Origin: Acidobacteriota bacterium
GTDB lineage: Bacteria; Acidobacteriota; Thermoanaerobaculia; Multivoradales; Multivoraceae
Assembly: GCA_003388555.1 (NCBI GenBank)
Contig: QQVD01000029.1
Span: forward strand, 1 to 64,000
Direction of reading: 5' to 3'
Length of the DNA: 64,000 nt
Shown in pieces: positions 1 through 64,000 of this stretch. The first letter of the stretch is position 1. Each line of letters starts with the position of its first letter. Both the position numbers and the translations under genes were made by a program. A model generated the notes under the pieces. It made no database searches. It was not told the DNA's origin and was given only the letters and a program-made list of their open reading frames with translations.

Positions 1-296
1 GGCGCCGCTGCGGAGCCGGCGCGACGCGCCGCCCGCACCCGTTCGCGCAGAGCGCTTCGCTGGTCGGCGCTGAGCGCACCGAGCTCGGTCCGCAGGTCGC
101 TGCGTTGTCCCGGCGAAAGGCCTCGCAGGTAGCGGCCCATCGACCCCTCCACCGTGCCGAGGCGCGCCGCCAGGGCATCGATCGAGGATCCGTCCCCCTG
201 CACCGTCTCGGCGCCCGCCGCGAGCTGCGTCGTGGACAGCGCCAGCATCGAGAGAGCGACCGTGACCGACGAGATCAGCAACCTTCGCAGCGACAT
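1..296 (-). CDS. Exported protein, third tandem paralogue (3' part outside window)
   Basis: Partial gene: the first 98 codons are in the window and the rest lies beyond base 1. The start is ATG at 296, with GGAGG about 6 nt upstream. Residues 1-25 form a typical signal peptide (a basic start, then a leucine/serine/valine-rich core ending in AAGAE). Residues from about 32 match the two neighbouring proteins almost word for word (LAARLGTVEGSMGRYLRGLS, then LGALSADQRSALRERVRAAR), so this is a third copy of the same family. The segment is rich in Arg, Glu and Gln and probably helical. I do not recognise the family and assign no function. Confidence 0.85.
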   Translation of the reverse strand, partial: MSLRRLLISSVTVALSMLALSTTQLAAGAETVQGDGSSIDALAARLGTVEGSMGRYLRGLSPGQRSDLRTELGALSADQRSALRERVRAARRAGSAAA

Positions 297-480
297 ACCG
301 CACCTCCGGAGGGCAACTGCCCATGGGTCGCTCGGCGGCCGCGCAGCCGCGGAGCGCGGCGAACGATATGGCGTTCGTGGGCGGATCGCCAGAGGCGATC
401 TCGCAGCCGGCGCAGCGACGGCTCCGACCTTGCTCCGAGGCTGGCGGAGCAACGTGGTGACGGTGGTGGGGAGGACCGAG

Positions 481-511
481 CCGGACGATGCCCTGCAGGG
501 CAGCCGTCCGG
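481..511 (-). terminator. GC-rich hairpin about 30 nt after the first complete paralogue
   Basis: CCGGACG at 481-487 pairs with CGTCCGG at 505-511, and the interior holds the perfect palindrome TGCCCTGCAGGGCA (489-502). It lies 30 nt downstream of the stop codon at 541-543. There is no T-tract, so this is a structural terminator or mRNA-end candidate and not a classical intrinsic terminator. The next paralogue ends in a hairpin at a similar distance, which supports a real function. Confidence 0.5.
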
Positions 512-540
512 CCTACCGCCGGGACGGTTGGTCTACAGCC

Positions 541-1560
541 CTACTCGTCGACGCCGAAGCTCATCAGCTCGACCGGCAGGCTGGGGCCGATGACGCGCAC
601 GATGGCGTTGAAGGGCAGCGGCGCGCCGGTGTCGGGCCCGCCCATCGGCGTCACGTCGGGCACCGTGGGCGCGAGGTTGGCGCCGTAGATGAAGTTGGTC
701 GGGCCCCGCTTGCCGCCACCACCGGTGAAGGTGATGCCGTGGAAGGGGTTGCCGAGAACTCCACGATCGGAGTTCACGTCGACCGCGACGTTGTTCACCG
801 AGGTGGCCGGTGCGTAGGGTGTGTAGGGCGACGAGTTGGCAGACTGGGCGACCACGACGACGAAGGGGCCGCTCATCCCCTGCAGGCTCGAATCGCTCAC
901 CGTGATGGTGTTGAGGCCGACTGCCGCCGAGCGGAAGGTGGAGTAGAGGACCGGCGCCTGGCCGGTGCCGTTCGGCGGACCGGCGACGACCACCGTCGCG
1001 GACCCGCTGGTGCCCCGTTCCGCGAAGGTGAACACGCCGTTCATCTGGAACTGGATCTGGCTGATGGTGTGGGGATCGCCGAATCCGGTGTCGAAGTAGT
1101 TGCCGACCAACTCACCCGGGGCGCCTCCCCGCAGCTGCAGCCCTCGCGGTACCCGGAAGACGTGTGGCACCCCGGTGTCGTACTGCAGCGTCGGGTTGGG
1201 GCCGCGCTGCGCCGCCGTGGCGTTCTCCGGTGAGGCCGCGCGATCGAGCCGGCGGGCCGCGGCACCCGGACGCCGGGCGGAGCGCACCTCCTGGCGCAGC
1301 GCGGTGCGCTGGTCGGCGCTCAGGGCGCCGAGCTGGGTCCTCAGCTCGCTGCGCTCCTGCGCCGACAACCCGCGCAGGTAGCGGCCCATCGATCCCTCCA
1401 CCGCGCCGAGCCGCGCGGCGAGCGCCTCGTAGGAGGCCGCCGAGACGCCGTCGGAACCGGGCGCCGCGTGGGCGGCGGGCCTCTGCAGCAGCGCAGCGAC
1501 CAACGCGACAGCGGTCAGAGCAATCAGGACGAGAGGCCTTTCAGCCCTTGGAGCGACCAT
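541..1560 (-). CDS. Exported protein of unknown family, tandem paralogue 2
   Basis: 339 residues. I chose ATG at 1560 because GGAGG stands 6 nt upstream and because it places a clean signal peptide at the N-terminus (MVAPRAERPLVLIALTAVAL, cleavage near AHAAPG). Residues about 35-105 are a charged helical segment (LGAVEGSMGRYLRGLSAQER and LGALSADQRTALRQ). Residues about 120-339 look like an all-beta domain rich in Gly, Thr, Val and Asn, with TGFGDPHTIS, GITFTGGGGKRGPTNF and a C-terminus ending in PVELMSFGVDE. No catalytic motif is visible. The adjacent copies are very similar, which implies recent duplication. A surface or extracellular structural role is a guess. Confidence 0.85.
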   Translation of the reverse strand: MVAPRAERPLVLIALTAVALVAALLQRPAAHAAPGSDGVSAASYEALAARLGAVEGSMGRYLRGLSAQERSELRTQLGALSADQRTALRQEVRSARRPGAAARRLDRAASPENATAAQRGPNPTLQYDTGVPHVFRVPRGLQLRGGAPGELVGNYFDTGFGDPHTISQIQFQMNGVFTFAERGTSGSATVVVAGPPNGTGQAPVLYSTFRSAAVGLNTITVSDSSLQGMSGPFVVVVAQSANSSPYTPYAPATSVNNVAVDVNSDRGVLGNPFHGITFTGGGGKRGPTNFIYGANLAPTVPDVTPMGGPDTGAPLPFNAIVRVIGPSLPVELMSFGVDE

Positions 1561-1709
1561 GGCAACCTCCAACATCGGAGTCTCAGCGTAGCGGTTTCGG
1601 AGACAGGCGGACTCTAACCGGAAGGCGACCTCTCTGGCGCGGGCGGTGGCAGCCCGCAACGGCAGTCAGAGTCGCGGGGCCGGGGCTCTTCTGGCCCGGA
1701 GCTGCTGCC

Positions 1710-1741
1710 GGGCCGTGCGTCGTTCTTCGGAGTCACGGCCC
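1710..1741 (-). terminator. Hairpin after the second complete paralogue
   Basis: GGGCCGTG (1710-1717) pairs perfectly with CACGGCCC (1734-1741) around a 16-nt loop, 34 nt downstream of the stop at 1775-1777. It has no T-tract. Its position relative to the stop matches the hairpin at 481-511 although the sequence differs. Confidence 0.5.
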
Positions 1742-1774
1742 TGCTCAACCCTCAGGACGCCAAGGGCGACTCGT

Positions 1775-2788
1775 CTACTCGTCGACGCCGAAGCTCATCA
1801 GCTCGACCGGCAGGCTGGGGCCGATGACGCGCAAGATGGCGTTGAACGGCAGCGGTGCGCCGGTGTCGGGGCCGCCCATCGGCGTCACGTCGGGCACGGT
1901 CGGGGACGGATTGGCGCCGTAGACGAAGTTGGTCGGGCCCCGCTTGCCGCCACCGCCGGTGAAGGTGATGCCGTGGAACGCGTTTCCCCGACCCCCGCCC
2001 TGCGAGTTGACGTCGACCGCGATGTTGTTGCGAGTGGTCGAGGGAGAGTAGGGGGTGTAACCGGATCCTGTCTGGTTGGGGCTCTGGCTCACCACGACGA
2101 CGAACGGCCCGCTCATCCCCTGCAGGTTCGAGTCCGAGAGCGTCCACGTGTTGAGGCCGACGCTCGCCGTACTGAAGACGGAGAACTGGATCGGAGCCTG
2201 CCCGCCTGCCGACGGTGGACCGGCGACGATCAGTGTCAACGACCCTCCCCGTTGCGGCTGACCGAAGGTGAAGACGCCGTTCATCTGGAACTGCACCTGG
2301 CTGATCGTGTGGGGATCGCCGAAGCCGGTGTCGAAGTAGTTGCCGACCAGATCGCCGAGTCGCCCGCCTCGCGGAGCGGGCACATTGACCGTTGGTACCC
2401 GGAAGTCGTGCGGCACTCCGGTGTCGTACTGCAGCGTCGGATTGGACCCGCGCTGCGCCGCCGTGGCGCTCTCGGGCGCGGCGACGCGACGCGACGCCCC
2501 CTCCGGACGACGGCTCGAGCGCACCTGCTGCCGCAGCGCTGTGCGCTGGTCGGCGCTCAGGGCGCCGAGCTGAGCCTTCAGCTCGCTGCGCTCCTGCGCC
2601 GACAAACCCTTCAGGTACCGACTCATCGATCCCTCCACCGCGCCGAGCCGCGTGGCGAGCGCCTCGTAGGAGGCCGCCGAGACGCCGTCGGAGCCGGGCG
2701 CCGCGTGGGCGGCGGGCTGGTGCTGCAGCAGTGCGAATGCCGCGACTCCGGCCAGCAGACAGAGGGGCAGCAATCGACGCACGACCAT
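1775..2788 (-). CDS. Exported protein of unknown family, tandem paralogue 1
   Basis: 337 residues. The start is ATG at 2788 with GGAGG 6 nt upstream (CCGGAGGTCCTGC-ATG). The signal peptide is roughly residues 1-27 (MVVRRLLPLCLLAGVAAF, cleavage after AHA). The same two-part structure as the downstream copy follows: a helical segment (LGAVEGSMSRYLKGLSAQER) and a beta-rich domain containing TGFGDPHTIS, GITFTGGGGKRGPTNF and the shared C-terminal PVELMSFGVDE. Divergence between copies is concentrated in the signal peptide and in loops, such as the Asn/Gln/Tyr-rich region around residue 235. The role is unknown. This copy is the first of the series in transcription order. Confidence 0.85.
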   Translation of the reverse strand: MVVRRLLPLCLLAGVAAFALLQHQPAAHAAPGSDGVSAASYEALATRLGAVEGSMSRYLKGLSAQERSELKAQLGALSADQRTALRQQVRSSRRPEGASRRVAAPESATAAQRGSNPTLQYDTGVPHDFRVPTVNVPAPRGGRLGDLVGNYFDTGFGDPHTISQVQFQMNGVFTFGQPQRGGSLTLIVAGPPSAGGQAPIQFSVFSTASVGLNTWTLSDSNLQGMSGPFVVVVSQSPNQTGSGYTPYSPSTTRNNIAVDVNSQGGGRGNAFHGITFTGGGGKRGPTNFVYGANPSPTVPDVTPMGGPDTGAPLPFNAILRVIGPSLPVELMSFGVDE

Positions 2789-2841
2789 GCAGGACCTCCG
2801 GATCGAAGAGGATACGAACGATGAGACCGGGAACAGTACGG

Positions 2842-2847
2842 ATTCTA
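2842..2847 (-). promoter_or_regulatory. Candidate -10 element upstream of the paralogue array
   Basis: The minus strand reads TGTAGAATCCG, giving TAGAAT (5 of 6 to TATAAT) about 55 nt upstream of the ATG at 2788. The second paralogue has the related GTTAGAGTCCG about 55 nt upstream of its own ATG (around 1611-1616). No convincing -35 box is seen. The shared TAGARTCCG core is the only support. Confidence 0.35.
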
Positions 2848-2931
2848 CAGCCAACCCTGTGCCCGTCCATGCCCGATCGGAACGGGCGGGTGACCGGCGG
2901 CCGACGGGTCCGGATCCGGCGTTCGATTCGC

Positions 2932-4251
2932 CTACTCGCGCTGGACCCTGGTCTCGGCGACGCCGCGCGCCCGCTCGAGGAGACCGCGCACCTCCGGCGA
3001 CGCCGGCTCGATCGCTAGCGCGCGTTCGAGCTCGACGATCGCCGCCTCGACCTCGCCGTGCGCCAGCAGCTCCTGGGCCAGCGCACGCCGCAGGTCAGGC
3101 GATCCCGGATCGACCGCGACGCCGCGCCGGAACGCCTCGAGGGCCTCGTCACGACGGCCGAGTGCCCGCAGGCTGAGACCCAGATTGCGGTGCAGCGTCC
3201 CGTCGTCGAGGCCGAGTCGTGACGCCGCTCCGAACTCGCCGATCGCCTCGTCGTGCCGCCCGGCGAGGCCGAGCGCCACGGCGTAGTTGTGACGGATCAC
3301 CGGGTCCGACGGCCGGGCGCGGACCGCACGCCGCAGGGCGGCGAGGCCCCCGGCGCCCTCGGAGCGCGCTCCGGCCCGCGCCAGCGCCTCCGGGTGCACC
3401 GCCAGGAGCTGCGCCCGCAGCGGATCGGCGAACACCGCCGAGCGCTCGCCCTGCAGCTGCAGGTGCCGCCGCGCCGACTCGACATCTCCCAGCGCGCGAT
3501 GGCTCATCGCCAGCGGATGGTGGGCTCTGGTCGCCCCCGGGTCCTCCTGCAGACAACGCTGCAGCAGATCGATCGCCTCGACGTGCTCGCCGGCCAGCTG
3601 GGCCGCCTCGCCGAGACCGCAGAGAGCCGCGGCGCTGGAAGGCTGGCGCGCCAGGACGTCGCTCCAGAGCTGCTCGGCGCGCTCGCTCTCGCCCCGCCTC
3701 CAGACCAGGTCGGCGAGTGCCAGACGCGACGCGAGCTGGTCGGGAGAGCGGGCGACCGCCTGCTCGAACGCCGCCACCGCCTCGTCCTGGCGCTGCAGCT
3801 CGGTGAGCGCGAGGCCTGCGAGATGGTGCCAGCGCCCGTCGTCCGGCAGCATGCTCGCAGCGTTGCGGTAGCTGATCGTCGCCGCGTCGAGCGCACCGTA
3901 GGCGTGCTGCACGATGCCCAGACGACCCAGCTCCTCGCCGAGCTCGGCGGCAGTCGTCTCGTGGCTCGCCAGCAGCGACGCGACGCTGCGCTCGGCGCGC
4001 AGCACACGCACCCGCGCCGGGCCGTCCAGCTGCGGGTAGTCGCTCGACTCGACGGCCACGAGCTCCACCCCGAATCTCTCCGGAGCGAGAGCGGCGAGCT
4101 CCGGCAGTCCGAGGTCCGGCCCCTGGCGATCGCCCCTGGAGCACGCGATCGGCAGTGCGACGACGGCGACCACCAGGCCAGCCGCCAGCGCGGCGCGAGA
4201 TCGCCGGCGTGACGCCACGGACCGCACCGATCCGCTACCAGGGTGGCTCAC
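2932..4251 (-). CDS. TPR-repeat lipoprotein
   Basis: 439 residues from GTG at 4251, which overlaps the end of the upstream UnbV gene by 17 nt and leaves a short basic N-terminus, a hydrophobic stretch (ALAAGLVVAVVALPIAC) and a lipobox Cys near residue 34. After a linker, residues about 120-435 are serial tetratricopeptide repeats with the usual W-LG-Y-A-F-P pattern (AVAAFEQAVARSP, AIVELERALAIEPASPEVR). TPR arrays bind proteins, so this is probably a periplasmic scaffold. It is the last gene of a coupled series with the UnbV, parvulin and sulfatase-fold genes, which suggests a joint role. An upstream in-frame start would add a long Arg-rich tail and is unlikely. Confidence 0.85.
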   Translation of the reverse strand: MSHPGSGSVRSVASRRRSRAALAAGLVVAVVALPIACSRGDRQGPDLGLPELAALAPERFGVELVAVESSDYPQLDGPARVRVLRAERSVASLLASHETTAAELGEELGRLGIVQHAYGALDAATISYRNAASMLPDDGRWHHLAGLALTELQRQDEAVAAFEQAVARSPDQLASRLALADLVWRRGESERAEQLWSDVLARQPSSAAALCGLGEAAQLAGEHVEAIDLLQRCLQEDPGATRAHHPLAMSHRALGDVESARRHLQLQGERSAVFADPLRAQLLAVHPEALARAGARSEGAGGLAALRRAVRARPSDPVIRHNYAVALGLAGRHDEAIGEFGAASRLGLDDGTLHRNLGLSLRALGRRDEALEAFRRGVAVDPGSPDLRRALAQELLAHGEVEAAIVELERALAIEPASPEVRGLLERARGVAETRVQRE

Positions 4252-6244
4252 CCGGCGTCCCTTCCCCCTCGCGCAGGGCGACGTAGGAGTCGACCGCGTC
4301 GCCGATCTGGAATCGTTCGCTGCGCCCGCTCGGCCACACGACCAGCAACGAGTGCTGAGCCGTGTCAGCCGCCGCTGTGTCCTGAGGCTCACGTGCCGCC
4401 GGTTCATCCCTCGGCTCTCCTCCGCCGAGCGCGAAGAGCGCCCGTGGATCGTGCGCGCAGAGATAGCTGCCGTCGGCGGCGATGCGTCGCAGCACGGGCT
4501 GCCCGCCCTCGAGCACGACCAGCGCTCCCAGCGCGTCGCGCCAGGCTTGGTGCGTGCGATCGCCGCCGGTCGTGTGGGATGCCGCTGAGCCCGGCGTCGC
4601 CTTCGTCAGCGCCCGCACGCCGAGCCAAGGGCGCGGCGCGGCGCGGTTCTCGAGCACGATCGCCGGTCCGTCGTTGCTGGTCACCACCAGATCGCTGTCG
4701 CCGTCCTCGTCGAGGTCGGCGCGCAGCAGGCCCCGCCCCACCGTCGAGAGCTCCCAGACGCTGCCGGATCGCGCCGTGACCTCCTCGAAGGTGCCGCTGC
4801 CGTCCGCGACGCCGCGGAAGAGCTGGTGGGCCTGGCGGTACGGCCACGGGTCGCCACTGAGCTCGAGCGCCTCGTCGAGGCGCACCGCGCCGTTGACCAC
4901 CGCGAGATCGAGGGCACCGTCGCGGTCGGCGTCGAGGAAGGCGACGCCGAAGCCGGTGCGCGGCAGGCTCGCCGCAGCCATGCCCGAGGCCAGGCTGCGG
5001 TCGCTGAACCAGGCACCGTCCTCGTTGCGGTACACGGTGTTGGTCTCGCCGCCGAGGTGGGTCAGCACGAGGTCGAGGTCGAGGTCGCCATCGAAGTCGG
5101 CGGTGTCGACGCCCATCGACGACTCGGCCAGGCCGGCGGCGTTCACCGCGGCGCCGGAGATCATCGCGTTCTCCTCGAAACCGCCGCCGCCCAGATTGCG
5201 CCACAGATGGTTGGGCCGCTGGTCGTTGGCGACGTAGACGTCGAGCCAGCCGTCGCGGTCGAAGTCGGCCGCCACCACCCCCATGCTGGTGCTGCGCAGG
5301 CCGGAGATCCCCATCTCGAGCGAGACGTCGACGAAGCGCCCGCCGACGTTGCGGTAGAGCGTGTCGGCGACTCCCTCGTAGCTCATCGGCCCGCAGTAGT
5401 CGCGACGACCACGCGGCGAGAAGCAGGGCTTGGCCAGCTCCGTCGTCCAGCGAGCGTAGTTGGTCACCCACAGGTCGAGCCAGCCGTCGCGGTCGTAGTC
5501 GAAGAAGGAGGCGCTGAGGCTCCAGCGCGCCTCGTCGGCGCCGGCGGCTCCTTCGGCGCGCACGAAGCTGCCGTCGCCGCGACCGAGCCAGAGCTCGTTC
5601 GGCCCGTGGTGGGTGAGATAGAGGTCGACGGCACCGTCGCCGTCGACGTCGGCCGCCGCGACCCCCTGGGCGGAGGGTGACCGCCCGATCCCGGCGCGCT
5701 CGCTGATGTCGACGAAGCGCCAGGCTCCGCGGCGCGAGCCCTGGTTGGCGTAGACACGGTGCCAGCGCTCGTCGACAGCGCTCGCCGCCGGGGCCGCCGG
5801 CGCGTCCGCGTCGCCGGGGACCTCGTGCGGCGGCTCGCCCCCCTGGACGAAGAAGAGATCGAGATCGCCGTCGCCGTCGAAGTCGGCCGCCGCCGCGCCC
5901 GAGCCGGTGATCTCGGGGAAGCGGAACGCTCCGCGCCGGCCGCTGCGGTGCACGAAGTCCACTCCCGCCGAAGCCGTCACGTCGACCCACGCGGCGTCGC
6001 CACCGGCACCGGGCGTCCCGACGCGGTCCGTGCCCGCGCGAGACGCCTTCTCCGAGGGAGGTCCGCCACAGGCGGCGGCGAGGACGAAGGCGCAGCCGGC
6101 GAGCACACCGTTCGCGGCCGACCAGCGCACTCGGCCCTCTCGTGCCAGCGGCTCCCGCGGCGGGAGGCGGCCGAGACACCGTCGTCGCAGCGACGGTCGT
6201 CGCCGCGGCGCCACGGTCCACTCACGGAACGCCGCTCCCGTCAC
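4235..6244 (-). CDS. FG-GAP/VCBS-repeat lipoprotein with C-terminal ASPIC/UnbV domain
   Basis: 669 residues. The GTG start at 6244 overlaps the upstream stop as GTGA. A lipoprotein signal precedes the Cys in VLAAACGG. Residues about 75-500 contain repeated calcium-binding FG-GAP blades of the type ADFDGDGDLDLFFV, VDVDGDGAVDLYLTHHG and DYDRDGWLDLWVTNY, forming a probable beta-propeller. The C-terminal 140 residues end in LLVVWPSGRSERFQIG, the signature of the ASPIC/UnbV domain. Family members are exported; their molecular function is not established. Unlike the related gene at 25785-28277 it has no internal stop. It is coupled on both sides to the parvulin and TPR genes. Confidence 0.9.
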   Translation of the reverse strand: MTGAAFREWTVAPRRRPSLRRRCLGRLPPREPLAREGRVRWSAANGVLAGCAFVLAAACGGPPSEKASRAGTDRVGTPGAGGDAAWVDVTASAGVDFVHRSGRRGAFRFPEITGSGAAAADFDGDGDLDLFFVQGGEPPHEVPGDADAPAAPAASAVDERWHRVYANQGSRRGAWRFVDISERAGIGRSPSAQGVAAADVDGDGAVDLYLTHHGPNELWLGRGDGSFVRAEGAAGADEARWSLSASFFDYDRDGWLDLWVTNYARWTTELAKPCFSPRGRRDYCGPMSYEGVADTLYRNVGGRFVDVSLEMGISGLRSTSMGVVAADFDRDGWLDVYVANDQRPNHLWRNLGGGGFEENAMISGAAVNAAGLAESSMGVDTADFDGDLDLDLVLTHLGGETNTVYRNEDGAWFSDRSLASGMAAASLPRTGFGVAFLDADRDGALDLAVVNGAVRLDEALELSGDPWPYRQAHQLFRGVADGSGTFEEVTARSGSVWELSTVGRGLLRADLDEDGDSDLVVTSNDGPAIVLENRAAPRPWLGVRALTKATPGSAASHTTGGDRTHQAWRDALGALVVLEGGQPVLRRIAADGSYLCAHDPRALFALGGGEPRDEPAAREPQDTAAADTAQHSLLVVWPSGRSERFQIGDAVDSYVALREGEGTPGEPPW

Positions 6245-8274
6245 CCGCCCGGCTCCGCGTCCGCCTCCGCCTCGGCGACCGCGTCGAGCCCGAGCTGCTG
6301 GCGCACGTTGTCGGCGTGGAACTCGAAGTCGATCCCGTCGAGAAGGCGGTCCGTCGTCCGGGTGAGCAGCTCACCGCTACGCATCCTGCGGTAGTCGCGG
6401 CGCACCGCCTCGCGCGCGTCTTCCCAGCTCCGCGGCTCGGGAGCCCGACGCTCGAGGACCTGGATCAGCCAGAGCGATCCGTCGATGCGCAGCGGCGGGG
6501 TCACGCCGACACTGGCCATCTGGAGCACGTGTCGCACCGCCTTGGGATCGAGCGCGCCGCGCAGCTCGGAGAAGCGCAGCACGCCGAGCTCGACGAGCTC
6601 ACCGTCGAGCGCGCCGACCACCTCCGGCAGCTGCTCGCCGCTGGCGACGCGGCGACGCAGGCTCTCGAGCCGTGCCAGCGAGACGCCGCCGTCGGGCGCG
6701 CGGAAGGCGATCAGGTCGAAACTCGTCTCGCTGCGGTACTCGTCGCGGCGCTGCTCGAAGAACTCCCGCACCGGACCGCGGCCGGCGTCGCCCTCGACCA
6801 GCAGGCGGTCCAACTCGAGGCCCACTTCGCCGGACAGCTCCGAGGCGAACCGGCGGCGCCTTTCCTCGGCCTCGAGTCGTCGCCGCACCCGTGAGACGAC
6901 CTCCGGGCGGTCGGCGAACCCGCTGCGCTCGGCCGCCACGGCGAGCAGTCCCGAGGTCTGCAGCTCGCGGTAGTGCCGCCACGCAGCCGCAGCGCGCAGG
7001 CCCTGGGGCACACGGCGCAGGCGGCGCTCCAACTCTTCACGGCTCAGCGTCACGTCGCCGAGGCGCAGGATCGGAGGCGAGACCGACAACTGGGCATCCG
7101 CAGACCCGCCGCCGGGCTCGTCATAGGCCTGTGCCTCCGAGAGACCGAACACCTCCGCGGCGTCGTGCTCCTGGTCTGGCTCGAGCTCCACCGGCGACCC
7201 GCCGCCGGCCGCCGGGATGGTGGCCTGGTCCAGCGGTGCCAGCTCCCCCGCCAGCGCCTCGACCTCCGGCCGGGCCCACACGATGCTGCCCTCCGGCGGA
7301 GCCTCCTGCCGCTCCACCCACTGCTCGATCCACTCGTCGCGGCGCTCCTGGATCAGCTCGGCGCGGATCTGCGCCGCGACCTGGCTGAGCGGGAAGACCG
7401 CGTCCTCCACCCGCTGCGCGACGTGCAGCAGCATCCCCCCTCCGGCGACCCGGATCGGCTGGCTGACCTCTCCCTCGGCGAGAGCGAAGGCGATCTCCTC
7501 CAGCTCCGGCGGCAACGTGCCGCGATCGATCCAACCGACCTCGCCGCCGAGCGGAGCGGTCTCCGATTCGGAGTAGGTGCGGGCCAGGGTGGTGAAGGGC
7601 TCGCCGGCAGCGGCACTGGCGCGCAGCTGCTCCAGCAGCTCGCGGGTGCGCTCCCAGCCGCCCTCGTCGGCGACGTCGCGAACCAGCAGCGTCGAGAGCA
7701 GCACCCGGCCGCGCTGGGCGAACCGCGTGTCGCGTTGCTGCTCGTAGCGCTGGGCCACCTCCTCGTCGCCGGGCACGGGGGCCGTCTCTCCGGCGAGCAG
7801 CTCGGCGGCGTAGAGGCGGGCGATCTCCTGCGCCACCCGGCGAGGCGGCAGATCGGCCAGCCGTGTCGCTTCGAGCTCGTTGGCCGCCGTGACGGGAGCG
7901 ACCTCCGCGCTGGTGGTGGCGGAATCCTCATCGTCACCCACACCCTCCGCGGCGCGAGACTCGAAGTGGCGCTCGAGGGCGATCTGACGCGACAACTGAC
8001 CGTAGGTCTCGAGCACGTCGAGATCGGCGCGCAACCGCTGAGCCTCGGGCAGACCCTGCAGCTCCCGCTCGACATCGGCGAAGGTGATCTCTCCGCCGCG
8101 ATAGCTCGCCACGACCTCGGGTGCGGGTCGCGAGCAGCCGTTCGACGCCGGCAGGACCGCGACCCCCAACACCACGAGGGACAGGAGCGGGCGGCGGCGC
8201 GGCCCGCTCGGGAGGGGCCGACCGCGAACACCGGCTCGCGGACGGGGAGTCGAGAGAGGTTCTGCCACGCTCAC
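6241..8274 (-). CDS. Exported parvulin-type (PpiC/SurA-like) peptidyl-prolyl isomerase
   Basis: 677 residues from GTG at 8274 (GTGA overlap with the upstream stop). The N-terminus has a hydrophobic segment (LLSLVVLGVAVLPASNGC) that is either a lipoprotein signal with a non-ideal lipobox or an anchor. Residues about 55-130 resemble the SurA N-terminal helical region. A parvulin domain follows: RVLLSTLLVRDV, then FTTLARTYSESETAPLGGEV, GWIDRGTLPPELEEIAFAL and a closing LLHVAQRVED. The second half repeats the layout (a SurA-like helical part, then a degenerate parvulin-like fold around LIAFRAPDGGVSLARLESL). It probably folds or escorts secreted proteins. A second enzyme of the same two-part design lies two genes upstream. 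Confidence 0.85.
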   Translation of the reverse strand: MSVAEPLSTPRPRAGVRGRPLPSGPRRRPLLSLVVLGVAVLPASNGCSRPAPEVVASYRGGEITFADVERELQGLPEAQRLRADLDVLETYGQLSRQIALERHFESRAAEGVGDDEDSATTSAEVAPVTAANELEATRLADLPPRRVAQEIARLYAAELLAGETAPVPGDEEVAQRYEQQRDTRFAQRGRVLLSTLLVRDVADEGGWERTRELLEQLRASAAAGEPFTTLARTYSESETAPLGGEVGWIDRGTLPPELEEIAFALAEGEVSQPIRVAGGGMLLHVAQRVEDAVFPLSQVAAQIRAELIQERRDEWIEQWVERQEAPPEGSIVWARPEVEALAGELAPLDQATIPAAGGGSPVELEPDQEHDAAEVFGLSEAQAYDEPGGGSADAQLSVSPPILRLGDVTLSREELERRLRRVPQGLRAAAAWRHYRELQTSGLLAVAAERSGFADRPEVVSRVRRRLEAEERRRRFASELSGEVGLELDRLLVEGDAGRGPVREFFEQRRDEYRSETSFDLIAFRAPDGGVSLARLESLRRRVASGEQLPEVVGALDGELVELGVLRFSELRGALDPKAVRHVLQMASVGVTPPLRIDGSLWLIQVLERRAPEPRSWEDAREAVRRDYRRMRSGELLTRTTDRLLDGIDFEFHADNVRQQLGLDAVAEAEADAEPGG

Positions 8275-10520
8275 CCGCCACCCCCTGCCGTCGGATCCCC
8301 GTCGACGTCCAGCTCCAGGAACTCTTCCTCGAGCACGAAACGACGCGCCTCCTCGAGTGCCGCCGGGTCTTCGCACTCGGCCTCCATGCGGGCGAGATCC
8401 GAGGTCAGGTCGACGAGAGAGAACGAGCGCGCATCGACCTCGAGCAGGGCCCGGTGGTAGGCACACGACTGCGGCCTCAGCGACACCGCGTGGCGCAGCC
8501 GCTCGCTCGCCGCCTCGAGACGTCCCGCTTCGGCGAGGAAGACGCCGTAGTTGTAGTGGGTGCGCGACGCCAGTGGAGCCAGCTCGAGGGCACGGGTGAA
8601 CAGGGGCTCCGCGTCGGAGCTCTGGCCAGAGCGCGCCAGAAGCGCCGCGAGCTCGAGCATCACCGAGACGTCACGCGGCTCGAGCTCCAGGGCCGCACGT
8701 AGCGCCCGCTCGCTCTCGCTCGGAGCGTCTTCCGCCTCGCTGGCCAGGTGCAGACGCGCCAGCAGCAGATAGCCGCTGCCACTGGGCGCGACCTCGAGAG
8801 TGCGCTCGACGACGTCGATCGCCACCTCGATCTCGCCGGAGCGCGCCAACAGCGGCGCCAAGGCGAACAGAGAAGGCCCGGTACGCGCACTCGGCTCGAG
8901 ACCCTCGAGTTCCGTCAGCGCCGCATCGACGTCGCCGGAGCCGGCCAGGGCGAGCACCAGCTGGGTGGCGAAGAAGGAGTCGTCGGGGTACTCGGAGAGC
9001 AGCCGCCGCGCCAGCACCACGGCGCTCGGGTAGTGCCCGGAGCTCACCAGCTGACGCAGACGGCTCCACTGGTTGATGAGCTCCACGCGGTCCTGCGGCG
9101 GCGCACCGTCCTCGCGCAGCTCGTCGCGCACGGCGACGTCGCCGCGCGACGCGACGTAGCCCAGCGCCGCCAGACGCTGCCGCGTCTCCTCGTCGAGCCC
9201 GGAGGCATCGGCGCCGCTGGAGACCGGAGCGGCGCTGCGCAGGAACCTGGACAGTCTCTCGCGGGCGGCGTCGCCGGCCGAAGGATCGGCGGCCAGCAGG
9301 TCTCGCAGCTCGCGCGGATCGTCGTCGATGCGGTAGAGCTCCGAGCGCGGACCGTGCACGTACTTGAGGCCGTCCTCGAGCCACATGCGCAGCTCACCGA
9401 ACCCGTGGCTGGTGCGCGGCGAGAGCGCCTCGGCGTAGTAGGGGCGCGCGGGCAGACCGTCGCCGTCGCCGCTCCAGGCAGCCCGCAGCGAACGACCCTG
9501 TATCCGGTCCGGAGCGTCGATCCCGAGCAGCTCGAGCACCGTCGGCAGCACGTCGACGGTGCCCACCGGCTGCGAGACCCGCGTCCCGCCGTGCTCGCCA
9601 TCCGGCAGGCGCACGATCAACGGCACGTGCAGGGTGGCGTCGTGACAGAGGAAGGAGTGCGTCGACTCGCCGTGCTCGCCGGGCCCCTCACCGTGGTCGG
9701 CGGTCAGCACCAGGATCGTGCGCTCGAGCAGGCCGTCCTCCTCGAGCGCCGCGATCAGCTCGCCCAGCGCCGCGTCGGCGGTGGCGATCTCGGCCTGGTA
9801 GAGGTCGTGCGCCAGCTGCTCACGCCAGGGATGCGGCGGCACGTGGGGGTGGTGCGGCTCCCAGAAGTGCAGCCAGCCGAAGAAGGGCGCGCCCTGCCGC
9901 GCCGACTTCGGCGCCAGCTCGGTGTCCGGCAGCGCGGCGCCACCGCGCAACCACTGCAGCCAACGGCGCACCGTCGTGCGCGCGGGTCGCTCGTCGAAGA
10001 ACCCGTGCTCGAAGGTGCGGCCGTCCTCCTGCAGACGATCGTCGTAGACCTCGAAGCCCTGGCCGATGCCCCATCGACGGTCGAGCACGAACGAGCCGAC
10101 GCCGGCGCCGGTGCGATAGCCCTCGGCGGCGAGGATCTCGGCCAGGGTGAGGTTCTCGTCGGCGAGCACGAAGAGGCCGTTGTCGCGCACCCCGTGCACC
10201 GTCGGATAGGTGCCGGTGAAGATCGTCGAATGGGAGACCATGGTCAGCGGCGCGGGCGAGCGCGCCTGTTCGAACACGATCCCCTCGGCGGCGAGCCGGT
10301 CGAGCGTCGGCGTGTTGGCGTTCGGGTAGCCGTAGGGGCCGAGGCGATCGGCACGGGTGGTGTCCCAGGTGACGATCAGCACGTTCGGCCGTTCCGCGGC
10401 GCAGCCCCAGGCGAGCGCCGCCGCCGCCGACACCGCCACCGCGCGCCAAGCACGCCGGACCGCAGATCCGGGCCCCGTCGCCGGGCGCGGCGCCCTCGGC
10501 CAACGTTCGAGGAGGTTCAT
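8271..10520 (-). CDS. Sulfatase-fold (alkaline phosphatase superfamily) lipoprotein with C-terminal TPRs
   Basis: 749 residues from ATG at 10520, which overlaps the upstream stop as ATGA. A lipobox-like Cys is at about residue 40 (ALAWGC). Residues 45-430 are a sulfatase fold with the metal-binding TWDTTRADRLG and VLTADHGEGPGEHGE motifs. The usual C/S-x-P-x-R motif that carries the formylglycine nucleophile is replaced by T-M-V-S-H (residues 93-97), so it cannot be a formylglycine sulfatase. A Thr-nucleophile hydrolase or transferase is more likely. Residues about 480-745 are TPR repeats (AALELEPRDVSVMLELAALL). The same fold plus TPR recurs in other Acidobacteriota, as far as I recall. Substrate unknown. 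Confidence 0.85.
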   Translation of the reverse strand: MNLLERWPRAPRPATGPGSAVRRAWRAVAVSAAAALAWGCAAERPNVLIVTWDTTRADRLGPYGYPNANTPTLDRLAAEGIVFEQARSPAPLTMVSHSTIFTGTYPTVHGVRDNGLFVLADENLTLAEILAAEGYRTGAGVGSFVLDRRWGIGQGFEVYDDRLQEDGRTFEHGFFDERPARTTVRRWLQWLRGGAALPDTELAPKSARQGAPFFGWLHFWEPHHPHVPPHPWREQLAHDLYQAEIATADAALGELIAALEEDGLLERTILVLTADHGEGPGEHGESTHSFLCHDATLHVPLIVRLPDGEHGGTRVSQPVGTVDVLPTVLELLGIDAPDRIQGRSLRAAWSGDGDGLPARPYYAEALSPRTSHGFGELRMWLEDGLKYVHGPRSELYRIDDDPRELRDLLAADPSAGDAARERLSRFLRSAAPVSSGADASGLDEETRQRLAALGYVASRGDVAVRDELREDGAPPQDRVELINQWSRLRQLVSSGHYPSAVVLARRLLSEYPDDSFFATQLVLALAGSGDVDAALTELEGLEPSARTGPSLFALAPLLARSGEIEVAIDVVERTLEVAPSGSGYLLLARLHLASEAEDAPSESERALRAALELEPRDVSVMLELAALLARSGQSSDAEPLFTRALELAPLASRTHYNYGVFLAEAGRLEAASERLRHAVSLRPQSCAYHRALLEVDARSFSLVDLTSDLARMEAECEDPAALEEARRFVLEEEFLELDVDGDPTAGGGG

Positions 10521-12316
10521 TCGATCCGTCCTCCGGCGGCGTTCGGCGCGCCCGGCGCGACCGCCTCGAACGCGAGCCCGTCGAGGATCCCGGACTCCAC
10601 CTCGGCGGCCGCGACGGAACGCTTGCGGCGCTCCACCATCGACCGCACCAGCCGTTCGATCTCGGGCCGCCGCAGCGAGGCTTCCCCCGCCAGCCGGCGA
10701 TCGCGCACCCGCACGACGTGCAGCCGCTCGCCCTCCTGCAGCACGTGGCTGACGAAGCCCGGCTCGGGCAGCGCCTCGAACAGCGGGTCGTACGACGGGC
10801 CGAGCGCGAAACCGCTGCGTTCGGTTCGCCAGCCGAGCTCGATTCGCTCGATCGGGGCAGAGCCGGCGAGCTCGGTGGCGACCTGCTCCCAGACCTCGGC
10901 CGCGGCGTTCCGTCCGAGGCGTTCGGGCAGCTCGGAGAAGCTCTCGACGAGTCGCCGGGGTGGCGAGGCGCCGAGGTCGAGCACCAGGGCCTCGAGCTCG
11001 AGCGCGGCGAGATCGACGCCGAGCTGACCACGATGACGGGCGAAGAACTCCTCCAGCTCCGCCGCCGTCGCCACCAGGCGCGGCTCCGTCGCCGCTGCCA
11101 GACGTCGCTCGACCCGCTGGCGATGCAGCACCTCGCGGCGCTGCCAGCGCGTCCACTCCGGGTCGTCGAGCCGCGCGCAGAGACCGCCACGGCGCGCCAG
11201 CAGCGCGAGCGCCGCGTCGCTCCGGGCCCGACCGGCATCCGATGCGACCTGCTCTCCCTGCTCTCCCTGCTCGACAGCCGCCAGCCACGCGGCGACCGCG
11301 GACGGCAGCGTCAGACGCCAGCGCCCCTCCGACACGGCCGGGGCGCGCTCCCCGGGCGGGCGTAGCACCGGCTCCACCGCGGCGATCTCGAGCCGCCACG
11401 TCGACTCGTCGGCGACCACCTCGCCGCTCCCGATCCACCGCCGCAGGCGGTCTTCTCGCTCGCGTCGCGCCAGCCGCTCGAGCCGCTGCAGCGACGACTC
11501 GAACGCCGCCGGCACGGGCTCCTGCCAGGCGAGGCGCTGCACGATCGCCACGCCGCCGGGGAGCTGCACGATCGAAGTCTGCCCGTCCACCAGCTGGCGC
11601 ACGACTTCACGCACCGGGTCGGCCAGCCGGTGGGTCGGCACCCAGCCGACCAGGCCGCCCCGCACCGCCGAGGTCGACGAGGAGTGCTCGCGCGCCAGGT
11701 CCTCGAATGCCTCACCACGCTCGAGGCGCTCCACCAGCTGCTCCGCGGTACGGGTGGCGACGGAGCGCGCCGTCTCCGGCCCGGCGCCCGCCGCTGTCGC
11801 CTCGGAGGCACCCGGGTCGAGAGCGATGAAGACCTGACGTAGCCGCACCCGCTCCGGCCGGCCGAGGGCGTCCCGATGCTGCCGCCACTGTGCCTGCAAC
11901 TCGTCCTCGGAGGCTGGGCGTCGCAACCACCGCCGTGCCTGAGCAGCGCACGACGCCACGCGCTGCGCCTGCCAGCTCGCGGCGAACTCGTCGTCGGGCG
12001 GTTCGAGCTCGGCGCTGCGCAGCAGCAGCACCCGCTGGGCCGCCCGCTCCTCGTCACGCACCGGCACGGGCCAGTCGAGTGCGTTGGCAGCTTCCCGGAC
12101 CTCGCTGCGGGTGACCGCGCCGAGGGCGCTGTGGGCGATCACGGTCGCCTCGCCGGCATCGCCGGAGGCAACACGCGTCGCGCCCACGCCGCCGGGCTCC
12201 GCCCCGCTCTGACCGGGGGCGGACTCCGTCGGCACCGCCGCGGCCAACGTCAGAGCCGTGAGCAGCACCACCGGGATCCTCGGGCACCCGGGCGCCTGAC
12301 GGGGGTCGATCGACAT
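10517..12316 (-). CDS. Exported parvulin-type peptidyl-prolyl isomerase, second copy
   Basis: 599 residues. ATG at 12316 gives a normal signal peptide (IPVVLLTALTLAAAVPTESA). Translating further upstream gives only Arg/Pro-rich shadow sequence. The parvulin domain is at about residues 165-270 (VRLRQVFIALDPG, FEDLAREHSSSTSAVRGGLV, GWVPTHRLADPV, IVQRLAW). The C-terminal half repeats a weaker version (LEALVLDLGASPPRRLVESF, LHVVRVRDRR). It is distantly similar in plan to the 677-residue isomerase two genes downstream. A secreted-protein chaperone is likely; clients are unknown, but the sulfatase-fold lipoprotein encoded in between is an obvious candidate. Confidence 0.8.
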   Translation of the reverse strand: MSIDPRQAPGCPRIPVVLLTALTLAAAVPTESAPGQSGAEPGGVGATRVASGDAGEATVIAHSALGAVTRSEVREAANALDWPVPVRDEERAAQRVLLLRSAELEPPDDEFAASWQAQRVASCAAQARRWLRRPASEDELQAQWRQHRDALGRPERVRLRQVFIALDPGASEATAAGAGPETARSVATRTAEQLVERLERGEAFEDLAREHSSSTSAVRGGLVGWVPTHRLADPVREVVRQLVDGQTSIVQLPGGVAIVQRLAWQEPVPAAFESSLQRLERLARREREDRLRRWIGSGEVVADESTWRLEIAAVEPVLRPPGERAPAVSEGRWRLTLPSAVAAWLAAVEQGEQGEQVASDAGRARSDAALALLARRGGLCARLDDPEWTRWQRREVLHRQRVERRLAAATEPRLVATAAELEEFFARHRGQLGVDLAALELEALVLDLGASPPRRLVESFSELPERLGRNAAAEVWEQVATELAGSAPIERIELGWRTERSGFALGPSYDPLFEALPEPGFVSHVLQEGERLHVVRVRDRRLAGEASLRRPEIERLVRSMVERRKRSVAAAEVESGILDGLAFEAVAPGAPNAAGGRIE

Positions 12317-12342
12317 CGCGCTGCGCGGGCCTGCCGAGGCCT

Positions 12343-13278
12343 TCAGGGCTTCCCGGGCCGTCGGAGCAGGTCGCTGCACCCCTGGCCCCCCTGTTCGCGC
12401 AGAGTGTCCTCGATCTGCAGGCGCGCGCGGCGCAGGTAGTCGCGATAGCCCTCGGGATCGACGAAGGCGTCCGCGACGCCGGACTGCAGCTCCCGGCGCT
12501 TCGTCTCGAGACCGAGGAAGCTGCCGTGGTTGGAGAGGAAGAGTTCCGGCTCCAGCGCCTCGAGTTTGGCCAGGCTTCGACAGAAGTCGCTGCCGATCCC
12601 CACATAGCTGGCGCTCTCGCCGACGAGCCGGTAGCCGGGCAGCACACTGAGGCTGCACACCAGCACGGCCTCCACCGGCTGGGAGTCCACGTTCGCACGG
12701 AAGCTCCAACTGGTGCAGCCACGGGTGTGCCCGGGAGTCGCCAGGGCGCGCAGACGCAGCTCGCCGCGGCGCACCTCCTCGCCGTCGGCGAGAACCCGGG
12801 CCGCCCTGGCCGGTGGATAGCCGGCCCGGTCGCCGAGGAAGAAGTCGCCGCGGCCGCCGGCGCCGACCAGCTCGGCCGCGGCCGGAAGCAGCCACAGCTC
12901 GGCACCGGTCGCCTCGATGACGGCCGCCACCGCACCGGTGTGGTCGAAGTGGCCGTGCGTGGCCAGCACGATCTCGATGTCGGCGGGATCGAAGCCGAGA
13001 GCGCGCACGCTGGCGAGGATCCGCTCGGCGTTCTGCTCCATCGGCGCATCGATCAGCACGTGCCCCTCGTCACCGGTCAACAGGTAGGCGGCGAGCTCCT
13101 CGGAGCCGACCCAGTAGACGCCGTCGGCGACCGCGAAGGGCTCGACCGGGCGCAGCCACGACTCCGGGATCTCGAAGGCAGCGTCGTCCTGGCCTGCCGT
13201 CGCCGGAGCAAGCGTCAGCGCCGCCGCGATGGCGACGAGGAGAGGGAGAGCGCCGGCCGGGCGTGGAGGGCGGAGCAT
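12343..13278 (-). CDS. Subclass B3-type metallo-beta-lactamase
   Basis: 311 residues with a signal peptide (LPLLVAIAAALTLAPATAG), so periplasmic. All six zinc ligands of the B3 group are in place: H108-G-H110 and D112-H113 in THGHFDHTG, H184 in TPGHTRGCTSWSF, and H251 in SNHGSF. The N-terminal WLRPVEPFAVADGVYWVG and the GCTSW block are typical of B3 enzymes such as L1, AIM or THIN-B. Known B3 enzymes open beta-lactam rings, including carbapenems. Environmental homologues may be silent or have another lactone or amide substrate. ATG at 13278 has GAGG 9 nt upstream. It has its own 123-nt leader, with a possible -10 TACAGT near 13368, so it may start a transcript. Confidence 0.88.
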   Translation of the reverse strand: MLRPPRPAGALPLLVAIAAALTLAPATAGQDDAAFEIPESWLRPVEPFAVADGVYWVGSEELAAYLLTGDEGHVLIDAPMEQNAERILASVRALGFDPADIEIVLATHGHFDHTGAVAAVIEATGAELWLLPAAAELVGAGGRGDFFLGDRAGYPPARAARVLADGEEVRRGELRLRALATPGHTRGCTSWSFRANVDSQPVEAVLVCSLSVLPGYRLVGESASYVGIGSDFCRSLAKLEALEPELFLSNHGSFLGLETKRRELQSGVADAFVDPEGYRDYLRRARLQIEDTLREQGGQGCSDLLRRPGKP

Positions 13279-13401
13279 CGACGAGATCCTCGGCAGGAAG
13301 GGATCCGGGGGCGGAACGGAACCGGTGAGAGCGAGGGCTGCACTGCCCCCGGGTTTCGGACGCCAGACTGTAACCCGGTCCGGAGCCGCCGCACACGCAC
13401 C

Positions 13402-14907
13402 TCAGTCTTCGAGAAGCTGGCGCACCGCGTCGACCGCGTGCTGCGCCGAGACGATCACCGGGGTGATGCCGCCGCCCGGCCGCGTCCAGTGGCCGACGTG
13501 GAAGAGGCCCTCGGCGCCCCAGCGCACGTCGGGACGAGCCTCCGCGAGCTGCTCGGGGGACATCTCCCAGCCCAGCATGGCGCCGCCGTGGTTGAGCGTG
13601 AAGCGCGCCGCGGTGTCGGCGCTGGCCGCGTGGCAGGTCACCAGGCAGTCGTCGAGCTCGGGCAGCAGCGCGCGCAGCTGATCGATGCAGATCTCGGCGA
13701 TGCAGCGCGACCGATCGGAGACCTCCGCGTCTCCTCGCTCGCCGCCCGGGTCCCAGTTCCGATCGACGACCTTCTGCAGCATCACGATCTGGCCACCGGG
13801 CGGCGCCAGCTCGGGCTCGTACAGCGTCGGCACGAAGACCTTGCAGACCAGCCCGCCACGACCCACCTCGTCGGGATCCCAGCTGCTCCAGTGGTAGCCC
13901 TGAATGCTCTTCAGCCGCTCGCGGTCGACTCCGCGCAGTCCGAGATGCACCAGGTGGCACGGCGAGGTCGGGCGCAGGCGCTCGATGACGGCGCGTTCGG
14001 CCACACCGAAGGCATCCGGCGCCAGTCGCTCGACGCAGCGCCTGAGGTCTCCGTTGTTGACCACCGCGCGTGCCGCCACCCGGTAGCTGCCGCGGAGCGG
14101 GCCGCGCACGGTCTCGAGGTGCACGGCGCGCACGAGACGCCCGCCGTGCACCTCGATACGGGTCGCCTCGGTGCTGGTGAGGATCTCGCCACCCAGCTCC
14201 TCGAAGCGGCGGGCGAGATCGTCGGCGAAGGCCTGAGAACCGCCGACCGGGTAGTAGTTGCCGAGGAAGTAAGAGAGCCTCAGCATCGAGTCGAACACGA
14301 ACGAGGTGCGCTCCGGCGGCGATCCCCAGTGGGCGCAGTCGGCGCACAGCACCAGGATCAGTGCAGGATCGTCGAAGTGCCGGTCGAGCACCTGGCGCAG
14401 GCTCAGCCTCCGATAGCGTTCGAAACGGGCGTTCGCGCGCCCCCGGAAGAGCTGCAGCAGCCCGCCGAGGTAGGCCTCCCGCACCTCGGAGAAGAAGCGC
14501 TCGAGCGCCTGACGCTGGGCCGGGAACCGACGGACGAGACGCTGCCGATACAGCGCCTCGTCGGCCGGCACCTCGAAGCGGCTGCCGTCGGGCAGGAAGA
14601 AGGTGTCGACGGGGTCCATCGCCACCCACCGCGTCGGCACCTGCAGGCGCGCCAAGATCTTCCCGGTCAGTGTCGTCGGATCGCCCAGCAACGGGTAGAA
14701 GTGGCTCGAGGCGTCGAAGGTGTAGCCAGCGCGCCGGAAGGTCGAGCAGTAGCCACCGACCATGTAGTGCTGCTCCACGAGCAGGGTGCGCAGACCCGCC
14801 TCGGCGAGCAGGGCGGCGCTGAACAGGCCGCCGATGCCCGCCCCGACGACCACCACGTCGTAGTGCTCGCGCGGCGGCCTGCGCAGACCGCGGAAACGCC
14901 GCTTCAC
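13402..14907 (-). CDS. CrtI/retinol saturase-like FAD-dependent oxidoreductase
   Basis: 501 residues. The N-terminal dinucleotide motif VVVVGAGIGGLFSAALLAEAG is followed by EQHYMVGGYCSTFRRAGYTF, the arrangement of phytoene desaturase, carotene isomerase and all-trans-retinol saturase proteins. The C-terminal GHWTRPGGGITPVIVSAQHA closes the FAD fold. Such enzymes desaturate, saturate or isomerise long polyene chains. Placed after HMG-CoA reductase and the KS genes, it probably acts on an isoprenoid or polyketide polyene. The GTG start at 14907 has only a weak ribosome site, and 97 nt separate it from the HMG-CoA reductase stop. The substrate cannot be read from sequence. Confidence 0.82.
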   Translation of the reverse strand: MKRRFRGLRRPPREHYDVVVVGAGIGGLFSAALLAEAGLRTLLVEQHYMVGGYCSTFRRAGYTFDASSHFYPLLGDPTTLTGKILARLQVPTRWVAMDPVDTFFLPDGSRFEVPADEALYRQRLVRRFPAQRQALERFFSEVREAYLGGLLQLFRGRANARFERYRRLSLRQVLDRHFDDPALILVLCADCAHWGSPPERTSFVFDSMLRLSYFLGNYYPVGGSQAFADDLARRFEELGGEILTSTEATRIEVHGGRLVRAVHLETVRGPLRGSYRVAARAVVNNGDLRRCVERLAPDAFGVAERAVIERLRPTSPCHLVHLGLRGVDRERLKSIQGYHWSSWDPDEVGRGGLVCKVFVPTLYEPELAPPGGQIVMLQKVVDRNWDPGGERGDAEVSDRSRCIAEICIDQLRALLPELDDCLVTCHAASADTAARFTLNHGGAMLGWEMSPEQLAEARPDVRWGAEGLFHVGHWTRPGGGITPVIVSAQHAVDAVRQLLED

Positions 14908-15004
14908 GAGCCGTCAGGCCCCGCAGCCAGGGGGCGGTCGCGGGTCGAAGAGGCCGGTGTGGTCGAAGTGAGCGGGAAGCGGAGTCGCCGACGAGAGAGT
15001 CCGC

Positions 15005-16363
15005 TCAGCCCGTTCCCTGGTCGGGGCGGTTGCGTCCGTAACGCTCGTGCGCGGCGACGAACTCGCCGCTGATGATCGCGGCCGAGAACGAGAGGTCCCC
15101 GGCGAGCACCATCGCCGCGGCGATCTGCGCGAAGCGCCGCGAGAGGCCATTGCCGCCGGTCTCCGGCCGCCAGCAGCCGATCATCTGCAGGCACTCGCGC
15201 GACGTTGCGAGGGCGGTGCCGCCTCCCACCGTGGCGACGGTGAGCGACGGCAGGGTGACGCTGGCGAAGAGATCTCCTGCCCGCGTCGTCTCGAGGACCG
15301 AGATCGCCACCGCGGCGTTGGCGACGTTGGCGACGTCCTGGCCGCAGGCGATGAAGAGCGAAGTGAGCCCGTTCGCCGCGTGGCCGTTGAACCCGACCGA
15401 GCCCGAGTGCAGGTGCCCCACCACCGTCGACCGCCACAGCTCGACCATGTCCTCGGGGGTCACCCGGAGGGTCTGGCGCAGCAACCGCCGTGGCACCTCG
15501 ACGGCCGCCTGCACCCGCTTGCCCTTGCCCCCCTGCAGCAGGCTGGCGGCGGCCCGCTTCTCGGCCGCGTAGCCCGAGAAGATGCTCATCCGGCACTCGC
15601 CGAAGGCGCGCCCGAGACGCGCTTCGAACTCGCCGCGTAGACGGGGCAGGAACTCGTCGGCGATCCATCGGCACGCTTCTTCGGTGGCGCGCACGATCAT
15701 GTTCATACCCTGCGCGTCGGCGGTATGGTAGCGAAACTCCAGGATCACCCGGCGCCCCACGACGTAGGGCTGCAGCGAGGTCAGGCGGCCGTGCGAGGTG
15801 GTGCTCTCGGCCGCCGCCGCCACATGCTCCCGGGCACCGCCGATCGCCTCGGCGAACGCCGACGAAGCCTCGACGCCGTCGAACAGCAGGGTCGGAGCGA
15901 CCCGGTTCTCGTCGCGCTCGACGCAGGTCGTGACGCCGCCGGCACGGCTGAGCATCACCATGCCGCGCTCGTACGAGCGCACCAGGGCGCCCTCGGTGGT
16001 GGCCATCGGCACGTAGACCGACTCGTCGATCCCCTCGCCGCGGATGCGCAGCGGCCCGGCGACGCCCAGCGGCATCTGTACCGAGCCGATCGGGTTCTCG
16101 ATGTTGCCGCGCAACGAGCGGCTGGGGATCGACGAGCGACCGACGTGGTCGAGCTCGGCCCCGGTCTTGCGGGCGACCCATTCGCGGCGCCGCGCAACCT
16201 CGTCCTCCTCGTAGCCCTGCGCCGCGAAGCGCGGCACCAGCTCGATCGCCGCGCTCTCGGAGTCCGGCTGTCGCTCCGAAGTCGCGACGCCGGCGGAGGC
16301 CGGATCCCGACGACCCTCGACACCCTCCTCGGCTTCGGGTGGTGCCGTGCGGCTCTCGCTCAC
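15005..16363 (-). CDS. Hydroxymethylglutaryl-CoA reductase
   Basis: 452 residues from GTG at 16363 (GTGA overlap with the upstream KS-like gene). Family motifs are clear: ENPIGSVQMPLGVAGPL (residues 90-105), the catalytic Glu region ATTEGALVRSYERG, DAQGMNM (usually DAMGMNM), the nucleotide site TVGGGTALATSRECL, and a C-terminal catalytic His in AAHERYGRN near residue 439. The enzyme reduces HMG-CoA to mevalonate, the committed step of the mevalonate isoprenoid route. No other mevalonate gene is in the window. Its position inside a KS/ACP cluster suggests either precursor supply or use on an unusual acyl-CoA-like intermediate. Confidence 0.93.
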   Translation of the reverse strand: MSESRTAPPEAEEGVEGRRDPASAGVATSERQPDSESAAIELVPRFAAQGYEEDEVARRREWVARKTGAELDHVGRSSIPSRSLRGNIENPIGSVQMPLGVAGPLRIRGEGIDESVYVPMATTEGALVRSYERGMVMLSRAGGVTTCVERDENRVAPTLLFDGVEASSAFAEAIGGAREHVAAAAESTTSHGRLTSLQPYVVGRRVILEFRYHTADAQGMNMIVRATEEACRWIADEFLPRLRGEFEARLGRAFGECRMSIFSGYAAEKRAAASLLQGGKGKRVQAAVEVPRRLLRQTLRVTPEDMVELWRSTVVGHLHSGSVGFNGHAANGLTSLFIACGQDVANVANAAVAISVLETTRAGDLFASVTLPSLTVATVGGGTALATSRECLQMIGCWRPETGGNGLSRRFAQIAAAMVLAGDLSFSAAIISGEFVAAHERYGRNRPDQGTG

Positions 16364-17697
16364 GACGGCGCTCCCGCCACCGCCACCGCGGCGCAGTGTC
16401 CGGCCCAGCCGACCGTCGACAGCAGCGCCGTCGCCGGCCGCGAGCGGTCGCGGGGCTCGAGAGCGCGCTCGAGCAGCCGGCCACCCGCCAGTTCCTCGAA
16501 GCCGTGCTTCGAGCGCTCGCCCGGCATCGGCGGCGCCTCGCCGCCGAGCACCGCGAGGCTGCGCAGCAGCAACTGCGCCCCGCCCCACCCGAGGCCCTCG
16601 CCGTCGTGCTCCTTGGTCGCCATCGCCGGCGGGCCGGAAGGCCCGAACAGCTCCCGATAGGCGCCCGCCTCGGCCGCGTCGGTGCGCGGCGAGCCGTTGC
16701 TGCCGGCAACGAAGAGGTCGATGCCGTCCGCGGTGAGCCCGGCACGCCGCAGCGCCCCCCCGCAGGCCCGCAAGCTCGCCTGCTGCACCGCCTGCCGTCT
16801 CTCCCTGGCGCCTCCTGCTGCTGCGCCGAGAGCGAACGACGGGTCGAAGCCGACGCCGCCGCCGAGGACCTCGCCCAGGATCGGCGCTCCCCGGCGACGA
16901 GCGCTCTCCAGCGTCTCGAGCACGACGACCGCAGCGCCTTCACTGGGCGCGAAGCCGCTGCCGTCCGCCGCCCACGGCGCCGGGCTGCCGGTCGCCTCGC
17001 CACGGTCGAGCAGGCCTCGGCGTTCGAGCCCCAGCAGCAGCTCGAAGCTGAGCTCCTCCACCCCGCCCACCAGCAGGATCTCGGCCCTGCCGTCACGGAG
17101 CGCGCGCCAGGCCAGGGCGAGGGCCTCGAGCGAGGAGGCGCTCTCACCGGCCACGGTCGAGTTCATGCCGCGCAGATCGTGCCAGATCGCCGCCTGCCCG
17201 GTCGCCGCGTTGATCACCGTGTTGGCGAAGTCGAGCGGCGAGGCGTAGCGCGGTCCGGCCGACACCGCCCGGCGGTCGAAGGCGGCGATGGTATGGACAC
17301 TGCAGAAGGTGGTGCCGAGCACCAGACCGACCTCGTGCAGCCGCCGCTGCTCGGCGTCCAGCGCGCTCTCGTCGAGCGCCTGTTGTGCGGCGTGCACCAG
17401 CATCGACGAGGAACGGTCGAGCAGCCGCACGTTGCCCTGGCCGGCGAGCATCTCGTCAGCGTCGAAGGCCGCCGCGCCGACCCAGCGCCCGGCGAGCTGC
17501 GCCGCCACCGAGCCGTTCACCGCGAAGCGGCCGGCGCCGTCTCCGGGCTCCTGCGTTCCTTCGCCGACATCGCAGCCCTGTGCGAACAGCTGCTCGGCGC
17601 GACGCAGCGCCGGGGCCGCGGCGAGAGCGGAAACGCCGACGCCACCCGGGCCGACCAGGCCACGCCCGGTCACCATCACACGTCGCTCACCGCTCAT
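16360..17697 (-). CDS. Catalytically dead ketosynthase homologue, chain-length-factor-like
   Basis: 445 residues with a thiolase-like KS fold, coupled by ATGA to the active KS upstream. All three catalytic residues are lost. The nucleophile Cys region reads STVAGESASSLEAL, with Glu185 in the Cys position. The first His motif reads AGSNGSPRTD (Asn instead of His). The second reads KEHDGEGLGWGG, without the KxxxGH His. Chain-length factors of type II PKS replace Cys with Gln, and aryl-polyene clusters also pair a KS with an inactive KS. By analogy this protein should form a heterodimer with the neighbouring KS and shape the product. The Glu replacement is unusual. Confidence 0.85.
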   Translation of the reverse strand: MSGERRVMVTGRGLVGPGGVGVSALAAAPALRRAEQLFAQGCDVGEGTQEPGDGAGRFAVNGSVAAQLAGRWVGAAAFDADEMLAGQGNVRLLDRSSSMLVHAAQQALDESALDAEQRRLHEVGLVLGTTFCSVHTIAAFDRRAVSAGPRYASPLDFANTVINAATGQAAIWHDLRGMNSTVAGESASSLEALALAWRALRDGRAEILLVGGVEELSFELLLGLERRGLLDRGEATGSPAPWAADGSGFAPSEGAAVVVLETLESARRRGAPILGEVLGGGVGFDPSFALGAAAGGARERRQAVQQASLRACGGALRRAGLTADGIDLFVAGSNGSPRTDAAEAGAYRELFGPSGPPAMATKEHDGEGLGWGGAQLLLRSLAVLGGEAPPMPGERSKHGFEELAGGRLLERALEPRDRSRPATALLSTVGWAGHCAAVAVAGAPS

Positions 17698-18956
17698 GCC
17701 GAGGCCTCCACCGGCCCGGGAACCCGGCGGAAGATCACCGAGGCGTTGTTGCCGCCGAAGGCGTAGGCGTTGCTCATCGCGACACGCACCGGCATGCGCC
17801 GCGGGCCCTCGGGCACACAGTCGAGATCGCACTGCGGGTCCGGCTCGCGGTAGTTGAGCGTCGGCGGCACCGTCTGGTGGTGGATCGCCAGCGCACAGAC
17901 CACCGCCTCGATCGCCGACGCGGCGCCCATGGTGTGGCCGAGGTTGCCCTTGATCGACGAAATCGGCACCCCGTCGGCGGCGTCACCGAACACTCGACGC
18001 ACCGCGGCGGTTTCCAGCCGGTCGTTGGTCGGCGTGCCGGTGCCGTGGGCGCTGATCCAGGAGACCTCCTCGCGGCCGATCCCCGAGGTCTCGAGGGCCA
18101 CCTCCATGGCGCGGGCCGCTCCCGCCCCCTCGGGGTGCGCCGCGGTCATGTGGTGGGCGTCGCAGGACAGGCCGTAGCCGGCGACCTCGGCCCAGATGCG
18201 CGCTCCGCGAGCGCGCGCCGAGCTGGCTCGCTCGAGCACCAGCATCGCCGCGCCCTCGCCCGGGATCATCCCCTTGCGACCCTTGTCGAACGGCTGAACG
18301 ACCTCGGGAGCGATCGCCCGCAGGCGGGCGAAGCCGGTGTAGGTGATGCGCGAGAAGGCGTCGCTGCCGCCGGCCAGCATCAGGTCGACCTCTCCGTCGC
18401 GAAGCTGGTCGAGGGCGTGCGCCAGGGCGTAGTTGCCCGCCGCGCAGGCCGCGGGCAGCAGCGTGTTGGGACCCTGCAGACCTAGCTCCACGGCGACGAA
18501 GGCCGGGATCAGGTGACTCGGATAGCGACCGATGAACTCGTCGCCGAGCGCCTCGAGACGGCCGTCGAGATACAGGTCGTTGAGCTGTTCGACCTCCCGC
18601 GGCTCGCCGCTGGTGGTCCCCATCGCGACACCGACCCGCGTCGCGTCGAGCGCGGCGAGATCGAGGGCGGCGTCGGCGACCGCCATCCTCGCCGCAGCGA
18701 TGGCGAGCTGGGTGGCTCGGCCGACGCCTTGCGGCCCGAGGCTCTGCAGCCAGCGCTCGGGCTCGAAGTCGTGCACCTCGGCGCCGACGTGCACCGGGTA
18801 CGCCGAGGTGTCGAAGGAGCGCACCGGGCCGAAGCCGTGGCGTCCCTCGAGCAGCCCCTGCCAGAGCGCGTCGACACCGGCCCCGATCGGAGTCACCGCA
18901 CCGAGCCCGGTGATCACGATCGGATCGCTCAGCAGACGATCGCGGGCAGATTCCAC
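17694..18956 (-). CDS. Beta-ketoacyl-ACP synthase (FabF/KS-alpha-like)
   Basis: 420 residues. I prefer GTG at 18956, with GGAGG 5 nt upstream, over GTG at 18962, which overlaps the ribosome site. The catalytic triad is complete: Cys171 in LPAACAAGN, His304 in ISAHGTGTPTND and His341 in KGNLGHTMGA. The C-terminal AFGGNNASVIF has the double Asn seen in KSs of aryl-polyene-type pathways, where housekeeping FabF has GGTN. It condenses malonyl units onto the partner ACP. It is separate from the housekeeping fabF at 29667-30923 and sits between a dedicated ACP and the dead KS homologue, so it belongs to a secondary pathway. Confidence 0.9.
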   Translation of the reverse strand: MESARDRLLSDPIVITGLGAVTPIGAGVDALWQGLLEGRHGFGPVRSFDTSAYPVHVGAEVHDFEPERWLQSLGPQGVGRATQLAIAAARMAVADAALDLAALDATRVGVAMGTTSGEPREVEQLNDLYLDGRLEALGDEFIGRYPSHLIPAFVAVELGLQGPNTLLPAACAAGNYALAHALDQLRDGEVDLMLAGGSDAFSRITYTGFARLRAIAPEVVQPFDKGRKGMIPGEGAAMLVLERASSARARGARIWAEVAGYGLSCDAHHMTAAHPEGAGAARAMEVALETSGIGREEVSWISAHGTGTPTNDRLETAAVRRVFGDAADGVPISSIKGNLGHTMGAASAIEAVVCALAIHHQTVPPTLNYREPDPQCDLDCVPEGPRRMPVRVAMSNAYAFGGNNASVIFRRVPGPVEASA

Positions 18957-18972
18957 CGTCACCTCCGACGCG

Positions 18973-19236
18973 TCAGGAGGCCTGGGCGCAGGCGGTCATC
19001 TTGGTGAGCACCAGGTCGACGGCGTCCTGCACGGTCGCCAGCTGCTCGAGCTCTTCGTCGGGCACGTCGAGCTTGTACTCGTAGTCGATCGCCACCCCGA
19101 CCTCGAGCAGCGCCAGCGAATCGAGACCGAGGTCCTCGATGAAGCTGGACTGGTCGCCGATCTTCTCCATCGGCAGGCTCGAGACCTGCACGATCAGCTG
19201 CTTGACCTTGGTGCGGACTTCCTGCTCGTTCAACAT
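18973..19236 (-). CDS. Acyl carrier protein of the secondary pathway
   Basis: 87 residues from ATG at 19236, preceded by GGAGGAG about 7 nt upstream. The phosphopantetheine site is Ser40 in DLGLDSLALLEV. The acidic helices and length fit a discrete type II carrier protein. The gene stop lies 16 nt before the KS start. The sequence is clearly different from the housekeeping AcpP (30973-31209, site [12 protein letters not shown]), so two separate carrier systems exist in this window. Confidence 0.92.
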   Translation of the reverse strand: MLNEQEVRTKVKQLIVQVSSLPMEKIGDQSSFIEDLGLDSLALLEVGVAIDYEYKLDVPDEELEQLATVQDAVDLVLTKMTACAQAS

Positions 19237-19362
19237 CTTCCATCTCCTCCAGAAGTGCATCTCATCGGTTGGTGTCGTCATCGTCTCGAAGCAGATCGGG
19301 CCTGGGCTCGGTGTCGGAGTCGGGTCGGTGGAGGCCCGAGCTCCTCCGGGACCCACCTGCCT

Positions 19363-20988
19363 TCACGCACTCGCGGCGCCGGATCGGTCACCCGGGCGCG
19401 GCTCGTAGAGCGCATGGAAGCGCGGCGGCACCGAGGGCAGCGCCAGGCGCGCCAACGGCCCGTGCTCCAAGGCCATGGCGTCGTGGACCCACAGCTGGGT
19501 GTCCGGCTGCGCGGGTCTCGGATCGGGGCCCGTCGGGGAATCCTCGCCGTCCGTGCCGGCGAGCGCCGCCAGCTCCGGCTCGCGATGCACCACCGCGAGC
19601 ACCCAGGGCCCCTGCGGCCCCTCGACCACGGCGGGCTCGCCGGCGAACAGGTAGCCGGATTGCGGTCGGTACTCGGAGGTCTCGCCGGCGTCCCAGTCGA
19701 CCCGCACCAGTCGGTCGAAGAAGCTGGTGCCGCCGGTGCGCGGCTGATCGACCATCCAGGCCGGGCTGCCCGAGCGCGTCTCGCGGCTGGCCAGGACGCT
19801 CGGGAAGTCGGGCGCCCAGCCGCTGGTCGGCAGCTCGCTGCGCTCGAGGCCCGCGGTCGGGCTGCGCTCGAGATCGAGCACGTAGCGCACCGGCACCCCA
19901 CGCGGCACGCCGTCGTAGAGCCTCGGCAGGCGGTAGGCGGGATAGAGCGGCGCCTCGTACTCGACCAGGTCGACGACGAGTCGCCCCGGCTCGGGCTCGA
20001 AGGCGTTCGCCAGGTGCAGGCAGTAGCCCGAGCCGCACGGGGCCTGCGCCACCACCGCCGCGTCGTCGCGCCGCGCCACCAGCAGGCGACTGCCGAGCTC
20101 GGGCCGCCAGTCGAGCGACGCCTCGATCGATGCCCCGGCACGCAGTCGCTGCATGTCGAGGCAGTAGGGCGAGACGTGGAAGACCACGAAGTCGTGGCTG
20201 AGGGCGAAGTCGTGGATGGAGGCCGGATACGGCAGCTCGATCCGATGGCGCGACGCCAGCTCGCCGCCGGCGTCGAAGCGGTAGAGGTTGAGCAACGGCT
20301 GGCGCGGCGAGAAGGAGACGCCGAAGGCGAAGCTCTCGCCGCTCTCCGGATCGCGGCACAGGTGGGCGGCAAAAGGGGTCACCGGCGTCAGAGCGCCGCC
20401 TGCATCGAATGGCCCGACAGTGCGCAACGTCTGGCCGTCGACCTCCCAAGGCAGCCCCTGCTCGCCGCACGCCACCAGCCGCGCGCCGAGCCGCGCCACG
20501 CTGACGTTCGCCGGCGAGACGATGCCGACGCCGCGCAGCAGCCGGTCGCCCGGCCAGGAGGTGCCGAAACGACGGAAGAGAGGCTCGCCGGCCTCGAGCT
20601 CCTCTTCCAACCTGCGGGTGCGCACCAGGCGCTGGGTCAGCGTCACCGGGCGTCGACCGGACGCTTCGGCCCCCGCGTTGTCGTCGGTCTCCTGCGCGTC
20701 GCCGAAGCGGATGGCGGTGAGCAGCCCGTCACCGTCGAGCCAGTGCTCGTCGCGCCAGGCCGAGCGCTCCCCGGCTCCGCCGAGCCGGCCCGGACCGTTC
20801 ATCAACAACCGACCGCGCAGACCCACGGGCAGCTCACCGTCGATCATCTCGAGCGAGAACTCGCCCTCCTCGAGCGGTCCCCACAGCCGGCGCTCGAGTA
20901 CCCGCTGCAGAGCCGCGGCGCGCCGAGGGTCGGCGGCGGGGGCGCGTACGTCGTCGCCCTGCCGTCGTCTGGCGAGCGCCTCAGGCAC
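19363..20988 (-). CDS. Carotenoid cleavage oxygenase (RPE65-family) homologue
   Basis: 541 residues. The GTG start at 20988 overlaps the upstream halogenase-like gene by 8 nt. The seven-bladed propeller family is recognised from EHWLDGDGLLTAIRF near the N-terminus and four histidine motifs that would hold the ferrous iron: PFAAHLCRDPESG, SIHDFALSHDFVVFH, CLHLANAFE and the C-terminal PPRFHALY. Family members split or isomerise double bonds of carotenoids, stilbenes and lignin-type compounds. The neighbours (KS pair, ACP, HMG-CoA reductase, CrtI-like) suggest a polyene substrate made by the same cluster. Cytoplasmic; no signal peptide. Confidence 0.88.
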   Translation of the reverse strand: MPEALARRRQGDDVRAPAADPRRAAALQRVLERRLWGPLEEGEFSLEMIDGELPVGLRGRLLMNGPGRLGGAGERSAWRDEHWLDGDGLLTAIRFGDAQETDDNAGAEASGRRPVTLTQRLVRTRRLEEELEAGEPLFRRFGTSWPGDRLLRGVGIVSPANVSVARLGARLVACGEQGLPWEVDGQTLRTVGPFDAGGALTPVTPFAAHLCRDPESGESFAFGVSFSPRQPLLNLYRFDAGGELASRHRIELPYPASIHDFALSHDFVVFHVSPYCLDMQRLRAGASIEASLDWRPELGSRLLVARRDDAAVVAQAPCGSGYCLHLANAFEPEPGRLVVDLVEYEAPLYPAYRLPRLYDGVPRGVPVRYVLDLERSPTAGLERSELPTSGWAPDFPSVLASRETRSGSPAWMVDQPRTGGTSFFDRLVRVDWDAGETSEYRPQSGYLFAGEPAVVEGPQGPWVLAVVHREPELAALAGTDGEDSPTGPDPRPAQPDTQLWVHDAMALEHGPLARLALPSVPPRFHALYEPRPGDRSGAASA

Positions 20989-22930
20989 GCGTGGCTCCGA
21001 CGACGGCTCGGGCAGGGGACGGCTCTGGCGCTGCGTCGGTGCTCGACGCCGGCTCGCCCTGATCGCCTGTCGCCTCCCGCGCCGGAACGGCGAATCGACT
21101 CAGGAACGAGAGCGCATCGCTGAGCGGCGGATCGTCGGGAGCCCCCACACCGGGCACCAGCCTCGCGGCGAACGCCTGCTCGTCGAAGACCAGCTGCGCG
21201 GCCAGGTCGGCGCCGTCGCCCTCGATCGCGTAGCGGCTGGACAGTGCGATCTCCGGCCGGCCGAGCACCCGCGACGCGACCCAGGCGTGCACCGCCCGCG
21301 CCATCGCCTGGAGATTGTCGACCTGGTCGCCGAGGATGCGCCGCGCGGCGCCGGCGTCCGCCTCGACCTCGTAGAAGGTGCGTTCGGCGCGCGACAGCGC
21401 CGGGAACTCCATCAGCTCCTGGAAGAGCGGCCGGCCGGCGTGAGCGGCGCCGTCGCAGAGCATTCCCCGAGCCTTCTTCCACTGCAGGTAGTCGCTGAGG
21501 AAACGCTGCATGCTGGCGTTCAGCGCACCGAGCTCGGCGAAGCGGCGCATCACCACCAGCGCCCCCAGGCGGTCGGTGAGCAGTCCGTTGATGAACGGGA
21601 AGACGTAGAACGCGAAGTAGATCGAGAGCTCCCAGGCGTACTTGAGAGTGAACGCCTCCTGATCGCCGAGCGCGTCGTAGCTGATCCCGTAGCTGGGGAT
21701 GTAGGCCTCGTAGAGGGCGCGCATCAGCGCCTCGCCCTGCTGACAGCGCAGCCGCAGCTCGCGTTCGCTCGGCGCCTGGATGGCGTCGACGAGGAGCGTG
21801 TTGTACGTCGAGATCAGATCGCTGCCCGGGCTGTAGAGCGGATCGGAGAAGCGGCCGGCCTCGCCGACCAGTCCCCAGCGATCGGGGTGGATGGTGCGGG
21901 CGCAGCCGTGCGAGTAGTCGCGCAGGCGACCGTGATCGACGACGCGGCGCTGCTTCAGGTCCTCGGCGAAGAGGGGGAACTCGCGGCTGACCCACTCGAG
22001 CAGCTTCTCGGGCGAATCGACCGCGGCAGCGTCGACCGCGCCGTGCTCGTAGACGAGACCGAGGCTGGTCTTGTGGCGCAGCGGGATCACCCAGAACCAG
22101 AAGCCGGGACCCATGAAGTGGTTGGTCGCCAGCCAGTGCGGCAGATGACCGGTGATCCGCCGGTGCGGATGGCGCCGGCGCTCGGTGCGATCGAGGCGGG
22201 TCAGCCGCTCGATGTCGAGCAGACCGTCGACCCAGAGGAACGACGCGCCGTGGCGCACGCCGTTGTCCTGGCGCAACCCGTCGCGGCGCGCCAGCCACTG
22301 GCCGCGGCCGGTGGCGTCGATGAACCAGTCGCACTCCTCCTCGTGCACCTCGCCGCCGGCGCGGTAGCTCACGCGGTGCACGGCGCCACCGCTGCCGAGC
22401 TGCACGTCGAGCTCGGAGATCCCGGTGACGACGGAGAACCGGGGGTCCTTCGCGTTCATCGCCAGCACCGAGGCCTCGAAGGCGTTGCGGTCGAGCTGGT
22501 AGCTGGGGACGTTCGAGTAGTTGCGGATGTAGGTCTGTCCGTAGTGCTCGAAGACGTCACCCGCCAGCCCCGGCGTCTTCCAGTAGAAGCGCAGGTTGTA
22601 CTTCATGAAGTGCTCGTGGAAGAGCATCTCCTCGAGATCGAGGACCTTGCCGTAGTAGTGCCCGGCGAGCTGCACGCTCGACTCGCCGTACTTCTGGCGC
22701 GGCGTCGGCAGGCGGCGCGCACGATCGAGGATGCGCACCTCGACGTCGGTCTCGAGCAGCAGGTGGCGGGCCAGCGTCGAGCCGGCGAGGCCTCCGCCGA
22801 GGATCACCACCCGCCGCGCCGGCCGGAACCCGGATCCGGGCGCGGCTCCCGGATCCGCGACCTGCTCGCCCGCAGCGGACGAGCTCGCGCCGCGCGCCTT
22901 GCGACCCGAGGGATTCGTGCGACCCGACAT
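20981..22930 (-). CDS. Flavin-dependent halogenase-like oxidoreductase
   Basis: 649 residues. The FAD-binding VVILGGGLAGST is at residues 41-52. The loop KYGESSVQLAG and Lys110 in FMKYNLRFYW align with the GES loop and the catalytic Lys region of flavin halogenases. W278-F-W280-V-I-P matches the halogenase signature WxWxIP. A C-terminal helical extension of about 250 residues follows. Known members chlorinate or brominate phenols, pyrroles or tryptophan using FADH2 from a separate reductase, which I do not see here. A non-halogenating monooxygenase or reductase of the same fold is the alternative. The start codon follows the stop of the TlpA gene directly (TAGATG), so the two are coupled. Confidence 0.82.
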   Translation of the reverse strand: MSGRTNPSGRKARGASSSAAGEQVADPGAAPGSGFRPARRVVILGGGLAGSTLARHLLLETDVEVRILDRARRLPTPRQKYGESSVQLAGHYYGKVLDLEEMLFHEHFMKYNLRFYWKTPGLAGDVFEHYGQTYIRNYSNVPSYQLDRNAFEASVLAMNAKDPRFSVVTGISELDVQLGSGGAVHRVSYRAGGEVHEEECDWFIDATGRGQWLARRDGLRQDNGVRHGASFLWVDGLLDIERLTRLDRTERRRHPHRRITGHLPHWLATNHFMGPGFWFWVIPLRHKTSLGLVYEHGAVDAAAVDSPEKLLEWVSREFPLFAEDLKQRRVVDHGRLRDYSHGCARTIHPDRWGLVGEAGRFSDPLYSPGSDLISTYNTLLVDAIQAPSERELRLRCQQGEALMRALYEAYIPSYGISYDALGDQEAFTLKYAWELSIYFAFYVFPFINGLLTDRLGALVVMRRFAELGALNASMQRFLSDYLQWKKARGMLCDGAAHAGRPLFQELMEFPALSRAERTFYEVEADAGAARRILGDQVDNLQAMARAVHAWVASRVLGRPEIALSSRYAIEGDGADLAAQLVFDEQAFAARLVPGVGAPDDPPLSDALSFLSRFAVPAREATGDQGEPASSTDAAPEPSPARAVVGATRA

Positions 22931-23602
22931 CTACGCAGCCTCCTCGACGCCCTCGGCGTCGTCTTGTTGACCCGCAGCGCCTCCGGTGGCTGCCGGGACA
23001 CCCAGCTCGGCGAGCACGTCGGCGAGCGCCTCCTCGCTCACCGGGCCGCGGAACACCCGGCGCAGCACCCCGCGTTCGTCGAGCAGCAGGGTGTAGGGAA
23101 CGCCGAGCCCGTCGACCCGTTCGAAGGCCGCCTGGTCCGCCACCAGCAGCTCGTAGGTCATGCCGTGGCGCTGGGCGAACGGCCGCACCGCCGCGGCACC
23201 GTCCTCGTCGAGAGAAGCGCCGACGACGCGCAGCCCGCCTCGACGCGAAAGCCGCTCCAGGACCGGGATCTCGCTCCGACACGGGGCGCACCAGGTGGCC
23301 CAGAAGTTCACCAGCGTCACCGACCCGATCCACTGCGCGGAGTCGACGGGGTCACCACCGAGAGTCGTCAGCGTGATCGCCGGCAGCGGCGAGCCGATGC
23401 GTACCGGCTCCAGCGGGGGCCGGCTGCAGCCCAACGTCGCGAGGAGCGTCACCAGGGCCAGCACGGCGGCGGCCAGCCGCCGATCGGGCGAGCTGCCGGC
23501 ACGGCGAGGGACCGATGTCGCGGGCGGCCGGCGGCGTCCCCCGACTGCCGCCGACCGCCCAGCGCGCCCTCGGCGCCCTGCCTCCTCTACCCGCTCCTCC
23601 AT
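22931..23602 (-). CDS. TlpA/ResA-like thioredoxin lipoprotein
   Basis: 223 residues from ATG at 23602, which has GGGAGG 8 nt upstream and is favoured over the GTG at 23638. A hydrophobic segment ends in the lipobox-like LLATLGC. The redoxin domain has the active-site WCAPC in VTLVNFWATWCAPCRSEIP and the cis-Pro loop LGVPYTLLLDERG. The protein should act on disulfides outside the cytoplasmic membrane. It is the first gene of the halogenase/oxygenase/KS series. A thiol-redox lipoprotein heading a biosynthetic operon is unexpected and may serve maturation of an exported enzyme or simply be co-transcribed. Confidence 0.88.
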   Translation of the reverse strand: MEERVEEAGRRGRAGRSAAVGGRRRPPATSVPRRAGSSPDRRLAAAVLALVTLLATLGCSRPPLEPVRIGSPLPAITLTTLGGDPVDSAQWIGSVTLVNFWATWCAPCRSEIPVLERLSRRGGLRVVGASLDEDGAAAVRPFAQRHGMTYELLVADQAAFERVDGLGVPYTLLLDERGVLRRVFRGPVSEEALADVLAELGVPAATGGAAGQQDDAEGVEEAA

Positions 23603-23663
23603 CTCCCGGACCTCCCGAACCCTCGTCGAAACCGTCACCGCTCAGCCGTCACCCTCTATGTCC

Positions 23664-23695
23664 TCTATACGCAAAGCGTGCTGACCGCCGGTCAG
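23664..23695 (-). promoter_or_regulatory. Candidate promoter with 15-bp perfect dyad upstream of the biosynthetic series
   Basis: CTGACCG-C-CGGTCAG at 23681-23695 is a perfect 7+1+7 palindrome. On the minus strand it is followed by TATAGA (23664-23669), a good -10, about 60 nt before the ATG at 23602. The outer half of the dyad supplies a weak -35 (CTGACC) at a long spacing of 20 nt. A dyad between over-spaced boxes is typical of MerR-type or activator control, but no regulator gene lies next to it. Confidence 0.4.
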
Positions 23696-23833
23696 GGGAC
23701 ACCGGGCTTCGACGGAGAATCCACCCGGTCCACTGCGTGTCCAGGGCGTCGTCCACCGGTGGGTCTCTCCACCGGGACGGGAGCGACGCCCAGCGGTTGC
23801 CGACGCGTCCCCGTGGCACCCGAAACGAGGCCC

Positions 23834-25774
23834 TCATCGCGCCCGTTCGGCGGCCTCGCGCGCATCGTCGAGGCCACCCCGGAACAGATGCCGGCGGCGC
23901 GCCCGCAGGGTGTGCCAGGCGACCCGCATCCGCTGCTGCACCTCGAGGCTGATCGCGGCGACGATCTCGCGGTCGTCGGCCGCCTCGGGTCCGTACTGCT
24001 CGTGCACCGGCAAGGGCTCGAGGAAGCGGGTGTGCCACTTGGTCGGCAGCGGGATCGGCAGGAGCGGGAAGGGCGGCGCGATCGGCAGGGTCGGCCACTC
24101 GCTGTAGCGGCGCCACCAGGTCCAGTCGATCTTGGCGACGATGGGGAAGATCTCGGCGCTGCCGACGGTGACGAACGGCACCAGTGGCGCGCGGTGGCGC
24201 AGTGCCATCCGCACGTACTCGTCACGACCGAAGCGCTTGAGCTCGTAGGCATCGCGGTAGTAGGTGAAGGCACCACGGATCCCCTCCGGGAAGATCCCCA
24301 GCAGGCCGTCCTCCTCGAGCACCCGCGCCGCGTTCTCCTGGCACGCGGGCATGCCGCCGATCTTCGTCATGTAGTTGTAGAGGAACGGCATCTTGATCAA
24401 CGAAGGGTGGATGAGGAAGCGCACGAAGCGTCCGCGATGACGTTGCACCGCGCTGTGCAGCATCACGCCGTCCCACGGCATCAACCCGCGATGGATACCC
24501 ACCAGCACCGCGCGACCCTCGTAGGGCAGATGCTCGACGCCATGCTCCTCGACCCGCCAGTGCACGTCGTGCAGGTAGCGCCATAGGGTGCGCTGGAAGC
24601 GCCCGATGTACTCCCGGTCCTCGCCGAAGGGATCGGAGACCTCCATCGGCCCGGTGTCCCGGTCGCCGTCGTCGTCATCGCGCAGTCCGTTGAGCGCCTC
24701 CCAGGAGTTGCAGCGGGCGACGAAGCCCAGCAGCTCGCGGCTCCGCTCACCGCTCGCGGTCCACGAGTAGCGCAGGCGCTCGGCCGCGGCGCGCTGGCGA
24801 TCACGCCCGCTCAGCCGCCGCGCCACCGTCTGCAACCACCAGGGCGCGACCAGCCGACGCACGCCGGCTGCGCGCAGCGCCTTGCGCAGATGCAGCGCGC
24901 CGTCGGGCACCAGGTGGAAGACGCCGGTCAGCGGGGCCTGCGCCGCGAGCAGCACCGCGCGCGCGAGGTCCATGGGCGCCAGCACCTGGAGCACCGGGTC
25001 GTGCCCGGGGAAGGTCCAGGCAGCTCGGCCGGTGAAGATCCGCGAGGCGAAATCCGGCGCCCCGGCGACCGGGGTCCAGGCCGGGCGCAGCACGGTCAAC
25101 GTCGAGCCGGCCAACGCGCACCCCTCCTCCGCCACCTTCTCGAGGCGTCGCCATCGGCGAGCCCTGGGGTCGTCGTCGCCGCGCACGGCGAGCGCCTCCT
25201 CGCCGACCATCCCGAGGTGCTTGTGCGACGGTGCGTGCACCTCGGCGCTCGACAGCAGAACGACGTGGAGCGGAGCCGCCACAGGAGGATCGGAGCGCGA
25301 CCTGGCATCGGCGGCGGCGGTGCGAGCTGCGGCCGCTCGGATCGCGGCTTCGCTGGCTGCGAGCCGCTCTGATCCTGGCGACTCCTCCTCGCCCCGAGCC
25401 AGCTCGTCGGGCGCGGCGAGCGCGTCGAGAAGACTGGCCAGCCACCGCGGGTCGGGGCGTTCGCGGTCCGCGGCGACGACCAGGGTCGGCGCCGGCGCCT
25501 CGTCGCCGCCCGATCGCACCCGCAGGCTACGCAGCCTACCGGCGGCGGCGATCGCATCGACGCCCAGGTCGACGAGCTCGAGACGCACGCCCTCGAGTCG
25601 CGCCGTCCGGCGCAGGCAGTCGACCAGGGCCGCCTGCCACGGTCCCCCCGCGCCGCACAGCAGCAGACGCACCGCACGGCGGCCAGCCGACGTCGGCGGC
25701 GGCCCGTCCTGCGACCCGTCGTGGTGGGGCGCCGTGGATCCGGCGCCCCGATCCGCCGCCCGCGGCTCCTCCAT
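23834..25774 (-). CDS. Fusion of an SDR/epimerase-like domain and a lysophospholipid-type acyltransferase
   Basis: 646 residues from ATG at 25774, with GAGG 8 nt upstream; GTG at 25777 is an alternative. Residues about 35-320 look like a degenerate NAD(P)-binding SDR/epimerase fold (LLLCGAGGPWQAALVDCL, then VLLSSAEVHAPS and TVLRPAWTP). The classical YxxxK pair is not evident. Residues about 400-620 are a PlsC-type acyltransferase with GIHRGLMPWDG (an H-x6-D variant) and GIFPEGIRGAF. Such enzymes acylate lysophospholipids, alcohols or ACP-bound products. It lies between the UnbV gene and the biosynthetic series, and could transfer the cluster's acyl product to a lipid or alcohol. Confidence 0.78.
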   Translation of the reverse strand: MEEPRAADRGAGSTAPHHDGSQDGPPPTSAGRRAVRLLLCGAGGPWQAALVDCLRRTARLEGVRLELVDLGVDAIAAAGRLRSLRVRSGGDEAPAPTLVVAADRERPDPRWLASLLDALAAPDELARGEEESPGSERLAASEAAIRAAAARTAAADARSRSDPPVAAPLHVVLLSSAEVHAPSHKHLGMVGEEALAVRGDDDPRARRWRRLEKVAEEGCALAGSTLTVLRPAWTPVAGAPDFASRIFTGRAAWTFPGHDPVLQVLAPMDLARAVLLAAQAPLTGVFHLVPDGALHLRKALRAAGVRRLVAPWWLQTVARRLSGRDRQRAAAERLRYSWTASGERSRELLGFVARCNSWEALNGLRDDDDGDRDTGPMEVSDPFGEDREYIGRFQRTLWRYLHDVHWRVEEHGVEHLPYEGRAVLVGIHRGLMPWDGVMLHSAVQRHRGRFVRFLIHPSLIKMPFLYNYMTKIGGMPACQENAARVLEEDGLLGIFPEGIRGAFTYYRDAYELKRFGRDEYVRMALRHRAPLVPFVTVGSAEIFPIVAKIDWTWWRRYSEWPTLPIAPPFPLLPIPLPTKWHTRFLEPLPVHEQYGPEAADDREIVAAISLEVQQRMRVAWHTLRARRRHLFRGGLDDAREAAERAR

Positions 25775-25784
25775 CACGGCGTCC

Positions 25785-28277
25785 TCAGCCGCCGCCGGCC
25801 GGCGGCGACCGAGGCAGCGAGGCGAGCCGGCTCGAGGTGCCCTCCTCGACGTGGAGCACCCGATCGGCCGGCAGGTCGGCGAAGCTCTCGACCAGACCGC
25901 TCGGCCAGTGCACCGTCACCTCGTCGACCCGATCGGCGTCGCCGAGACCGAAGTGCAGCCGGTCGGACTGCTGCGAGGCATAGGCCGAGCCGACGTCGAG
26001 CAACCGCGTCTGCACCGTGCCCGCCGCGCGCAACCGCACCACCGCGCCTGCCGCCTGGTGCGGGCTCTCGCGCCCCGACAGCTCGACGGCGAAGAACGGG
26101 CGCGACGATCCCAGCTCGTTGCGGTAGAGCACCGCCGGCACGCCGCCGGCCTCGTCGCGCGGATTGTCGCCCTGGCTGTGGTTGATCACGATGTCGAGGT
26201 CGCCGTCGTTGTCGAAGTCGGCCACCGCGACGCCGCGCGCATCGTAGACGTCGTCGGCGCCCAGCGCCATGCCCACGTCGACGAAGCGCGGGATGCCGTC
26301 GTCGGGGTGGTTGCCGTCGTTGCGCAGCAGCACGTTGTTCTCGTAGCCGTTCCACGACAACGAGCCTCTGAACTCGTCGCTGTAGAACCGCCCCGTCTTG
26401 TATTCGTCGATGTGCGCGACCGCGCTCAGGATGTAGGGCAGTCACAAGTCGTCGTAGACGCGGCCGCTGATCCAACCGTTGGCGGCGTAGATGTCGAGGT
26501 CGCCATCGTTGTCGTAGTCCAGCATCGTCGAACCCCAGTACCAACCGAAGGGGTCGGCGCCGGCGATCTCGCCGACCTCGCGGAACGAGCCGCCGCCGTC
26601 GTTGAGCAGCAGCGAGTTGCCGCTGATCACCTCGTCGCCGGCCTCCTTCCAGTCGGCGCCGAGGTACGAGTAGAGCTCGCGGTAGAGCGGCAGGTCCTCG
26701 AAGATCGTGCCCTGTCGCACGCTGTTCAGCAGGTAGCCGTAGAGGGTCGCCGCCTGGCCGTACCAGCGCTGACCGGAGTGCACGTTGGAGACGTAGAGAT
26801 CGAGATCGCCGTCCGCGTCGACATCGCCGAAGCTGGTGCTCATGCCGTAGCCGAGGTCCCAGGCGTCGCTGTGGTGCGAGACGTCGGTGAAGGTGCCGTC
26901 GCCCTCGTTGCGCAGCAGCGCATTGCGACCGAAGTCGTTGGCGACGTAGAGGTCGAGATCGCCGTCCGCGTCGACGTCGGCGAAACTGCTGCCGAGCGAC
27001 AGCCCACCCTCCCGCACCCCGGCGCTCTCGGTCACATCGGTGAAGCGCAGGCCACCGTCGTTGCGCAGCAGACTGTTGCCCTGCGAGTTGCGGGTGTAGA
27101 ACAGCGTCGTCGGCAGGTCCTTGCGCGGATCGAGGTAGCGGGTGACGTAGAGGTCCAGGTCGCCGTCGCGGTCGTAGTCGGCGGCCGCGGCGCCGGTGAC
27201 GAAGCGGCCACCGAGGCCGGCCTCGGCGCTGACGTCGGTGAAGCTGCCGTCGCCGTCGTTGCGGTAGAGCAGGTTGTCGCCGGTGATGCGACCGAGGAAG
27301 AGATCGCGGTCGCCGTCGTCGTCGAGATCGACGAACAGCGCGGTGGCGACGCCGATCAGGTCGGGGTCGATCCCTGCGGCAGCGGTGGTCTCGACGAAGC
27401 GGCCGCCCAGATTGCGGTAGAGCGCCGGATGCTCGCCGTTGGCGAAGAAGACGTCGTACCAGCCGTCACCGTCGTAGTCGCCGGTGGACACTCCGGCGTG
27501 GGCGTAGCGCACGATGCCGAAGGTGTGCGGAGTCCACTCGGGAGTCGAGAAGAGCGGGTTGCGGCGCGCCCGGAAGTCGAGACCGGCCTCGGCGGCGACG
27601 TCGGTGAAGCCGACGCCTCGCCCGCGCACGGTGCGCCCCTCGATCAGCTCCTGCGAGGTGATGACGAAGAGCTCGCCCCGACGCCGCAGCCCGAGCCGCA
27701 ACCGGGCCTGCGACTCGACACGCTCGCCGTCAGGGCCGACGCCGCGCATCCACAGCACCGCCTTGGCGGTGGCGCTGGCGGAGTCGTAGCGCTCGAGCAG
27801 CGCCAGCTTGAGCTTCGACAGCTCCACCTCGACCAGGGGCGGCAGGGCGGCGAGCATCCGGTCCGGCCACTCGCCGCCTGCGGCGCCTGCCGCCCCGGCG
27901 CTCGGTCGCCACTCCGAGACCTCGACGCCATCCTCGACGAGAGGCTCCGCGAGAGCCCAGATCGAGCGCTCGCCGGCGACGAAGTCGCGCGCGTAGACCT
28001 GACCCAGCGCCTCCGGGTCGGCGGTCGACAGCGCCTCGGCGGTCAGGCCGAGGGTGCGGATCACCGCCTGGCCGGTCTCGGCGAGCAGCAGCGCGGCTGC
28101 CTCGTAGCGGCGCACCTGACGCCACCCGAGGGTGGCCAGCACCAGCATCGTGATCGCTACGAGCCCCAGTGCGACACGACGCCGCCGCGGCCAGCGCTCT
28201 GCGCGTGAGGCGGCGCCTCGAGACGAGGCGCGAGAGGAGCGGACCCCGTCATCGCGAGGTGGATTCGCCAGACTCAT
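25785..28277 (-). CDS. FG-GAP/VCBS protein with ASPIC/UnbV domain and one in-frame TGA (selenoprotein candidate or nonsense mutant)
   Basis: 831 codons in one frame from ATG at 28277 to TGA at 25785, interrupted only by TGA at 26442-26444. The first 611 residues carry an N-terminal membrane anchor (VALGLVAITMLVLATLGW) and many FG-GAP blades (DYDGDGWYDVFFANGE, DVDADGDLDLYVANDFG). The frame after the TGA stays coherent for 218 residues: two more blades (ADFDNDGDLDIVINHSQG) and a complete UnbV end (VTVHWPSGLVESFADLPADR). The TGA falls in YDDL-TGA-LPYI. Related proteins, as I recall them, have Cys there (DDLCSFFW). A GCGC-GGTC-GCGC hairpin lies 17-28 nt after it (26414-26425). The alternatives are selenocysteine insertion, a recent nonsense mutation, or a sequencing error. 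Confidence 0.8.
26414..26425 (-). promoter_or_regulatory. Candidate SECIS-like hairpin downstream of the in-frame TGA
   Basis: In the mRNA sense the sequence GCGC-GGUC-GCGC forms a 4-bp stem with a GGUC loop, 17-28 nt after the UGA. Two outer pairs are possible after an A-A mismatch. The E. coli fdhF SECIS has its GGUC-containing apical loop at about the same distance (around nt 19-22 after UGA). Short GC hairpins are common by chance at 70% G+C, so this alone is not proof. Confidence 0.4.
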
Positions 28278-28338
28278 CGGCGCCCGAGCCTATGAAACTG
28301 GCGCACCGAGTCCACCCCCATCCAGGCGGGAACGACCC

Positions 28339-29613
28339 TCAGGGAGCCAGCAGCCGGGCTCGTACCGTGCCCTCGAGCTGGCGGACGCGGCGCAGCAGCT
28401 GCTGATCCAACCGGCCCTCGATGTCGGAGACCGCGTAGCCGAGCTGCCCCCGGGTCTGCAGGTGCTGCGAGACGACGTTGCCGCCGGCTCCGCTCACGGT
28501 CTCGTTGAGCCGCGAGAGGAAGCCTGGCGCGTTGCGGTGCAGGCACAGCAGGCGGTGCGAACCGGGCGCCCGCACCCCGGGCTCGACCTGCGGGAAGTTG
28601 ACCGCATGCGTGGTGGCGCCTTCGAAGTGGTAGCGCGCCAGCTTGAACGCCGCATCGCGACCGATCGCCGCCTGCGCCTCGATCGTCGAGCCACCGATGT
28701 GCGGCGTCAGCAGCACGTTGTCGAACTCGGTGAGCGGGCTCTCGAAGCCTTCGTCGGACGACTTGGGCTCGCGCGGGAAGACGTCGACCGCGGCGCCTGC
28801 CAGATGACCGCTGCGCAGCGCCTCGACCAGGGCATCGATGTCGACCAGGTCGCCGCGGGCGTGGTTGATCAGGAAGGCTCCCGAGCGCATCCTGGCCAGA
28901 GCCGCGGCGTCGATCATGCCCCGGGTGCGCTCGTTGGAGGGAACGTGCAGCGTCACCACGTCGACGTCCGCGAGCAGCTCCTCGAGCGATCCGACGACTC
29001 GCGCATTGCCGTGCGCCAGCTTCGGCTCGATGTCGTGGTAGTAGACGTGCATGCCGTGGCCCGAGGCGAGCACCGAGAGCTGCGAGCCGATGTTGCCGTA
29101 GCCGACGCTGCCGAGCTTCTTGCCCCGCACCTCGTGCGCGCCGGCCGCGCTCTTGAGCCAGCGGCCGCGCCGGATGGCCTGCATCTTCTGCGGGATGCCC
29201 CGCATCAGCATCACCACGCTCGCCAGCGTCAGCTCGGCGACCGAACGGGTGTTGGCGAAGGGTGCGTTGAACACCGCGACGCCACGCTCGGCGGCGAATT
29301 CGAGATCGACCTGGTTGGTGCCGATGCAGAAGCACCCGACGGCTCGCAGTCTCTCGGCGCGCTCGAGCAGCTGGCGATCGACCTGGGTGCGCGAGCGGAT
29401 GCCGAGAAGCTCGACATCGGCGATCCGCCGGTGCAGCTCTTCGCGGGTCGGAGTGCCATCGAGACGATGGATCTCGACCTCGCCGAACTGCTGCAGCGCG
29501 ACGTCGACCTCCGGGTGCACGTTCTCGAGCAACAGCGCACGCACCGGTCCGGCCGGCGTTTCCCGGTCGGCTCCGTCGGCTCGCTCCGACACGCTGGTCC
29601 TGGTCTCTCTCAC
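28339..29613 (-). CDS. serA: D-3-phosphoglycerate dehydrogenase
   Basis: 424 residues, E. coli-type length. It has an NAD-binding Rossmann region with SVGYGNIGSQ, the catalytic Arg in LINHARGDLVD, the Glu region VDVFPREP and the catalytic His in LLTPHIGGST. A C-terminal ACT domain (residues about 355-424, LCLHRNAPGFLSRLNETVSG) normally binds serine for feedback control. The enzyme oxidises 3-phosphoglycerate in serine synthesis. The start is uncertain: GTG at 29613 is taken, and GTG at 29592 is also possible. The gene is 53 nt downstream of fabF and may share its transcript. Confidence 0.95.
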   Translation of the reverse strand: MRETRTSVSERADGADRETPAGPVRALLLENVHPEVDVALQQFGEVEIHRLDGTPTREELHRRIADVELLGIRSRTQVDRQLLERAERLRAVGCFCIGTNQVDLEFAAERGVAVFNAPFANTRSVAELTLASVVMLMRGIPQKMQAIRRGRWLKSAAGAHEVRGKKLGSVGYGNIGSQLSVLASGHGMHVYYHDIEPKLAHGNARVVGSLEELLADVDVVTLHVPSNERTRGMIDAAALARMRSGAFLINHARGDLVDIDALVEALRSGHLAGAAVDVFPREPKSSDEGFESPLTEFDNVLLTPHIGGSTIEAQAAIGRDAAFKLARYHFEGATTHAVNFPQVEPGVRAPGSHRLLCLHRNAPGFLSRLNETVSGAGGNVVSQHLQTRGQLGYAVSDIEGRLDQQLLRRVRQLEGTVRARLLAP

Positions 29614-29666
29614 CGACGGTGCGCTCTCGGGCGGAAACGGCCAGGCAGGCGGCGGCGCACCGCAGC

Positions 29667-30923
29667 TCAGCTCGCCTGGACGAGAACCAGTGCGCCGTTG
29701 GTGCCGCCGAAACCGAACGAGTTGTTCAGCGCCACCGGAATCGGCTGGCGCCGCGGCTGCCCGGGCACGAAGTCCAGATCGCAGTCCTCGCCGGGAGTCT
29801 CGAGGTTGAGCGTCGCCGGGATCACGCCCTGATCGATCGCCAGGGCCAGGATGCCGGTCTCGATGCCGCCCGCCGCGCCCAGCAGGTGACCGGTCGACGA
29901 CTTGGTCGAGGACACCGCGAGACGGTCGGCGTGCTCACCGAAGACCCGCCGGATCGCCAGCACCTCGGCGCGGTCGCCGAGCTCGGTCGAAGTCCCGTGG
30001 GCGTTGATGTAGACGACCTGTTCCTTGTCGATCTCGGCGTCGGCGATCGCCGCCTCCATCACCCGGGCGGCGCCTTCTCCCTCCGGATGCGGCGCCGAGA
30101 TGTGGTAGGCGTCGCCGCTCTGCCCGTAGCCGACGATCTCGGCGTAGATGTGGGCGCCGCGCTTCTCCGCCTGCTCGTACTCCTCGAGCACCACGATGCC
30201 GGATCCCTCCGCCATCACGAACCCGTCGCGGTCCTTGTCCCAGGGCCGCGAGGCGGTCTGCGGATCGTCGTTGCGGGTCGACAGAGCGCGCATCGCGCAG
30301 AACCCACCCAACCCGAGAGGAGTCAGCGGGCCCTCGGAACCTCCGGCGATGGCGGCGTCGGCGTAGCCGAGCTGGATGTTGCGGAAGGCGTCGCCGATCG
30401 CGTGCAGTCCGGTGGTGCAGGCGGTGCAGGGCGAGTGGTTCGGCCCCTTGGCGCCGGTCTTGATCGAAACCTGACCCGCGGCCATGTTGGCGATCAGGCC
30501 GGGGATGAAGAAGGGCGAGATCCGGCTCGGCCCCCGCTCGAGCAGCACCGTGTGCATGCTCTCGATCAGCGGCAGCCCACCGATGCCGGCGCCGACGTGC
30601 ACCGCCACCCGCGCGGCGTTGGAGTCGTCGATGACGAAGCCGGCGTCGTCGAGCGCCAGCTGACTCGCCGCCACCGCGTACTGGATGAAGACGTCGCTCT
30701 TGCGCGCCTCCTTCTTGTCCATGAAGTCGAGCGGGTCGAAGCCGCTGACCTCACCGGCGATGTGGCAACAGAAATCGGACGAATCGAAGCGCGTGATGCG
30801 ACCGATCCCGCTGCGCGCCTCGAGCAGGGCCTGCCAGGTGGCGGCCCGTCCAGTGCCGAGCGGCGACACCATGCCGACGCCGGTGATCGCCACCCGGCGG
30901 CGGACGTACGTTCGCTGACTCAC
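29667..30923 (-). CDS. fabF: 3-oxoacyl-ACP synthase II
   Basis: 418 residues from GTG at 30923. The KS triad is complete: Cys in PCTACTTGLHAIG, His in INAHGTSTELGD and His in STKSSTGHLLGAAGG. The C-terminal FGFGGTNGALV is the housekeeping form. It elongates fatty acids by condensing malonyl-ACP with acyl-ACP. It follows acpP by 49 nt in the classical plsX-fabD-fabG-acpP-fabF order, which supports the assignment over the secondary KS at 17694-18956. Confidence 0.96.
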   Translation of the reverse strand: MSQRTYVRRRVAITGVGMVSPLGTGRAATWQALLEARSGIGRITRFDSSDFCCHIAGEVSGFDPLDFMDKKEARKSDVFIQYAVAASQLALDDAGFVIDDSNAARVAVHVGAGIGGLPLIESMHTVLLERGPSRISPFFIPGLIANMAAGQVSIKTGAKGPNHSPCTACTTGLHAIGDAFRNIQLGYADAAIAGGSEGPLTPLGLGGFCAMRALSTRNDDPQTASRPWDKDRDGFVMAEGSGIVVLEEYEQAEKRGAHIYAEIVGYGQSGDAYHISAPHPEGEGAARVMEAAIADAEIDKEQVVYINAHGTSTELGDRAEVLAIRRVFGEHADRLAVSSTKSSTGHLLGAAGGIETGILALAIDQGVIPATLNLETPGEDCDLDFVPGQPRRQPIPVALNNSFGFGGTNGALVLVQAS

Positions 30924-30972
30924 TTACGCGTCCCTGGAGGATCCGCCGATCGCAGACGGGCCGACCGACTCG

Positions 30973-31209
30973 TCAACCTTCGGCGTGCTTGTTGATGTAG
31001 TCGACCGCCTCGGAGACGCGGGAGATCTTCTCGGCGTCCTCGTCGGGGATCTCGATCCCGAACTCCTCCTCGAAGGCCATCACCAGCTCGACGATGTCCA
31101 GCGAGTCGGCGCCCAGATCGTCGGTGAAGGAGGCGTTGGTCGTGACCTCTTCAGCGTCGACTCCGAGCTGTTCGACGATGATCTCCTTGACTTTCTCTTC
31201 GACGGACAT
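30973..31209 (-). CDS. acpP: Acyl carrier protein
   Basis: 78 residues, the standard length. The phosphopantetheine attachment site is Ser36 in [20 protein letters not shown], matching housekeeping AcpP closely. ATG at 31209 has a strong GGAGG (CTTGGAGGTTCTCGC-ATG). It carries growing acyl chains for the Fab enzymes and PlsX. It is preceded by an unusual 562-nt non-coding region. Confidence 0.98.
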
Positions 31210-31223
31210 GCGAGAACCTCCAA

Positions 31224-31277
31224 GATGTTCGCGGACGGGATGTTCGCAGACGGGTTCGCAGCTCGTGTTCGCGGACG
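31224..31277. repeat. Short tandem direct repeat in the acpP leader
   Basis: Two adjacent 15-bp copies, GATGTTCGCGGACGG and GATGTTCGCAGACGG (31224-31253), are followed after 11 nt by GTGTTCGCGGACG (31265-31277). It lies directly upstream of the acpP ribosome site, so in the mRNA it would sit next to the start region. Confidence 0.7.
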
Positions 31278-31615
31278 ACGTTTCGCGCCGACGACCGGGG
31301 CTGCAGCGGATGGATTCTGGTGACTGAGACGCTGATCTGGGAGACGACCGGGGATCGGCGGCGGCGGGTATCGAGGCGGGACGGCGGACTCTCGAGCGGG
31401 GCAGGGCGCGGCGATGGCGAAGCCGACGACCGCAGAACCCGGGCAGTCGGCGCTGGCGTCGCCCCTCAGGGCCCCTGAGTCAGGGCTGCAGCCCGGCCGC
31501 AGGCGTGTATCGGTGAGGATCGGTTGAAGTGACGTCGTGGCGCCCCCGGGATCGGGCGAAGCCCGCCAGTGCAGCCGACTCGGAGCATCCTGTGTACCGT
31601 CTCGGGCGTCGAGCT

Positions 31616-31621
31616 TATCTA
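31616..31621 (-). promoter_or_regulatory. Candidate extended -10 for acpP-fabF
   Basis: The minus strand reads TGTGGTAGATAAG, giving TGn followed by TAGATA, an extended -10 form. No clear -35 is seen. It is the most A/T-rich promoter-like piece in the gap. Transcription would start about 400 nt before the acpP ATG. Confidence 0.3.
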
Positions 31622-31771
31622 CCACAGCTGACTTCGCACGGTCCATCGCAGCGCGACGACTTCGCGGCTCCGTCGACCGGAGGCCGAGGCCCTGCCACCA
31701 ACAGGGATCGGGTGTCAGCCTATTTCGGCTTCGGGTGACCGTTCGTCGCTTCGCGGAACAGAGCCCCTACG

Positions 31772-32515
31772 TCACATGTACAGCCCCCCGCTGACATTGA
31801 TCACCTCGCCGGTGATGTACCCGGCCTCGTCGCTGGCCAGGAACGCCACTGCCGCCGCGACGTCGGCGGCGGTGCCGAAGCGACCGAGCGCGATCTGCGA
31901 CGCCATCTGTTGACGCACCTCGTCCGACAGCACCTCGGTCATCGCGGTCTCGACGAAGCCGGGCGCGACGACGTTGACCGTGATCCCTCGACGCCCGAAC
32001 TCCTTCGCCAGACTCTTGCTGAAGCCGATCAGGCCCGCCTTCGACGCGGCGTAGTTCGCCTGGCCCATGTTGCCCATCAGGCCGACCACCGACGAGACCG
32101 TGACGATGCGACCGGAGCGCTGCCGCAGCATGCCACGCACCGCCGCGCGGGTCAGCGCGAAGGTGCCGCTGAGGTTGGTGCGCAGCACCCGCTCCCACTG
32201 CTCCAGCTTCATGCGCAGGAAGAGGTTGTCGTCGGTGATGCCGGCGTTGTTGACCAGGATGTCGACCTGGGAGAACTCCTCGGGGAGCTCCTTGAAACGC
32301 GCCTCGACGGCCTCGAGGTCGGCGAGGTCCAGGGCGAAGGGGAGCGCCTCGGCGCCGGAGGCGGCGAGCTCCTCGGCGAGGCCTTCCAGCTTGGAGGTGC
32401 TGCGCGCCGCCAGAACCACGCGGGCACCGCGTTCGGCGAGCCGACGCGCGATCTCGGCCCCGATCCCCTGTGAGGCGCCGGAAACGAAGGCGGTCTTGCC
32501 GTCGAGACGGAACAT
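31772..32515 (-). CDS. fabG: 3-oxoacyl-ACP reductase
   Basis: 247 residues, the usual size. It has the SDR cofactor motif SGASQGIGAE, the NNAG motif in ILVNNAGITDDN, and the catalytic Ser-Tyr-Lys set in VSSVVGLMGNMGQANYAASKAG. It ends in GYITGEVINVSGGLYM, typical of FabG. It reduces 3-ketoacyl-ACP with NADPH. ATG at 32515 has GGGGAG 6-8 nt upstream. The KS cluster at 13402-23602 has no ketoreductase of its own, so this enzyme could also serve it. Confidence 0.96.
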   Translation of the reverse strand: MFRLDGKTAFVSGASQGIGAEIARRLAERGARVVLAARSTSKLEGLAEELAASGAEALPFALDLADLEAVEARFKELPEEFSQVDILVNNAGITDDNLFLRMKLEQWERVLRTNLSGTFALTRAAVRGMLRQRSGRIVTVSSVVGLMGNMGQANYAASKAGLIGFSKSLAKEFGRRGITVNVVAPGFVETAMTEVLSDEVRQQMASQIALGRFGTAADVAAAVAFLASDEAGYITGEVINVSGGLYM

Positions 32516-32591
32516 CTGCTTCTCCCCTCTCAGTCCATTCGATCTGTCGCGGCCCGTCGCCAGGTCGGACAGGCACGCGGAACGCCGCCGG

Positions 32592-33548
32592 TCAGGCGCC
32601 GGCCGAGCTCAGGTTAGCGACCGCCTTGGCGATCGCGTCGGTGGTGCCGGCGGGAGAGCAGCCGAGCTGCCGGTCGATCCGCCGCGCCAGTCCGGTGAGC
32701 ACCATGCCCGGACCGACCTCGAGAGCCTGGTCGACGCCACGACGCACGATCACCTGCATCGACTCGACCCATCGTACCGGCGAGTCGACCTGACGGACGA
32801 GCGCGTCGCGGATCGCGTCACCGGCGGTGAGCGCCTCGGCGTCGACGTTGCAGACCACCGGCACCTTCGGGTCGCGGATCTCGGCCTGCTCGAGCAGCGG
32901 CCGCATCGCCTCGCGGGCGGGAGCCATCAGCGGCGAGTGGAACGGCGCCGAAACCGGCAGCATCACGGTGCGCTTGGCGCCCGCCTCGGCGGCCAGCTCG
33001 CAGGCCCGCTCGACCGCCGCTCTGGCGCCGGCGATGACGATCTGCTCCGGTGCGTTGAGGTTGGCGACGCTGCACACGGCACCGCAGTCGCGAGCCGCCG
33101 CAGCAGTGACCCGCTCGACGTCGGCGGCGCCGAGGCCGAGCACGGCGGCCATGGCGCCCTCGCCGACCGGCACCGCCTGCTGCATCGCCTCACCGCGCCG
33201 ACGCACCAGCCGCACGGCGTCCTCGAAGTCGAGCGCTCCGGCCGCCACCAGGGCCGAGTACTCCCCGAGGCTGTGTCCGGCGACGAGAGACGGCTCGATG
33301 CCGGCGGCCTCGAGGTGGCGCAGCGCCGCGATCGAGGTGGTGAGGATCGCCGGCTGAGTGTTCGCCGTCAGCTGCAGCTCCTCCTCCGGGCCCTCGAAGC
33401 ACAGCCGCGACAGCGGCACACCGAGCGCCGCGTCGGCGCGTTCGAACACCTCCGCGGCAGCCGCCAGGCCGTCGTGCAGATCGCGGCCCATGCCGACGCT
33501 CTGCGATCCCTGCCCCGGGAAGAGGAAGGCGATGGATTGGGCGCCCAT
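32592..33548 (-). CDS. fabD: Malonyl-CoA:ACP transacylase
   Basis: 318 residues. It opens with FLFPGQGSQSVGMG. The nucleophile is Ser93 in GHSLGEYSALVAAG, and the catalytic His is in VSAPFHSPLM. It transfers malonyl groups from CoA to ACP. ATG at 33548 has AGGAG about 11 nt upstream. It lies between plsX and fabG in the standard order, and is the only malonyl transferase seen in the window, so both ACP systems probably depend on it. Confidence 0.97.
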   Translation of the reverse strand: MGAQSIAFLFPGQGSQSVGMGRDLHDGLAAAAEVFERADAALGVPLSRLCFEGPEEELQLTANTQPAILTTSIAALRHLEAAGIEPSLVAGHSLGEYSALVAAGALDFEDAVRLVRRRGEAMQQAVPVGEGAMAAVLGLGAADVERVTAAAARDCGAVCSVANLNAPEQIVIAGARAAVERACELAAEAGAKRTVMLPVSAPFHSPLMAPAREAMRPLLEQAEIRDPKVPVVCNVDAEALTAGDAIRDALVRQVDSPVRWVESMQVIVRRGVDQALEVGPGMVLTGLARRIDRQLGCSPAGTTDAIAKAVANLSSAGA

Positions 33549-33610
33549 GGTTTGGGTGTCTCCTGCTGTCGAGCGGCCGGCGACGTTGTCGCCCCGCAGG
33601 GAACGTCGGC

Positions 33611-34636
33611 TCAGGCGCCGGCCGCGATGCGGCCGATCCGCGCCAGGCGGCCGCTGATCCGTTCGTGGATTCGGGCCTCGGCGAAGCCCGCGGCTCGCAC
33701 GATCGCGTTCTTGATCGCCTTGGCGTTGGAACGCCCGTGGGCGATGAAGCTCCCTGCCTTCAGACCGAGCAGCGGCGCGCCGCCGAACTCGTCGTAGGCA
33801 GTGCGACTGCGCAGTCGCAGCAGCGCCGGCTTGGCCAGGCCGCCGCCGAGGCGGGTCAGCGGGCTCTTGCCGATCTCTTCCCGGATCATCTCGAAGAGCA
33901 CTTCGGCGAGGGTCTCGGCGCTCTTCAGCACGACGTTGCCGACGAAGCCGTCACAGACCACCACGTCGGCGGTGCCGCGGAAGATGTCACTGCCCTCGAC
34001 GTTGCCGATGAAGTTCACCTCGGAGGCTTCGAGGGAACGGAACACCTCGCGGGTGACGTCGTTGCCCTTGCCCTCCTCCTCGCCGATCGAGAGCAGCCCG
34101 ACGCGCGGGCGCTCGACCCCGACGATCTCCTGCGAGAAGAGATCGCCCATGATCGCGAACTGCAGCAGCTGTTCTGGCTTGGTGTCGACGTTGGCGCCGA
34201 CGTCGAGCAGGATGGTCCAGCCGGTGCGATTCGGCAGCGTCGTCGCCAGGGCCGGGCGGTCGACCCCCTCGGCGACGCCGAGCACCATCTTCGACGCGAT
34301 CATCGCGGCGCCGGTGTTGCCGGCGCTGAGCATCACGTCGGCGTGCCCGTCGCGCACCTGCTGGGCGGCGATGCGGATCGAAGAGTCGCGCTTCTTGCGG
34401 ATCGGCGTGATCGCCGGCTCGTCCATACCGACGACTTCGGAGGCGTGCACCACCGAGAGCCGCCGCGCGACCTCGCCGCTGACCTGCCGCCGCTTGAGCT
34501 CCTCTCCGATCGCCGCCTCGTCGCCGACGAGCACCACCGCGATGCCCGAGTGCTCGCTGAGCGCCTCGAGTGCGCCCTGGACCGGACTGTGGGGAGCATC
34601 GTCGCCCCCCATCGCGTCGAGGGAAACCCGGATCAA
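33611..34636 (-). CDS. plsX: Phosphate acyltransferase PlsX
   Basis: 341 residues. It starts VSLDAMGGDDAP, the family N-terminus, and contains VMLSAGNTGAAMIASKMVLG, IGEEEGKGND, VEGSDIFRGTADVVVCDGFV and FGGAPLLGLKAG. It makes acyl-phosphate from acyl-ACP for phospholipid synthesis. The start is TTG at 34636: it gives the right N-terminus and has GGAGG about 9 nt upstream, and no ATG or GTG fits this frame. The rare start may limit translation. Confidence 0.96.
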   Translation of the reverse strand: MIRVSLDAMGGDDAPHSPVQGALEALSEHSGIAVVLVGDEAAIGEELKRRQVSGEVARRLSVVHASEVVGMDEPAITPIRKKRDSSIRIAAQQVRDGHADVMLSAGNTGAAMIASKMVLGVAEGVDRPALATTLPNRTGWTILLDVGANVDTKPEQLLQFAIMGDLFSQEIVGVERPRVGLLSIGEEEGKGNDVTREVFRSLEASEVNFIGNVEGSDIFRGTADVVVCDGFVGNVVLKSAETLAEVLFEMIREEIGKSPLTRLGGGLAKPALLRLRSRTAYDEFGGAPLLGLKAGSFIAHGRSNAKAIKNAIVRAAGFAEARIHERISGRLARIGRIAAGA

Positions 34637-34712
34637 GACCGTTCACCTCCTCGGGCCGGCGAGCGCGGGGCGACAGCGGGTCGCCCCCCGACCGGATGGC
34701 CCGGACCGCGGA

Positions 34713-34898
34713 TCAGAGCGTTTCCTTGCCTTCGATCACGTCGCGGCCGCGGTACTCGCCGCAGCTGCGGCAGGCGCGGTGCGGCAACTTGATCTCGCCG
34801 CAGCTGGGGCAGGTCGAACGGCCCGGCTCGGCCAGCGCGTCGTGGGCGCGGCGTCGGTCGCGGCGCGCCTTGGAGTGTCTGCGTTTCGGATTCGGCAT
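34713..34898 (-). CDS. rpmF: 50S ribosomal protein L32
   Basis: 61 residues. It has the typical basic start MPNPKRRHSKARRDRRRAHD and a zinc ribbon formed by CPSCGE and CRSCGEYRGRDV (two CxxC pairs). It lies between yceD and plsX, the conserved order in many bacteria. Confidence 0.97.
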   Translation of the reverse strand: MPNPKRRHSKARRDRRRAHDALAEPGRSTCPSCGEIKLPHRACRSCGEYRGRDVIEGKETL

Positions 34899-35260
34899 GG
34901 GTTCGGTCTCCTGTCTCGGATGTCGCGAAGTTGGGACGTCGGGTTGACGGGGTGTCTGCGGTGTCTGCGATGCGGGTCTCGGGATGCGAGGGACCGGGAT
35001 CGGATTGGCGGGGGTCTCGGGGTCTGCGGCTGCGGCGCACTGTCGGTCCGTCGCCTGCGGGCGGCAGCCTCGGGGAGGCCGGCGGAGGAACGGGAGCGCC
35101 GGCGCGGGTCCACCGCGGGCTGGCGAGGAGTCGGTGAGGTCTCTTGGCTGAGAGGTGAATCGGGATCGGGAGGGAATCGGGAGGATCGGAGTTCACTCGC
35201 GCGCCGTGGGTGGAAGCTGTGCTGAGGGCGCCCGGGCGGCCGGTGCTCGCCGCGAGCAGC
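34899..35260. other. 362-nt non-coding gap between the yceD-like gene and rpmF
   Basis: No gene is seen. The plus strand is purine/G-rich with irregular repeats of GGGATCGG, TCTCGGG and GTCTGCGG-like words, so the minus-strand transcript would be C-rich with little structure. No clear promoter or terminator could be assigned. Confidence 0.4.
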
Positions 35261-35839
35261 TCAGTGCTCGCTCGGAGCGCGCAGGGCCGCGAGGGCGCCC
35301 CAGCGCGGATCTCCCGCCGGTTCGCAGCCGCAGGCGACGCGGTTGCGGTCGGCGCCACAGGTCGGACACAGGCCGGCGCAGTCCTTGCGGCAGAGCGCCC
35401 GGGTCGGGAGGTTCAGGACCACCTGCTCGACCACGAAGTCGCGCGTGTCCACCTCGTCGCCCTGCACCGCCACGACACTCAGATCGTCCGCTTCCAGCTC
35501 CAGCTCGTCGTCGTACTCCTCGTGATCCGGGTTCCTGTCCGAGCCGTCTCCCCGCTGCGCGCCGTCCCCGATCCGCGGAGCACGACGCACCAGGAAGACC
35601 TCGAACGTCTCCACGATCCGTTCGAGCGCGGGCTCGAGACATCGAGCACACGCGAGACTCTGATCGTACTCCAGCGAGCCGTCGAGCAGGAAGCCTCCGT
35701 CGACGGCACGCAGCTCGCCCGATGCCTCCACCGTGCCGATCTCGAGCAGGTCGCTGCGCTCGATCTCCGCCGCCAGGCCGGAGATCTCGTCGCGCCACTC
35801 GAGCGGTCCGTCGAGCGCGTCGTCGAAGCTCAGGATCAT
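35261..35839 (-). CDS. YceD/DUF177 family protein
   Basis: 192 residues from ATG at 35839, which gives MILSFDDALDGPLEWRDEIS; a longer reading adds only an Arg-rich shadow. The family is recognised from CARCLEPALERIVETFEVFL (a CxxC), an acidic stretch (EEYDDELELEADDL), VVEQVVLNLPTRALCRKDC and a second metal-like CPTCGADRNRVACGC. YceD proteins sit next to rpmF in most bacteria and have been linked to 23S rRNA and ribosome assembly. The extra Cys set near the C-terminus is commonly present and may bind zinc. Confidence 0.9.
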   Translation of the reverse strand: MILSFDDALDGPLEWRDEISGLAAEIERSDLLEIGTVEASGELRAVDGGFLLDGSLEYDQSLACARCLEPALERIVETFEVFLVRRAPRIGDGAQRGDGSDRNPDHEEYDDELELEADDLSVVAVQGDEVDTRDFVVEQVVLNLPTRALCRKDCAGLCPTCGADRNRVACGCEPAGDPRWGALAALRAPSEH

Positions 35840-35971
35840 CGTCAGTCTCTCGCTCAAAGCCGCCCGCCGGCAGCGTCGTCGGATCGAGCCCCACACGCCC
35901 GACCTCGCCGGCACGACCTCATCCCGGGCCACAGCCGAGCCCATGAGCGTACGTCGCCGCCGCAGGGCCTG

Positions 35972-37366
35972 TCAATCGAGCGACGAGGCGTCACGAGCGG
36001 CGCGTTGCGCGGTGGCGACGCGTTGCGCGGTGGCGACGCGGGGTCGCAGCCCGAGAGTCCAGCCTCCGTCGCGGCGCTCGGCGACGGCGACGACATCGTC
36101 GGGGAACGAGAGCAGCGCGCGCTGCAGCACCCGCAGCCGGCGCCGCGCCGCGGAACCGAGCAGACGCAGGTCCTCCATGGTCTCGAGATAACCATCGAGC
36201 CACAGCGCCAACGCTCCCGGCCGGCACCACACGGCGAGGGCGCCGTCGCCGTGCCTCGAGACCTCGCGGCTCAGCGCCGCCTCGAGCTCGACCGCGGTCT
36301 CGGCGCTCACCCGGTCCCAGGCGCGGATCCGGGCCAGGCCGCCCTCGGGCCGGTACTCGCGCACGTCCAGGAAGCTGGCCATGCCTGCTCCCGGCAGCTG
36401 CCAGTCGGGCTCCGCCGGGCCCCAAGCGAGCAGCGCCGCGCTCGGCACCTGGGTGGCGCCGGGTCGGTTCGCCTGCTCGAGCAGCAGCAGCGCACTGGCG
36501 CCGTCGCCTCCCGAGACCGCGGCCAGGAACACGCGCCCGCCCAACAGCAACGGTCCCTCGGCTGCCAGCCGCTCCAACGCCGGGTCGGCAGCAGCGAGGC
36601 GGTCGTCGGCCGCTGCAGCCGGCGACAGCCTGAGCAGCACTCCGAGCGCCGGCGCGACCTCGACCCGGTAGAACGCCGTGTCGGGCACGGCACGACCGGC
36701 GGTGCGGCGCTCGGCAGCGAGCAGGGGATCGAGCAGCTCCGGACGCACCCGCAGCACCGCCGAAGCCCCCTCGAGGCCGGCCGGGAGGCTGGAGCCGGAG
36801 AACGAGCCCGACGCCGGCGCCGCCGCGGCCCCTCCGCCCGCCGTCACCGCCGACGCCGGCGATGGCACCGGGTCGAGCCTCAACGCCCAGACCCCGGTGC
36901 GCCAGGAGACCTCACCGCGTCGGTCCTCGAAGCTCACCGGGCCGCCGCCGAGCCAGTGGTCACGGCGCAGCCATCCGAGCAGACGCAGCACGGTGCCCCG
37001 GCCCGTCGACAGGCGAACCCGCACCTCGATCCCGCCGCGCGAGTCCTGTCGCAGCGCCAGGCTGCGCAAACCGGCCCGTCGCAACCACCACACCCTGCGG
37101 TCGGCCGGCTGCGAATCCCACAGCCTCAGGGCCTCGAGGCCGGCCGTCTGGCGCAGGCGCTCCAGCACCCCCTCCGGATCGTGCACCCACAGCGCGAGCT
37201 CCGAGTCGGGGTCGGCGACGAGGGCAGCCACCGGGTCATCGGCCCTCGGCCCCGACGCGCTCGGCCCGGGGCTCCACCACAGCGACAGGCACACCACCAG
37301 CACCGCCGCGAAGCCTCCGACCAGCAGCAGCAGGCGACGGATCGGACGGGCGGCGCCGCGGCTCAC
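35972..37366 (-). CDS. Membrane-anchored protein of unknown function
   Basis: 464 residues from GTG at 37366 (GTGA overlap with the GT4 gene upstream; GGAG 5 nt before). One N-terminal membrane segment (LLLLVGGFAAVLVVCLSLWW) leads to a large extracytoplasmic part without clear motifs. Repeated short stretches such as DDPVAALVADPDSELALWVH and SALLLLEQANRPGATQVPSA weakly suggest a DUF3352-like protein, but I do not commit to this. The C-terminus contains a perfect 18-bp duplication (RVATAQRVATAQR). Coupling to a glycosyltransferase hints at a role in polysaccharide or envelope assembly. Confidence 0.7.
   Translation of the reverse strand: MSRGAARPIRRLLLLVGGFAAVLVVCLSLWWSPGPSASGPRADDPVAALVADPDSELALWVHDPEGVLERLRQTAGLEALRLWDSQPADRRVWWLRRAGLRSLALRQDSRGGIEVRVRLSTGRGTVLRLLGWLRRDHWLGGGPVSFEDRRGEVSWRTGVWALRLDPVPSPASAVTAGGGAAAAPASGSFSGSSLPAGLEGASAVLRVRPELLDPLLAAERRTAGRAVPDTAFYRVEVAPALGVLLRLSPAAAADDRLAAADPALERLAAEGPLLLGGRVFLAAVSGGDGASALLLLEQANRPGATQVPSAALLAWGPAEPDWQLPGAGMASFLDVREYRPEGGLARIRAWDRVSAETAVELEAALSREVSRHGDGALAVWCRPGALALWLDGYLETMEDLRLLGSAARRRLRVLQRALLSFPDDVVAVAERRDGGWTLGLRPRVATAQRVATAQRAARDASSLD
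36002..36037. repeat. Perfect 18-bp tandem duplication inside a coding end
   Basis: CGTTGCGCGGTGGCGACG occurs twice in a row and adds six residues (RVATAQ) near the C-terminus of the unknown membrane-anchored protein. It keeps the frame, so it is a likely length-variable site between strains. Confidence 0.85.
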
Positions 37367-38790
37367 GGCGACTCCACCGCGCCACCCGTCGACGCCGACG
37401 CGAGGCGCCAGACGCGGAGCGTTTCCGCGGCGCTGCGCCGCCAGTCGAGCCCGGCCACCCGGCGCCTCCCCGCCTCGGCCAGCTGGCGGCGCAGGCCCGG
37501 TTCGCTGGCCAGACGCCCGATCGCCGAGCGCCAGGCCTCGGGGTCGTCCACCGGCAGCAGCAGGGCGGCTTCGCCCGCGACCTCCCGGAAGACAGGGATG
37601 TCGCTGCACAGCACCGGGGTGCCGGAGACCATCGCCTCGACCAGCGGCAACCCGAATCCCTCGTAGAGCGACGGCATCACCAGGCAGAGCGCATCGACGT
37701 AGAGACGCCTCAGGGTCGCGTCGTCGACGTAGCCCGGCCGCACCAGCCAGCCCGCGTCGACCCCGGCCTCGGCGCGACGCAGCAGCTCGTCGCTCTTCCA
37801 GCCGACGCCGCCGCACCAGACCAGTCGTGGCAGCGCCACGGAGCCTTCGCCACGCGGCGACCCGCCCACCGCGCCCTCCCACACGTCGAGCAGCAGTCCG
37901 AGGTTCTTGCGTGGTTCGATGGTGCCGACGTGCAGGGCATAGGGAACGGCCTCACCGCCGACGCCGCGCAGCGGCGGCGGGAGGTCGGCCTGCCGCGCGT
38001 CGCCGGCGTGCCCCAGGTGCCCCGGACCGTGCGGCACCGCGTGCACCGCGGCGGCAGCGAAGAGGCCGTCCTCCACGATCTCGCCGCGCACCGTGTGCGA
38101 GGGCGTGACGATGCGGTCGGCGCGCCGTATCGCCGCGTCGAGGTCGGCATCGAGCAGCGCCCGAGTGCCTTCGGAGAGGGTCCACGGGAACTTGCGCATC
38201 GCCAGGTCGTGCACCGTGACCACGAGCCTGCCGCGCGCCAGCCGCAGACGTCGCGGCACGATGAAGTTCGGCGCGAAGACCACCTGGTTGCGGTCGTAGC
38301 GGACGAGCAGTGGCTGCAGCAGCCGCAGCAACCTGTTCTGCCAAGCCGGCGGCAGGGTGAGGTCGTCGTCGAGCGGGTGCGCCACCAGATCGATCGCGGC
38401 ACCCTCGGGCAGCGGCCGCGACGGCTGGGGCGCGTCGGCCGAGAGGCCCTGCAGCCAGGGACCGTAGAGGCGCAGGTGCAGATCCGGCTCGTCGCGCAGC
38501 TCTTCGAGCACCAGGCGCAGGTACCAGCCGACACCGGTGAGAGGCAGGTAGAGCGGATCGACGTCGATGGCGACACACAGGCCATCGGCGCGACGCAGCT
38601 GCCGGTGGCGGCCGAACACCTGCGCCAGCCAGGTGAGCGTACGGCGTATCCGACGCGGCGCCAGGCGCCGCAACGACGAGCGCAGCCGACCCGCGGTACG
38701 GCGCAGCAGATCGAGAGGCCACTGGACCAACGGACGCAGCGGCGCCGGTACCGACTGCAGCCGACCACGCCCGCGCAGCATCAGGAGCAT
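37363..38790 (-). CDS. GT4-family glycosyltransferase
   Basis: 475 residues. It opens its catalytic part with VAIDVDPLYLPLTGVGWYLR and has the family 4 donor-binding block PSLYEGFGLPLVEAMVSGTP (E-x7-E), preceded by YALHVGTIEPRKNL. It probably transfers a sugar to a lipid-linked oligosaccharide in exopolysaccharide or O-antigen assembly. ATG at 38790 has GGAG about 9 nt upstream. The first 60 residues are Arg/Leu-rich and may bind the membrane. It is divergent from two further GT4 genes on the plus strand. Confidence 0.9.
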   Translation of the reverse strand: MLLMLRGRGRLQSVPAPLRPLVQWPLDLLRRTAGRLRSSLRRLAPRRIRRTLTWLAQVFGRHRQLRRADGLCVAIDVDPLYLPLTGVGWYLRLVLEELRDEPDLHLRLYGPWLQGLSADAPQPSRPLPEGAAIDLVAHPLDDDLTLPPAWQNRLLRLLQPLLVRYDRNQVVFAPNFIVPRRLRLARGRLVVTVHDLAMRKFPWTLSEGTRALLDADLDAAIRRADRIVTPSHTVRGEIVEDGLFAAAAVHAVPHGPGHLGHAGDARQADLPPPLRGVGGEAVPYALHVGTIEPRKNLGLLLDVWEGAVGGSPRGEGSVALPRLVWCGGVGWKSDELLRRAEAGVDAGWLVRPGYVDDATLRRLYVDALCLVMPSLYEGFGLPLVEAMVSGTPVLCSDIPVFREVAGEAALLLPVDDPEAWRSAIGRLASEPGLRRQLAEAGRRRVAGLDWRRSAAETLRVWRLASASTGGAVESP

Positions 38791-38990
38791 CCGGTCGATC
38801 TCCGGCGGACAGCTAAGCTACGACCGACCGAGGGCGGGGCCGCGAGCCGGATCGGGAGCGAACCGGGCCCGGATCCCGTCGCCGGGGAGGGCGCCCTGAG
38901 GCAGGGCCGCAGGGACCCGCAGCGATGGGCCGTGGGCGCCGCCAGTCTCCGCCGACTCCCCGCGTGCCGGCGTTCCGGACCCACCAGACG

Positions 38991-40157
38991 ATGTCCACGA
39001 TCGCAGTCGACGGCCGGAAGTGGAACGACTTCGGGATCGGCACCTACGTGCGGTGCCTGGTCGCGGCCCTCGCCCGGCACCAGGGTCCGCACGATCTGGT
39101 CCTCCTGCTGCATCCTGAGACGGTCCGGCAGGGTGGCGGCGACGAGCTGCCGGCCGCCGTGCGCACCCTGCCGGTGGCGGCGCGATCTTATTCGCTGCGC
39201 GAGCTGGTCGAGCTCGGACCGGTGCTGCGACGGGCGGGGGTCGACCTCTACCACTCCACCCACTATCCGCTGCCGTTGCGACCGCCCTGCCCGACCGTGG
39301 TGACGGTGCACGACCTGATCCACCTGCTCTTCCCACAGTTCCTGCCCGGCGGGCCGCGGCGGCTCGCGGCCAGGCTCTACGCCTCGGTGATGCTGCGGCG
39401 GTCGGCCCGACTCGCCGAACGCATCATCACTCCTTCGCGGCGCACCGCCCTCGACCTGCAGCGTCACCTGGCCGTGCCGCCGGAGAAGATCGACGCCATA
39501 CCCAACGGCGTCTCGAGCACGTTCCTCGCGCCGCAGGCGCAGGACGCGGTCGAGAGGACGCTCGCCGCGCTCGCGGTCCGCCGGCCCTACGTGCTCTTCG
39601 TCGGCAACCCGAAGCCGCACAAGAACCTCGAGGGCCTGCTCGCCGCGCTGGCCAGGTGGAGGCGCGAGGACCCGGCGGGCAGCCTCCCGGACCTGGTGTG
39701 TGCCGGCATCGAGCGGCAGCACCGTGGGCGTGTGGAGCGGCTGGCGAACGAGCACGGCCTGCCCCGTCCCCGACTGCTCGGCGTCGTCGACGAGGTGACG
39801 CTGGCGCACCTGTACACCGGCTGCGAGCAGTTCGCCTTCCCGAGTCTCTACGAGGGCTTCGGACTGCCGGTCGCCGAGGCGATGGCGTGCGGCGCGCCGG
39901 TGGTGACCTCGAAGCTGTCGTCGCTGCCGGAGGTCGCCGGCGACGCCGCGCTGCTCGTCGATCCCAGCGACGAGATGGCGCTCGCCGCCGCGATGCGGCG
40001 TCTCCACGAGGAGCCGGAGTTGCGGCAGGAGCTGGCGAGGCGTGGCCGCACCCGGGCCGGCGAGCTCAGCTGGGAGCTCGCCGCGCAGCGCACCGCGGCG
40101 GTCTACGAGGAAGCACTCACTGCACCGCACCGGCGACGCCAGGGAGGCGGGGCGTGA
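38991..40157 (+). CDS. GT4-family glycosyltransferase
   Basis: 388 residues. I start at ATG 38991 (MSTIAVDGRKWNDFGIGTYV) because the family begins here; an ATG at 38925 adds a poorly conserved tail. It contains PTVVTVHDLIHLLFP, VLFVGNPKPHKNLEGLL and the E-x7-E block PSLYEGFGLPVAEAMACGAP. The closest type is a mannosyltransferase-like GT4. Its stop overlaps the next GT4 start as GTGA, so the two act in one pathway, followed by the WcaJ-type initiating enzyme. Confidence 0.9.
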   Translation: MSTIAVDGRKWNDFGIGTYVRCLVAALARHQGPHDLVLLLHPETVRQGGGDELPAAVRTLPVAARSYSLRELVELGPVLRRAGVDLYHSTHYPLPLRPPCPTVVTVHDLIHLLFPQFLPGGPRRLAARLYASVMLRRSARLAERIITPSRRTALDLQRHLAVPPEKIDAIPNGVSSTFLAPQAQDAVERTLAALAVRRPYVLFVGNPKPHKNLEGLLAALARWRREDPAGSLPDLVCAGIERQHRGRVERLANEHGLPRPRLLGVVDEVTLAHLYTGCEQFAFPSLYEGFGLPVAEAMACGAPVVTSKLSSLPEVAGDAALLVDPSDEMALAAAMRRLHEEPELRQELARRGRTRAGELSWELAAQRTAAVYEEALTAPHRRRQGGGA

Positions 40158-41329
40158 GGCCCCAGGGAGTCGACCGACGACCGGCTCGGGTCGCCCTGGT
40201 GCACGACTGGCTGACCGGCATGCGCGGCGGCGAGAAGGTGCTCGAGCAGATCGCGGATCTGTTCCCGAAGGCGCCGATCCACACCCTCTTCCACTTCCCC
40301 GGCAGCGTCTCGCCCGCCCTCGAGTCGCACCCGATCCGGGTCTCCCGACTGCAGCGGATCCCGAGACTGCGCCGCCACTACCGGAGCTTCCTGCCGCTCT
40401 TCCCGGGCGCCATCGAGCGCTTCGACTTCTCGGACTTCGACCTCGTCGTCTCGACCAGCCATTGCGTCGCCAAGGGAGCGCGGGCGCCGAACGGAGTCCA
40501 CCTCTGCTACTGCCACACCCCGGTGCGCTACGCCTGGGACCAGCGCGACGCCTACTTCCCCGACGACGGGCCGCTGATCGGCTGGCTGCGCGGCCGGCTG
40601 CTCGACCGGCTGCAGCGATGGGATCGCACCAGCGCCGATCGGGTCGACGCCTACGCCGCCAACTCGCACTTCGTGCGGCGGCGGATCGAGCGCTTCTGGC
40701 GGCGCTCGGCGACGGTCGTGCACCCTCCGGTCGACGTCGAGGCGCTGGGGGCCGCCGCCGCGGCGCAGGGCAGGGAGGACCGGCGGGACCGCGAGCCGTA
40801 CCTGCTCAGCGTCGCGGCACTCTCGCCCTACAAGCGCCACGACCTGGCGATCGCCGCGGCGCGCCGGCTCGGCCGTCGCCTCGTCGTCGTCGGCGAAGGG
40901 CCGCAGCGCCGCGAGCTCGAGCATCTGGCCGGTGGCGACGGCAGGATCGAGCTCGTCGGGCGGGTGAGCACGGAACGCCTGCAGGCGCTGCTGATCGGAG
41001 CCGAGGCCTTCGTACAGCCCGGCATCGAGGACTTCGGCATCGCCGCGGTGGAGGCCCTGGCCGCCGGAACCCCGGTGGTCGCGGCCGCCGACGGCGGGGT
41101 GCTCGACATCGTCGTCGACGGCGAGCACGGCTTCCTCTACGACCCAGGAGACGGTCTCGAAGGCCTCCTCGGCGCTCTCGGGCGCGCCGCCGGGGCATCG
41201 CTGCCGGTCGCCTGCCTGCGGCAGCAGGCCTCCCGATTCTCCCGCGAGAGGTTCCGCTCGGCCTTCGTCGCCTTCCTCGAGCGAAGCCTCCAGGCCGACC
41301 TCTTCCGGCGTCTCGAGCTTTACGGATAG
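40154..41329 (+). CDS. GT4-family glycosyltransferase (WbaZ-like)
   Basis: 391 residues from GTG at 40154, with GGGAGG about 6 nt upstream. It starts VALVHDWLTGMRGGEKVLE, which is characteristic of WbaZ-type mannosyltransferases, with CYCHTPVRYAWD, LLSVAALSPYKRHDLAI and FVQPGIEDFGIAAVEALAAG (a modified E-x7-E region). It probably adds a sugar during surface polysaccharide assembly. It lies 109 nt before the polyprenyl-phosphate sugar transferase. Confidence 0.9.
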   Translation: MRPQGVDRRPARVALVHDWLTGMRGGEKVLEQIADLFPKAPIHTLFHFPGSVSPALESHPIRVSRLQRIPRLRRHYRSFLPLFPGAIERFDFSDFDLVVSTSHCVAKGARAPNGVHLCYCHTPVRYAWDQRDAYFPDDGPLIGWLRGRLLDRLQRWDRTSADRVDAYAANSHFVRRRIERFWRRSATVVHPPVDVEALGAAAAAQGREDRRDREPYLLSVAALSPYKRHDLAIAAARRLGRRLVVVGEGPQRRELEHLAGGDGRIELVGRVSTERLQALLIGAEAFVQPGIEDFGIAAVEALAAGTPVVAAADGGVLDIVVDGEHGFLYDPGDGLEGLLGALGRAAGASLPVACLRQQASRFSRERFRSAFVAFLERSLQADLFRRLELYG

Positions 41330-41438
41330 GCTTGTCGATGGCGGCCATCGGTCGCCACCCAACGAAGATCTCCCCCTCCAACTCCGATCGTTTCCTCCGC
41401 TCGGCCCCGACCGGCCCGCGATCACTTCCCTTGTCGAG

Positions 41439-42872
41439 ATGATCCGCCAGCGCCACTTCGAGACCCGCGCGCTCTTCGTCCTAGCCGACCTGAGCGCCAT
41501 CACGCTGGCCTTCTTCGCCGCCTGGTTCCTGCGCTTCGAGCTGGAGCTGGTGCCGCTGCGCCAGGCGCCGCCGCCGTTCTCCTGGTACCTGCCGCTGCTG
41601 CCGGGGCTGCTGCTGCTCTGGCCGGTGGTCTTCTACTTCCACGGCCTCTACCAGAACCGTCGCGGCAACAGCAGGATCGAGGAGTTCTTCACCCTGGCGA
41701 TCGCCAACGGGCTGGCGACGCTGATCCTCGCCGGCGTGGCGACCTTCTACCGGCCGGTCCTCGATCCCGGCAGCGGCAGCTACGCCTTCTTCTCCTTCAG
41801 CCGCGTCTTCCTGACCCTGCTGCTGGCCTGCAGCATCGTCTTCACCACCGCTTCCCGCCTGTCCATCCGGGCGGTGCTGCGCGAGCTGCGCCGCCGCGGA
41901 CACAACATCCGTCGGGTCTTGGTCATCGGCGCCGGCACGCTCGGCCGCGAGGTGGCCAACCGCATCCTGTCGCACCGCGAGCTCGGCTTCGACGTCGTCG
42001 GTTTCCTCGACGACGACCAGGAGCTCGAGCACCCGCTCTTCTCCGAGGTCCCGATCCTCGGACCGCTGGGCGACCTCAACGCGGTGCTCGAGGAGAAGAG
42101 CGTCGACCAGCTCATGGTGGCGCTGCCGGTCGAGGCACACAAGAGGGTTCTCGAGATCCTCGAGGCGGTGGAGACCGAGTGCGTCGAGGTCCGCCTGGTG
42201 CCCGACCTGCTGCAGTACGCCTCGTTGCGGGCCGGCCTCGAGGACATCGACGGCCTCCCGGTGATCAACCTCTCGCACGTGCCGCTCGAGGGCTGGCAGA
42301 GCCTCGCCAAGCGATCCCTGGACCTCGTCGTCTCGGGCCTGTTGATGCTGGCGATGCTGCCCTTCCTGCCGCTCGTCGCGGCGCTGATCTGGCTCGAGGA
42401 CCGTGGTCCGATCTTCTACAGCCAGGAGCGCATGGGGCTGGACGGCCGAGCCTTCATGATCCACAAGTTCCGCTCGATGCGGGTCGACGCCGAGTCGAGT
42501 ACCGGTCCGATCTGGGCGGTCGAGGAGGATCCGCGCCGCACCCGGATCGGCTCGCTCCTCCGCCGCACCTCGATCGACGAGCTGCCGCAGCTGTGGAACG
42601 TGTTCCGGGGCGAGATGTCGCTGGTCGGCCCGCGGCCCGAGCGACCGGCGTTCGTGCACGAGTTCAAGCACAAGATCCCTCGCTACATGCTCCGCCACCG
42701 GGTCAAGGCGGGGATCACCGGGTGGGCGCAGGTGCACGGCTGGCGCGGCAACACCTCGATCAAGAAGCGGCTGCAGTACGACCTGTACTACATCGAGAAC
42801 TGGAGCCTGAAGCTCGACTTCAAGATCCTCTGGATGACGCTGCGCCACGGCTGGCTCGACAACGCCTACTGA
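41439..42872 (+). CDS. Undecaprenyl-phosphate sugar phosphotransferase (WcaJ/exopolysaccharide type)
   Basis: 477 residues with four N-terminal membrane helices, a CoA-binding-like Rossmann domain (VLVIGAGTLGREVANRI) and a fifth helix entering the catalytic domain (KRSLDLVVSGLLMLAML). The catalytic part has MIHKFRSMRVDAE, TSIDELPQLWNVFRGEMSLV, GPRPERPAFV and KAGITGWAQVHGWRGNTS. It transfers a sugar-1-phosphate from a UDP-sugar to undecaprenyl phosphate, the first step of lipid-linked repeat-unit synthesis. It is the committed enzyme for the GT4 genes before it. No flippase or polymerase gene is in the window. Confidence 0.93.
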   Translation: MIRQRHFETRALFVLADLSAITLAFFAAWFLRFELELVPLRQAPPPFSWYLPLLPGLLLLWPVVFYFHGLYQNRRGNSRIEEFFTLAIANGLATLILAGVATFYRPVLDPGSGSYAFFSFSRVFLTLLLACSIVFTTASRLSIRAVLRELRRRGHNIRRVLVIGAGTLGREVANRILSHRELGFDVVGFLDDDQELEHPLFSEVPILGPLGDLNAVLEEKSVDQLMVALPVEAHKRVLEILEAVETECVEVRLVPDLLQYASLRAGLEDIDGLPVINLSHVPLEGWQSLAKRSLDLVVSGLLMLAMLPFLPLVAALIWLEDRGPIFYSQERMGLDGRAFMIHKFRSMRVDAESSTGPIWAVEEDPRRTRIGSLLRRTSIDELPQLWNVFRGEMSLVGPRPERPAFVHEFKHKIPRYMLRHRVKAGITGWAQVHGWRGNTSIKKRLQYDLYYIENWSLKLDFKILWMTLRHGWLDNAY

Positions 42873-42956
42873 GGCTGCCGGCTCTGCCGAGGCGCTGCCG
42901 GGCCGTCCCCGCTCCTGGGCCGCCGCGGAGTCCGGTCAGCCGCCGCCGGCTGTCTG

Positions 42957-44087
42957 CTAGGACGAGCCGACGATCCGCGCTGCCCGCAGCACCACCCCGC
43001 CGCCGCGAGGGGCGAGCATCAGGCGGTGAGGCGCCCAGCGACCGGCCCGCACGGGCAGCGCGATCTCCACTCGGCGCTGCGGACCGATGATCTCGGGCAG
43101 CACGATCGCCTCGCCGACCGAACCACCGTCGGGTGACTCCGGCAGCCTGCCCGGCTCGAGCGCCACGATCGCCACCACCAGCGCGTCGACGGCCCGCTGA
43201 TCGACCCGCTCGATCACCAGCCGATCGCCGCGGCGCAGCTCCAGCGGCCAGGCGACGCGCTCGCCGCGACCGAGACGTAGGATCCCGCGCTCGGCCGCAC
43301 CGCCTGCACCCTCACCCTCCCCACCGTCGACGGACCACGAGGCGGCGGCCGACGGGTCGCAGCTGTCGTCCTCGAGCCGCACAGCGCTCCACCCCACCGC
43401 CAGATCGCGCTCCGCATCGGGCTCGAAGGAGTGACGGGTGAACGAGTAGCCGAAGACCAGACGGTTGGCGCCGGCGCCCAGCGCGGCGGCATCGACCTCG
43501 AGCTCGAAGTCCTCGAACCCGGCGCCAGGCACCAGCGAGATCGGGCCCAGTGCGGTGACGATCGAGCCGGCGGGACTGATCAGGGTCGGCGACACGGTCT
43601 GCCGCAGGGTCGGCGGCGCCCCCGGCGGAGCCCACGCCAGCGCCCTGCCTCGCAGCCGCATCGGCCGCGGCACGAGCACCGTCGTGCGCACCTCGGATCG
43701 TGGCCCGACGCTCCAGGCGAAACTCTCCTCGCCGCTGCGCTCGTTCCAGGAGAAGCCGGACAGGAGGGCCTCGCGCGCCGGCTGCGATCCGACATCGAGC
43801 ACGGTGCCGTCGCACTCGCGCACCGCCGCAGGCAGACTCGCGAGCAGGTCGTAGCGCAGCGCTTCGCTCGCAGGATCTTCCGCCAGACCGCACCCGAGAG
43901 CAGCGGCGAACAGCAGGGGCGGCAGTGGCCGCCGGAGGCTCGCGGGGCGCCGGCGGCCGAAGCACCGGCGCAGGTGCGCCGGGGCGGGCCTGTGCTGCGC
44001 CAAGGGATCCGGCGGCACGTCCCGGCGACCGGGCGCAGGATCACGAGGCGCGCCGATCGCGTGCTTCCGGCGTGCTCTGTCGCGCAC
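42957..44087 (-). CDS. Lipoprotein of unknown function
   Basis: 376 residues from GTG at 44087, with GGGAGGGG just upstream; the first 46 nt overlap the transglutaminase gene. The signal is unusually long and Arg/Pro-rich before LPPLLFAAALGCG (lipobox Cys near residue 66), so an internal start such as the GTG near 44018 is possible. The mature part is beta-rich with no recognised motif (SWNERSGEESFAWSVGPRSE, LEDDSCDPSAAASWSVDGGE). It may be a carbohydrate-binding or jelly-roll type protein. It is the last gene of the MoxR/DUF58/transglutaminase operon. Confidence 0.7.
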   Translation of the reverse strand: MRDRARRKHAIGAPRDPAPGRRDVPPDPLAQHRPAPAHLRRCFGRRRPASLRRPLPPLLFAAALGCGLAEDPASEALRYDLLASLPAAVRECDGTVLDVGSQPAREALLSGFSWNERSGEESFAWSVGPRSEVRTTVLVPRPMRLRGRALAWAPPGAPPTLRQTVSPTLISPAGSIVTALGPISLVPGAGFEDFELEVDAAALGAGANRLVFGYSFTRHSFEPDAERDLAVGWSAVRLEDDSCDPSAAASWSVDGGEGEGAGGAAERGILRLGRGERVAWPLELRRGDRLVIERVDQRAVDALVVAIVALEPGRLPESPDGGSVGEAIVLPEIIGPQRRVEIALPVRAGRWAPHRLMLAPRGGGVVLRAARIVGSS

Positions 44088-46308
44088 TTCCCCTCCCAGA
44101 ACCGTCGCCGCTCTCCCCGTCGCGCCTCGGTCCTCCGGATCCCTCCGGCAATCGTCGCCGGTGGCGCCGCGCCAGCTTCTCCTGCTGGATCAACTCGCGG
44201 CGGCGCGCCGCCACCGCCCGGGTGATCTCCAGCAGGTCCCGACGCAGCGCCTGGTTCAGCTCGCGCAACCGTCGTCGGTTCGGCTCGCCGTCGAGCAGCG
44301 GTCGGCCCGAGAAGCTCTGCTCCAGGTAGAGCCGCAGGATCCGGTGCAGCGGCTCGGCGGCGGCCGGACAGCGCTGGGCGAAGCTCTCCACCCACAGGCG
44401 CGGCGCCATGGCCGGCTTCCACGAGGCTCCGACCTTCTCTCCGAGCGCCGGCAGCCGACGGAAGGCCGCCACCGGATCGAGGCGCCGCGGGCGCAGGAGG
44501 AACCAGAGCAGCAGGAGCACGGTCAGCACGATGGTCAACGGCACGATCCCGCCCGGGGCGCGGGTGGCGGGCTGCGCCTGCTCCGCGTCAGCCGGTGGCG
44601 CACCGAGGGAGTCGGTCGGCGGCGGCAGCGGCGTCGAGCTGGCGCCGTCGCCGCGCCACAGCCCGCGAATCCAGGCCCAGATCCGTTCGAAGACCCGCTC
44701 CTGGTCACCCTGCGAGAAGGTGATCACGTAGCGATCCCAACGGAAGATCAGGTAGTCGTACGCTTGGCGCATCAGGGCACCCAGCGAGCGCCCCGAGATC
44801 CCTGGTCTGCCGTCGGGCGGAGTCGGGTCGAGAGTCACCCAGCCGCCGCGTTCCGGGATCCACGCCTCGACCCAGGCGTGCGCATTGCTCTGGCGGACGA
44901 TGGCGTAGCCCATCGAGCTGCGCTCGGCGCCGAGGAACCCGGTGACGTAGCGCGCCGGGATGCCGATCGAACGCAGCAGCAGCACCAGCGACGACGCGAA
45001 GTACTCGCAGTGACCGCTGCCGTACTCGAAGAGGAACTCCTCGATCGGCGAGACGCCGCGGCGACCGACGAAGTCGAGGGTGTACTCGTACTCGCTCATC
45101 AGGTGCGACTCGAGGCGCCGCGCGCGCTCCAGATCACCCGTCGCCCCGGCGGTCACCTGGCGCGCCATCGCCTCGATGCGGGGACTGACGCCGGTGCGCT
45201 CGACCAGCAGATCGTCGGCGGCGGCCGGCGGCTCGCCGAGGTAGACCGGCCGCGGCGACAGACCCACCCGGTAGGAGAGCGTCTCGCGCGGCTGGAAGGC
45301 GAAGCCGAGCGCGCCGCCGCGGTTCATCCCGAGGCTCGGCGAGGAGCCCACGAAGTCCACCCACAGCGTCTCCTGCGGGACGATCAGGGCCCTGGTGCCG
45401 ATCGGCTCGAGCCAGATCCGGGCGATGCTGGTGGCGTCGCCGTCCTCGAGGCGGTACTCGCCGCTGCGAGAGCGCGGCAGGGCCCGGCCTCCACCGCTGC
45501 GCTCCCAGTGGTCGAAGGCGTAGCGATCGAACGTCGCCCCGCGCAGCCGCAGCTCGGCCGGGAAGCTGCCGCTCTCCGGCTCGATGCGCAGCGCCACCTC
45601 CCGCGAGGTGCGAATGCGCGCGATGACGTCGAGGCCGGCTTCGTCGGAGAAGCCTGCCGACGTCGACTGCCCACTCGATCCGGAGCCGAGCACGAAGGGC
45701 TCGCGGAACCGCGGCAGCAGCACGAACAGCGGCACCGCCAGCAGCACCGCGGCGAGCACCAGCAGCGCTGCCGTGCGGCCGGGCTCGCGCGGCGGCCGCG
45801 CCGACGACTCGGCGCGGTCGAGCGACAGCAGGTGGTAGTTCGCGAAGTCGCCGAGCACCCGCACGCCGAGCAGTCCGAAGACCACCATGTAGGCAACGAT
45901 CCCGGGGCTCGCGCTGGTCGCCATGGCGGTGACGAAGATGAAGAAGATGGCCACCAGGGTCTGCCACTTGTCGCGGTCGCGACGCAGCGAGAAGAGCTTG
46001 GCGAGCACCACGAACAGCGCCAGGTGCATCATCGGCCGCAGCAACTGGCCCCTGCTCAGCGCCGTCAGGTCGAGCACCAGGAACGGCAGGTAGACGAGAC
46101 CGAGAAGGTTGAGCAGCCAGTTGTTCAGCCAACGCTCCTCGGCTCGGCGCACGCGGAGCAGGAAGTAGGCGACCCCGAGCTCGTAGAGGAGCAGGAACCC
46201 CCAGCCGACGACGCCCTCCGGTCTCGGCTCGTTGAGCGGCAGCGGCAGCGCCACCAGCGCTGCCAGGACGCCGAGGGCGAGACGCTTGTCGTCGGCGTAC
46301 CGCATCAC
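44041..46308 (-). CDS. Membrane transglutaminase-like protein (DUF3488-TGase-DUF4129)
   Basis: 755 residues. GTG at 46308 (or ATG at 46305) overlaps the DUF58 stop. The N-terminal 200 residues hold several membrane helices (LGVLAALVALPLPL, TLVAIFFIFVTAMATS), followed by a periplasmic transglutaminase-like domain with the triad Cys in GSGHCEYFASSLVLLL, His in NAHAWVEAWIP and Asp in LDPTPP. A further helix (VPLTIVLTVLLLLWFLL) and a cytoplasmic Arg-rich tail follow. This order is standard for the TGase partner of DUF58/MoxR. Its substrate is not known. Confidence 0.9.
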   Translation of the reverse strand: MMRYADDKRLALGVLAALVALPLPLNEPRPEGVVGWGFLLLYELGVAYFLLRVRRAEERWLNNWLLNLLGLVYLPFLVLDLTALSRGQLLRPMMHLALFVVLAKLFSLRRDRDKWQTLVAIFFIFVTAMATSASPGIVAYMVVFGLLGVRVLGDFANYHLLSLDRAESSARPPREPGRTAALLVLAAVLLAVPLFVLLPRFREPFVLGSGSSGQSTSAGFSDEAGLDVIARIRTSREVALRIEPESGSFPAELRLRGATFDRYAFDHWERSGGGRALPRSRSGEYRLEDGDATSIARIWLEPIGTRALIVPQETLWVDFVGSSPSLGMNRGGALGFAFQPRETLSYRVGLSPRPVYLGEPPAAADDLLVERTGVSPRIEAMARQVTAGATGDLERARRLESHLMSEYEYTLDFVGRRGVSPIEEFLFEYGSGHCEYFASSLVLLLRSIGIPARYVTGFLGAERSSMGYAIVRQSNAHAWVEAWIPERGGWVTLDPTPPDGRPGISGRSLGALMRQAYDYLIFRWDRYVITFSQGDQERVFERIWAWIRGLWRGDGASSTPLPPPTDSLGAPPADAEQAQPATRAPGGIVPLTIVLTVLLLLWFLLRPRRLDPVAAFRRLPALGEKVGASWKPAMAPRLWVESFAQRCPAAAEPLHRILRLYLEQSFSGRPLLDGEPNRRRLRELNQALRRDLLEITRAVAARRRELIQQEKLARRHRRRLPEGSGGPRRDGESGDGSGRGSARQSTPEARDRRAS

Positions 46309-47561
46309 GGCGCCGCCTCGGTGCGCGGGTCGGCCAGCGCCAGGCGCACGCTCCAGGCCGAGGCGTCGCTGGCCCGCAGGGCCGGAAGGTGACCGTGCGC
46401 GACCGCCGCCTCGGTCCTCGCTGCGCCCTCGCGCCGGGCACGAGGCAACGGGTCGAGCGGCATCGTCTCGAGCAGGGCGAGCGCCTCGAGCAGTCGACGA
46501 CGTTGCGGACGGGCAGTGCCGTAGCCGACGCGTCGGCTCCGGGTGACCAGCTCGACCTCGAAGCCGCGCTCGAGAGCGTCGACGGCCAGGGTCGCGGCTT
46601 CGCTGACCAGCAGCTCGAAGCGCGCCAGCTGTTGCTCGTCGGCGCCCCTGGGCACCGCGTTGTCGAGCAGCAGGCTGAGCCGTCGGCTGTCCTCCGCCTC
46701 GCGTTCGAGCACCACCAACTCACCGGTCTGGGCGCTGCGCTTCCAGTGCACGCTGCGCGGATCGTCGCCGGTGCGGAACGGGCGCAGGCCGAACAGCTCG
46801 GGACCGCTGCCGCGACGGCGCACCGTCGACTCGCCGACCGTGGCGCTGACTTCGAAGTCCATGTCGCTGGCATCGAACAACTGCGGGAAGACGAGCGCCG
46901 TCCGCGCCGGCTCGATCGAGGCCTGGCAGCGGAACAGCCCCAGGGGGTAGAGGCTGACGACACGCAGTGTCGGCATGCGATGGCGACCGCGCGACGGCCA
47001 CAGGACGCGCAGCTGCATCCGCGCGACGGCTCCCCGTCGGCGCTTCTCGGTGGACGGGGCGCGCTCACTACGGCGACGCTCGACGAGCGTCCGCTGGCGT
47101 TTCGCGGAGACGTCCAGACGAGGGACGACGTGTGGCGAGCCTCCCTGGGTCGACACCGCCAACCAGCGCGGCGCGAACGGCCGCCCCTTCGCTCGCACCA
47201 CCAGGGTCACCAGCAGCGGCGCCCTCGCGAACACCTCGTGCGGGGGCTGCAGCTCGAGCTGGACGCCACGCAGGTTGAGCGTCGCCACCACCCAGGAGAC
47301 CGCCAGCAACGCCACCATGCTGGCGATCACCATGTAGAGGGCGTTGTTTCCCGTGTTGCTGGCGGCCAGCACCAGCACCACCAGGAAGAGCAGGTACCAG
47401 AGCCCCACCTTGGTCAGGCTGCACTGGCGCTCCACCACGTGCTGGGCGTCGGGAGACCGCGGCGCCTGCCTCCTGCCCGGCCGCAGGGCACCCAGGAGCT
47501 CGTGGTGGAACCCCCGCGGGCGGGCGGACGGCAGCGGCAGGGCCTCGTCCACGACGCTCAC
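46305..47561 (-). CDS. DUF58 family protein
   Basis: 418 residues. Two membrane helices (LWYLLFLVVLVLAASNTGNN and IASMVALLAVSWVVATLNL) are followed by the DUF58 signature GLRPFRTGDDPRSVHWKRSA. The C-terminal part resembles a von Willebrand A-like fold. DUF58 proteins act with MoxR ATPases, perhaps in assembly of envelope complexes. GTG at 47561 has GGAGG 6 nt upstream and lies 12 nt after the MoxR stop. Confidence 0.9.
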   Translation of the reverse strand: MSVVDEALPLPSARPRGFHHELLGALRPGRRQAPRSPDAQHVVERQCSLTKVGLWYLLFLVVLVLAASNTGNNALYMVIASMVALLAVSWVVATLNLRGVQLELQPPHEVFARAPLLVTLVVRAKGRPFAPRWLAVSTQGGSPHVVPRLDVSAKRQRTLVERRRSERAPSTEKRRRGAVARMQLRVLWPSRGRHRMPTLRVVSLYPLGLFRCQASIEPARTALVFPQLFDASDMDFEVSATVGESTVRRRGSGPELFGLRPFRTGDDPRSVHWKRSAQTGELVVLEREAEDSRRLSLLLDNAVPRGADEQQLARFELLVSEAATLAVDALERGFEVELVTRSRRVGYGTARPQRRRLLEALALLETMPLDPLPRARREGAARTEAAVAHGHLPALRASDASAWSVRLALADPRTEAAP

Positions 47562-47573
47562 CCTAGGCCTCCA

Positions 47574-48542
<969 letters not shown>

Positions 48543-48633
48543 GACGTCGCTGTGACTCCTGGAGTCGGCGGTGTGGGCCCGGCGGCGCGCCCGCCCCGAC
48601 GGTCCCTTCGGAGTCCCTCGGAGTCAGGGTGGT

Positions 48634-49212
48634 CTAGCCGACTCCCTCGAACTCGCGGTAGGTGGCGATCTCTTCGGCGGGCACCGGTGCCCGGATGCTG
48701 ACGTTGAAGCCGTCGCCCTCGGTGTAGTCGATGCCCTCGATGCGCACCGTCTTCGTGGCGCTGACGCCCTTCTGTACGCCGGTGGTGTCGAGCCAGATCT
48801 GCCGGCTGCTCTTGGGCTGCTGGTCGGGGCCGACGTGCTCGAGCTCGACGGTGATCCCGTCGAGCGGCTCGGGGGCGGTGGTCGACACGAGGATGTCCAG
48901 GCTGAGCACCGACTCGGTCTCGATGGGGATCTCCTCCGCCGCCGCGACATCGGCCTCCGGGGCGATCTCGGCGTCCGCTGCGCCGGCGTCGGCGGGGGCA
49001 GCGGCATCCGTGTCCGCGCCAGCCTCGCCATCAGTCATCGCCCCGGCCACCGGAACCTCCTGGACGTAGAAGCTGATCGCCTCGACCGTGTACTCGGAGC
49101 GTGCCTGCTGGACCCGCTCGACCGGATCGGCCGGCTGGCAGGCGAGGACCACGGCGATCAGGCCGCAGGCGGCCGGCAGCAGTGCGATCTCGTGAAGACG
49201 TCGAGCTCTCAT
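48634..49212 (-). CDS. Small lipoprotein of unknown function
   Basis: 192 residues from ATG at 49212 with GGGGAG upstream. The lipobox is LIAVVLACQ. After the Cys comes SEYTVEAISFYVQEVP, then an Ala/Asp/Glu-rich linker (residues about 57-95, AGADTDAAAPADAGAADAEI), and a beta-rich C-terminal part with TAPEPLDGITVELEHVGPDQ. No known domain is recognised. It is encoded just before the MoxR gene and could be an envelope partner of that operon. Confidence 0.75.
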   Translation of the reverse strand: MRARRLHEIALLPAACGLIAVVLACQPADPVERVQQARSEYTVEAISFYVQEVPVAGAMTDGEAGADTDAAAPADAGAADAEIAPEADVAAAEEIPIETESVLSLDILVSTTAPEPLDGITVELEHVGPDQQPKSSRQIWLDTTGVQKGVSATKTVRIEGIDYTEGDGFNVSIRAPVPAEEIATYREFEGVG

Positions 49213-49451
49213 TCTCTCTCCCCTTCGGCCGCTTCGAGCGGCCTCCGTTCGCGGTGCGGCGCGACCTGCTGCGCCCTGTGGCAGATCGCTCGCGACGCGA
49301 CCGGCCTCGGCGTGCTCCAACGGCGTGCCCGGGCGCGTTGCACGCGGACTCGGAGCGCCTGCGGGTCCAAGCCCGCGACCGCGGGCGGCGACCTCGCGGC
49401 GACCGGCCGGACCGTCGGGCGTCGCGCCGATCCACGCCCCGTCTCGCCCGG

Positions 49452-50186
49452 TCAGGGCAGTAGATTGTAGCGCAGGATCGCCCAGACCGCCGAGACACCG
49501 TCCTTCCAACCGATCTTCTTGCCCTCGGCGTAGGTGCGCCCGTAGTAGGAGATCGGGACCTCGTAGACACGCGCCTTGCGGCGGGCCAGCAGAGCGGTCA
49601 GCTCGGGCTCGATGCCGAAGCGGTCCGAGCGCAGCGTCGCGCCGCGCAGCAGCTCGCTGCGGAAGACCTTGTAGCAGGTCTCCATGTCGGAGAGGTTCAG
49701 GTCGGTCAGCATGTTCGACAGCAGGGTCAGCGCCCGGTTGCCCAGGTAGTGCCAGAAGAAGAGCACGCGGTGCGGACCGCCGAGGAAGCGCGAACCGTAG
49801 ACGGCGTCGGCATGGTCGTCGAGGATCGGCGCCAGCAGCCGCGGATACTCCTGCGGGTCGTACTCCAGGTCGGCGTCCTGGATCAGCAGCAGGTCGCCGC
49901 GCGCCTCGGCGAACCCGCGCCGCAGCGCGGCTCCCTTGCCGCGGTTCTCCGGCTGTTCGAAGTAGCGGATGCCCAGCTCACCGGCGAGGCGGCGCAGGAT
50001 CTCGCGCGAGCCGTCCGTCGATCCGTCGTCGACGACGACGACTTCCCGCTCGAGTGGTTCCGGGAGCGGCGCCGCGAGCACCCGGCGCAGCAGCTCCTCG
50101 ACCGTCGCCGCCTCGTCGTAGACCGGGATGACGATCGACAGCAGCGCCGGCCCTGAACCGGCGGAGGAGCTGGAGGCGGCGGGCAT
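49452..50186 (-). CDS. GT2 glycosyltransferase (dolichol-phosphate mannosyltransferase-like)
   Basis: 244 residues. The GT-A fold is shown by [36 protein letters not shown] and [17 protein letters not shown] (the DAD motif in the metal-site region), followed by [13 protein letters not shown] and [20 protein letters not shown]. This matches small polyprenyl-phosphate hexose synthases without added membrane helices. It probably charges undecaprenyl phosphate with a hexose for envelope glycosylation. It lies 47 nt after murB. Confidence 0.92.
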
Positions 50187-50233
50187 CGGCGCAATCTACC
50201 AGTCCCTCCGGGCGACCGGCGGCCGCGGCGACC

Positions 50234-51313
50234 TCAGGTGCAGGCACCCCCGGTCGCCCTCTCCTCCCTTCTGCGACTCTCCGTTCCGTTGGTCTCCTCC
50301 GCCTCCGCGGCTCTCCACGCTTCGCGCAGGCCGCCGAGCAGCACGATCTCCGGCTGCAGCCGGATGCCCACACTGCGCAGCACGGCGTCACGCGCCATGA
50401 TCATCAGTCGGAGCACGTCGCCGGCGCGCGCGCCGCCGAGATTGACGATGACGTTGGCGTGCTCGTCGGAGATCGCCGCGCCCCCTTCGCGCCGTCCCTT
50501 CAGGCCGACCGCCTCGATCAACCGGCCCGCCGAGTCGCCGGGGGGATTCTTGAAGATCGATCCGGCGCTCGGCTTGCCGGCCGGCAGCGAGCTCCAACGC
50601 TTCTCGTTCAGCTCGGCCAAGCGGCGGGCGCCGTGCTCGGCATCGCCGCGGCGAAGGCGCAGAGTCGCCTCGATCACCACCGCGCCGCGCCGGCCGACGT
50701 TGGTCCTGCGGTAGCCGGGCTCGAGCTCGGAAGCCGACTGGCGCAACGTCTCGCCGCCGGGAAGCAACAGGACGACCTCCTCGATCAGCTCACTGATCTC
50801 GGTGCCGTAGCAGCCGGCGTTCATCGTCACCGCACCGCCGACCGAGGCCGGGAATCCCCCCAGCGGCTCGAGACCGAGCAGCCCCTCGCGCACGGTCTGC
50901 TTGGCCAGCTGTGGCACCAGCACCGCGGCACCCGCCCTCACCCGGTCGCCGTCGATCTCGAAGCGCCTGAACTCGCCGCGCAAGCGCTGCACGACCCCAG
51001 CAAGCCCCTCGTCGGGCACCAGCACGTTGGCGCCCTGTCCGAGGGTGCAGACCGCGATTTCGAGCTCGCGGCAGCGCGACGCCAACCAGCGCAGGGCCTC
51101 GACGTCGTGCACGCCGGCGTAGAGCTCGGCCGCCCCGCCGATGCGCAACGTCGTCGACGCCGCCAGCGAGCGGTCTGCCTCGAGCTCGAGGCGGTCGCCG
51201 CAGCCGGCCGCGTCGGCCCACTCCCGCCACCGATCGACGGAGGGAGGGCTCGAAGCGCTCGCCGAGGGCGACGCTCCGGGTTTGCTGGTCTCGAGGTGCC
51301 GATCTGCGCTCAC
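50234..51313 (-). CDS. murB: UDP-N-acetylenolpyruvoylglucosamine reductase
   Basis: 359 residues. It has the FAD-binding region [53 protein letters not shown], and the active-site Ser in [20 protein letters not shown]. It ends in [10 protein letters not shown]. The enzyme completes UDP-MurNAc synthesis for peptidoglycan. GTG at 51313 is the only sensible start. About 22 residues at the N-terminus and 30 at the C-terminus are low-complexity additions. Confidence 0.95.
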
Positions 51314-51862
51314 GCTGGGGTGATCCTAAGCCGCCGACGCCTCGCCGCCCTCCGATCGGCGCCTCGTTCTCCTTCCCACCCGGGCGTTGCGCAGCCGCCA
51401 ATCCGCCGATCGCGACAGGTCGGCCGTCAGCGCCAACGGCACCGCTGCGTTCTGGTATTCGGTGACCGGCCGATCGACGGCTGCCGGCGCGGCCTCGACC
51501 ACCGCCGGTCCACTACCACCCGGCCGCTCGCCTCCGGGGCAGGGCGTACGCGGCCCAGGCCAAAATTGCGCTTGATTTCCGCTCGCCCCGCTGGAAGAGT
51601 CAGGTCGTCCTTCGTGGCGATCCGCCCCTTCGGCAGGGACCAGTTCGCGGGGCCACGGGAGCCGGTGCCGGAACCGCCGCGAAGCCGGATGCGGAAGCGA
51701 TCGGGAGACGCTCGGAGCGCACACCACGAGACCCGTAGACACCCGCAGGCACCACAGACCCGAAGACACGAGACGCAACACAGCACGATCGCCCTGTGCG
51801 GCGCAGGCCGACTGCGGCGTCCGCCAACAGCGATCGTCGTTCCGCAGGGCGCAGGAGAAGCC
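51314..51862. other. 549-nt divergent gap between murB and recA
   Basis: No gene is supported. The only A/T-rich piece is near 51560-51590 (AAAATTGCGCTTGATTT), which may hold promoter elements. The 150 nt before recA are rich in AGACAC/GACCC words without a clear dyad. I found no standard LexA box (neither CTGT-N8-ACAG nor GAAC-N4-GTTC). Confidence 0.4.
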
Positions 51863-52909
<1,047 letters not shown>

Positions 52910-52932
52910 GACCGCCGACCGGCCTGCCCAGG

Positions 52933-54705
52933 GTGCTTCTCCGCGCGCACAGACGGACGCCGCAGGGCGCCGAAGGCCAGGGCCGGCGACGGCTCGCCCT
53001 GATCGCACTGGCCGCCCTGGCGGTCGCCGGTTTGCTGGCCGGCCTCGCGACGTTGCCGGCCTCCGCCGCCGCGACGAGCGAGGCCGAGGGGCACTACGGT
53101 TTCCTCTCGCTGCTCCCCGCCCTGGTGGCGATCGCCGTCGCCATCTGGCTCAAGGAGGTCGTCGTCGCGCTCGCGGCCGGGGTCTTCGTCGGCGCGCTGA
53201 TCAGCACTTCGGGCAACCCTTTCGCGGCGCTGGCGCGATCGATGGACACCTTCGTGGTGCCGGCACTCGCCGATCCCGACCACGCAGCGATCCTGATCTT
53301 CTCCGGCCTGCTGATCGCGATGGTGGCGGTGATCAGCCGCTGTGGCGGCACTCTCGGCGTCATCGAGCTCGTGGCGCCGATGGCCACCACCGGTATCCGC
53401 GGCCAGTTGGCGACGTGGACGATGGGCGTGCTGATCTTCTTCGACGACTACGCCAACACCCTCATCGTCGGCCCGACCATGAGGCCGATCACCGATCGGC
53501 TGCGCATCAGCCGTGAGAAGCTCGCGTACATCGTCGACTCGACCGCGGCTCCCGTGGTCAGCCTGGTGCCGCTGTCGACTTGGATCGGCTTCGAGCTCGG
53601 GCTCGTCCAGGACGCCTTCGCGACCCTAGCCCTCGAGCAGTCGGCCTTCGGCGCCATCGTCGCGTCGATCCCCTACCGCTTCTACCAGTTCTTCGCCCTC
53701 GGTCTCGGCCTGATGGTCGCAGTGACCGGCCTGGACTTCGGCGCCATGCGGCAGGCCGAGCTACGCGCACGCAGCGGCGAGGTGCTGGGCCCCGGGCAGG
53801 TGCCGCTCGCCGATCTCGGCGCCAGCGATCTGGAGCCGCCCGACGACGCCCCGCACCGCGCCCGCAACGCTCTGGTGCCCATCGTCACGGTGGTGTTCGT
53901 CACCCTGCTCGGGCTGTGGACCACGGGATCGGCTTCCCTCGGCGAGACCTCCGCCAGCGGGCTCGAGAGACTGCGCCTGGTCTTCTCCGGCGCCGACAGC
54001 TACCGAGCGCTGCAGTGGGCGGGCGCCTCGGGGCTGCTGGCGGCGATCGCGCTGGCCTCGAGCCAGCGCATCCTGACGCTGGTCGAAGCCACCAAGGCGG
54101 CGATCGACGGTCTGCGCGTCGCCTTCATCGCCTTCGTGGTGCTGATCCTGTCGTGGGCTCTGGGCGCGGTGTGCAAGGCGCTCGGAGCGGCCGGGTTCCT
54201 GCTCCAGGTCACCGAGGGCGCACTCGCCCCGCAGCTGCTCCCGGCGCTGACCTTCGTCGTCGCCGCCGCGATCGCCTTCGCCACTGGGTCGTCGTGGGGA
54301 ACGCTCGCGATCCTGACGCCACTCATCGTGCCGCTGGCCCACGGCCTGTCGGTGAGCGCCGGGCTGGCGCCCGGCTCCGCCGGCTTCCAGGGCGTGCTGC
54401 TGGCCTCGATCGCCTCGGTGCTCTCGGGCAGCGTCTGGGGAGATCACTGTTCTCCGATCTCCGACACCACGATCCTCTCCAGCATGGCGGCCGGCTGCGA
54501 TCACCTGGCGCACGTCCGAACCCAGCTCCCCTACGCGATGCTCGGCGGCTCCACCGCGGTGCTGCTGGGGATCCTGCCTGCCTCGGCAGGCGTGCCGCCG
54601 CTGCTGTGCATCGGCGTCGGGCTGCTGGCGATCTACGCCGTGCTCCGTCTCCTCGGCGAGCGCACTCGCCGGCGATCGGCGGCGGCGGGTGCCGGCAGCG
54701 GTTGA
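52933..54705 (+). CDS. NhaC-family Na+/H+ antiporter
   Basis: 590 residues with about 12 membrane helices. Family motifs include GVLIFFDDYANTLIVGPTMR, SLVPLSTWIGFELGLV, FATGSSWGTLAILTPLIVPL and SGSVWGDHCSPISDTTILSS. The first hydrophobic stretch could be a cleaved signal or an extra helix. It probably exchanges Na+ for H+ or another organic solute. GTG at 52933 is 23 nt after recA, so co-transcription is likely but the functions are unrelated. Confidence 0.9.
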   Translation: MLLRAHRRTPQGAEGQGRRRLALIALAALAVAGLLAGLATLPASAAATSEAEGHYGFLSLLPALVAIAVAIWLKEVVVALAAGVFVGALISTSGNPFAALARSMDTFVVPALADPDHAAILIFSGLLIAMVAVISRCGGTLGVIELVAPMATTGIRGQLATWTMGVLIFFDDYANTLIVGPTMRPITDRLRISREKLAYIVDSTAAPVVSLVPLSTWIGFELGLVQDAFATLALEQSAFGAIVASIPYRFYQFFALGLGLMVAVTGLDFGAMRQAELRARSGEVLGPGQVPLADLGASDLEPPDDAPHRARNALVPIVTVVFVTLLGLWTTGSASLGETSASGLERLRLVFSGADSYRALQWAGASGLLAAIALASSQRILTLVEATKAAIDGLRVAFIAFVVLILSWALGAVCKALGAAGFLLQVTEGALAPQLLPALTFVVAAAIAFATGSSWGTLAILTPLIVPLAHGLSVSAGLAPGSAGFQGVLLASIASVLSGSVWGDHCSPISDTTILSSMAAGCDHLAHVRTQLPYAMLGGSTAVLLGILPASAGVPPLLCIGVGLLAIYAVLRLLGERTRRRSAAAGAGSG

Positions 54706-54737
54706 TCGGGACGGCCGCCTCGGGGAGACGGATCAGC

Positions 54738-55931
54738 TCACAGGGCCGCGCCCGGCCGAGCCGTCACCGCGACCTCGCCCGACGTGACTTCGGTCCAGGC
54801 GTCGATCACGCTCTGTGGCGAGATCTCGGCCATCGCGTGCGAACCCTCCCACTCGCGGCGGGTCGCCGGCCAACGCTCCCTCGGCCAGGCGCAGCACACC
54901 GCGATCGGGCCGTCGCCGCGCGGCGCGTTGCGACGAGGATCGGCACGCCCGAAGAGAACCACCAGCGGGCAGCCGAGGGCCGCCGCGGCCTGGGCCGGCC
55001 CGGTGTCGATCGACACGCACGAGTGGGCGACCTCGAGCAGGGCGAAGAGACGCCGCAGGGGAAGGTCCGGCGCCACCGAACGAACCGCCGGCACCGCGAT
55101 CGAACGCTCGAGCTCGGCGAGCAGCGGCGCCTCCTCCGGCGAGCCGGTGAGCAGGAGCCGCGCCTCCGGTAGCCGATCGGTGATCGCCAGCGCCAGCCGG
55201 CGCCAGTTCTCGATCGGCCAGCGGCCGCGACGCCGTCGGCGCGACAGCGGCTGCAGCAGCACGAGCTGGCGACCGGCGAGGCCACGACCGGCCAGCCACC
55301 GGGCACAGTCGTTCCGCTCCGCCTGGCTGGTGGCCAGCTCGGCACGCGGGGAGGGTTCACCCACGAAGCAGCGACTGGGGCCGAACTCGCCGCACCTGCC
55401 GAGCCGCGCCGCGAAGTCGACCAGATGCTCCAGGTCGCCGCGCGGCTCCAGACCGTCACTGGCACCCGTTGGTGACGGCCGGACGATGAGCCGCTCGGGG
55501 ATGTCGGCTCTGCGCAGCAGCCAGTGCACCTTGGGCAGGTCGTCGAGCACGAAGGTCGGCGACGGGCCGCGGCGTCGCAGCTGGCGCACCAGCTCCTGCT
55601 GTTCGAGGCTGAACCAGAACGGGCGGCGACGGCTCTGCACCGTGAAGACGTCGCCGATCGAGTCGAGCTCGCGGAAGACGAGCTGCGGCGACCCCTGGGA
55701 TGCGACGACGTCGCACGGCGCACCGAAACGCCGCGCCAGCAGCCGCGTCAACGCGGTGAGCATCACCATGTCGCCCATGGCGCCGAAGCGCACCACCAGG
55801 GGGCGGGGATTGGACGAGCCACGCCCCCGGTCGGAGCGCGGCCGCACGCTTGCGCTCGACTCGGGTTCCGGCAGGGGCGCCAGCTCGCGGCGGTCGGCGC
55901 CGCGCTGCGGACGATCTGGAGGCTCTTTCAC
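54738..55931 (-). CDS. GT9-family (heptosyltransferase-like) glycosyltransferase
   Basis: 397 residues. It has the start VVRFGAMGDMVMLTALTRLL, LVLLQPLSRRRRRGRWPIEN and the donor block SCVSIDTGPAQAAAALGCPL, followed by VVLFGRADPRRNAP. This fits ADP-heptose:LPS heptosyltransferases in the broad sense, so it may act on lipopolysaccharide core. GTG at 55931 has GGGAG at good spacing. The first 40 residues are Arg/Pro-rich and poorly conserved. Confidence 0.88.
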   Translation of the reverse strand: MKEPPDRPQRGADRRELAPLPEPESSASVRPRSDRGRGSSNPRPLVVRFGAMGDMVMLTALTRLLARRFGAPCDVVASQGSPQLVFRELDSIGDVFTVQSRRRPFWFSLEQQELVRQLRRRGPSPTFVLDDLPKVHWLLRRADIPERLIVRPSPTGASDGLEPRGDLEHLVDFAARLGRCGEFGPSRCFVGEPSPRAELATSQAERNDCARWLAGRGLAGRQLVLLQPLSRRRRRGRWPIENWRRLALAITDRLPEARLLLTGSPEEAPLLAELERSIAVPAVRSVAPDLPLRRLFALLEVAHSCVSIDTGPAQAAAALGCPLVVLFGRADPRRNAPRGDGPIAVCCAWPRERWPATRREWEGSHAMAEISPQSVIDAWTEVTSGEVAVTARPGAAL

Positions 55932-56303
55932 GCGAGGTCTCCCCGGGCCCTGGGTGGTACCGGATGACGCGGATGCCGTTCCGGGGTAGGAGGACCGACG
56001 GACGGCGGACGTTCGGGGTCGGGCCGATCTTGACAGCTTCCGGTTCCGCCGCGCGTCAGCCCGACCAGGCCGACACGCCGACAGGCCATGCGGCTCGGGA
56101 ATCGCCGGCGGGCACCAGGCGTTGCGCCGGAGACGCCCACGCAGACTCCCGCTGCGCGAAACCGATCCGGCTCGGTATGCGTCTCGTCACCTTAGGGGCG
56201 CAGGGCCGAGTCGGCGGCGGAGGCTCGCCCCGTCCGCTGGCGCAGAAACCACTCCCAAGAGATCCCCAGGCGCCGCCGTCCGTCGGCGGCGCACTCCCGA
56301 GGA
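55932..56303. other. 372-nt divergent gap, with a stem-loop before the 1015-residue envelope gene
   Basis: No gene is supported. GCGCCGCCG (56270-56278) pairs perfectly with CGGCGGCGC (56284-56292) around a 5-nt loop, ending 11 nt before the ATG at 56304. In the mRNA this stem would lie next to the ribosome site (GAGGA). No convincing -10/-35 pair was found in either direction. Confidence 0.45.
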
Positions 56304-59300
56304 ATGTCCGACGTGCACCCATGCCTGGTTCCCGGCGCCGCGACCCGGCGCCACTCCGACGCCTTCTCCGACCCCTCCTCTCGCTCTCGCGGCCGAGGCC
56401 CGCTCGCCGCGGGCCTCCTCCCGATCCTGCTCTGCACCGCCCTCGTCGCGCCGGCGCCCGGCCAGGAACCCGAAGAGGAGGAAGCGCCGACCCGCTGCCA
56501 GGCCTGCTCCGCGCTCGGCGTTCCGGGCGCCGACCTGACGGCGATCCTCGAGACGTTGGCGGCCGCGACCGACCTCGATCCGCAGTCCAGGCTCTACCTG
56601 CGCCTCGATCTGACGGATCCGGTCGTCGCTGGCCTGCCGGCGGTCGTCGGGGCCGGCGCCACGCCCTGGCTGCGCTACGACTTCGTGACCGACTATCCGG
56701 TGATCGGCAACGTCGATGCGTTCGACGCCGAGCTCGAGCGGCTGGCCGCGGTCGCCGACGCGTCGGCGCCGGGTACCGTGTTCGAGCTCGCCTGGCCGCG
56801 CATCGAGGATCCCTTCGCCGACGTCGCCGACTTCGCCTTCGCGATCAAGCGGGCGGCGGTCGCGGTGACCGGCGCCCAGATCGACGCGCGGGTGGCGCTG
56901 CGGGTCGGTGAGAACGGCGTCCCCAACGTCGAGCGCCTGCGGCTGCTCTACGCCGAGGAGATCCCGGCCTACGTCGACGGTGTGGTGCTCGCGGCGGCCT
57001 CGGAGGGCTTCCTCGAGACCCTGCGCGACGCGCTCGTCGACCTCGACCCGGAGAGCGACCTGGCGCTCGAGGTCCCGGTCACCGGCGATCCGCTCGAGGC
57101 CCTGCCACGGGTCGCCGGCGCCATCCACCGCGGCGCCAACGTGGCGCTCGTCGATCCCGTCGACGTGGCCGCCGAGGCCCTGGTGGCGCCGATGGTGCTC
57201 CTTGCCAACCAGCTCTCGGGCGACGTCTCGCCGGATCCCTACAGCACCCCGTCGAGCTTCGCGGGCGGCGAGGCGTGGAGCTTCGTGCGCGGTGAGGACC
57301 TGGCCCTGCGGGTGGTTGCGCGGCGCGGCGACGGAGCCGACCTCGAGCTCGAGTTCTCCGACCGGACCCTCTCGACTCCCACCCTCTACGACCCGGAGAC
57401 CGGCGAGCCCTCGGACCTGTACACCGGGCGCCGCACCCGGAGCGGCTACGCGGTCACCGTCAGCCAGGCGCCGGCCGCCGTCCTGCTCGGCGTCGAGCGC
57501 CCGGCGATACGCGATCTCGCCGGCCTCGAGGGGGTCGAGGAGGACGTCACCGTCGCCGACGTCCGCCAGATGCCGGTCGAGGAGATCCTCCGCCGCCTGC
57601 AGGCGTTCGAGGACGACCAGCGCCGCAAGCTGGACAGCTACACCGCGATCAACACGCAGTCGCTGCGCTTCCAGGCCGGCGGCGGCGTGCAGTCCGTCGA
57701 CGCCACGTTCCGGGGAGCGTTCTTCTACAGCCAGGGCGAAGGCTTCGACTGGGCGTGGGACGAGTTCTACGTCAACGGCGTGCGCTGGCGGCGCAAGAAG
57801 ATCCCCGAGATCCCTCTGATCCAGCCCGAGAAGGCATCCAACCTGCCGCTCGAGATCAACTTCACCCGCGACTACCGTTACCGCCTGCGCGGCACCGCGA
57901 CGGTGCGGGGTCGCGACTGCTGGGTGGTCGACTTCGAGCCGGCCGACCGCCTCGACGAGGGCGAGACCCTGTTCCAGGGAACCGTCTGGGTCGACCGCGA
58001 GATCTACGCCCGGGTGCAGACCCGCGCGGTGCAGCTCGGTCTGCGCGGCGACGTGCTGTCGAACGACGAGACCCTCGAGTACCAGCCGCTCGACGAGCAG
58101 GGGCAGCCGGCGCCCTGGAGCGACGAGAGCTTCTTCCTGCCGACCCGTACCACCGGCCAGCAGCTGTTCTCGATCCTCAACGGCACCACCGTCGTCGAGC
58201 GCGAGGTCCTGCTCACCGAGGTGCGGATCAATCCGGCCGATTTCGAGGAGCGTCGTCGGGCGAAGCTCGCCTCCGAAGTCACCATGGTGCGCGACACCGA
58301 GCGCGGTGTGCGCTACCTCGAGCCCACCGAGGATGGCGAGCGGGTGGTCCAGCAAGAGCTCGACAAGTCGCGTCGCTTCATCGTCGGCGGCCTGTTCTAC
58401 GACGAATCGCAGGACTTCCCGCTGCCGCTCGGCGGCATCAACTGGCTCAACTTCGACTGGCGCGGCACCGGCACCCAGACCAACCTCTTCGTCGCCGGCC
58501 CGCTGGTGCTGGCGAACGTCGCGACGCCGAGCCTCCGGGGCTCGCGCTGGGATCTCGGCGCCGACGCCTTCGCCCTCGCGATCGCCGGCACCGACTCGGT
58601 GTTCCGCGACGGCGTCGAGGCCAGCGGCGAGGACGTCGAGTCACTGCGTCCCAACGTCGACATCGCCCTCGGGCGCCCGTTCGGCAACTTCTTCAAGCTC
58701 GAGCTCGAGTACAGCATCGGCTACAACAGGTTCAGTCGCGCCGACGACACCGCCGAGGAGTTCGTGCTGCCGGAGGATCACATCGACCACCGCTTCGAGG
58801 TGCTCGGGCGCTACAACCGCAACGGCTACCGCCTGCGGCTCGGTGGCAGCTACAACCTGCGCTCGGACTGGGAGGAGTGGGGCCTGCCGGGCAACAGCGA
58901 GTTCGACCCCGACCACGACACCTACACCCTGTGGGGCGGCGGCATCGCCAAGATCTGGCACCTGCCGAAGTTCACCAAGCTCGGCGTCGAGCTCGAGTAC
59001 GTCGGCGGCGAGAACCTCGATCGCTTCTCGAAGTACCAGTTCGGTTTCTTCAGCGACATCCGGGTGCACGGCTATCGCTCCGACCGGGTGCGCGCCGAGG
59101 AGGCCTACGCCGCCCACCTGAGCTACGGCCTGAACATCGGCGACATCTTCCGCATCGACCTGGTCGGCGACGCCGCCTGGGCGACCGACGAGGCGGCGCT
59201 GCTCGAGGACGAGCTGCTCGCCGGGGTCGGCCTCGTCGGCACCTTCCTGGGTCCCTGGGGCACCATCGTCAACCTCGACGTCGGCGTGCCCGTGGCCGGG

Positions 59301-59351
59301 CCGGACGAAGGTTTCAGCGCCTTCGTGGCCTTCCTCAAGCTGTTCGACTGA
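56304..59351 (+). CDS. Large envelope protein: LolA-like middle and probable C-terminal outer-membrane beta-barrel
   Basis: 1015 residues. A hydrophobic export segment (LLPILLCTALVAPAPG) lies around residues 38-53 after an Arg/Ser-rich start. Residues about 60-430 are an unrecognised alpha/beta part. Residues about 435-640 look like an outer-membrane lipoprotein-sorting (LolA-like) fold (ILRRLQAFEDDQRRKLDSYT, GRDCWVVDFEPADR, GTVWVDREIYARVQ). From about residue 690 to the end, alternating aromatic/polar strands (RFEVLGRYNRNGYRLRLGGS) and the terminal AFVAFLKLF are typical of a beta-barrel. It may receive or insert lipoproteins, or be a surface protein with a barrel anchor; I cannot decide. Confidence 0.82.
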   Translation: MSDVHPCLVPGAATRRHSDAFSDPSSRSRGRGPLAAGLLPILLCTALVAPAPGQEPEEEEAPTRCQACSALGVPGADLTAILETLAAATDLDPQSRLYLRLDLTDPVVAGLPAVVGAGATPWLRYDFVTDYPVIGNVDAFDAELERLAAVADASAPGTVFELAWPRIEDPFADVADFAFAIKRAAVAVTGAQIDARVALRVGENGVPNVERLRLLYAEEIPAYVDGVVLAAASEGFLETLRDALVDLDPESDLALEVPVTGDPLEALPRVAGAIHRGANVALVDPVDVAAEALVAPMVLLANQLSGDVSPDPYSTPSSFAGGEAWSFVRGEDLALRVVARRGDGADLELEFSDRTLSTPTLYDPETGEPSDLYTGRRTRSGYAVTVSQAPAAVLLGVERPAIRDLAGLEGVEEDVTVADVRQMPVEEILRRLQAFEDDQRRKLDSYTAINTQSLRFQAGGGVQSVDATFRGAFFYSQGEGFDWAWDEFYVNGVRWRRKKIPEIPLIQPEKASNLPLEINFTRDYRYRLRGTATVRGRDCWVVDFEPADRLDEGETLFQGTVWVDREIYARVQTRAVQLGLRGDVLSNDETLEYQPLDEQGQPAPWSDESFFLPTRTTGQQLFSILNGTTVVEREVLLTEVRINPADFEERRRAKLASEVTMVRDTERGVRYLEPTEDGERVVQQELDKSRRFIVGGLFYDESQDFPLPLGGINWLNFDWRGTGTQTNLFVAGPLVLANVATPSLRGSRWDLGADAFALAIAGTDSVFRDGVEASGEDVESLRPNVDIALGRPFGNFFKLELEYSIGYNRFSRADDTAEEFVLPEDHIDHRFEVLGRYNRNGYRLRLGGSYNLRSDWEEWGLPGNSEFDPDHDTYTLWGGGIAKIWHLPKFTKLGVELEYVGGENLDRFSKYQFGFFSDIRVHGYRSDRVRAEEAYAAHLSYGLNIGDIFRIDLVGDAAWATDEAALLEDELLAGVGLVGTFLGPWGTIVNLDVGVPVAGPDEGFSAFVAFLKLFD

Positions 59352-59415
59352 AGCCGGGCGCCGGTGCGACGGCCGGCGACGGGCGGATACGCTCGTCGCT
59401 CAGGAGAGCCGAGCG

Positions 59416-59880
59416 ATGAGCGGTTGGTGGAGCAGACTCCTGGGTCGCGGCCGAGGTCGGGGGGCGGACGGCGCCGATCCCGTCAATGGGATCGGCGGGG
59501 GGCGCGGCCCGTCGGACGCGGTCGAGGCGGAGCCACAGCCGGACCGATCCGGTGAGCTCGATGAGAGCGCTCGGCTCGACGAGGTCGATGGCATCGACGA
59601 GATCGACGCCGTCGTGCTGCCCGACGAGGACAGCCTCGATCTGCACCCCTTCCGCCCTCGCGACGTCGCGGACGTGGTGCGGGCGTTCGTCGACGACGCC
59701 TGGGACAGGGGACGGCGCGAGCTGCGCATCGTGCACGGCAGGGGGATCGGCACCCAGCGCGGCATCGTGCGCGCGGTCCTGTCGCGCGACCCGCGGGTCG
59801 CCGCTCTCTCCGACGCGCCAGGCAACTGGGGAGCGACGATCGTGAATCTCGGCGAGCCGACGGAGGGCCGGGAGACCTGA
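59416..59880 (+). CDS. Smr-domain protein
   Basis: 154 residues. ATG at 59416 has GGAGAG 8-10 nt upstream. Residues 1-65 are acidic and low-complexity. Residues about 70-150 are an Smr domain with the DLH motif in SLDLHPFRPRDVADVVRAFV and the HGRG motif in LRIVHGRGIGTQRGIVRAVL. Stand-alone Smr proteins are nucleases or ribosome-rescue factors. This short form probably acts on RNA or DNA. Confidence 0.88.
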   Translation: MSGWWSRLLGRGRGRGADGADPVNGIGGGRGPSDAVEAEPQPDRSGELDESARLDEVDGIDEIDAVVLPDEDSLDLHPFRPRDVADVVRAFVDDAWDRGRRELRIVHGRGIGTQRGIVRAVLSRDPRVAALSDAPGNWGATIVNLGEPTEGRET

Positions 59881-59960
59881 GCCACGGAGCCACGTCGGCG
59901 GGCTGGGCCGCGGGCGAACGCCGGACCCTCCCGATCGCCACCGGCCCGCCCGATCGTCGC

Positions 59961-60021
59961 CGTCACACCGCCGTCGCTCCACCGCCGTCACTCCACCGTC
60001 GTCACTCCACCGCCGTCACTC
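59961..60021. repeat. 14-bp tandem repeat reaching the permease stop codon
   Basis: The unit CGTCACTCCACCGC occurs at 59972, 59986 and 60000 with one mismatch or less, with shortened copies at 59961 and 60014. The last copy contains the TGA stop of the ABC-type permease gene (60016-60018, minus strand). Copy-number change here would alter only the 3' end of that gene. Confidence 0.8.
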
Positions 60022-62736
60022 GACGGTCAGGGTCCGCGCCGGGTCGGTGCCGGCAGCCCGCCGCGCCGGGATCCAGCTCGCCGCGACGGTGAGCGCCAGG
60101 ACTGCGAGGATCGCACCCCCCAGGAGCCGCGGATCGAGCGGCTCGACCTGGTAGAGGAGCGTGTCGAGAGAGCGCAGCAGGGCGAAGCTGAGCAGCGCGC
60201 CGAGCAGCACTCCCGCGACACCCAGTCGCAGGCCGCGCGAGACCACCTCGGTCAGCAGGCGCCGCGGCGAGGCTCCCAGTGCGAGTCGCACGCCGAGCTC
60301 CTGCCGGCGCTCGCGCGCCATGGCGCTGAGCACCGTGTAGATGCCCATCGCCGCGAGCACCAGGGCGAGCAGCGAGAAGGCTCCGAACAGCACCAGGGCG
60401 AGCCTCCGCTGGGCCAGGGATCGCGCCACGGTGCCGCTCATCGTCGCCACGTCGTAGAGCGCCAGGGACGGGTCGAGTCGCCGCACGATCTCGCGCACCG
60501 GCGTCACCAGGGCGACGGCTGCCTCGAGCTCGCTGCGCTCACCGCCAGCTCCAGTCTCGGCGCGCACCATCAGGGTGACGCTGCCGGTCTGAGGCGCCTG
60601 CAGCAGGTTGACGTACATCGCGAACGGGGCGTCGGCATCGAGCCCGTCGACCCGCTCGTCAGCCACCACACCGACCACCGTGCGTTCGATGCCCCAGAAG
60701 GCGATCCGCTGGCCGATCGCGTCGCCTTCGGGGAACAGGCGCTGCGCGGCGACCTCGCCGAGCAGCGCCACCGCCGGCTGTTCCACCGTGTCGCGCTCGT
60801 CGAACCAGCGACCGGAGAGCAGTCGGGTGCGGTTGGTCTCGAAGTACCCGGGGCTCACCATGCGCAGCCTGATCTCGCCCAGCGAGTGCACCGGGTCGTC
60901 GGCAGCCCGGCCCACGACCAGGAAGCTGTTGGTGAATCCCGACTCGAGCGGGTGGTGCGAGGTGAGGCCCGCGGCCTCGACGCCGGGCAGGGCGCGCACC
61001 TGCTCGAGCAGCCGCCGGTTGAAATCGTTGACTTCGGCCCAGTGCGGAAAGCTGGCGAAGTCCCTGGGATAGCGCGCGTTCGGCAGCGAGTAGCTCATCC
61101 TCACCACGGCCGACGCGTCGAATCCGGGGTCCAGGGCGCGCAGCTTGTCGAGCGAATAGGAGAGCGCCGCCGCACCGCACACCAGCGGCAGGGCGAGGCC
61201 GATCTGGGTCGCCACCAGGAGCCGCCGCAGTGGACGCGCGCGTCGGCGCTCCCCGCCACGAACCCGGCTGCCGTGCAGTGCCGCGAGAGCACTGTTCGAG
61301 CGCAGGCGCGCCCACGGCAGCAGCGCGAACACCACGCCGACCAGGCAGAGCAGCCCGACAGCGGCCAGCCGCCAGGTCGCCAGGCCGCCGGCGTCGTGGG
61401 TCAGCAACGCCAACGAGCCCAGCTCGGGAACCTCGGAGAGCCCGAGGACGGCACGTCTCGAGAGCATCGCCACGACCCATCCCAGCACCCCGGCGAGCGC
61501 CATGAGCATGGCCGACTCGGCGGCGAAGCGCAGGCCGAGTCGCCCCCGGGTCGCCCCCAGCGCGGTGCGCAGGTCGAGCTCGGCGGCGAGTCGACGCATG
61601 CGCAGCAGCAGCAGATTGCCGACGTTGGCGCAGACCAGGACCAGAACCAGGCACCCAGCCGCCATCAGCGTCAGGAGGGTCGGTCGCACCTCGCCGCGCA
61701 GCACGTCGACCACCGGCTCGACGAAGGCGCCTCGGTCCTGGTTCGTCTGCGGGTACTCCTGCTCGAGCGCTCTGTGGATGGCGCTCGCCTCCTCTTGGGC
61801 GGCCGCCAGAGGCACGTCCGGCGCCAGCCGCGCCACGATCGAGGTCCCGTGGCGGTAGCGCGGCGCCGAGGTCTCGTCGGCCTGCAGTGGCAGCCAGATG
61901 TCGACGTCGCGCCCCGGGATCTCGAGATCCGCGGGCACGACTCCGATGACTTCGGCCGGCTGCTCGTCGATCCGCACCGTCTCGCCGAGGACGCCCACGT
62001 CGCCGTCCCAGAGCTCGTTCCAGAATCGCTCCGAGAGCAGCGCCACGCTGGCGCCTGCGGGACTCGCCTCCTCGGCGGAGAAGGCCCTCCCACGCAGGGG
62101 TTCCCTTCCGAGCACCCGCAGCATCTCGTGGCTGGTGCGGGCGATCTGCACACGGCGTGGCTCGCCGCCGGCGAAGCCGAAGTTCGCCTCGGCGGTGCTG
62201 TAGGCGGCCAGCGCCTCGAGGGTGCGGCTGCGCTCCGCCAGATCCAGGTAGTCGGGGTAGGACGCCGGCTCGCGCCGGGTGCCTGTGGCACGGTCGTTCT
62301 GCCACACGATGACCAGACGCTGCGGATCAGCGAACGGAAGCGGACGCACCAGCACCTCGTAGACCAGCCCCCCGATCGCCCACACCCCTCCCAGACCCAG
62401 CGCCAGGGCCACCACCACGGTGACGCTGTAGCGCCAGTCGCGGCGCAGCGAGCGTGCGGCCGTGCGCAGGTCGCTCACCACGCCGAGCCAACGATCGCGG
62501 CGATGCGCTTTGACCCGGCCCTGCTGCGAGAGCTCGAGGCACTGTGCGCGCACCGCTTCGACGGCTCCGAAACGCCGCCGTGCCTCGGCGCCAGCCGCGG
62601 CGGCATCCATGCCTTCCCGCTCCAGCTCGGCGGCCCGCTCTTCGATGTGGAAGCTCAGCTCGTCGTCGACCGCCTGGCGCGGATCCGGAGGGAAGAGCCG
62701 GCCGTGTGGAGCGTCGTCCTCGCGACGCCGGTTCAC
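60016..62736 (-). CDS. ADOP-type FtsX/MacB-like permease
   Basis: 906 residues from GTG at 62736 (GTGA overlap with the PadR gene). The N-terminal prefix DELSFHIEERAAEL...EARRRFGAVEAV is the hallmark of acidobacterial duplicated orphan permeases. Two MacB-type periplasmic domains and two FtsX helix bundles follow (VTVVVALALGLGGVWAIGGL; CLVLVLVCANVGNLLLLRMR; LALVLFGAFSLLALVLAAMG). No ATPase gene is adjacent, which is normal for the group. Its role is unknown; membrane-stress or peptide-export functions have been proposed for related MacB systems. Confidence 0.92.
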   Translation of the reverse strand: MNRRREDDAPHGRLFPPDPRQAVDDELSFHIEERAAELEREGMDAAAAGAEARRRFGAVEAVRAQCLELSQQGRVKAHRRDRWLGVVSDLRTAARSLRRDWRYSVTVVVALALGLGGVWAIGGLVYEVLVRPLPFADPQRLVIVWQNDRATGTRREPASYPDYLDLAERSRTLEALAAYSTAEANFGFAGGEPRRVQIARTSHEMLRVLGREPLRGRAFSAEEASPAGASVALLSERFWNELWDGDVGVLGETVRIDEQPAEVIGVVPADLEIPGRDVDIWLPLQADETSAPRYRHGTSIVARLAPDVPLAAAQEEASAIHRALEQEYPQTNQDRGAFVEPVVDVLRGEVRPTLLTLMAAGCLVLVLVCANVGNLLLLRMRRLAAELDLRTALGATRGRLGLRFAAESAMLMALAGVLGWVVAMLSRRAVLGLSEVPELGSLALLTHDAGGLATWRLAAVGLLCLVGVVFALLPWARLRSNSALAALHGSRVRGGERRRARPLRRLLVATQIGLALPLVCGAAALSYSLDKLRALDPGFDASAVVRMSYSLPNARYPRDFASFPHWAEVNDFNRRLLEQVRALPGVEAAGLTSHHPLESGFTNSFLVVGRAADDPVHSLGEIRLRMVSPGYFETNRTRLLSGRWFDERDTVEQPAVALLGEVAAQRLFPEGDAIGQRIAFWGIERTVVGVVADERVDGLDADAPFAMYVNLLQAPQTGSVTLMVRAETGAGGERSELEAAVALVTPVREIVRRLDPSLALYDVATMSGTVARSLAQRRLALVLFGAFSLLALVLAAMGIYTVLSAMARERRQELGVRLALGASPRRLLTEVVSRGLRLGVAGVLLGALLSFALLRSLDTLLYQVEPLDPRLLGGAILAVLALTVAASWIPARRAAGTDPARTLTVE

Positions 62737-63089
62737 GCCGAGACCCCGGCCGCGAGCTCGAGCTCGAGCCCGAGCACCGCGGCCACGGCACGGGTGTGAT
62801 CGACCCAGCTCTCGACCTCGCCGCGCAGACGCTGACGGCCCCGGTCGGTGAGGCGGTAGAACTTGGCGCGCCGGCGGGATTCCGAGAGCCCCCACTCGCC
62901 CTCGAGGCAGCCGTCCCGCTCGAGCCGATGCAGGGCCGGATACAGCGCACCCTCCTCGATCTTCAGCGAAGTCGCCGCGGCCTCGATCTCGCGCAGGATG
63001 GCCAGGCCATGACGCCGCCCCTGCTCGAGAGTCTGCAGCACCAGCAGGTTCAGGGTGCCGTACAAGCGATCGGATTCCACTGCGGCCAT
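62733..63089 (-). CDS. PadR-family transcriptional regulator
   Basis: 118 residues. The winged-helix motif is seen in LYGTLNLLVLQTLEQGRRHG, LKIEEGALYPALHRLERDGC and SRRRAKFYRLTDRGRQRL, with a short C-terminal helix for dimerisation. ATG at 63089 has GGAGG 8 nt upstream. It overlaps the ADOP permease gene and probably represses both from the dyad just upstream (63106-63122). Confidence 0.94.
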   Translation of the reverse strand: MAAVESDRLYGTLNLLVLQTLEQGRRHGLAILREIEAAATSLKIEEGALYPALHRLERDGCLEGEWGLSESRRRAKFYRLTDRGRQRLRGEVESWVDHTRAVAAVLGLELELAAGVSA

Positions 63090-63105
63090 GTGTTGCGCCT
63101 CCTCG

Positions 63106-63122
63106 ACCTAAGCCTTTTAGGT
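63106..63122. promoter_or_regulatory. Candidate PadR operator upstream of the PadR-permease operon
   Basis: ACCTAA-GCCTT-TTAGGT is a perfect 6-bp inverted repeat with a 5-nt centre, 17 nt before the PadR ATG. A third half-site ACCTAA stands at 63142-63147, next to TTGACA (minus strand, 63150-63155), a perfect -35. A matching -10 is not evident. The location fits autorepression. Confidence 0.5.
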
Positions 63123-63186
63123 GAAGAGCTTCGCCCAGCCGACCTAAGCTGTCAAGGGGAAGGCCGACGCCGCCTCGCCCCGCGGC

Positions 63187-63645
63187 TCAGTCGGTCGGGC
63201 CGGTGGCCGGGAAGCGCCGCCCTCCGATCCAGAGCGCGACGCCGAAGCCGACCACCGGGGCGAGGATCAGCAGATCGCTGGCGGTGAAGCGGTCGAGGTC
63301 TCGGAACTGGTAGGAGAGCCAGCCGCCGCACGACACTCCGGCGAGGAAGAAGGTGGCAGCGGCGAAACGGATCTCCCGGTCCGCCTCGCGGTGGGCGGTC
63401 TGGCGTTCGCCGGAAGTGAGCCCGTCCTGCTGCACGATCTCCCAGCGCTTGGCGTCGATCTGGCGGTGGCGCAGCACGGTGGCCAGTCCGCACGCCGCTC
63501 CGACCGCCGCGAGCAACGGGTAGAGCAGCGCCAGCAGCACGGAAGGAGGCTGGACAAGGGGCGTGATGTGGGTGCTGGCTCCGAGTCCGAGCAGGACGAA
63601 CAGGGCGGTGGCGCCAGCGGCCACGAGCTGCAGTCGGCGGACCAC
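63187..63645 (-). CDS. Small membrane protein of unknown function
   Basis: 152 residues with four predicted membrane segments (LQLVAAGATALFVLLGLG; PSVLLALLYPLLAAVGAACG; FAAATFFLAGVSCGGWLSYQ; LILAPVVGFGVALWIGG) and a central charged loop (RHRQIDAKRWEIVQQDGLTS). No family is recognised. GTG at 63645 lacks a clear ribosome site. It is divergent from the Crp/Fnr gene and shares a 126-nt intergenic region with it. Confidence 0.7.
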   Translation of the reverse strand: MVRRLQLVAAGATALFVLLGLGASTHITPLVQPPSVLLALLYPLLAAVGAACGLATVLRHRQIDAKRWEIVQQDGLTSGERQTAHREADREIRFAAATFFLAGVSCGGWLSYQFRDLDRFTASDLLILAPVVGFGVALWIGGRRFPATGPTD

Positions 63646-63740
63646 GCGGGGAGGCTAGCAGCCGAGGCGCAGCTCTGGTGGAGCCCCTGGCTGGGCACGG
63701 GGAGGTGGCCCCGCAATCCGCCGTGCCCGATCGGGTCGCT

Positions 63741-63765
63741 ATTTCGGACCGACTTGGTCCATAAT
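63741..63765. promoter_or_regulatory. 25-bp imperfect dyad directly before the Crp/Fnr gene
   Basis: ATTTCGGACC-GACTT-GGTCCATAAT: the inner GGACC/GGTCC arms are perfect, and 8 of 10 positions match overall. The right arm contains CATAAT, a good -10, only a few nt before the ATG at 63772, and no ribosome site is present, so the transcript may be leaderless. The shape resembles Rrf2-type (IscR/NsrR) operators. Confidence 0.5.
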
Positions 63766-63771
63766 GACCTC

Positions 63772-64000
63772 ATGTGTCGTGCCTGCGCACAGGACCATCG
63801 CGCCGCGCTCAGCTGTCGCGAGAGGATCGGCGACTACCTCGCCCGACTTCCGCTGCTCTCGCACCTGGCGCCGGAGGAGGTCGAGGAGCTCACCGCGGCG
63901 AGTTGCCCACGCGAGCTCTGTGACGGTCAGTGGCTGTTCGCCGAGGGCGAGCCGGCGGATCGCTTCTTCCTGGTGCGGGCCGGACAGATCGTGCTCTTCC
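63772..64000 (+). CDS. Crp/Fnr-family regulator, N-terminal part (cut by window end)
   Basis: 76 codons are visible. The start MCRACAQDHRAALSC gives Cys2, Cys5 and Cys14 (C-x2-C-x8-C), reminiscent of iron-sulfur Fnr proteins. A cyclic-nucleotide-binding-type domain follows (LPLLSHLAPEEVEELTAASC, then LFAEGEPADRFFLVRAGQIV). Two further Cys are in SCPRELC. The DNA-binding half lies outside the window. It may sense oxygen or nitric oxide. Confidence 0.85.
   Translation, partial: MCRACAQDHRAALSCRERIGDYLARLPLLSHLAPEEVEELTAASCPRELCDGQWLFAEGEPADRFFLVRAGQIVLF

Follow-up and report, generated by a model that had tools for sequence, protein, structure and literature searches.

What does a bacterium make with a pair of ketosynthases, an acyl carrier protein (ACP) and a homologue of HMG-CoA reductase (HMGR), encoded beside halogenase-like, carotenoid-oxygenase-like and CrtI-like enzymes? 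The question is raised by a 64,000-nucleotide stretch of an Acidobacteriota genome (contig QQVD01000029.1, positions 1 to 64,000; hereafter, the window), in which eight genes, all on the minus strand, occupy positions 13402-23638. Read in the direction of transcription, and as identified with Pfam and NCBIfam, they encode a TlpA/ResA-like thioredoxin-fold protein that by eye is a probable lipoprotein (22931..23638), a flavin-dependent halogenase-like protein (Hal; 20981..22930), an RPE65/carotenoid-cleavage-type oxygenase (CCD; 19363..20988), an ACP whose start codon is uncertain (18973..19254), an active ketosynthase (KS; 17694..18962), an inactive, chain-length-factor-like ketosynthase (16360..17697), the HMGR homologue (15005..16363) and a CrtI-like FAD oxidoreductase (13402..14907). 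The genes are tightly coupled: Hal and CCD overlap by 8 bases, KS and inactive KS by 4, inactive KS and HMGR by 4, and there is a gap of 0 between the TlpA gene and Hal. An earlier reading made without database searches (the sequence-only reading) had described eight co-directional, largely coupled genes as a biosynthetic cluster of no recognised kind, built around a KS, an inactive KS and an ACP; Pfam, NCBIfam and the coordinates bear out the gene identities, and catalytic residues and recurrence in other genomes agree with the description of the core. A literature search for this gene combination found no description of it, and returned nothing relevant on Thermoanaerobaculia clusters, on 9S5H/9S5I or on anammox ketosynthase structures.

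The borders drawn in that reading (13402-23602) proved too narrow. Upstream, and likewise on the minus strand, lie a PlsC-type acyltransferase (AT; 23834..25777, Pfam), whose N-terminal ~400 residues have no Pfam match, and a two-gene pair recognised by its recurrence, in which an FG-GAP repeat protein (26442..28277) is followed by a small ASPIC/UnbV protein (25785..26360). Both the acyltransferase and the pair (25785-28277) recur with the cluster elsewhere and belong to the unit. Homologues of the FG-GAP protein that are 48-58% identical occur in loci L068, L080, L095, L112 and L118, the TlpA gene recurs next to AT and Hal in L068, L077, L086, L095, L112 and L118, and in L106 CrtI and AT are fused into one ORF of 1070 residues.

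A scan for the Hal family recovered 59 loci, all from metagenome-assembled genomes (MAGs) by record title and 47 of them from Acidobacteriota, across which the gene order ACP-KS-inactive KS-HMGR-CrtI-AT-Hal-CCD is found whole or in part. The cluster genes recur jointly in genomes that are distantly related and number in the dozens; record titles place them in about seven phylum-level groups. On the strength of this recurrence we reject chance adjacency: the cluster is a real and widely conserved unit. Co-occurrence was most cleanly tested in a sample of 247 Acidobacteriota genomes, where a cluster-type HMGR was present in 7 of the 8 genomes with a close Hal homologue and in 0 of the 239 others (Fisher p 8e-13, uncorrected for kinship); five of the seven lay outside the profile-building set, while elsewhere some counted rows had also built profiles A2-A4. 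One genome of this sample, G008, held Hal and CCD with no HMGR found. Among 50 Hal-bearing genomes, some of which supplied profile rows, HMGR reached at least 500 bits in 43, the inactive KS at least 338 bits in 46 and the CrtI-like enzyme an E-value of 1e-60 or better in 44, the two bit thresholds being our own choice, placed at score gaps; by these measures HMGR was missing from seven (two of which, G269 and G292, hold fragments), the inactive KS from four and the CrtI-like enzyme from six. These genomes stand for 50 of the 59 loci, with L085 and L091 belonging to assemblies that were represented before, and L107, L115, L116, L117, L120, L122 and L126 (just 31% identical) falling outside the counts. 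HMGR and CrtI mostly go together: 42 genomes have both, 5 have neither and 3 are mixed. CCD was not seen in 9 of 50 loci whose examined stretch left room downstream of Hal, and neither CCD nor the cluster HMGR is strictly required. The ACP-KS-inactive KS-HMGR-CrtI segment is syntenic also on stretches apart from Hal (L175-L178).

The active KS retains Cys-His-His in 18 of 18 members. In its partner, neither His is found in any of 21 sequences, and the Cys is missing from 20 of them (all three are replaced in the window copy; the exception, L097, has Cys in the catalytic column). The DSL attachment site of the ACP is present in 20 of 20. For both ketosynthases the top solved structure was 9s5h, chains B and C (453 and 395 bits), ahead of runners-up at 346 and 302 bits; the second-best relative of the KS was the ishigamide KS-CLF (6kxd, 346 bits), and the actinorhodin KS scored much lower (250 vs 453 bits). 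Chain 9s5h_B shares 88-94% identity with the KS genes of three anammox-type operons (L167-L169), which suggests that 9s5h is of anammox origin, and the window-cluster KS is 50% identical to the anammox KS. In trees, cluster, anammox and ishigamide KS formed one group (IQ-TREE, SH-aLRT 99), and the separation of anammox plus cluster from ishigamide was weak in IQ-TREE (SH-aLRT 61) and had a support of 0.987 in FastTree. The cluster KS and housekeeping FabF fell into separate clades; the KS scored 404 bits against the broad FabF subfamily model NF005589 (cut-off 387) and 418 against TIGR03150, below the cut-off of 493.75, whereas the housekeeping fabF encoded nearby (29667-30923) scored 627. We therefore reject a housekeeping FabF paralogue as the identity of the pair. 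Such a grouping was one of two findings that the sequence-only reading had set as its own refutation; the other, a lack of co-occurrence in related genomes, did not come about either. The gene order in L167 is ACP-FabZ-FabF-second FabF-CrtI-like-radical SAM (the ACP, FabZ and radical SAM genes being recognised by eye), the same order as that of the anammox operon kuste3603-3608, whose ACP-FabF-noncanonical FabF-'phytoene desaturase' set has been proposed to act in ladderane/polyunsaturated lipid synthesis (excerpt of PMC4790861).

The CrtI-like enzyme tells a similar story. Against the phytoene-desaturase family TIGR02734 it scored 146.6 bits, below the cut-off of 238.1, and in a profile search and tree it was nearest to anammox enzymes, a relative of the 'phytoene desaturase' kuste3607; profile A3, representing the CrtI-like family, reached 350 bits in a Kuenenia-like genome (G384) and at most 48 for the other proteins of the window genome. 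The tree data neither establish nor reject a strict CrtI clade of anammox and cluster enzymes (AU p 0.52). Because of the score under the family cut-off and the proximity to anammox, we reject carotenoid biosynthesis proper. The KS pair and the CrtI-like enzyme are relatives of the anammox ladderane-candidate operon proteins, and not housekeeping or ordinary carotenoid enzymes.

The HMGR homologue, which the sequence-only reading had feeding isoprenoid synthesis, does not bear out that role. Across 21 distinct sequences the catalytic E559, K691, D767 and H866 are kept in every one, and R590, D690, N567, R571 and K735 are replaced in every one, with K692 replaced in 20 of 21; Arg590, Asp690 and Lys692 are among the HMG contacts named in an excerpt of PMC9500038. 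The HMG-site residues S684 and N755 are kept, which would still allow a substrate somewhat like HMG. In 25 of 43 genomes with the homologue, the MEP enzyme DXR is present and HMG-CoA synthase does not exceed its cut-off (MAGs may be incomplete), and 21 genomes have DXR with neither an HMG-CoA synthase over cut-off nor a further HMGR at E 1e-30. The window genome has HMG-CoA synthase and no DXR, along with another HMGR, its residues intact, on a different contig (C14). The replaced pocket residues, and the occurrence of DXR without HMG-CoA synthase in many carriers, led us to reject a second mevalonate HMGR, and indicate that the role of the homologue is not mevalonate. It would be the first relative of HMG-CoA reductase known to us to work outside mevalonate metabolism.

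The motifs of the two presumptive O2-using enzymes are intact. Full-length Hal members carry GxGxxG in 55 of 55, WxWxIP in 54 of 55 and Fx.Px.Sx.G in 54 of 55 cases, as these motifs are defined for flavin halogenases in excerpts of PMC12871659 and PMC7336383. Lys110 is conserved in all 58 members that have the column, though this Lys was itself part of one of the two patterns used in the Hal scan; it aligns with Lys in 3e1t and 8zop and is one column off in 3i3l. In CCD, the four His columns that we take to be iron ligands are kept in 44 of 44.

We give an even chance to the genes working as one unit in the biosynthesis of a polyunsaturated (polyene-like) lipid carried on the ACP, which would make the locus an O2-using sister of the anammox ladderane-candidate operon. 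KS and inactive KS would form a KS/chain-length-factor dimer, as their residues and clade suggest, and elongate the chain on the cluster's own ACP. The fatty-acid enzymes may lend malonyl transfer, ketoreduction and dehydration; fabG (31772-32515) and fabD (32592-33548) begin some 8-9 kb upstream of the gene for TlpA, and the sequence-only reading was right both in placing them near the cluster and in finding KR and DH absent from it. Pfam detected no KR, DH, malonyl transferase or thioesterase in the window cluster, and how the chain is reduced is for this reason a guess; lacking a KR, the route would yield a poly-beta-ketone. Judging by its clade, the CrtI-like enzyme may desaturate or isomerise the chain, and, judging by their motifs, the Hal-like flavoprotein and the CCD-like enzyme may tailor it with O2, the former by halogenation or hydroxylation and the latter by oxidation or cleavage of C=C bonds. 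The HMGR homologue, with its catalytic residues and NADPH, could then reduce the chain thioester to a primary alcohol, freeing it from the ACP, and the acyltransferase might esterify this alcohol for the membrane. We know of no precedent for reduction of an ACP-thioester by an HMGR-type enzyme. Only tentatively do we propose the more specific scheme of a sister to the ladderane machinery that works aerobically and has recruited the HMGR family as reductive off-loader of ACP-bound polyenes to give a halogenated or cleaved polyene alcohol lipid. As for the product predicted in the sequence-only reading, a halogenated polyene or an isoprenoid hybrid, the three halogenase motifs leave the former possible, and the HMGR residues speak against the isoprenoid part.

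Other products have to be weighed against this polyene-like lipid, in part from the genes that recur around the cluster. Neighbour families were built on a crude choice of ORFs, and 20 recurrent families were annotated, excluding family 25 (4 loci), two antisense-looking frames and genes in fewer than three loci; four of the recurrent families (U12, U13, U19 and U32) had no Pfam match, and an SDR reductase recurs near the cluster in three loci (L078, L079, L106). Inactive-KS partners and CrtI-like enzymes occur in polyene/ladderane-type systems and are not known from saturated-chain systems, which weighs against a pathway of membrane-lipid remodelling, wherein an ordinary long or branched chain would become a fatty alcohol for ether or wax lipids, with the flavoprotein as hydroxylase and CCD as lipid oxidase. 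We regard such a pathway as doubtful; the acyltransferase in the cluster, the patatin, FadL-type and ABC1-kinase neighbours in other loci and the fatty alcohol that a thioester reductase would yield all suit it, as do the unusual membrane lipids of Acidobacteriota (excerpt of PMC11868695), but WxWxIP, so widely kept in Hal, is reported to prevent mono-oxygenation (excerpt of PMC12871659). It is less credible still that the product is an aromatic or phenolic type II polyketide, in which an unreduced poly-ketone would give a phenol or stilbene-like ring, chlorinated by Hal and cleaved or oxidised by CCD in the manner of stilbene dioxygenases. The flavin halogenases closest to Hal among solved structures modify electron-rich rings or activated carbons, and this preference, the intact halogenase motifs, the lack of KR and DH in the window cluster and the best NCBIfam model of CCD, lignostilbene dioxygenase NOV2 (112 bits, far under the cut-off of 650), are in keeping with an aromatic product; however, the 20 annotated recurrent neighbour families include no cyclase/aromatase, the KS groups with ishigamide and anammox and is far from actinorhodin in score, and a CrtI-like desaturase and a lipid acyltransferase fit such a product poorly.

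The adjacency of HMGR, CrtI-like and carotenoid-oxygenase-like genes would at first suggest a hybrid of polyketide and isoprenoid, or else a carotenoid-like pigment, for which HMG-CoA reductase would raise the supply of mevalonate. ABC1/UbiB-type kinases, which are often tied to isoprenoid lipids, recur in 5-6 loci; the window genome, with HMG-CoA synthase and no DXR, would also accommodate such a product. We nevertheless consider it very unlikely, given the loss of pocket residues in all 21 HMGR sequences, the 21 genomes equipped with DXR but lacking both HMG-CoA synthase over cut-off and another HMGR, and the lack of a prenyltransferase, phytoene synthase or cyclase among the 20 annotated neighbour families; moreover, the anammox proteins to which the CrtI-like enzyme is nearest both gave no lycopene when replacing CrtI in E. 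coli (excerpt of PMC4790861). Equally improbable is the production of true ladderane (fused cyclobutane) lipids outside anammox bacteria. The homologous ACP-KS-inactive KS-CrtI core and a 'ladderane-type' KS cluster reported on an Opitutales contig (excerpt of PMC8692599) lend themselves to it, but the radical SAM enzyme and FabZ of anammox are absent from both the window cluster and the 20 annotated neighbour families, the cluster adds O2-using enzyme families, and the HMGR profile, which did match Hal-bearing genomes, had no match at E 1e-10 in any of 32 genomes taken as anammox-type on the basis of the operon order in eight stretches.

With these relatives, the anammox KS pair, whose part in ladderane synthesis is an old question, gains counterparts with other partner enzymes in other phyla, and the shared step is therefore separable from the ladderane-specific one. 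The cluster also points to a neofunctionalised branch of HMG-CoA reductase, a family much studied as a drug target, with a clear and directly assayable residue signature, and it flags a lipid or pigment route conserved in lineages met here solely as metagenome-assembled genomes.

Among known systems the nearest is neither an aryl-polyene nor an aromatic type II PKS system but the anammox operon, followed by the ishigamide KS. Anammox kuste3603-3608 encodes ACP, active FabF, non-canonical FabF and CrtI-like protein in an order matching that of the cluster; FabZ and the radical SAM enzyme are the operon's own, whereas the HMGR, Hal-like and CCD-like genes, without a match in the eight anammox-type stretches, are the cluster's own. 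Aryl polyene clusters likewise pair a KS with a chain-length-factor partner (excerpt of PMC8358021), and differ from the window cluster in having aromatic starter genes, KR and DH. Hal has its best profile and fold matches in PltA, CndH, CmlS and ChlB4, whose motifs it keeps (CmlS: Z 29.5, rmsd 3.1 over 339; PltA: Z 28.6, rmsd 3.3 over 371), but with 20-24% identity in the fold alignments and a long helical C-terminal part it forms a distinct family. All four are carrier-protein-type flavin halogenases. With class I HMG-CoA reductases (6hr7 and 1dq8, the latter the human enzyme), the HMGR homologue shares the family and the catalytic Glu, Lys, Asp and His, yet its HMG/CoA-binding residues are replaced and it is found in genomes without HMG-CoA synthase. 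The ishigamide KS-CLF, finally, stands in one clade with the cluster and anammox KS; compared with that system, the window cluster dispenses with a dedicated ketoreductase and dehydratase and adds HMGR, Hal, CCD and a CrtI-like enzyme.

The eight minus-strand genes at 13402-23638 of the window, which is contig C20 of a 6.8-Mb genome, have the identities that the sequence-only reading had given them: a probable TlpA lipoprotein, a flavin halogenase-like protein (Hal), a carotenoid oxygenase-like protein (CCD), an ACP, an active ketosynthase (KS), an inactive KS, an HMG-CoA reductase homologue (HMGR) and a CrtI-like FAD oxidoreductase. Neighbouring genes of the cluster overlap at three junctions, by between 4 and 8 bases. 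The minus strand also carries, upstream of them, a PlsC-type acyltransferase (23834-25777) and a pair consisting of an ASPIC/UnbV protein (25785-26360, about 190 residues) and an FG-GAP protein (26442-28277, about 590 residues), the latter from a family present in eight loci, the window counted. Directly downstream, also on the minus strand, is a metallo-beta-lactamase-fold protein (12343-13278) that passes the NCBIfam subclass B3 threshold (255 vs 240 bits); a search of related loci showed no homologue of it. Housekeeping fabF, fabG, fabD and plsX (29667-35358) lie on the minus strand as well, separated from the upstream end of the cluster by a few kb.

By its sequence, Hal defines a family separate from other flavin halogenases: it is 44-51% identical to seven relatives, and the next ones in the phylum sample drop to about 30%. 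Two peptide patterns, scanned against the genome collection, returned 59 Hal loci, every one titled as a MAG. According to record titles, 47 belong to Acidobacteriota or its classes and one to an "uncultured bacterium"; the eleven others are Poribacteria, Latescibacterota (2), Zixibacteriota, Deltaproteobacteria, Planctomycetota or Singulisphaera (3, of which one is just 31% identical), Verrucomicrobiales/Opitutales (2) and Devosia, whose 4-kb contig is perhaps misbinned. Where 2 kb or more of downstream sequence was available (50 loci), CCD lies less than 1 kb from Hal in 39, farther away in 2 and was unseen in 9. The order ACP-KS-inactive KS-HMGR-CrtI-acyltransferase-Hal-CCD is complete or almost so in four loci (L087, L088, L097, L106), and L104 has the same set, similarly complete but rearranged. 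Short forms have no HMGR or CrtI near Hal (L069, L078, L079, L083, L085, L093, L096, L100), and in L175-L178 the run from ACP to CrtI stands away from Hal and is followed by FG-GAP genes. CrtI-like enzyme and acyltransferase are fused in L106 into a single unbroken frame of 1070 residues, which ties both to one pathway.

This linkage extends to whole genomes. Of 247 genomes sampled evenly across the phylum, 8 have a close Hal (at least 375 bits; next match 190) and 7 a cluster-type HMGR (at least 500 bits; next match 452), all of them within those 8, with none in the other 239 (Fisher p 8e-13, uncorrected for kinship). The distribution of the cluster is patchy, since neither gene occurs in eleven further genomes sampled from the family to which the window belongs. 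Across 50 Hal genomes, HMGR (at least 500 bits) is present in 43, the inactive KS (at least 338 bits) in 46 and a CrtI-like gene (E 1e-60 or better) in 44. The locus is almost certainly one conserved biosynthetic unit.

The window genome has a second KS/inactive-KS-like pair (contig C34, about 14700-23700; L058) about 6 kb from another halogenase-like gene, and the KS pairs of L052, L054 and L060 are likewise close to halogenase-like genes. Elsewhere, Hal-CCD is recurrently surrounded by two ABC1/UbiB-type kinases, a patatin, a FadL-type porin, a large GDSL-like protein, an Na/H antiporter and four families without a Pfam match (U12, U13, U19, U32), as in L123 (genome G116), L071, L089, L091, L092, L094, L095 and L112.

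The cluster HMGR shares 37% identity with the window genome's other HMGR. All 21 distinct cluster HMGRs retain the catalytic E559, K691, D767 and H866 (human numbering) as well as S684 and N755, and all replace N567 by E and R571 by A, V or T, two CoA-binding residues. In 21/21, E stands in place of D690 and one of V, I, T and L in place of R590, and K692 is R or H in 20/21; the window genome's second HMGR and two third-type Acidobacteriota HMGRs retain R590, D690 and N567. In work on the plant and human enzymes, R590, S684, D690, K691, K692, N755 and K735 are listed as making polar contacts with bound statin, the head of which mimics HMG (PMC9500038). The third HMGR type, found in many Acidobacteriota (L185, L186 and matches of about 380-457 bits), scores between the housekeeping and cluster types, retains R590 and has V at the K735 position.

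Of 51 genomes, 12 had HMG-CoA synthase above its own cut-off and 29 had DXR above its own. Since 25 of the 43 cluster-HMGR genomes have DXR but lack HMG-CoA synthase above the cut-off, 21 of them also without another HMGR at E 1e-30, the cluster HMGR is unlikely to serve mevalonate synthesis in these carriers, although MAGs may be incomplete. The simplest remaining chemistry would be reduction of another thioester, and we infer that an ACP-bound chain is the most likely substrate; the order of pathway steps and the product are offered as proposals.

Among the best solved relatives of Hal, by profile and fold, are PltA, CmlS, CndH and ChlB4, halogenases of a kind acting on carrier-bound substrates. 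By fold, flavin hydroxylases rank only a little below, with p-hydroxybenzoate hydroxylase at Z about 26-27; the Hal model itself was middling (pLDDT 69). The motifs GxGxxG (55/55 full-length members), WxWxIP (54/55) and Fx.Px.Sx.G (54/55) serve to annotate flavin halogenases (PMC12871659, PMC7336383). CCD retains its four His in 44/44 sequences, and its closest PDB relative is an apocarotenoid oxygenase.

Among open-licence papers, no published account of this gene combination came up. An Antarctic soil study reports an Opitutales contig bearing a cluster with a "ladderane-type" KS (PMC8692599); parts of such loci may therefore already be labelled in this way by automatic tools. The KS retains Cys-His-His in 18/18 sequences; its inactive partner is missing both His in 21/21 and Cys in 20/21. 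For both partners, the first solved complex is the KS pair 9s5h (chains B and C), whose B chain is 88% identical to a KS of G384, an apparently Kuenenia-like genome (L167), and 93-94% identical to those of L168 and L169. L167 reads ACP-FabZ-FabF-second FabF-CrtI-like-radical SAM (ACP, FabZ and radical SAM assigned by eye), matching the order listed for the Kuenenia stuttgartiensis ladderane-candidate operon kuste3603-3608 (PMC4790861); for such candidate clusters, PMC2649909 records an earlier proposal, via comparison with Desulfotalea psychrophila, that they make polyunsaturated chains. With at most four candidates scored per genome, the inactive-KS profile set apart 32 among 392 planctomycete-phylum genomes (377-418 bits) from the other KS listed there (329 or less).

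Trees group the cluster, anammox and ishigamide KS (SH-aLRT 99); support for cluster plus anammox KS without ishigamide was 0.987 in FastTree vs 61 in IQ-TREE. The cluster and anammox inactive partners group with one more FabF-like protein (0.965) and, like the KS, stand apart from housekeeping FabF. The CrtI-like enzymes of cluster and anammox form one group with the second enzyme of G384 (SH-aLRT 87), within which a strict cluster-anammox clade is neither established nor rejected (AU p 0.52). Homology of the cluster core to the anammox/ishigamide KS system is well supported.
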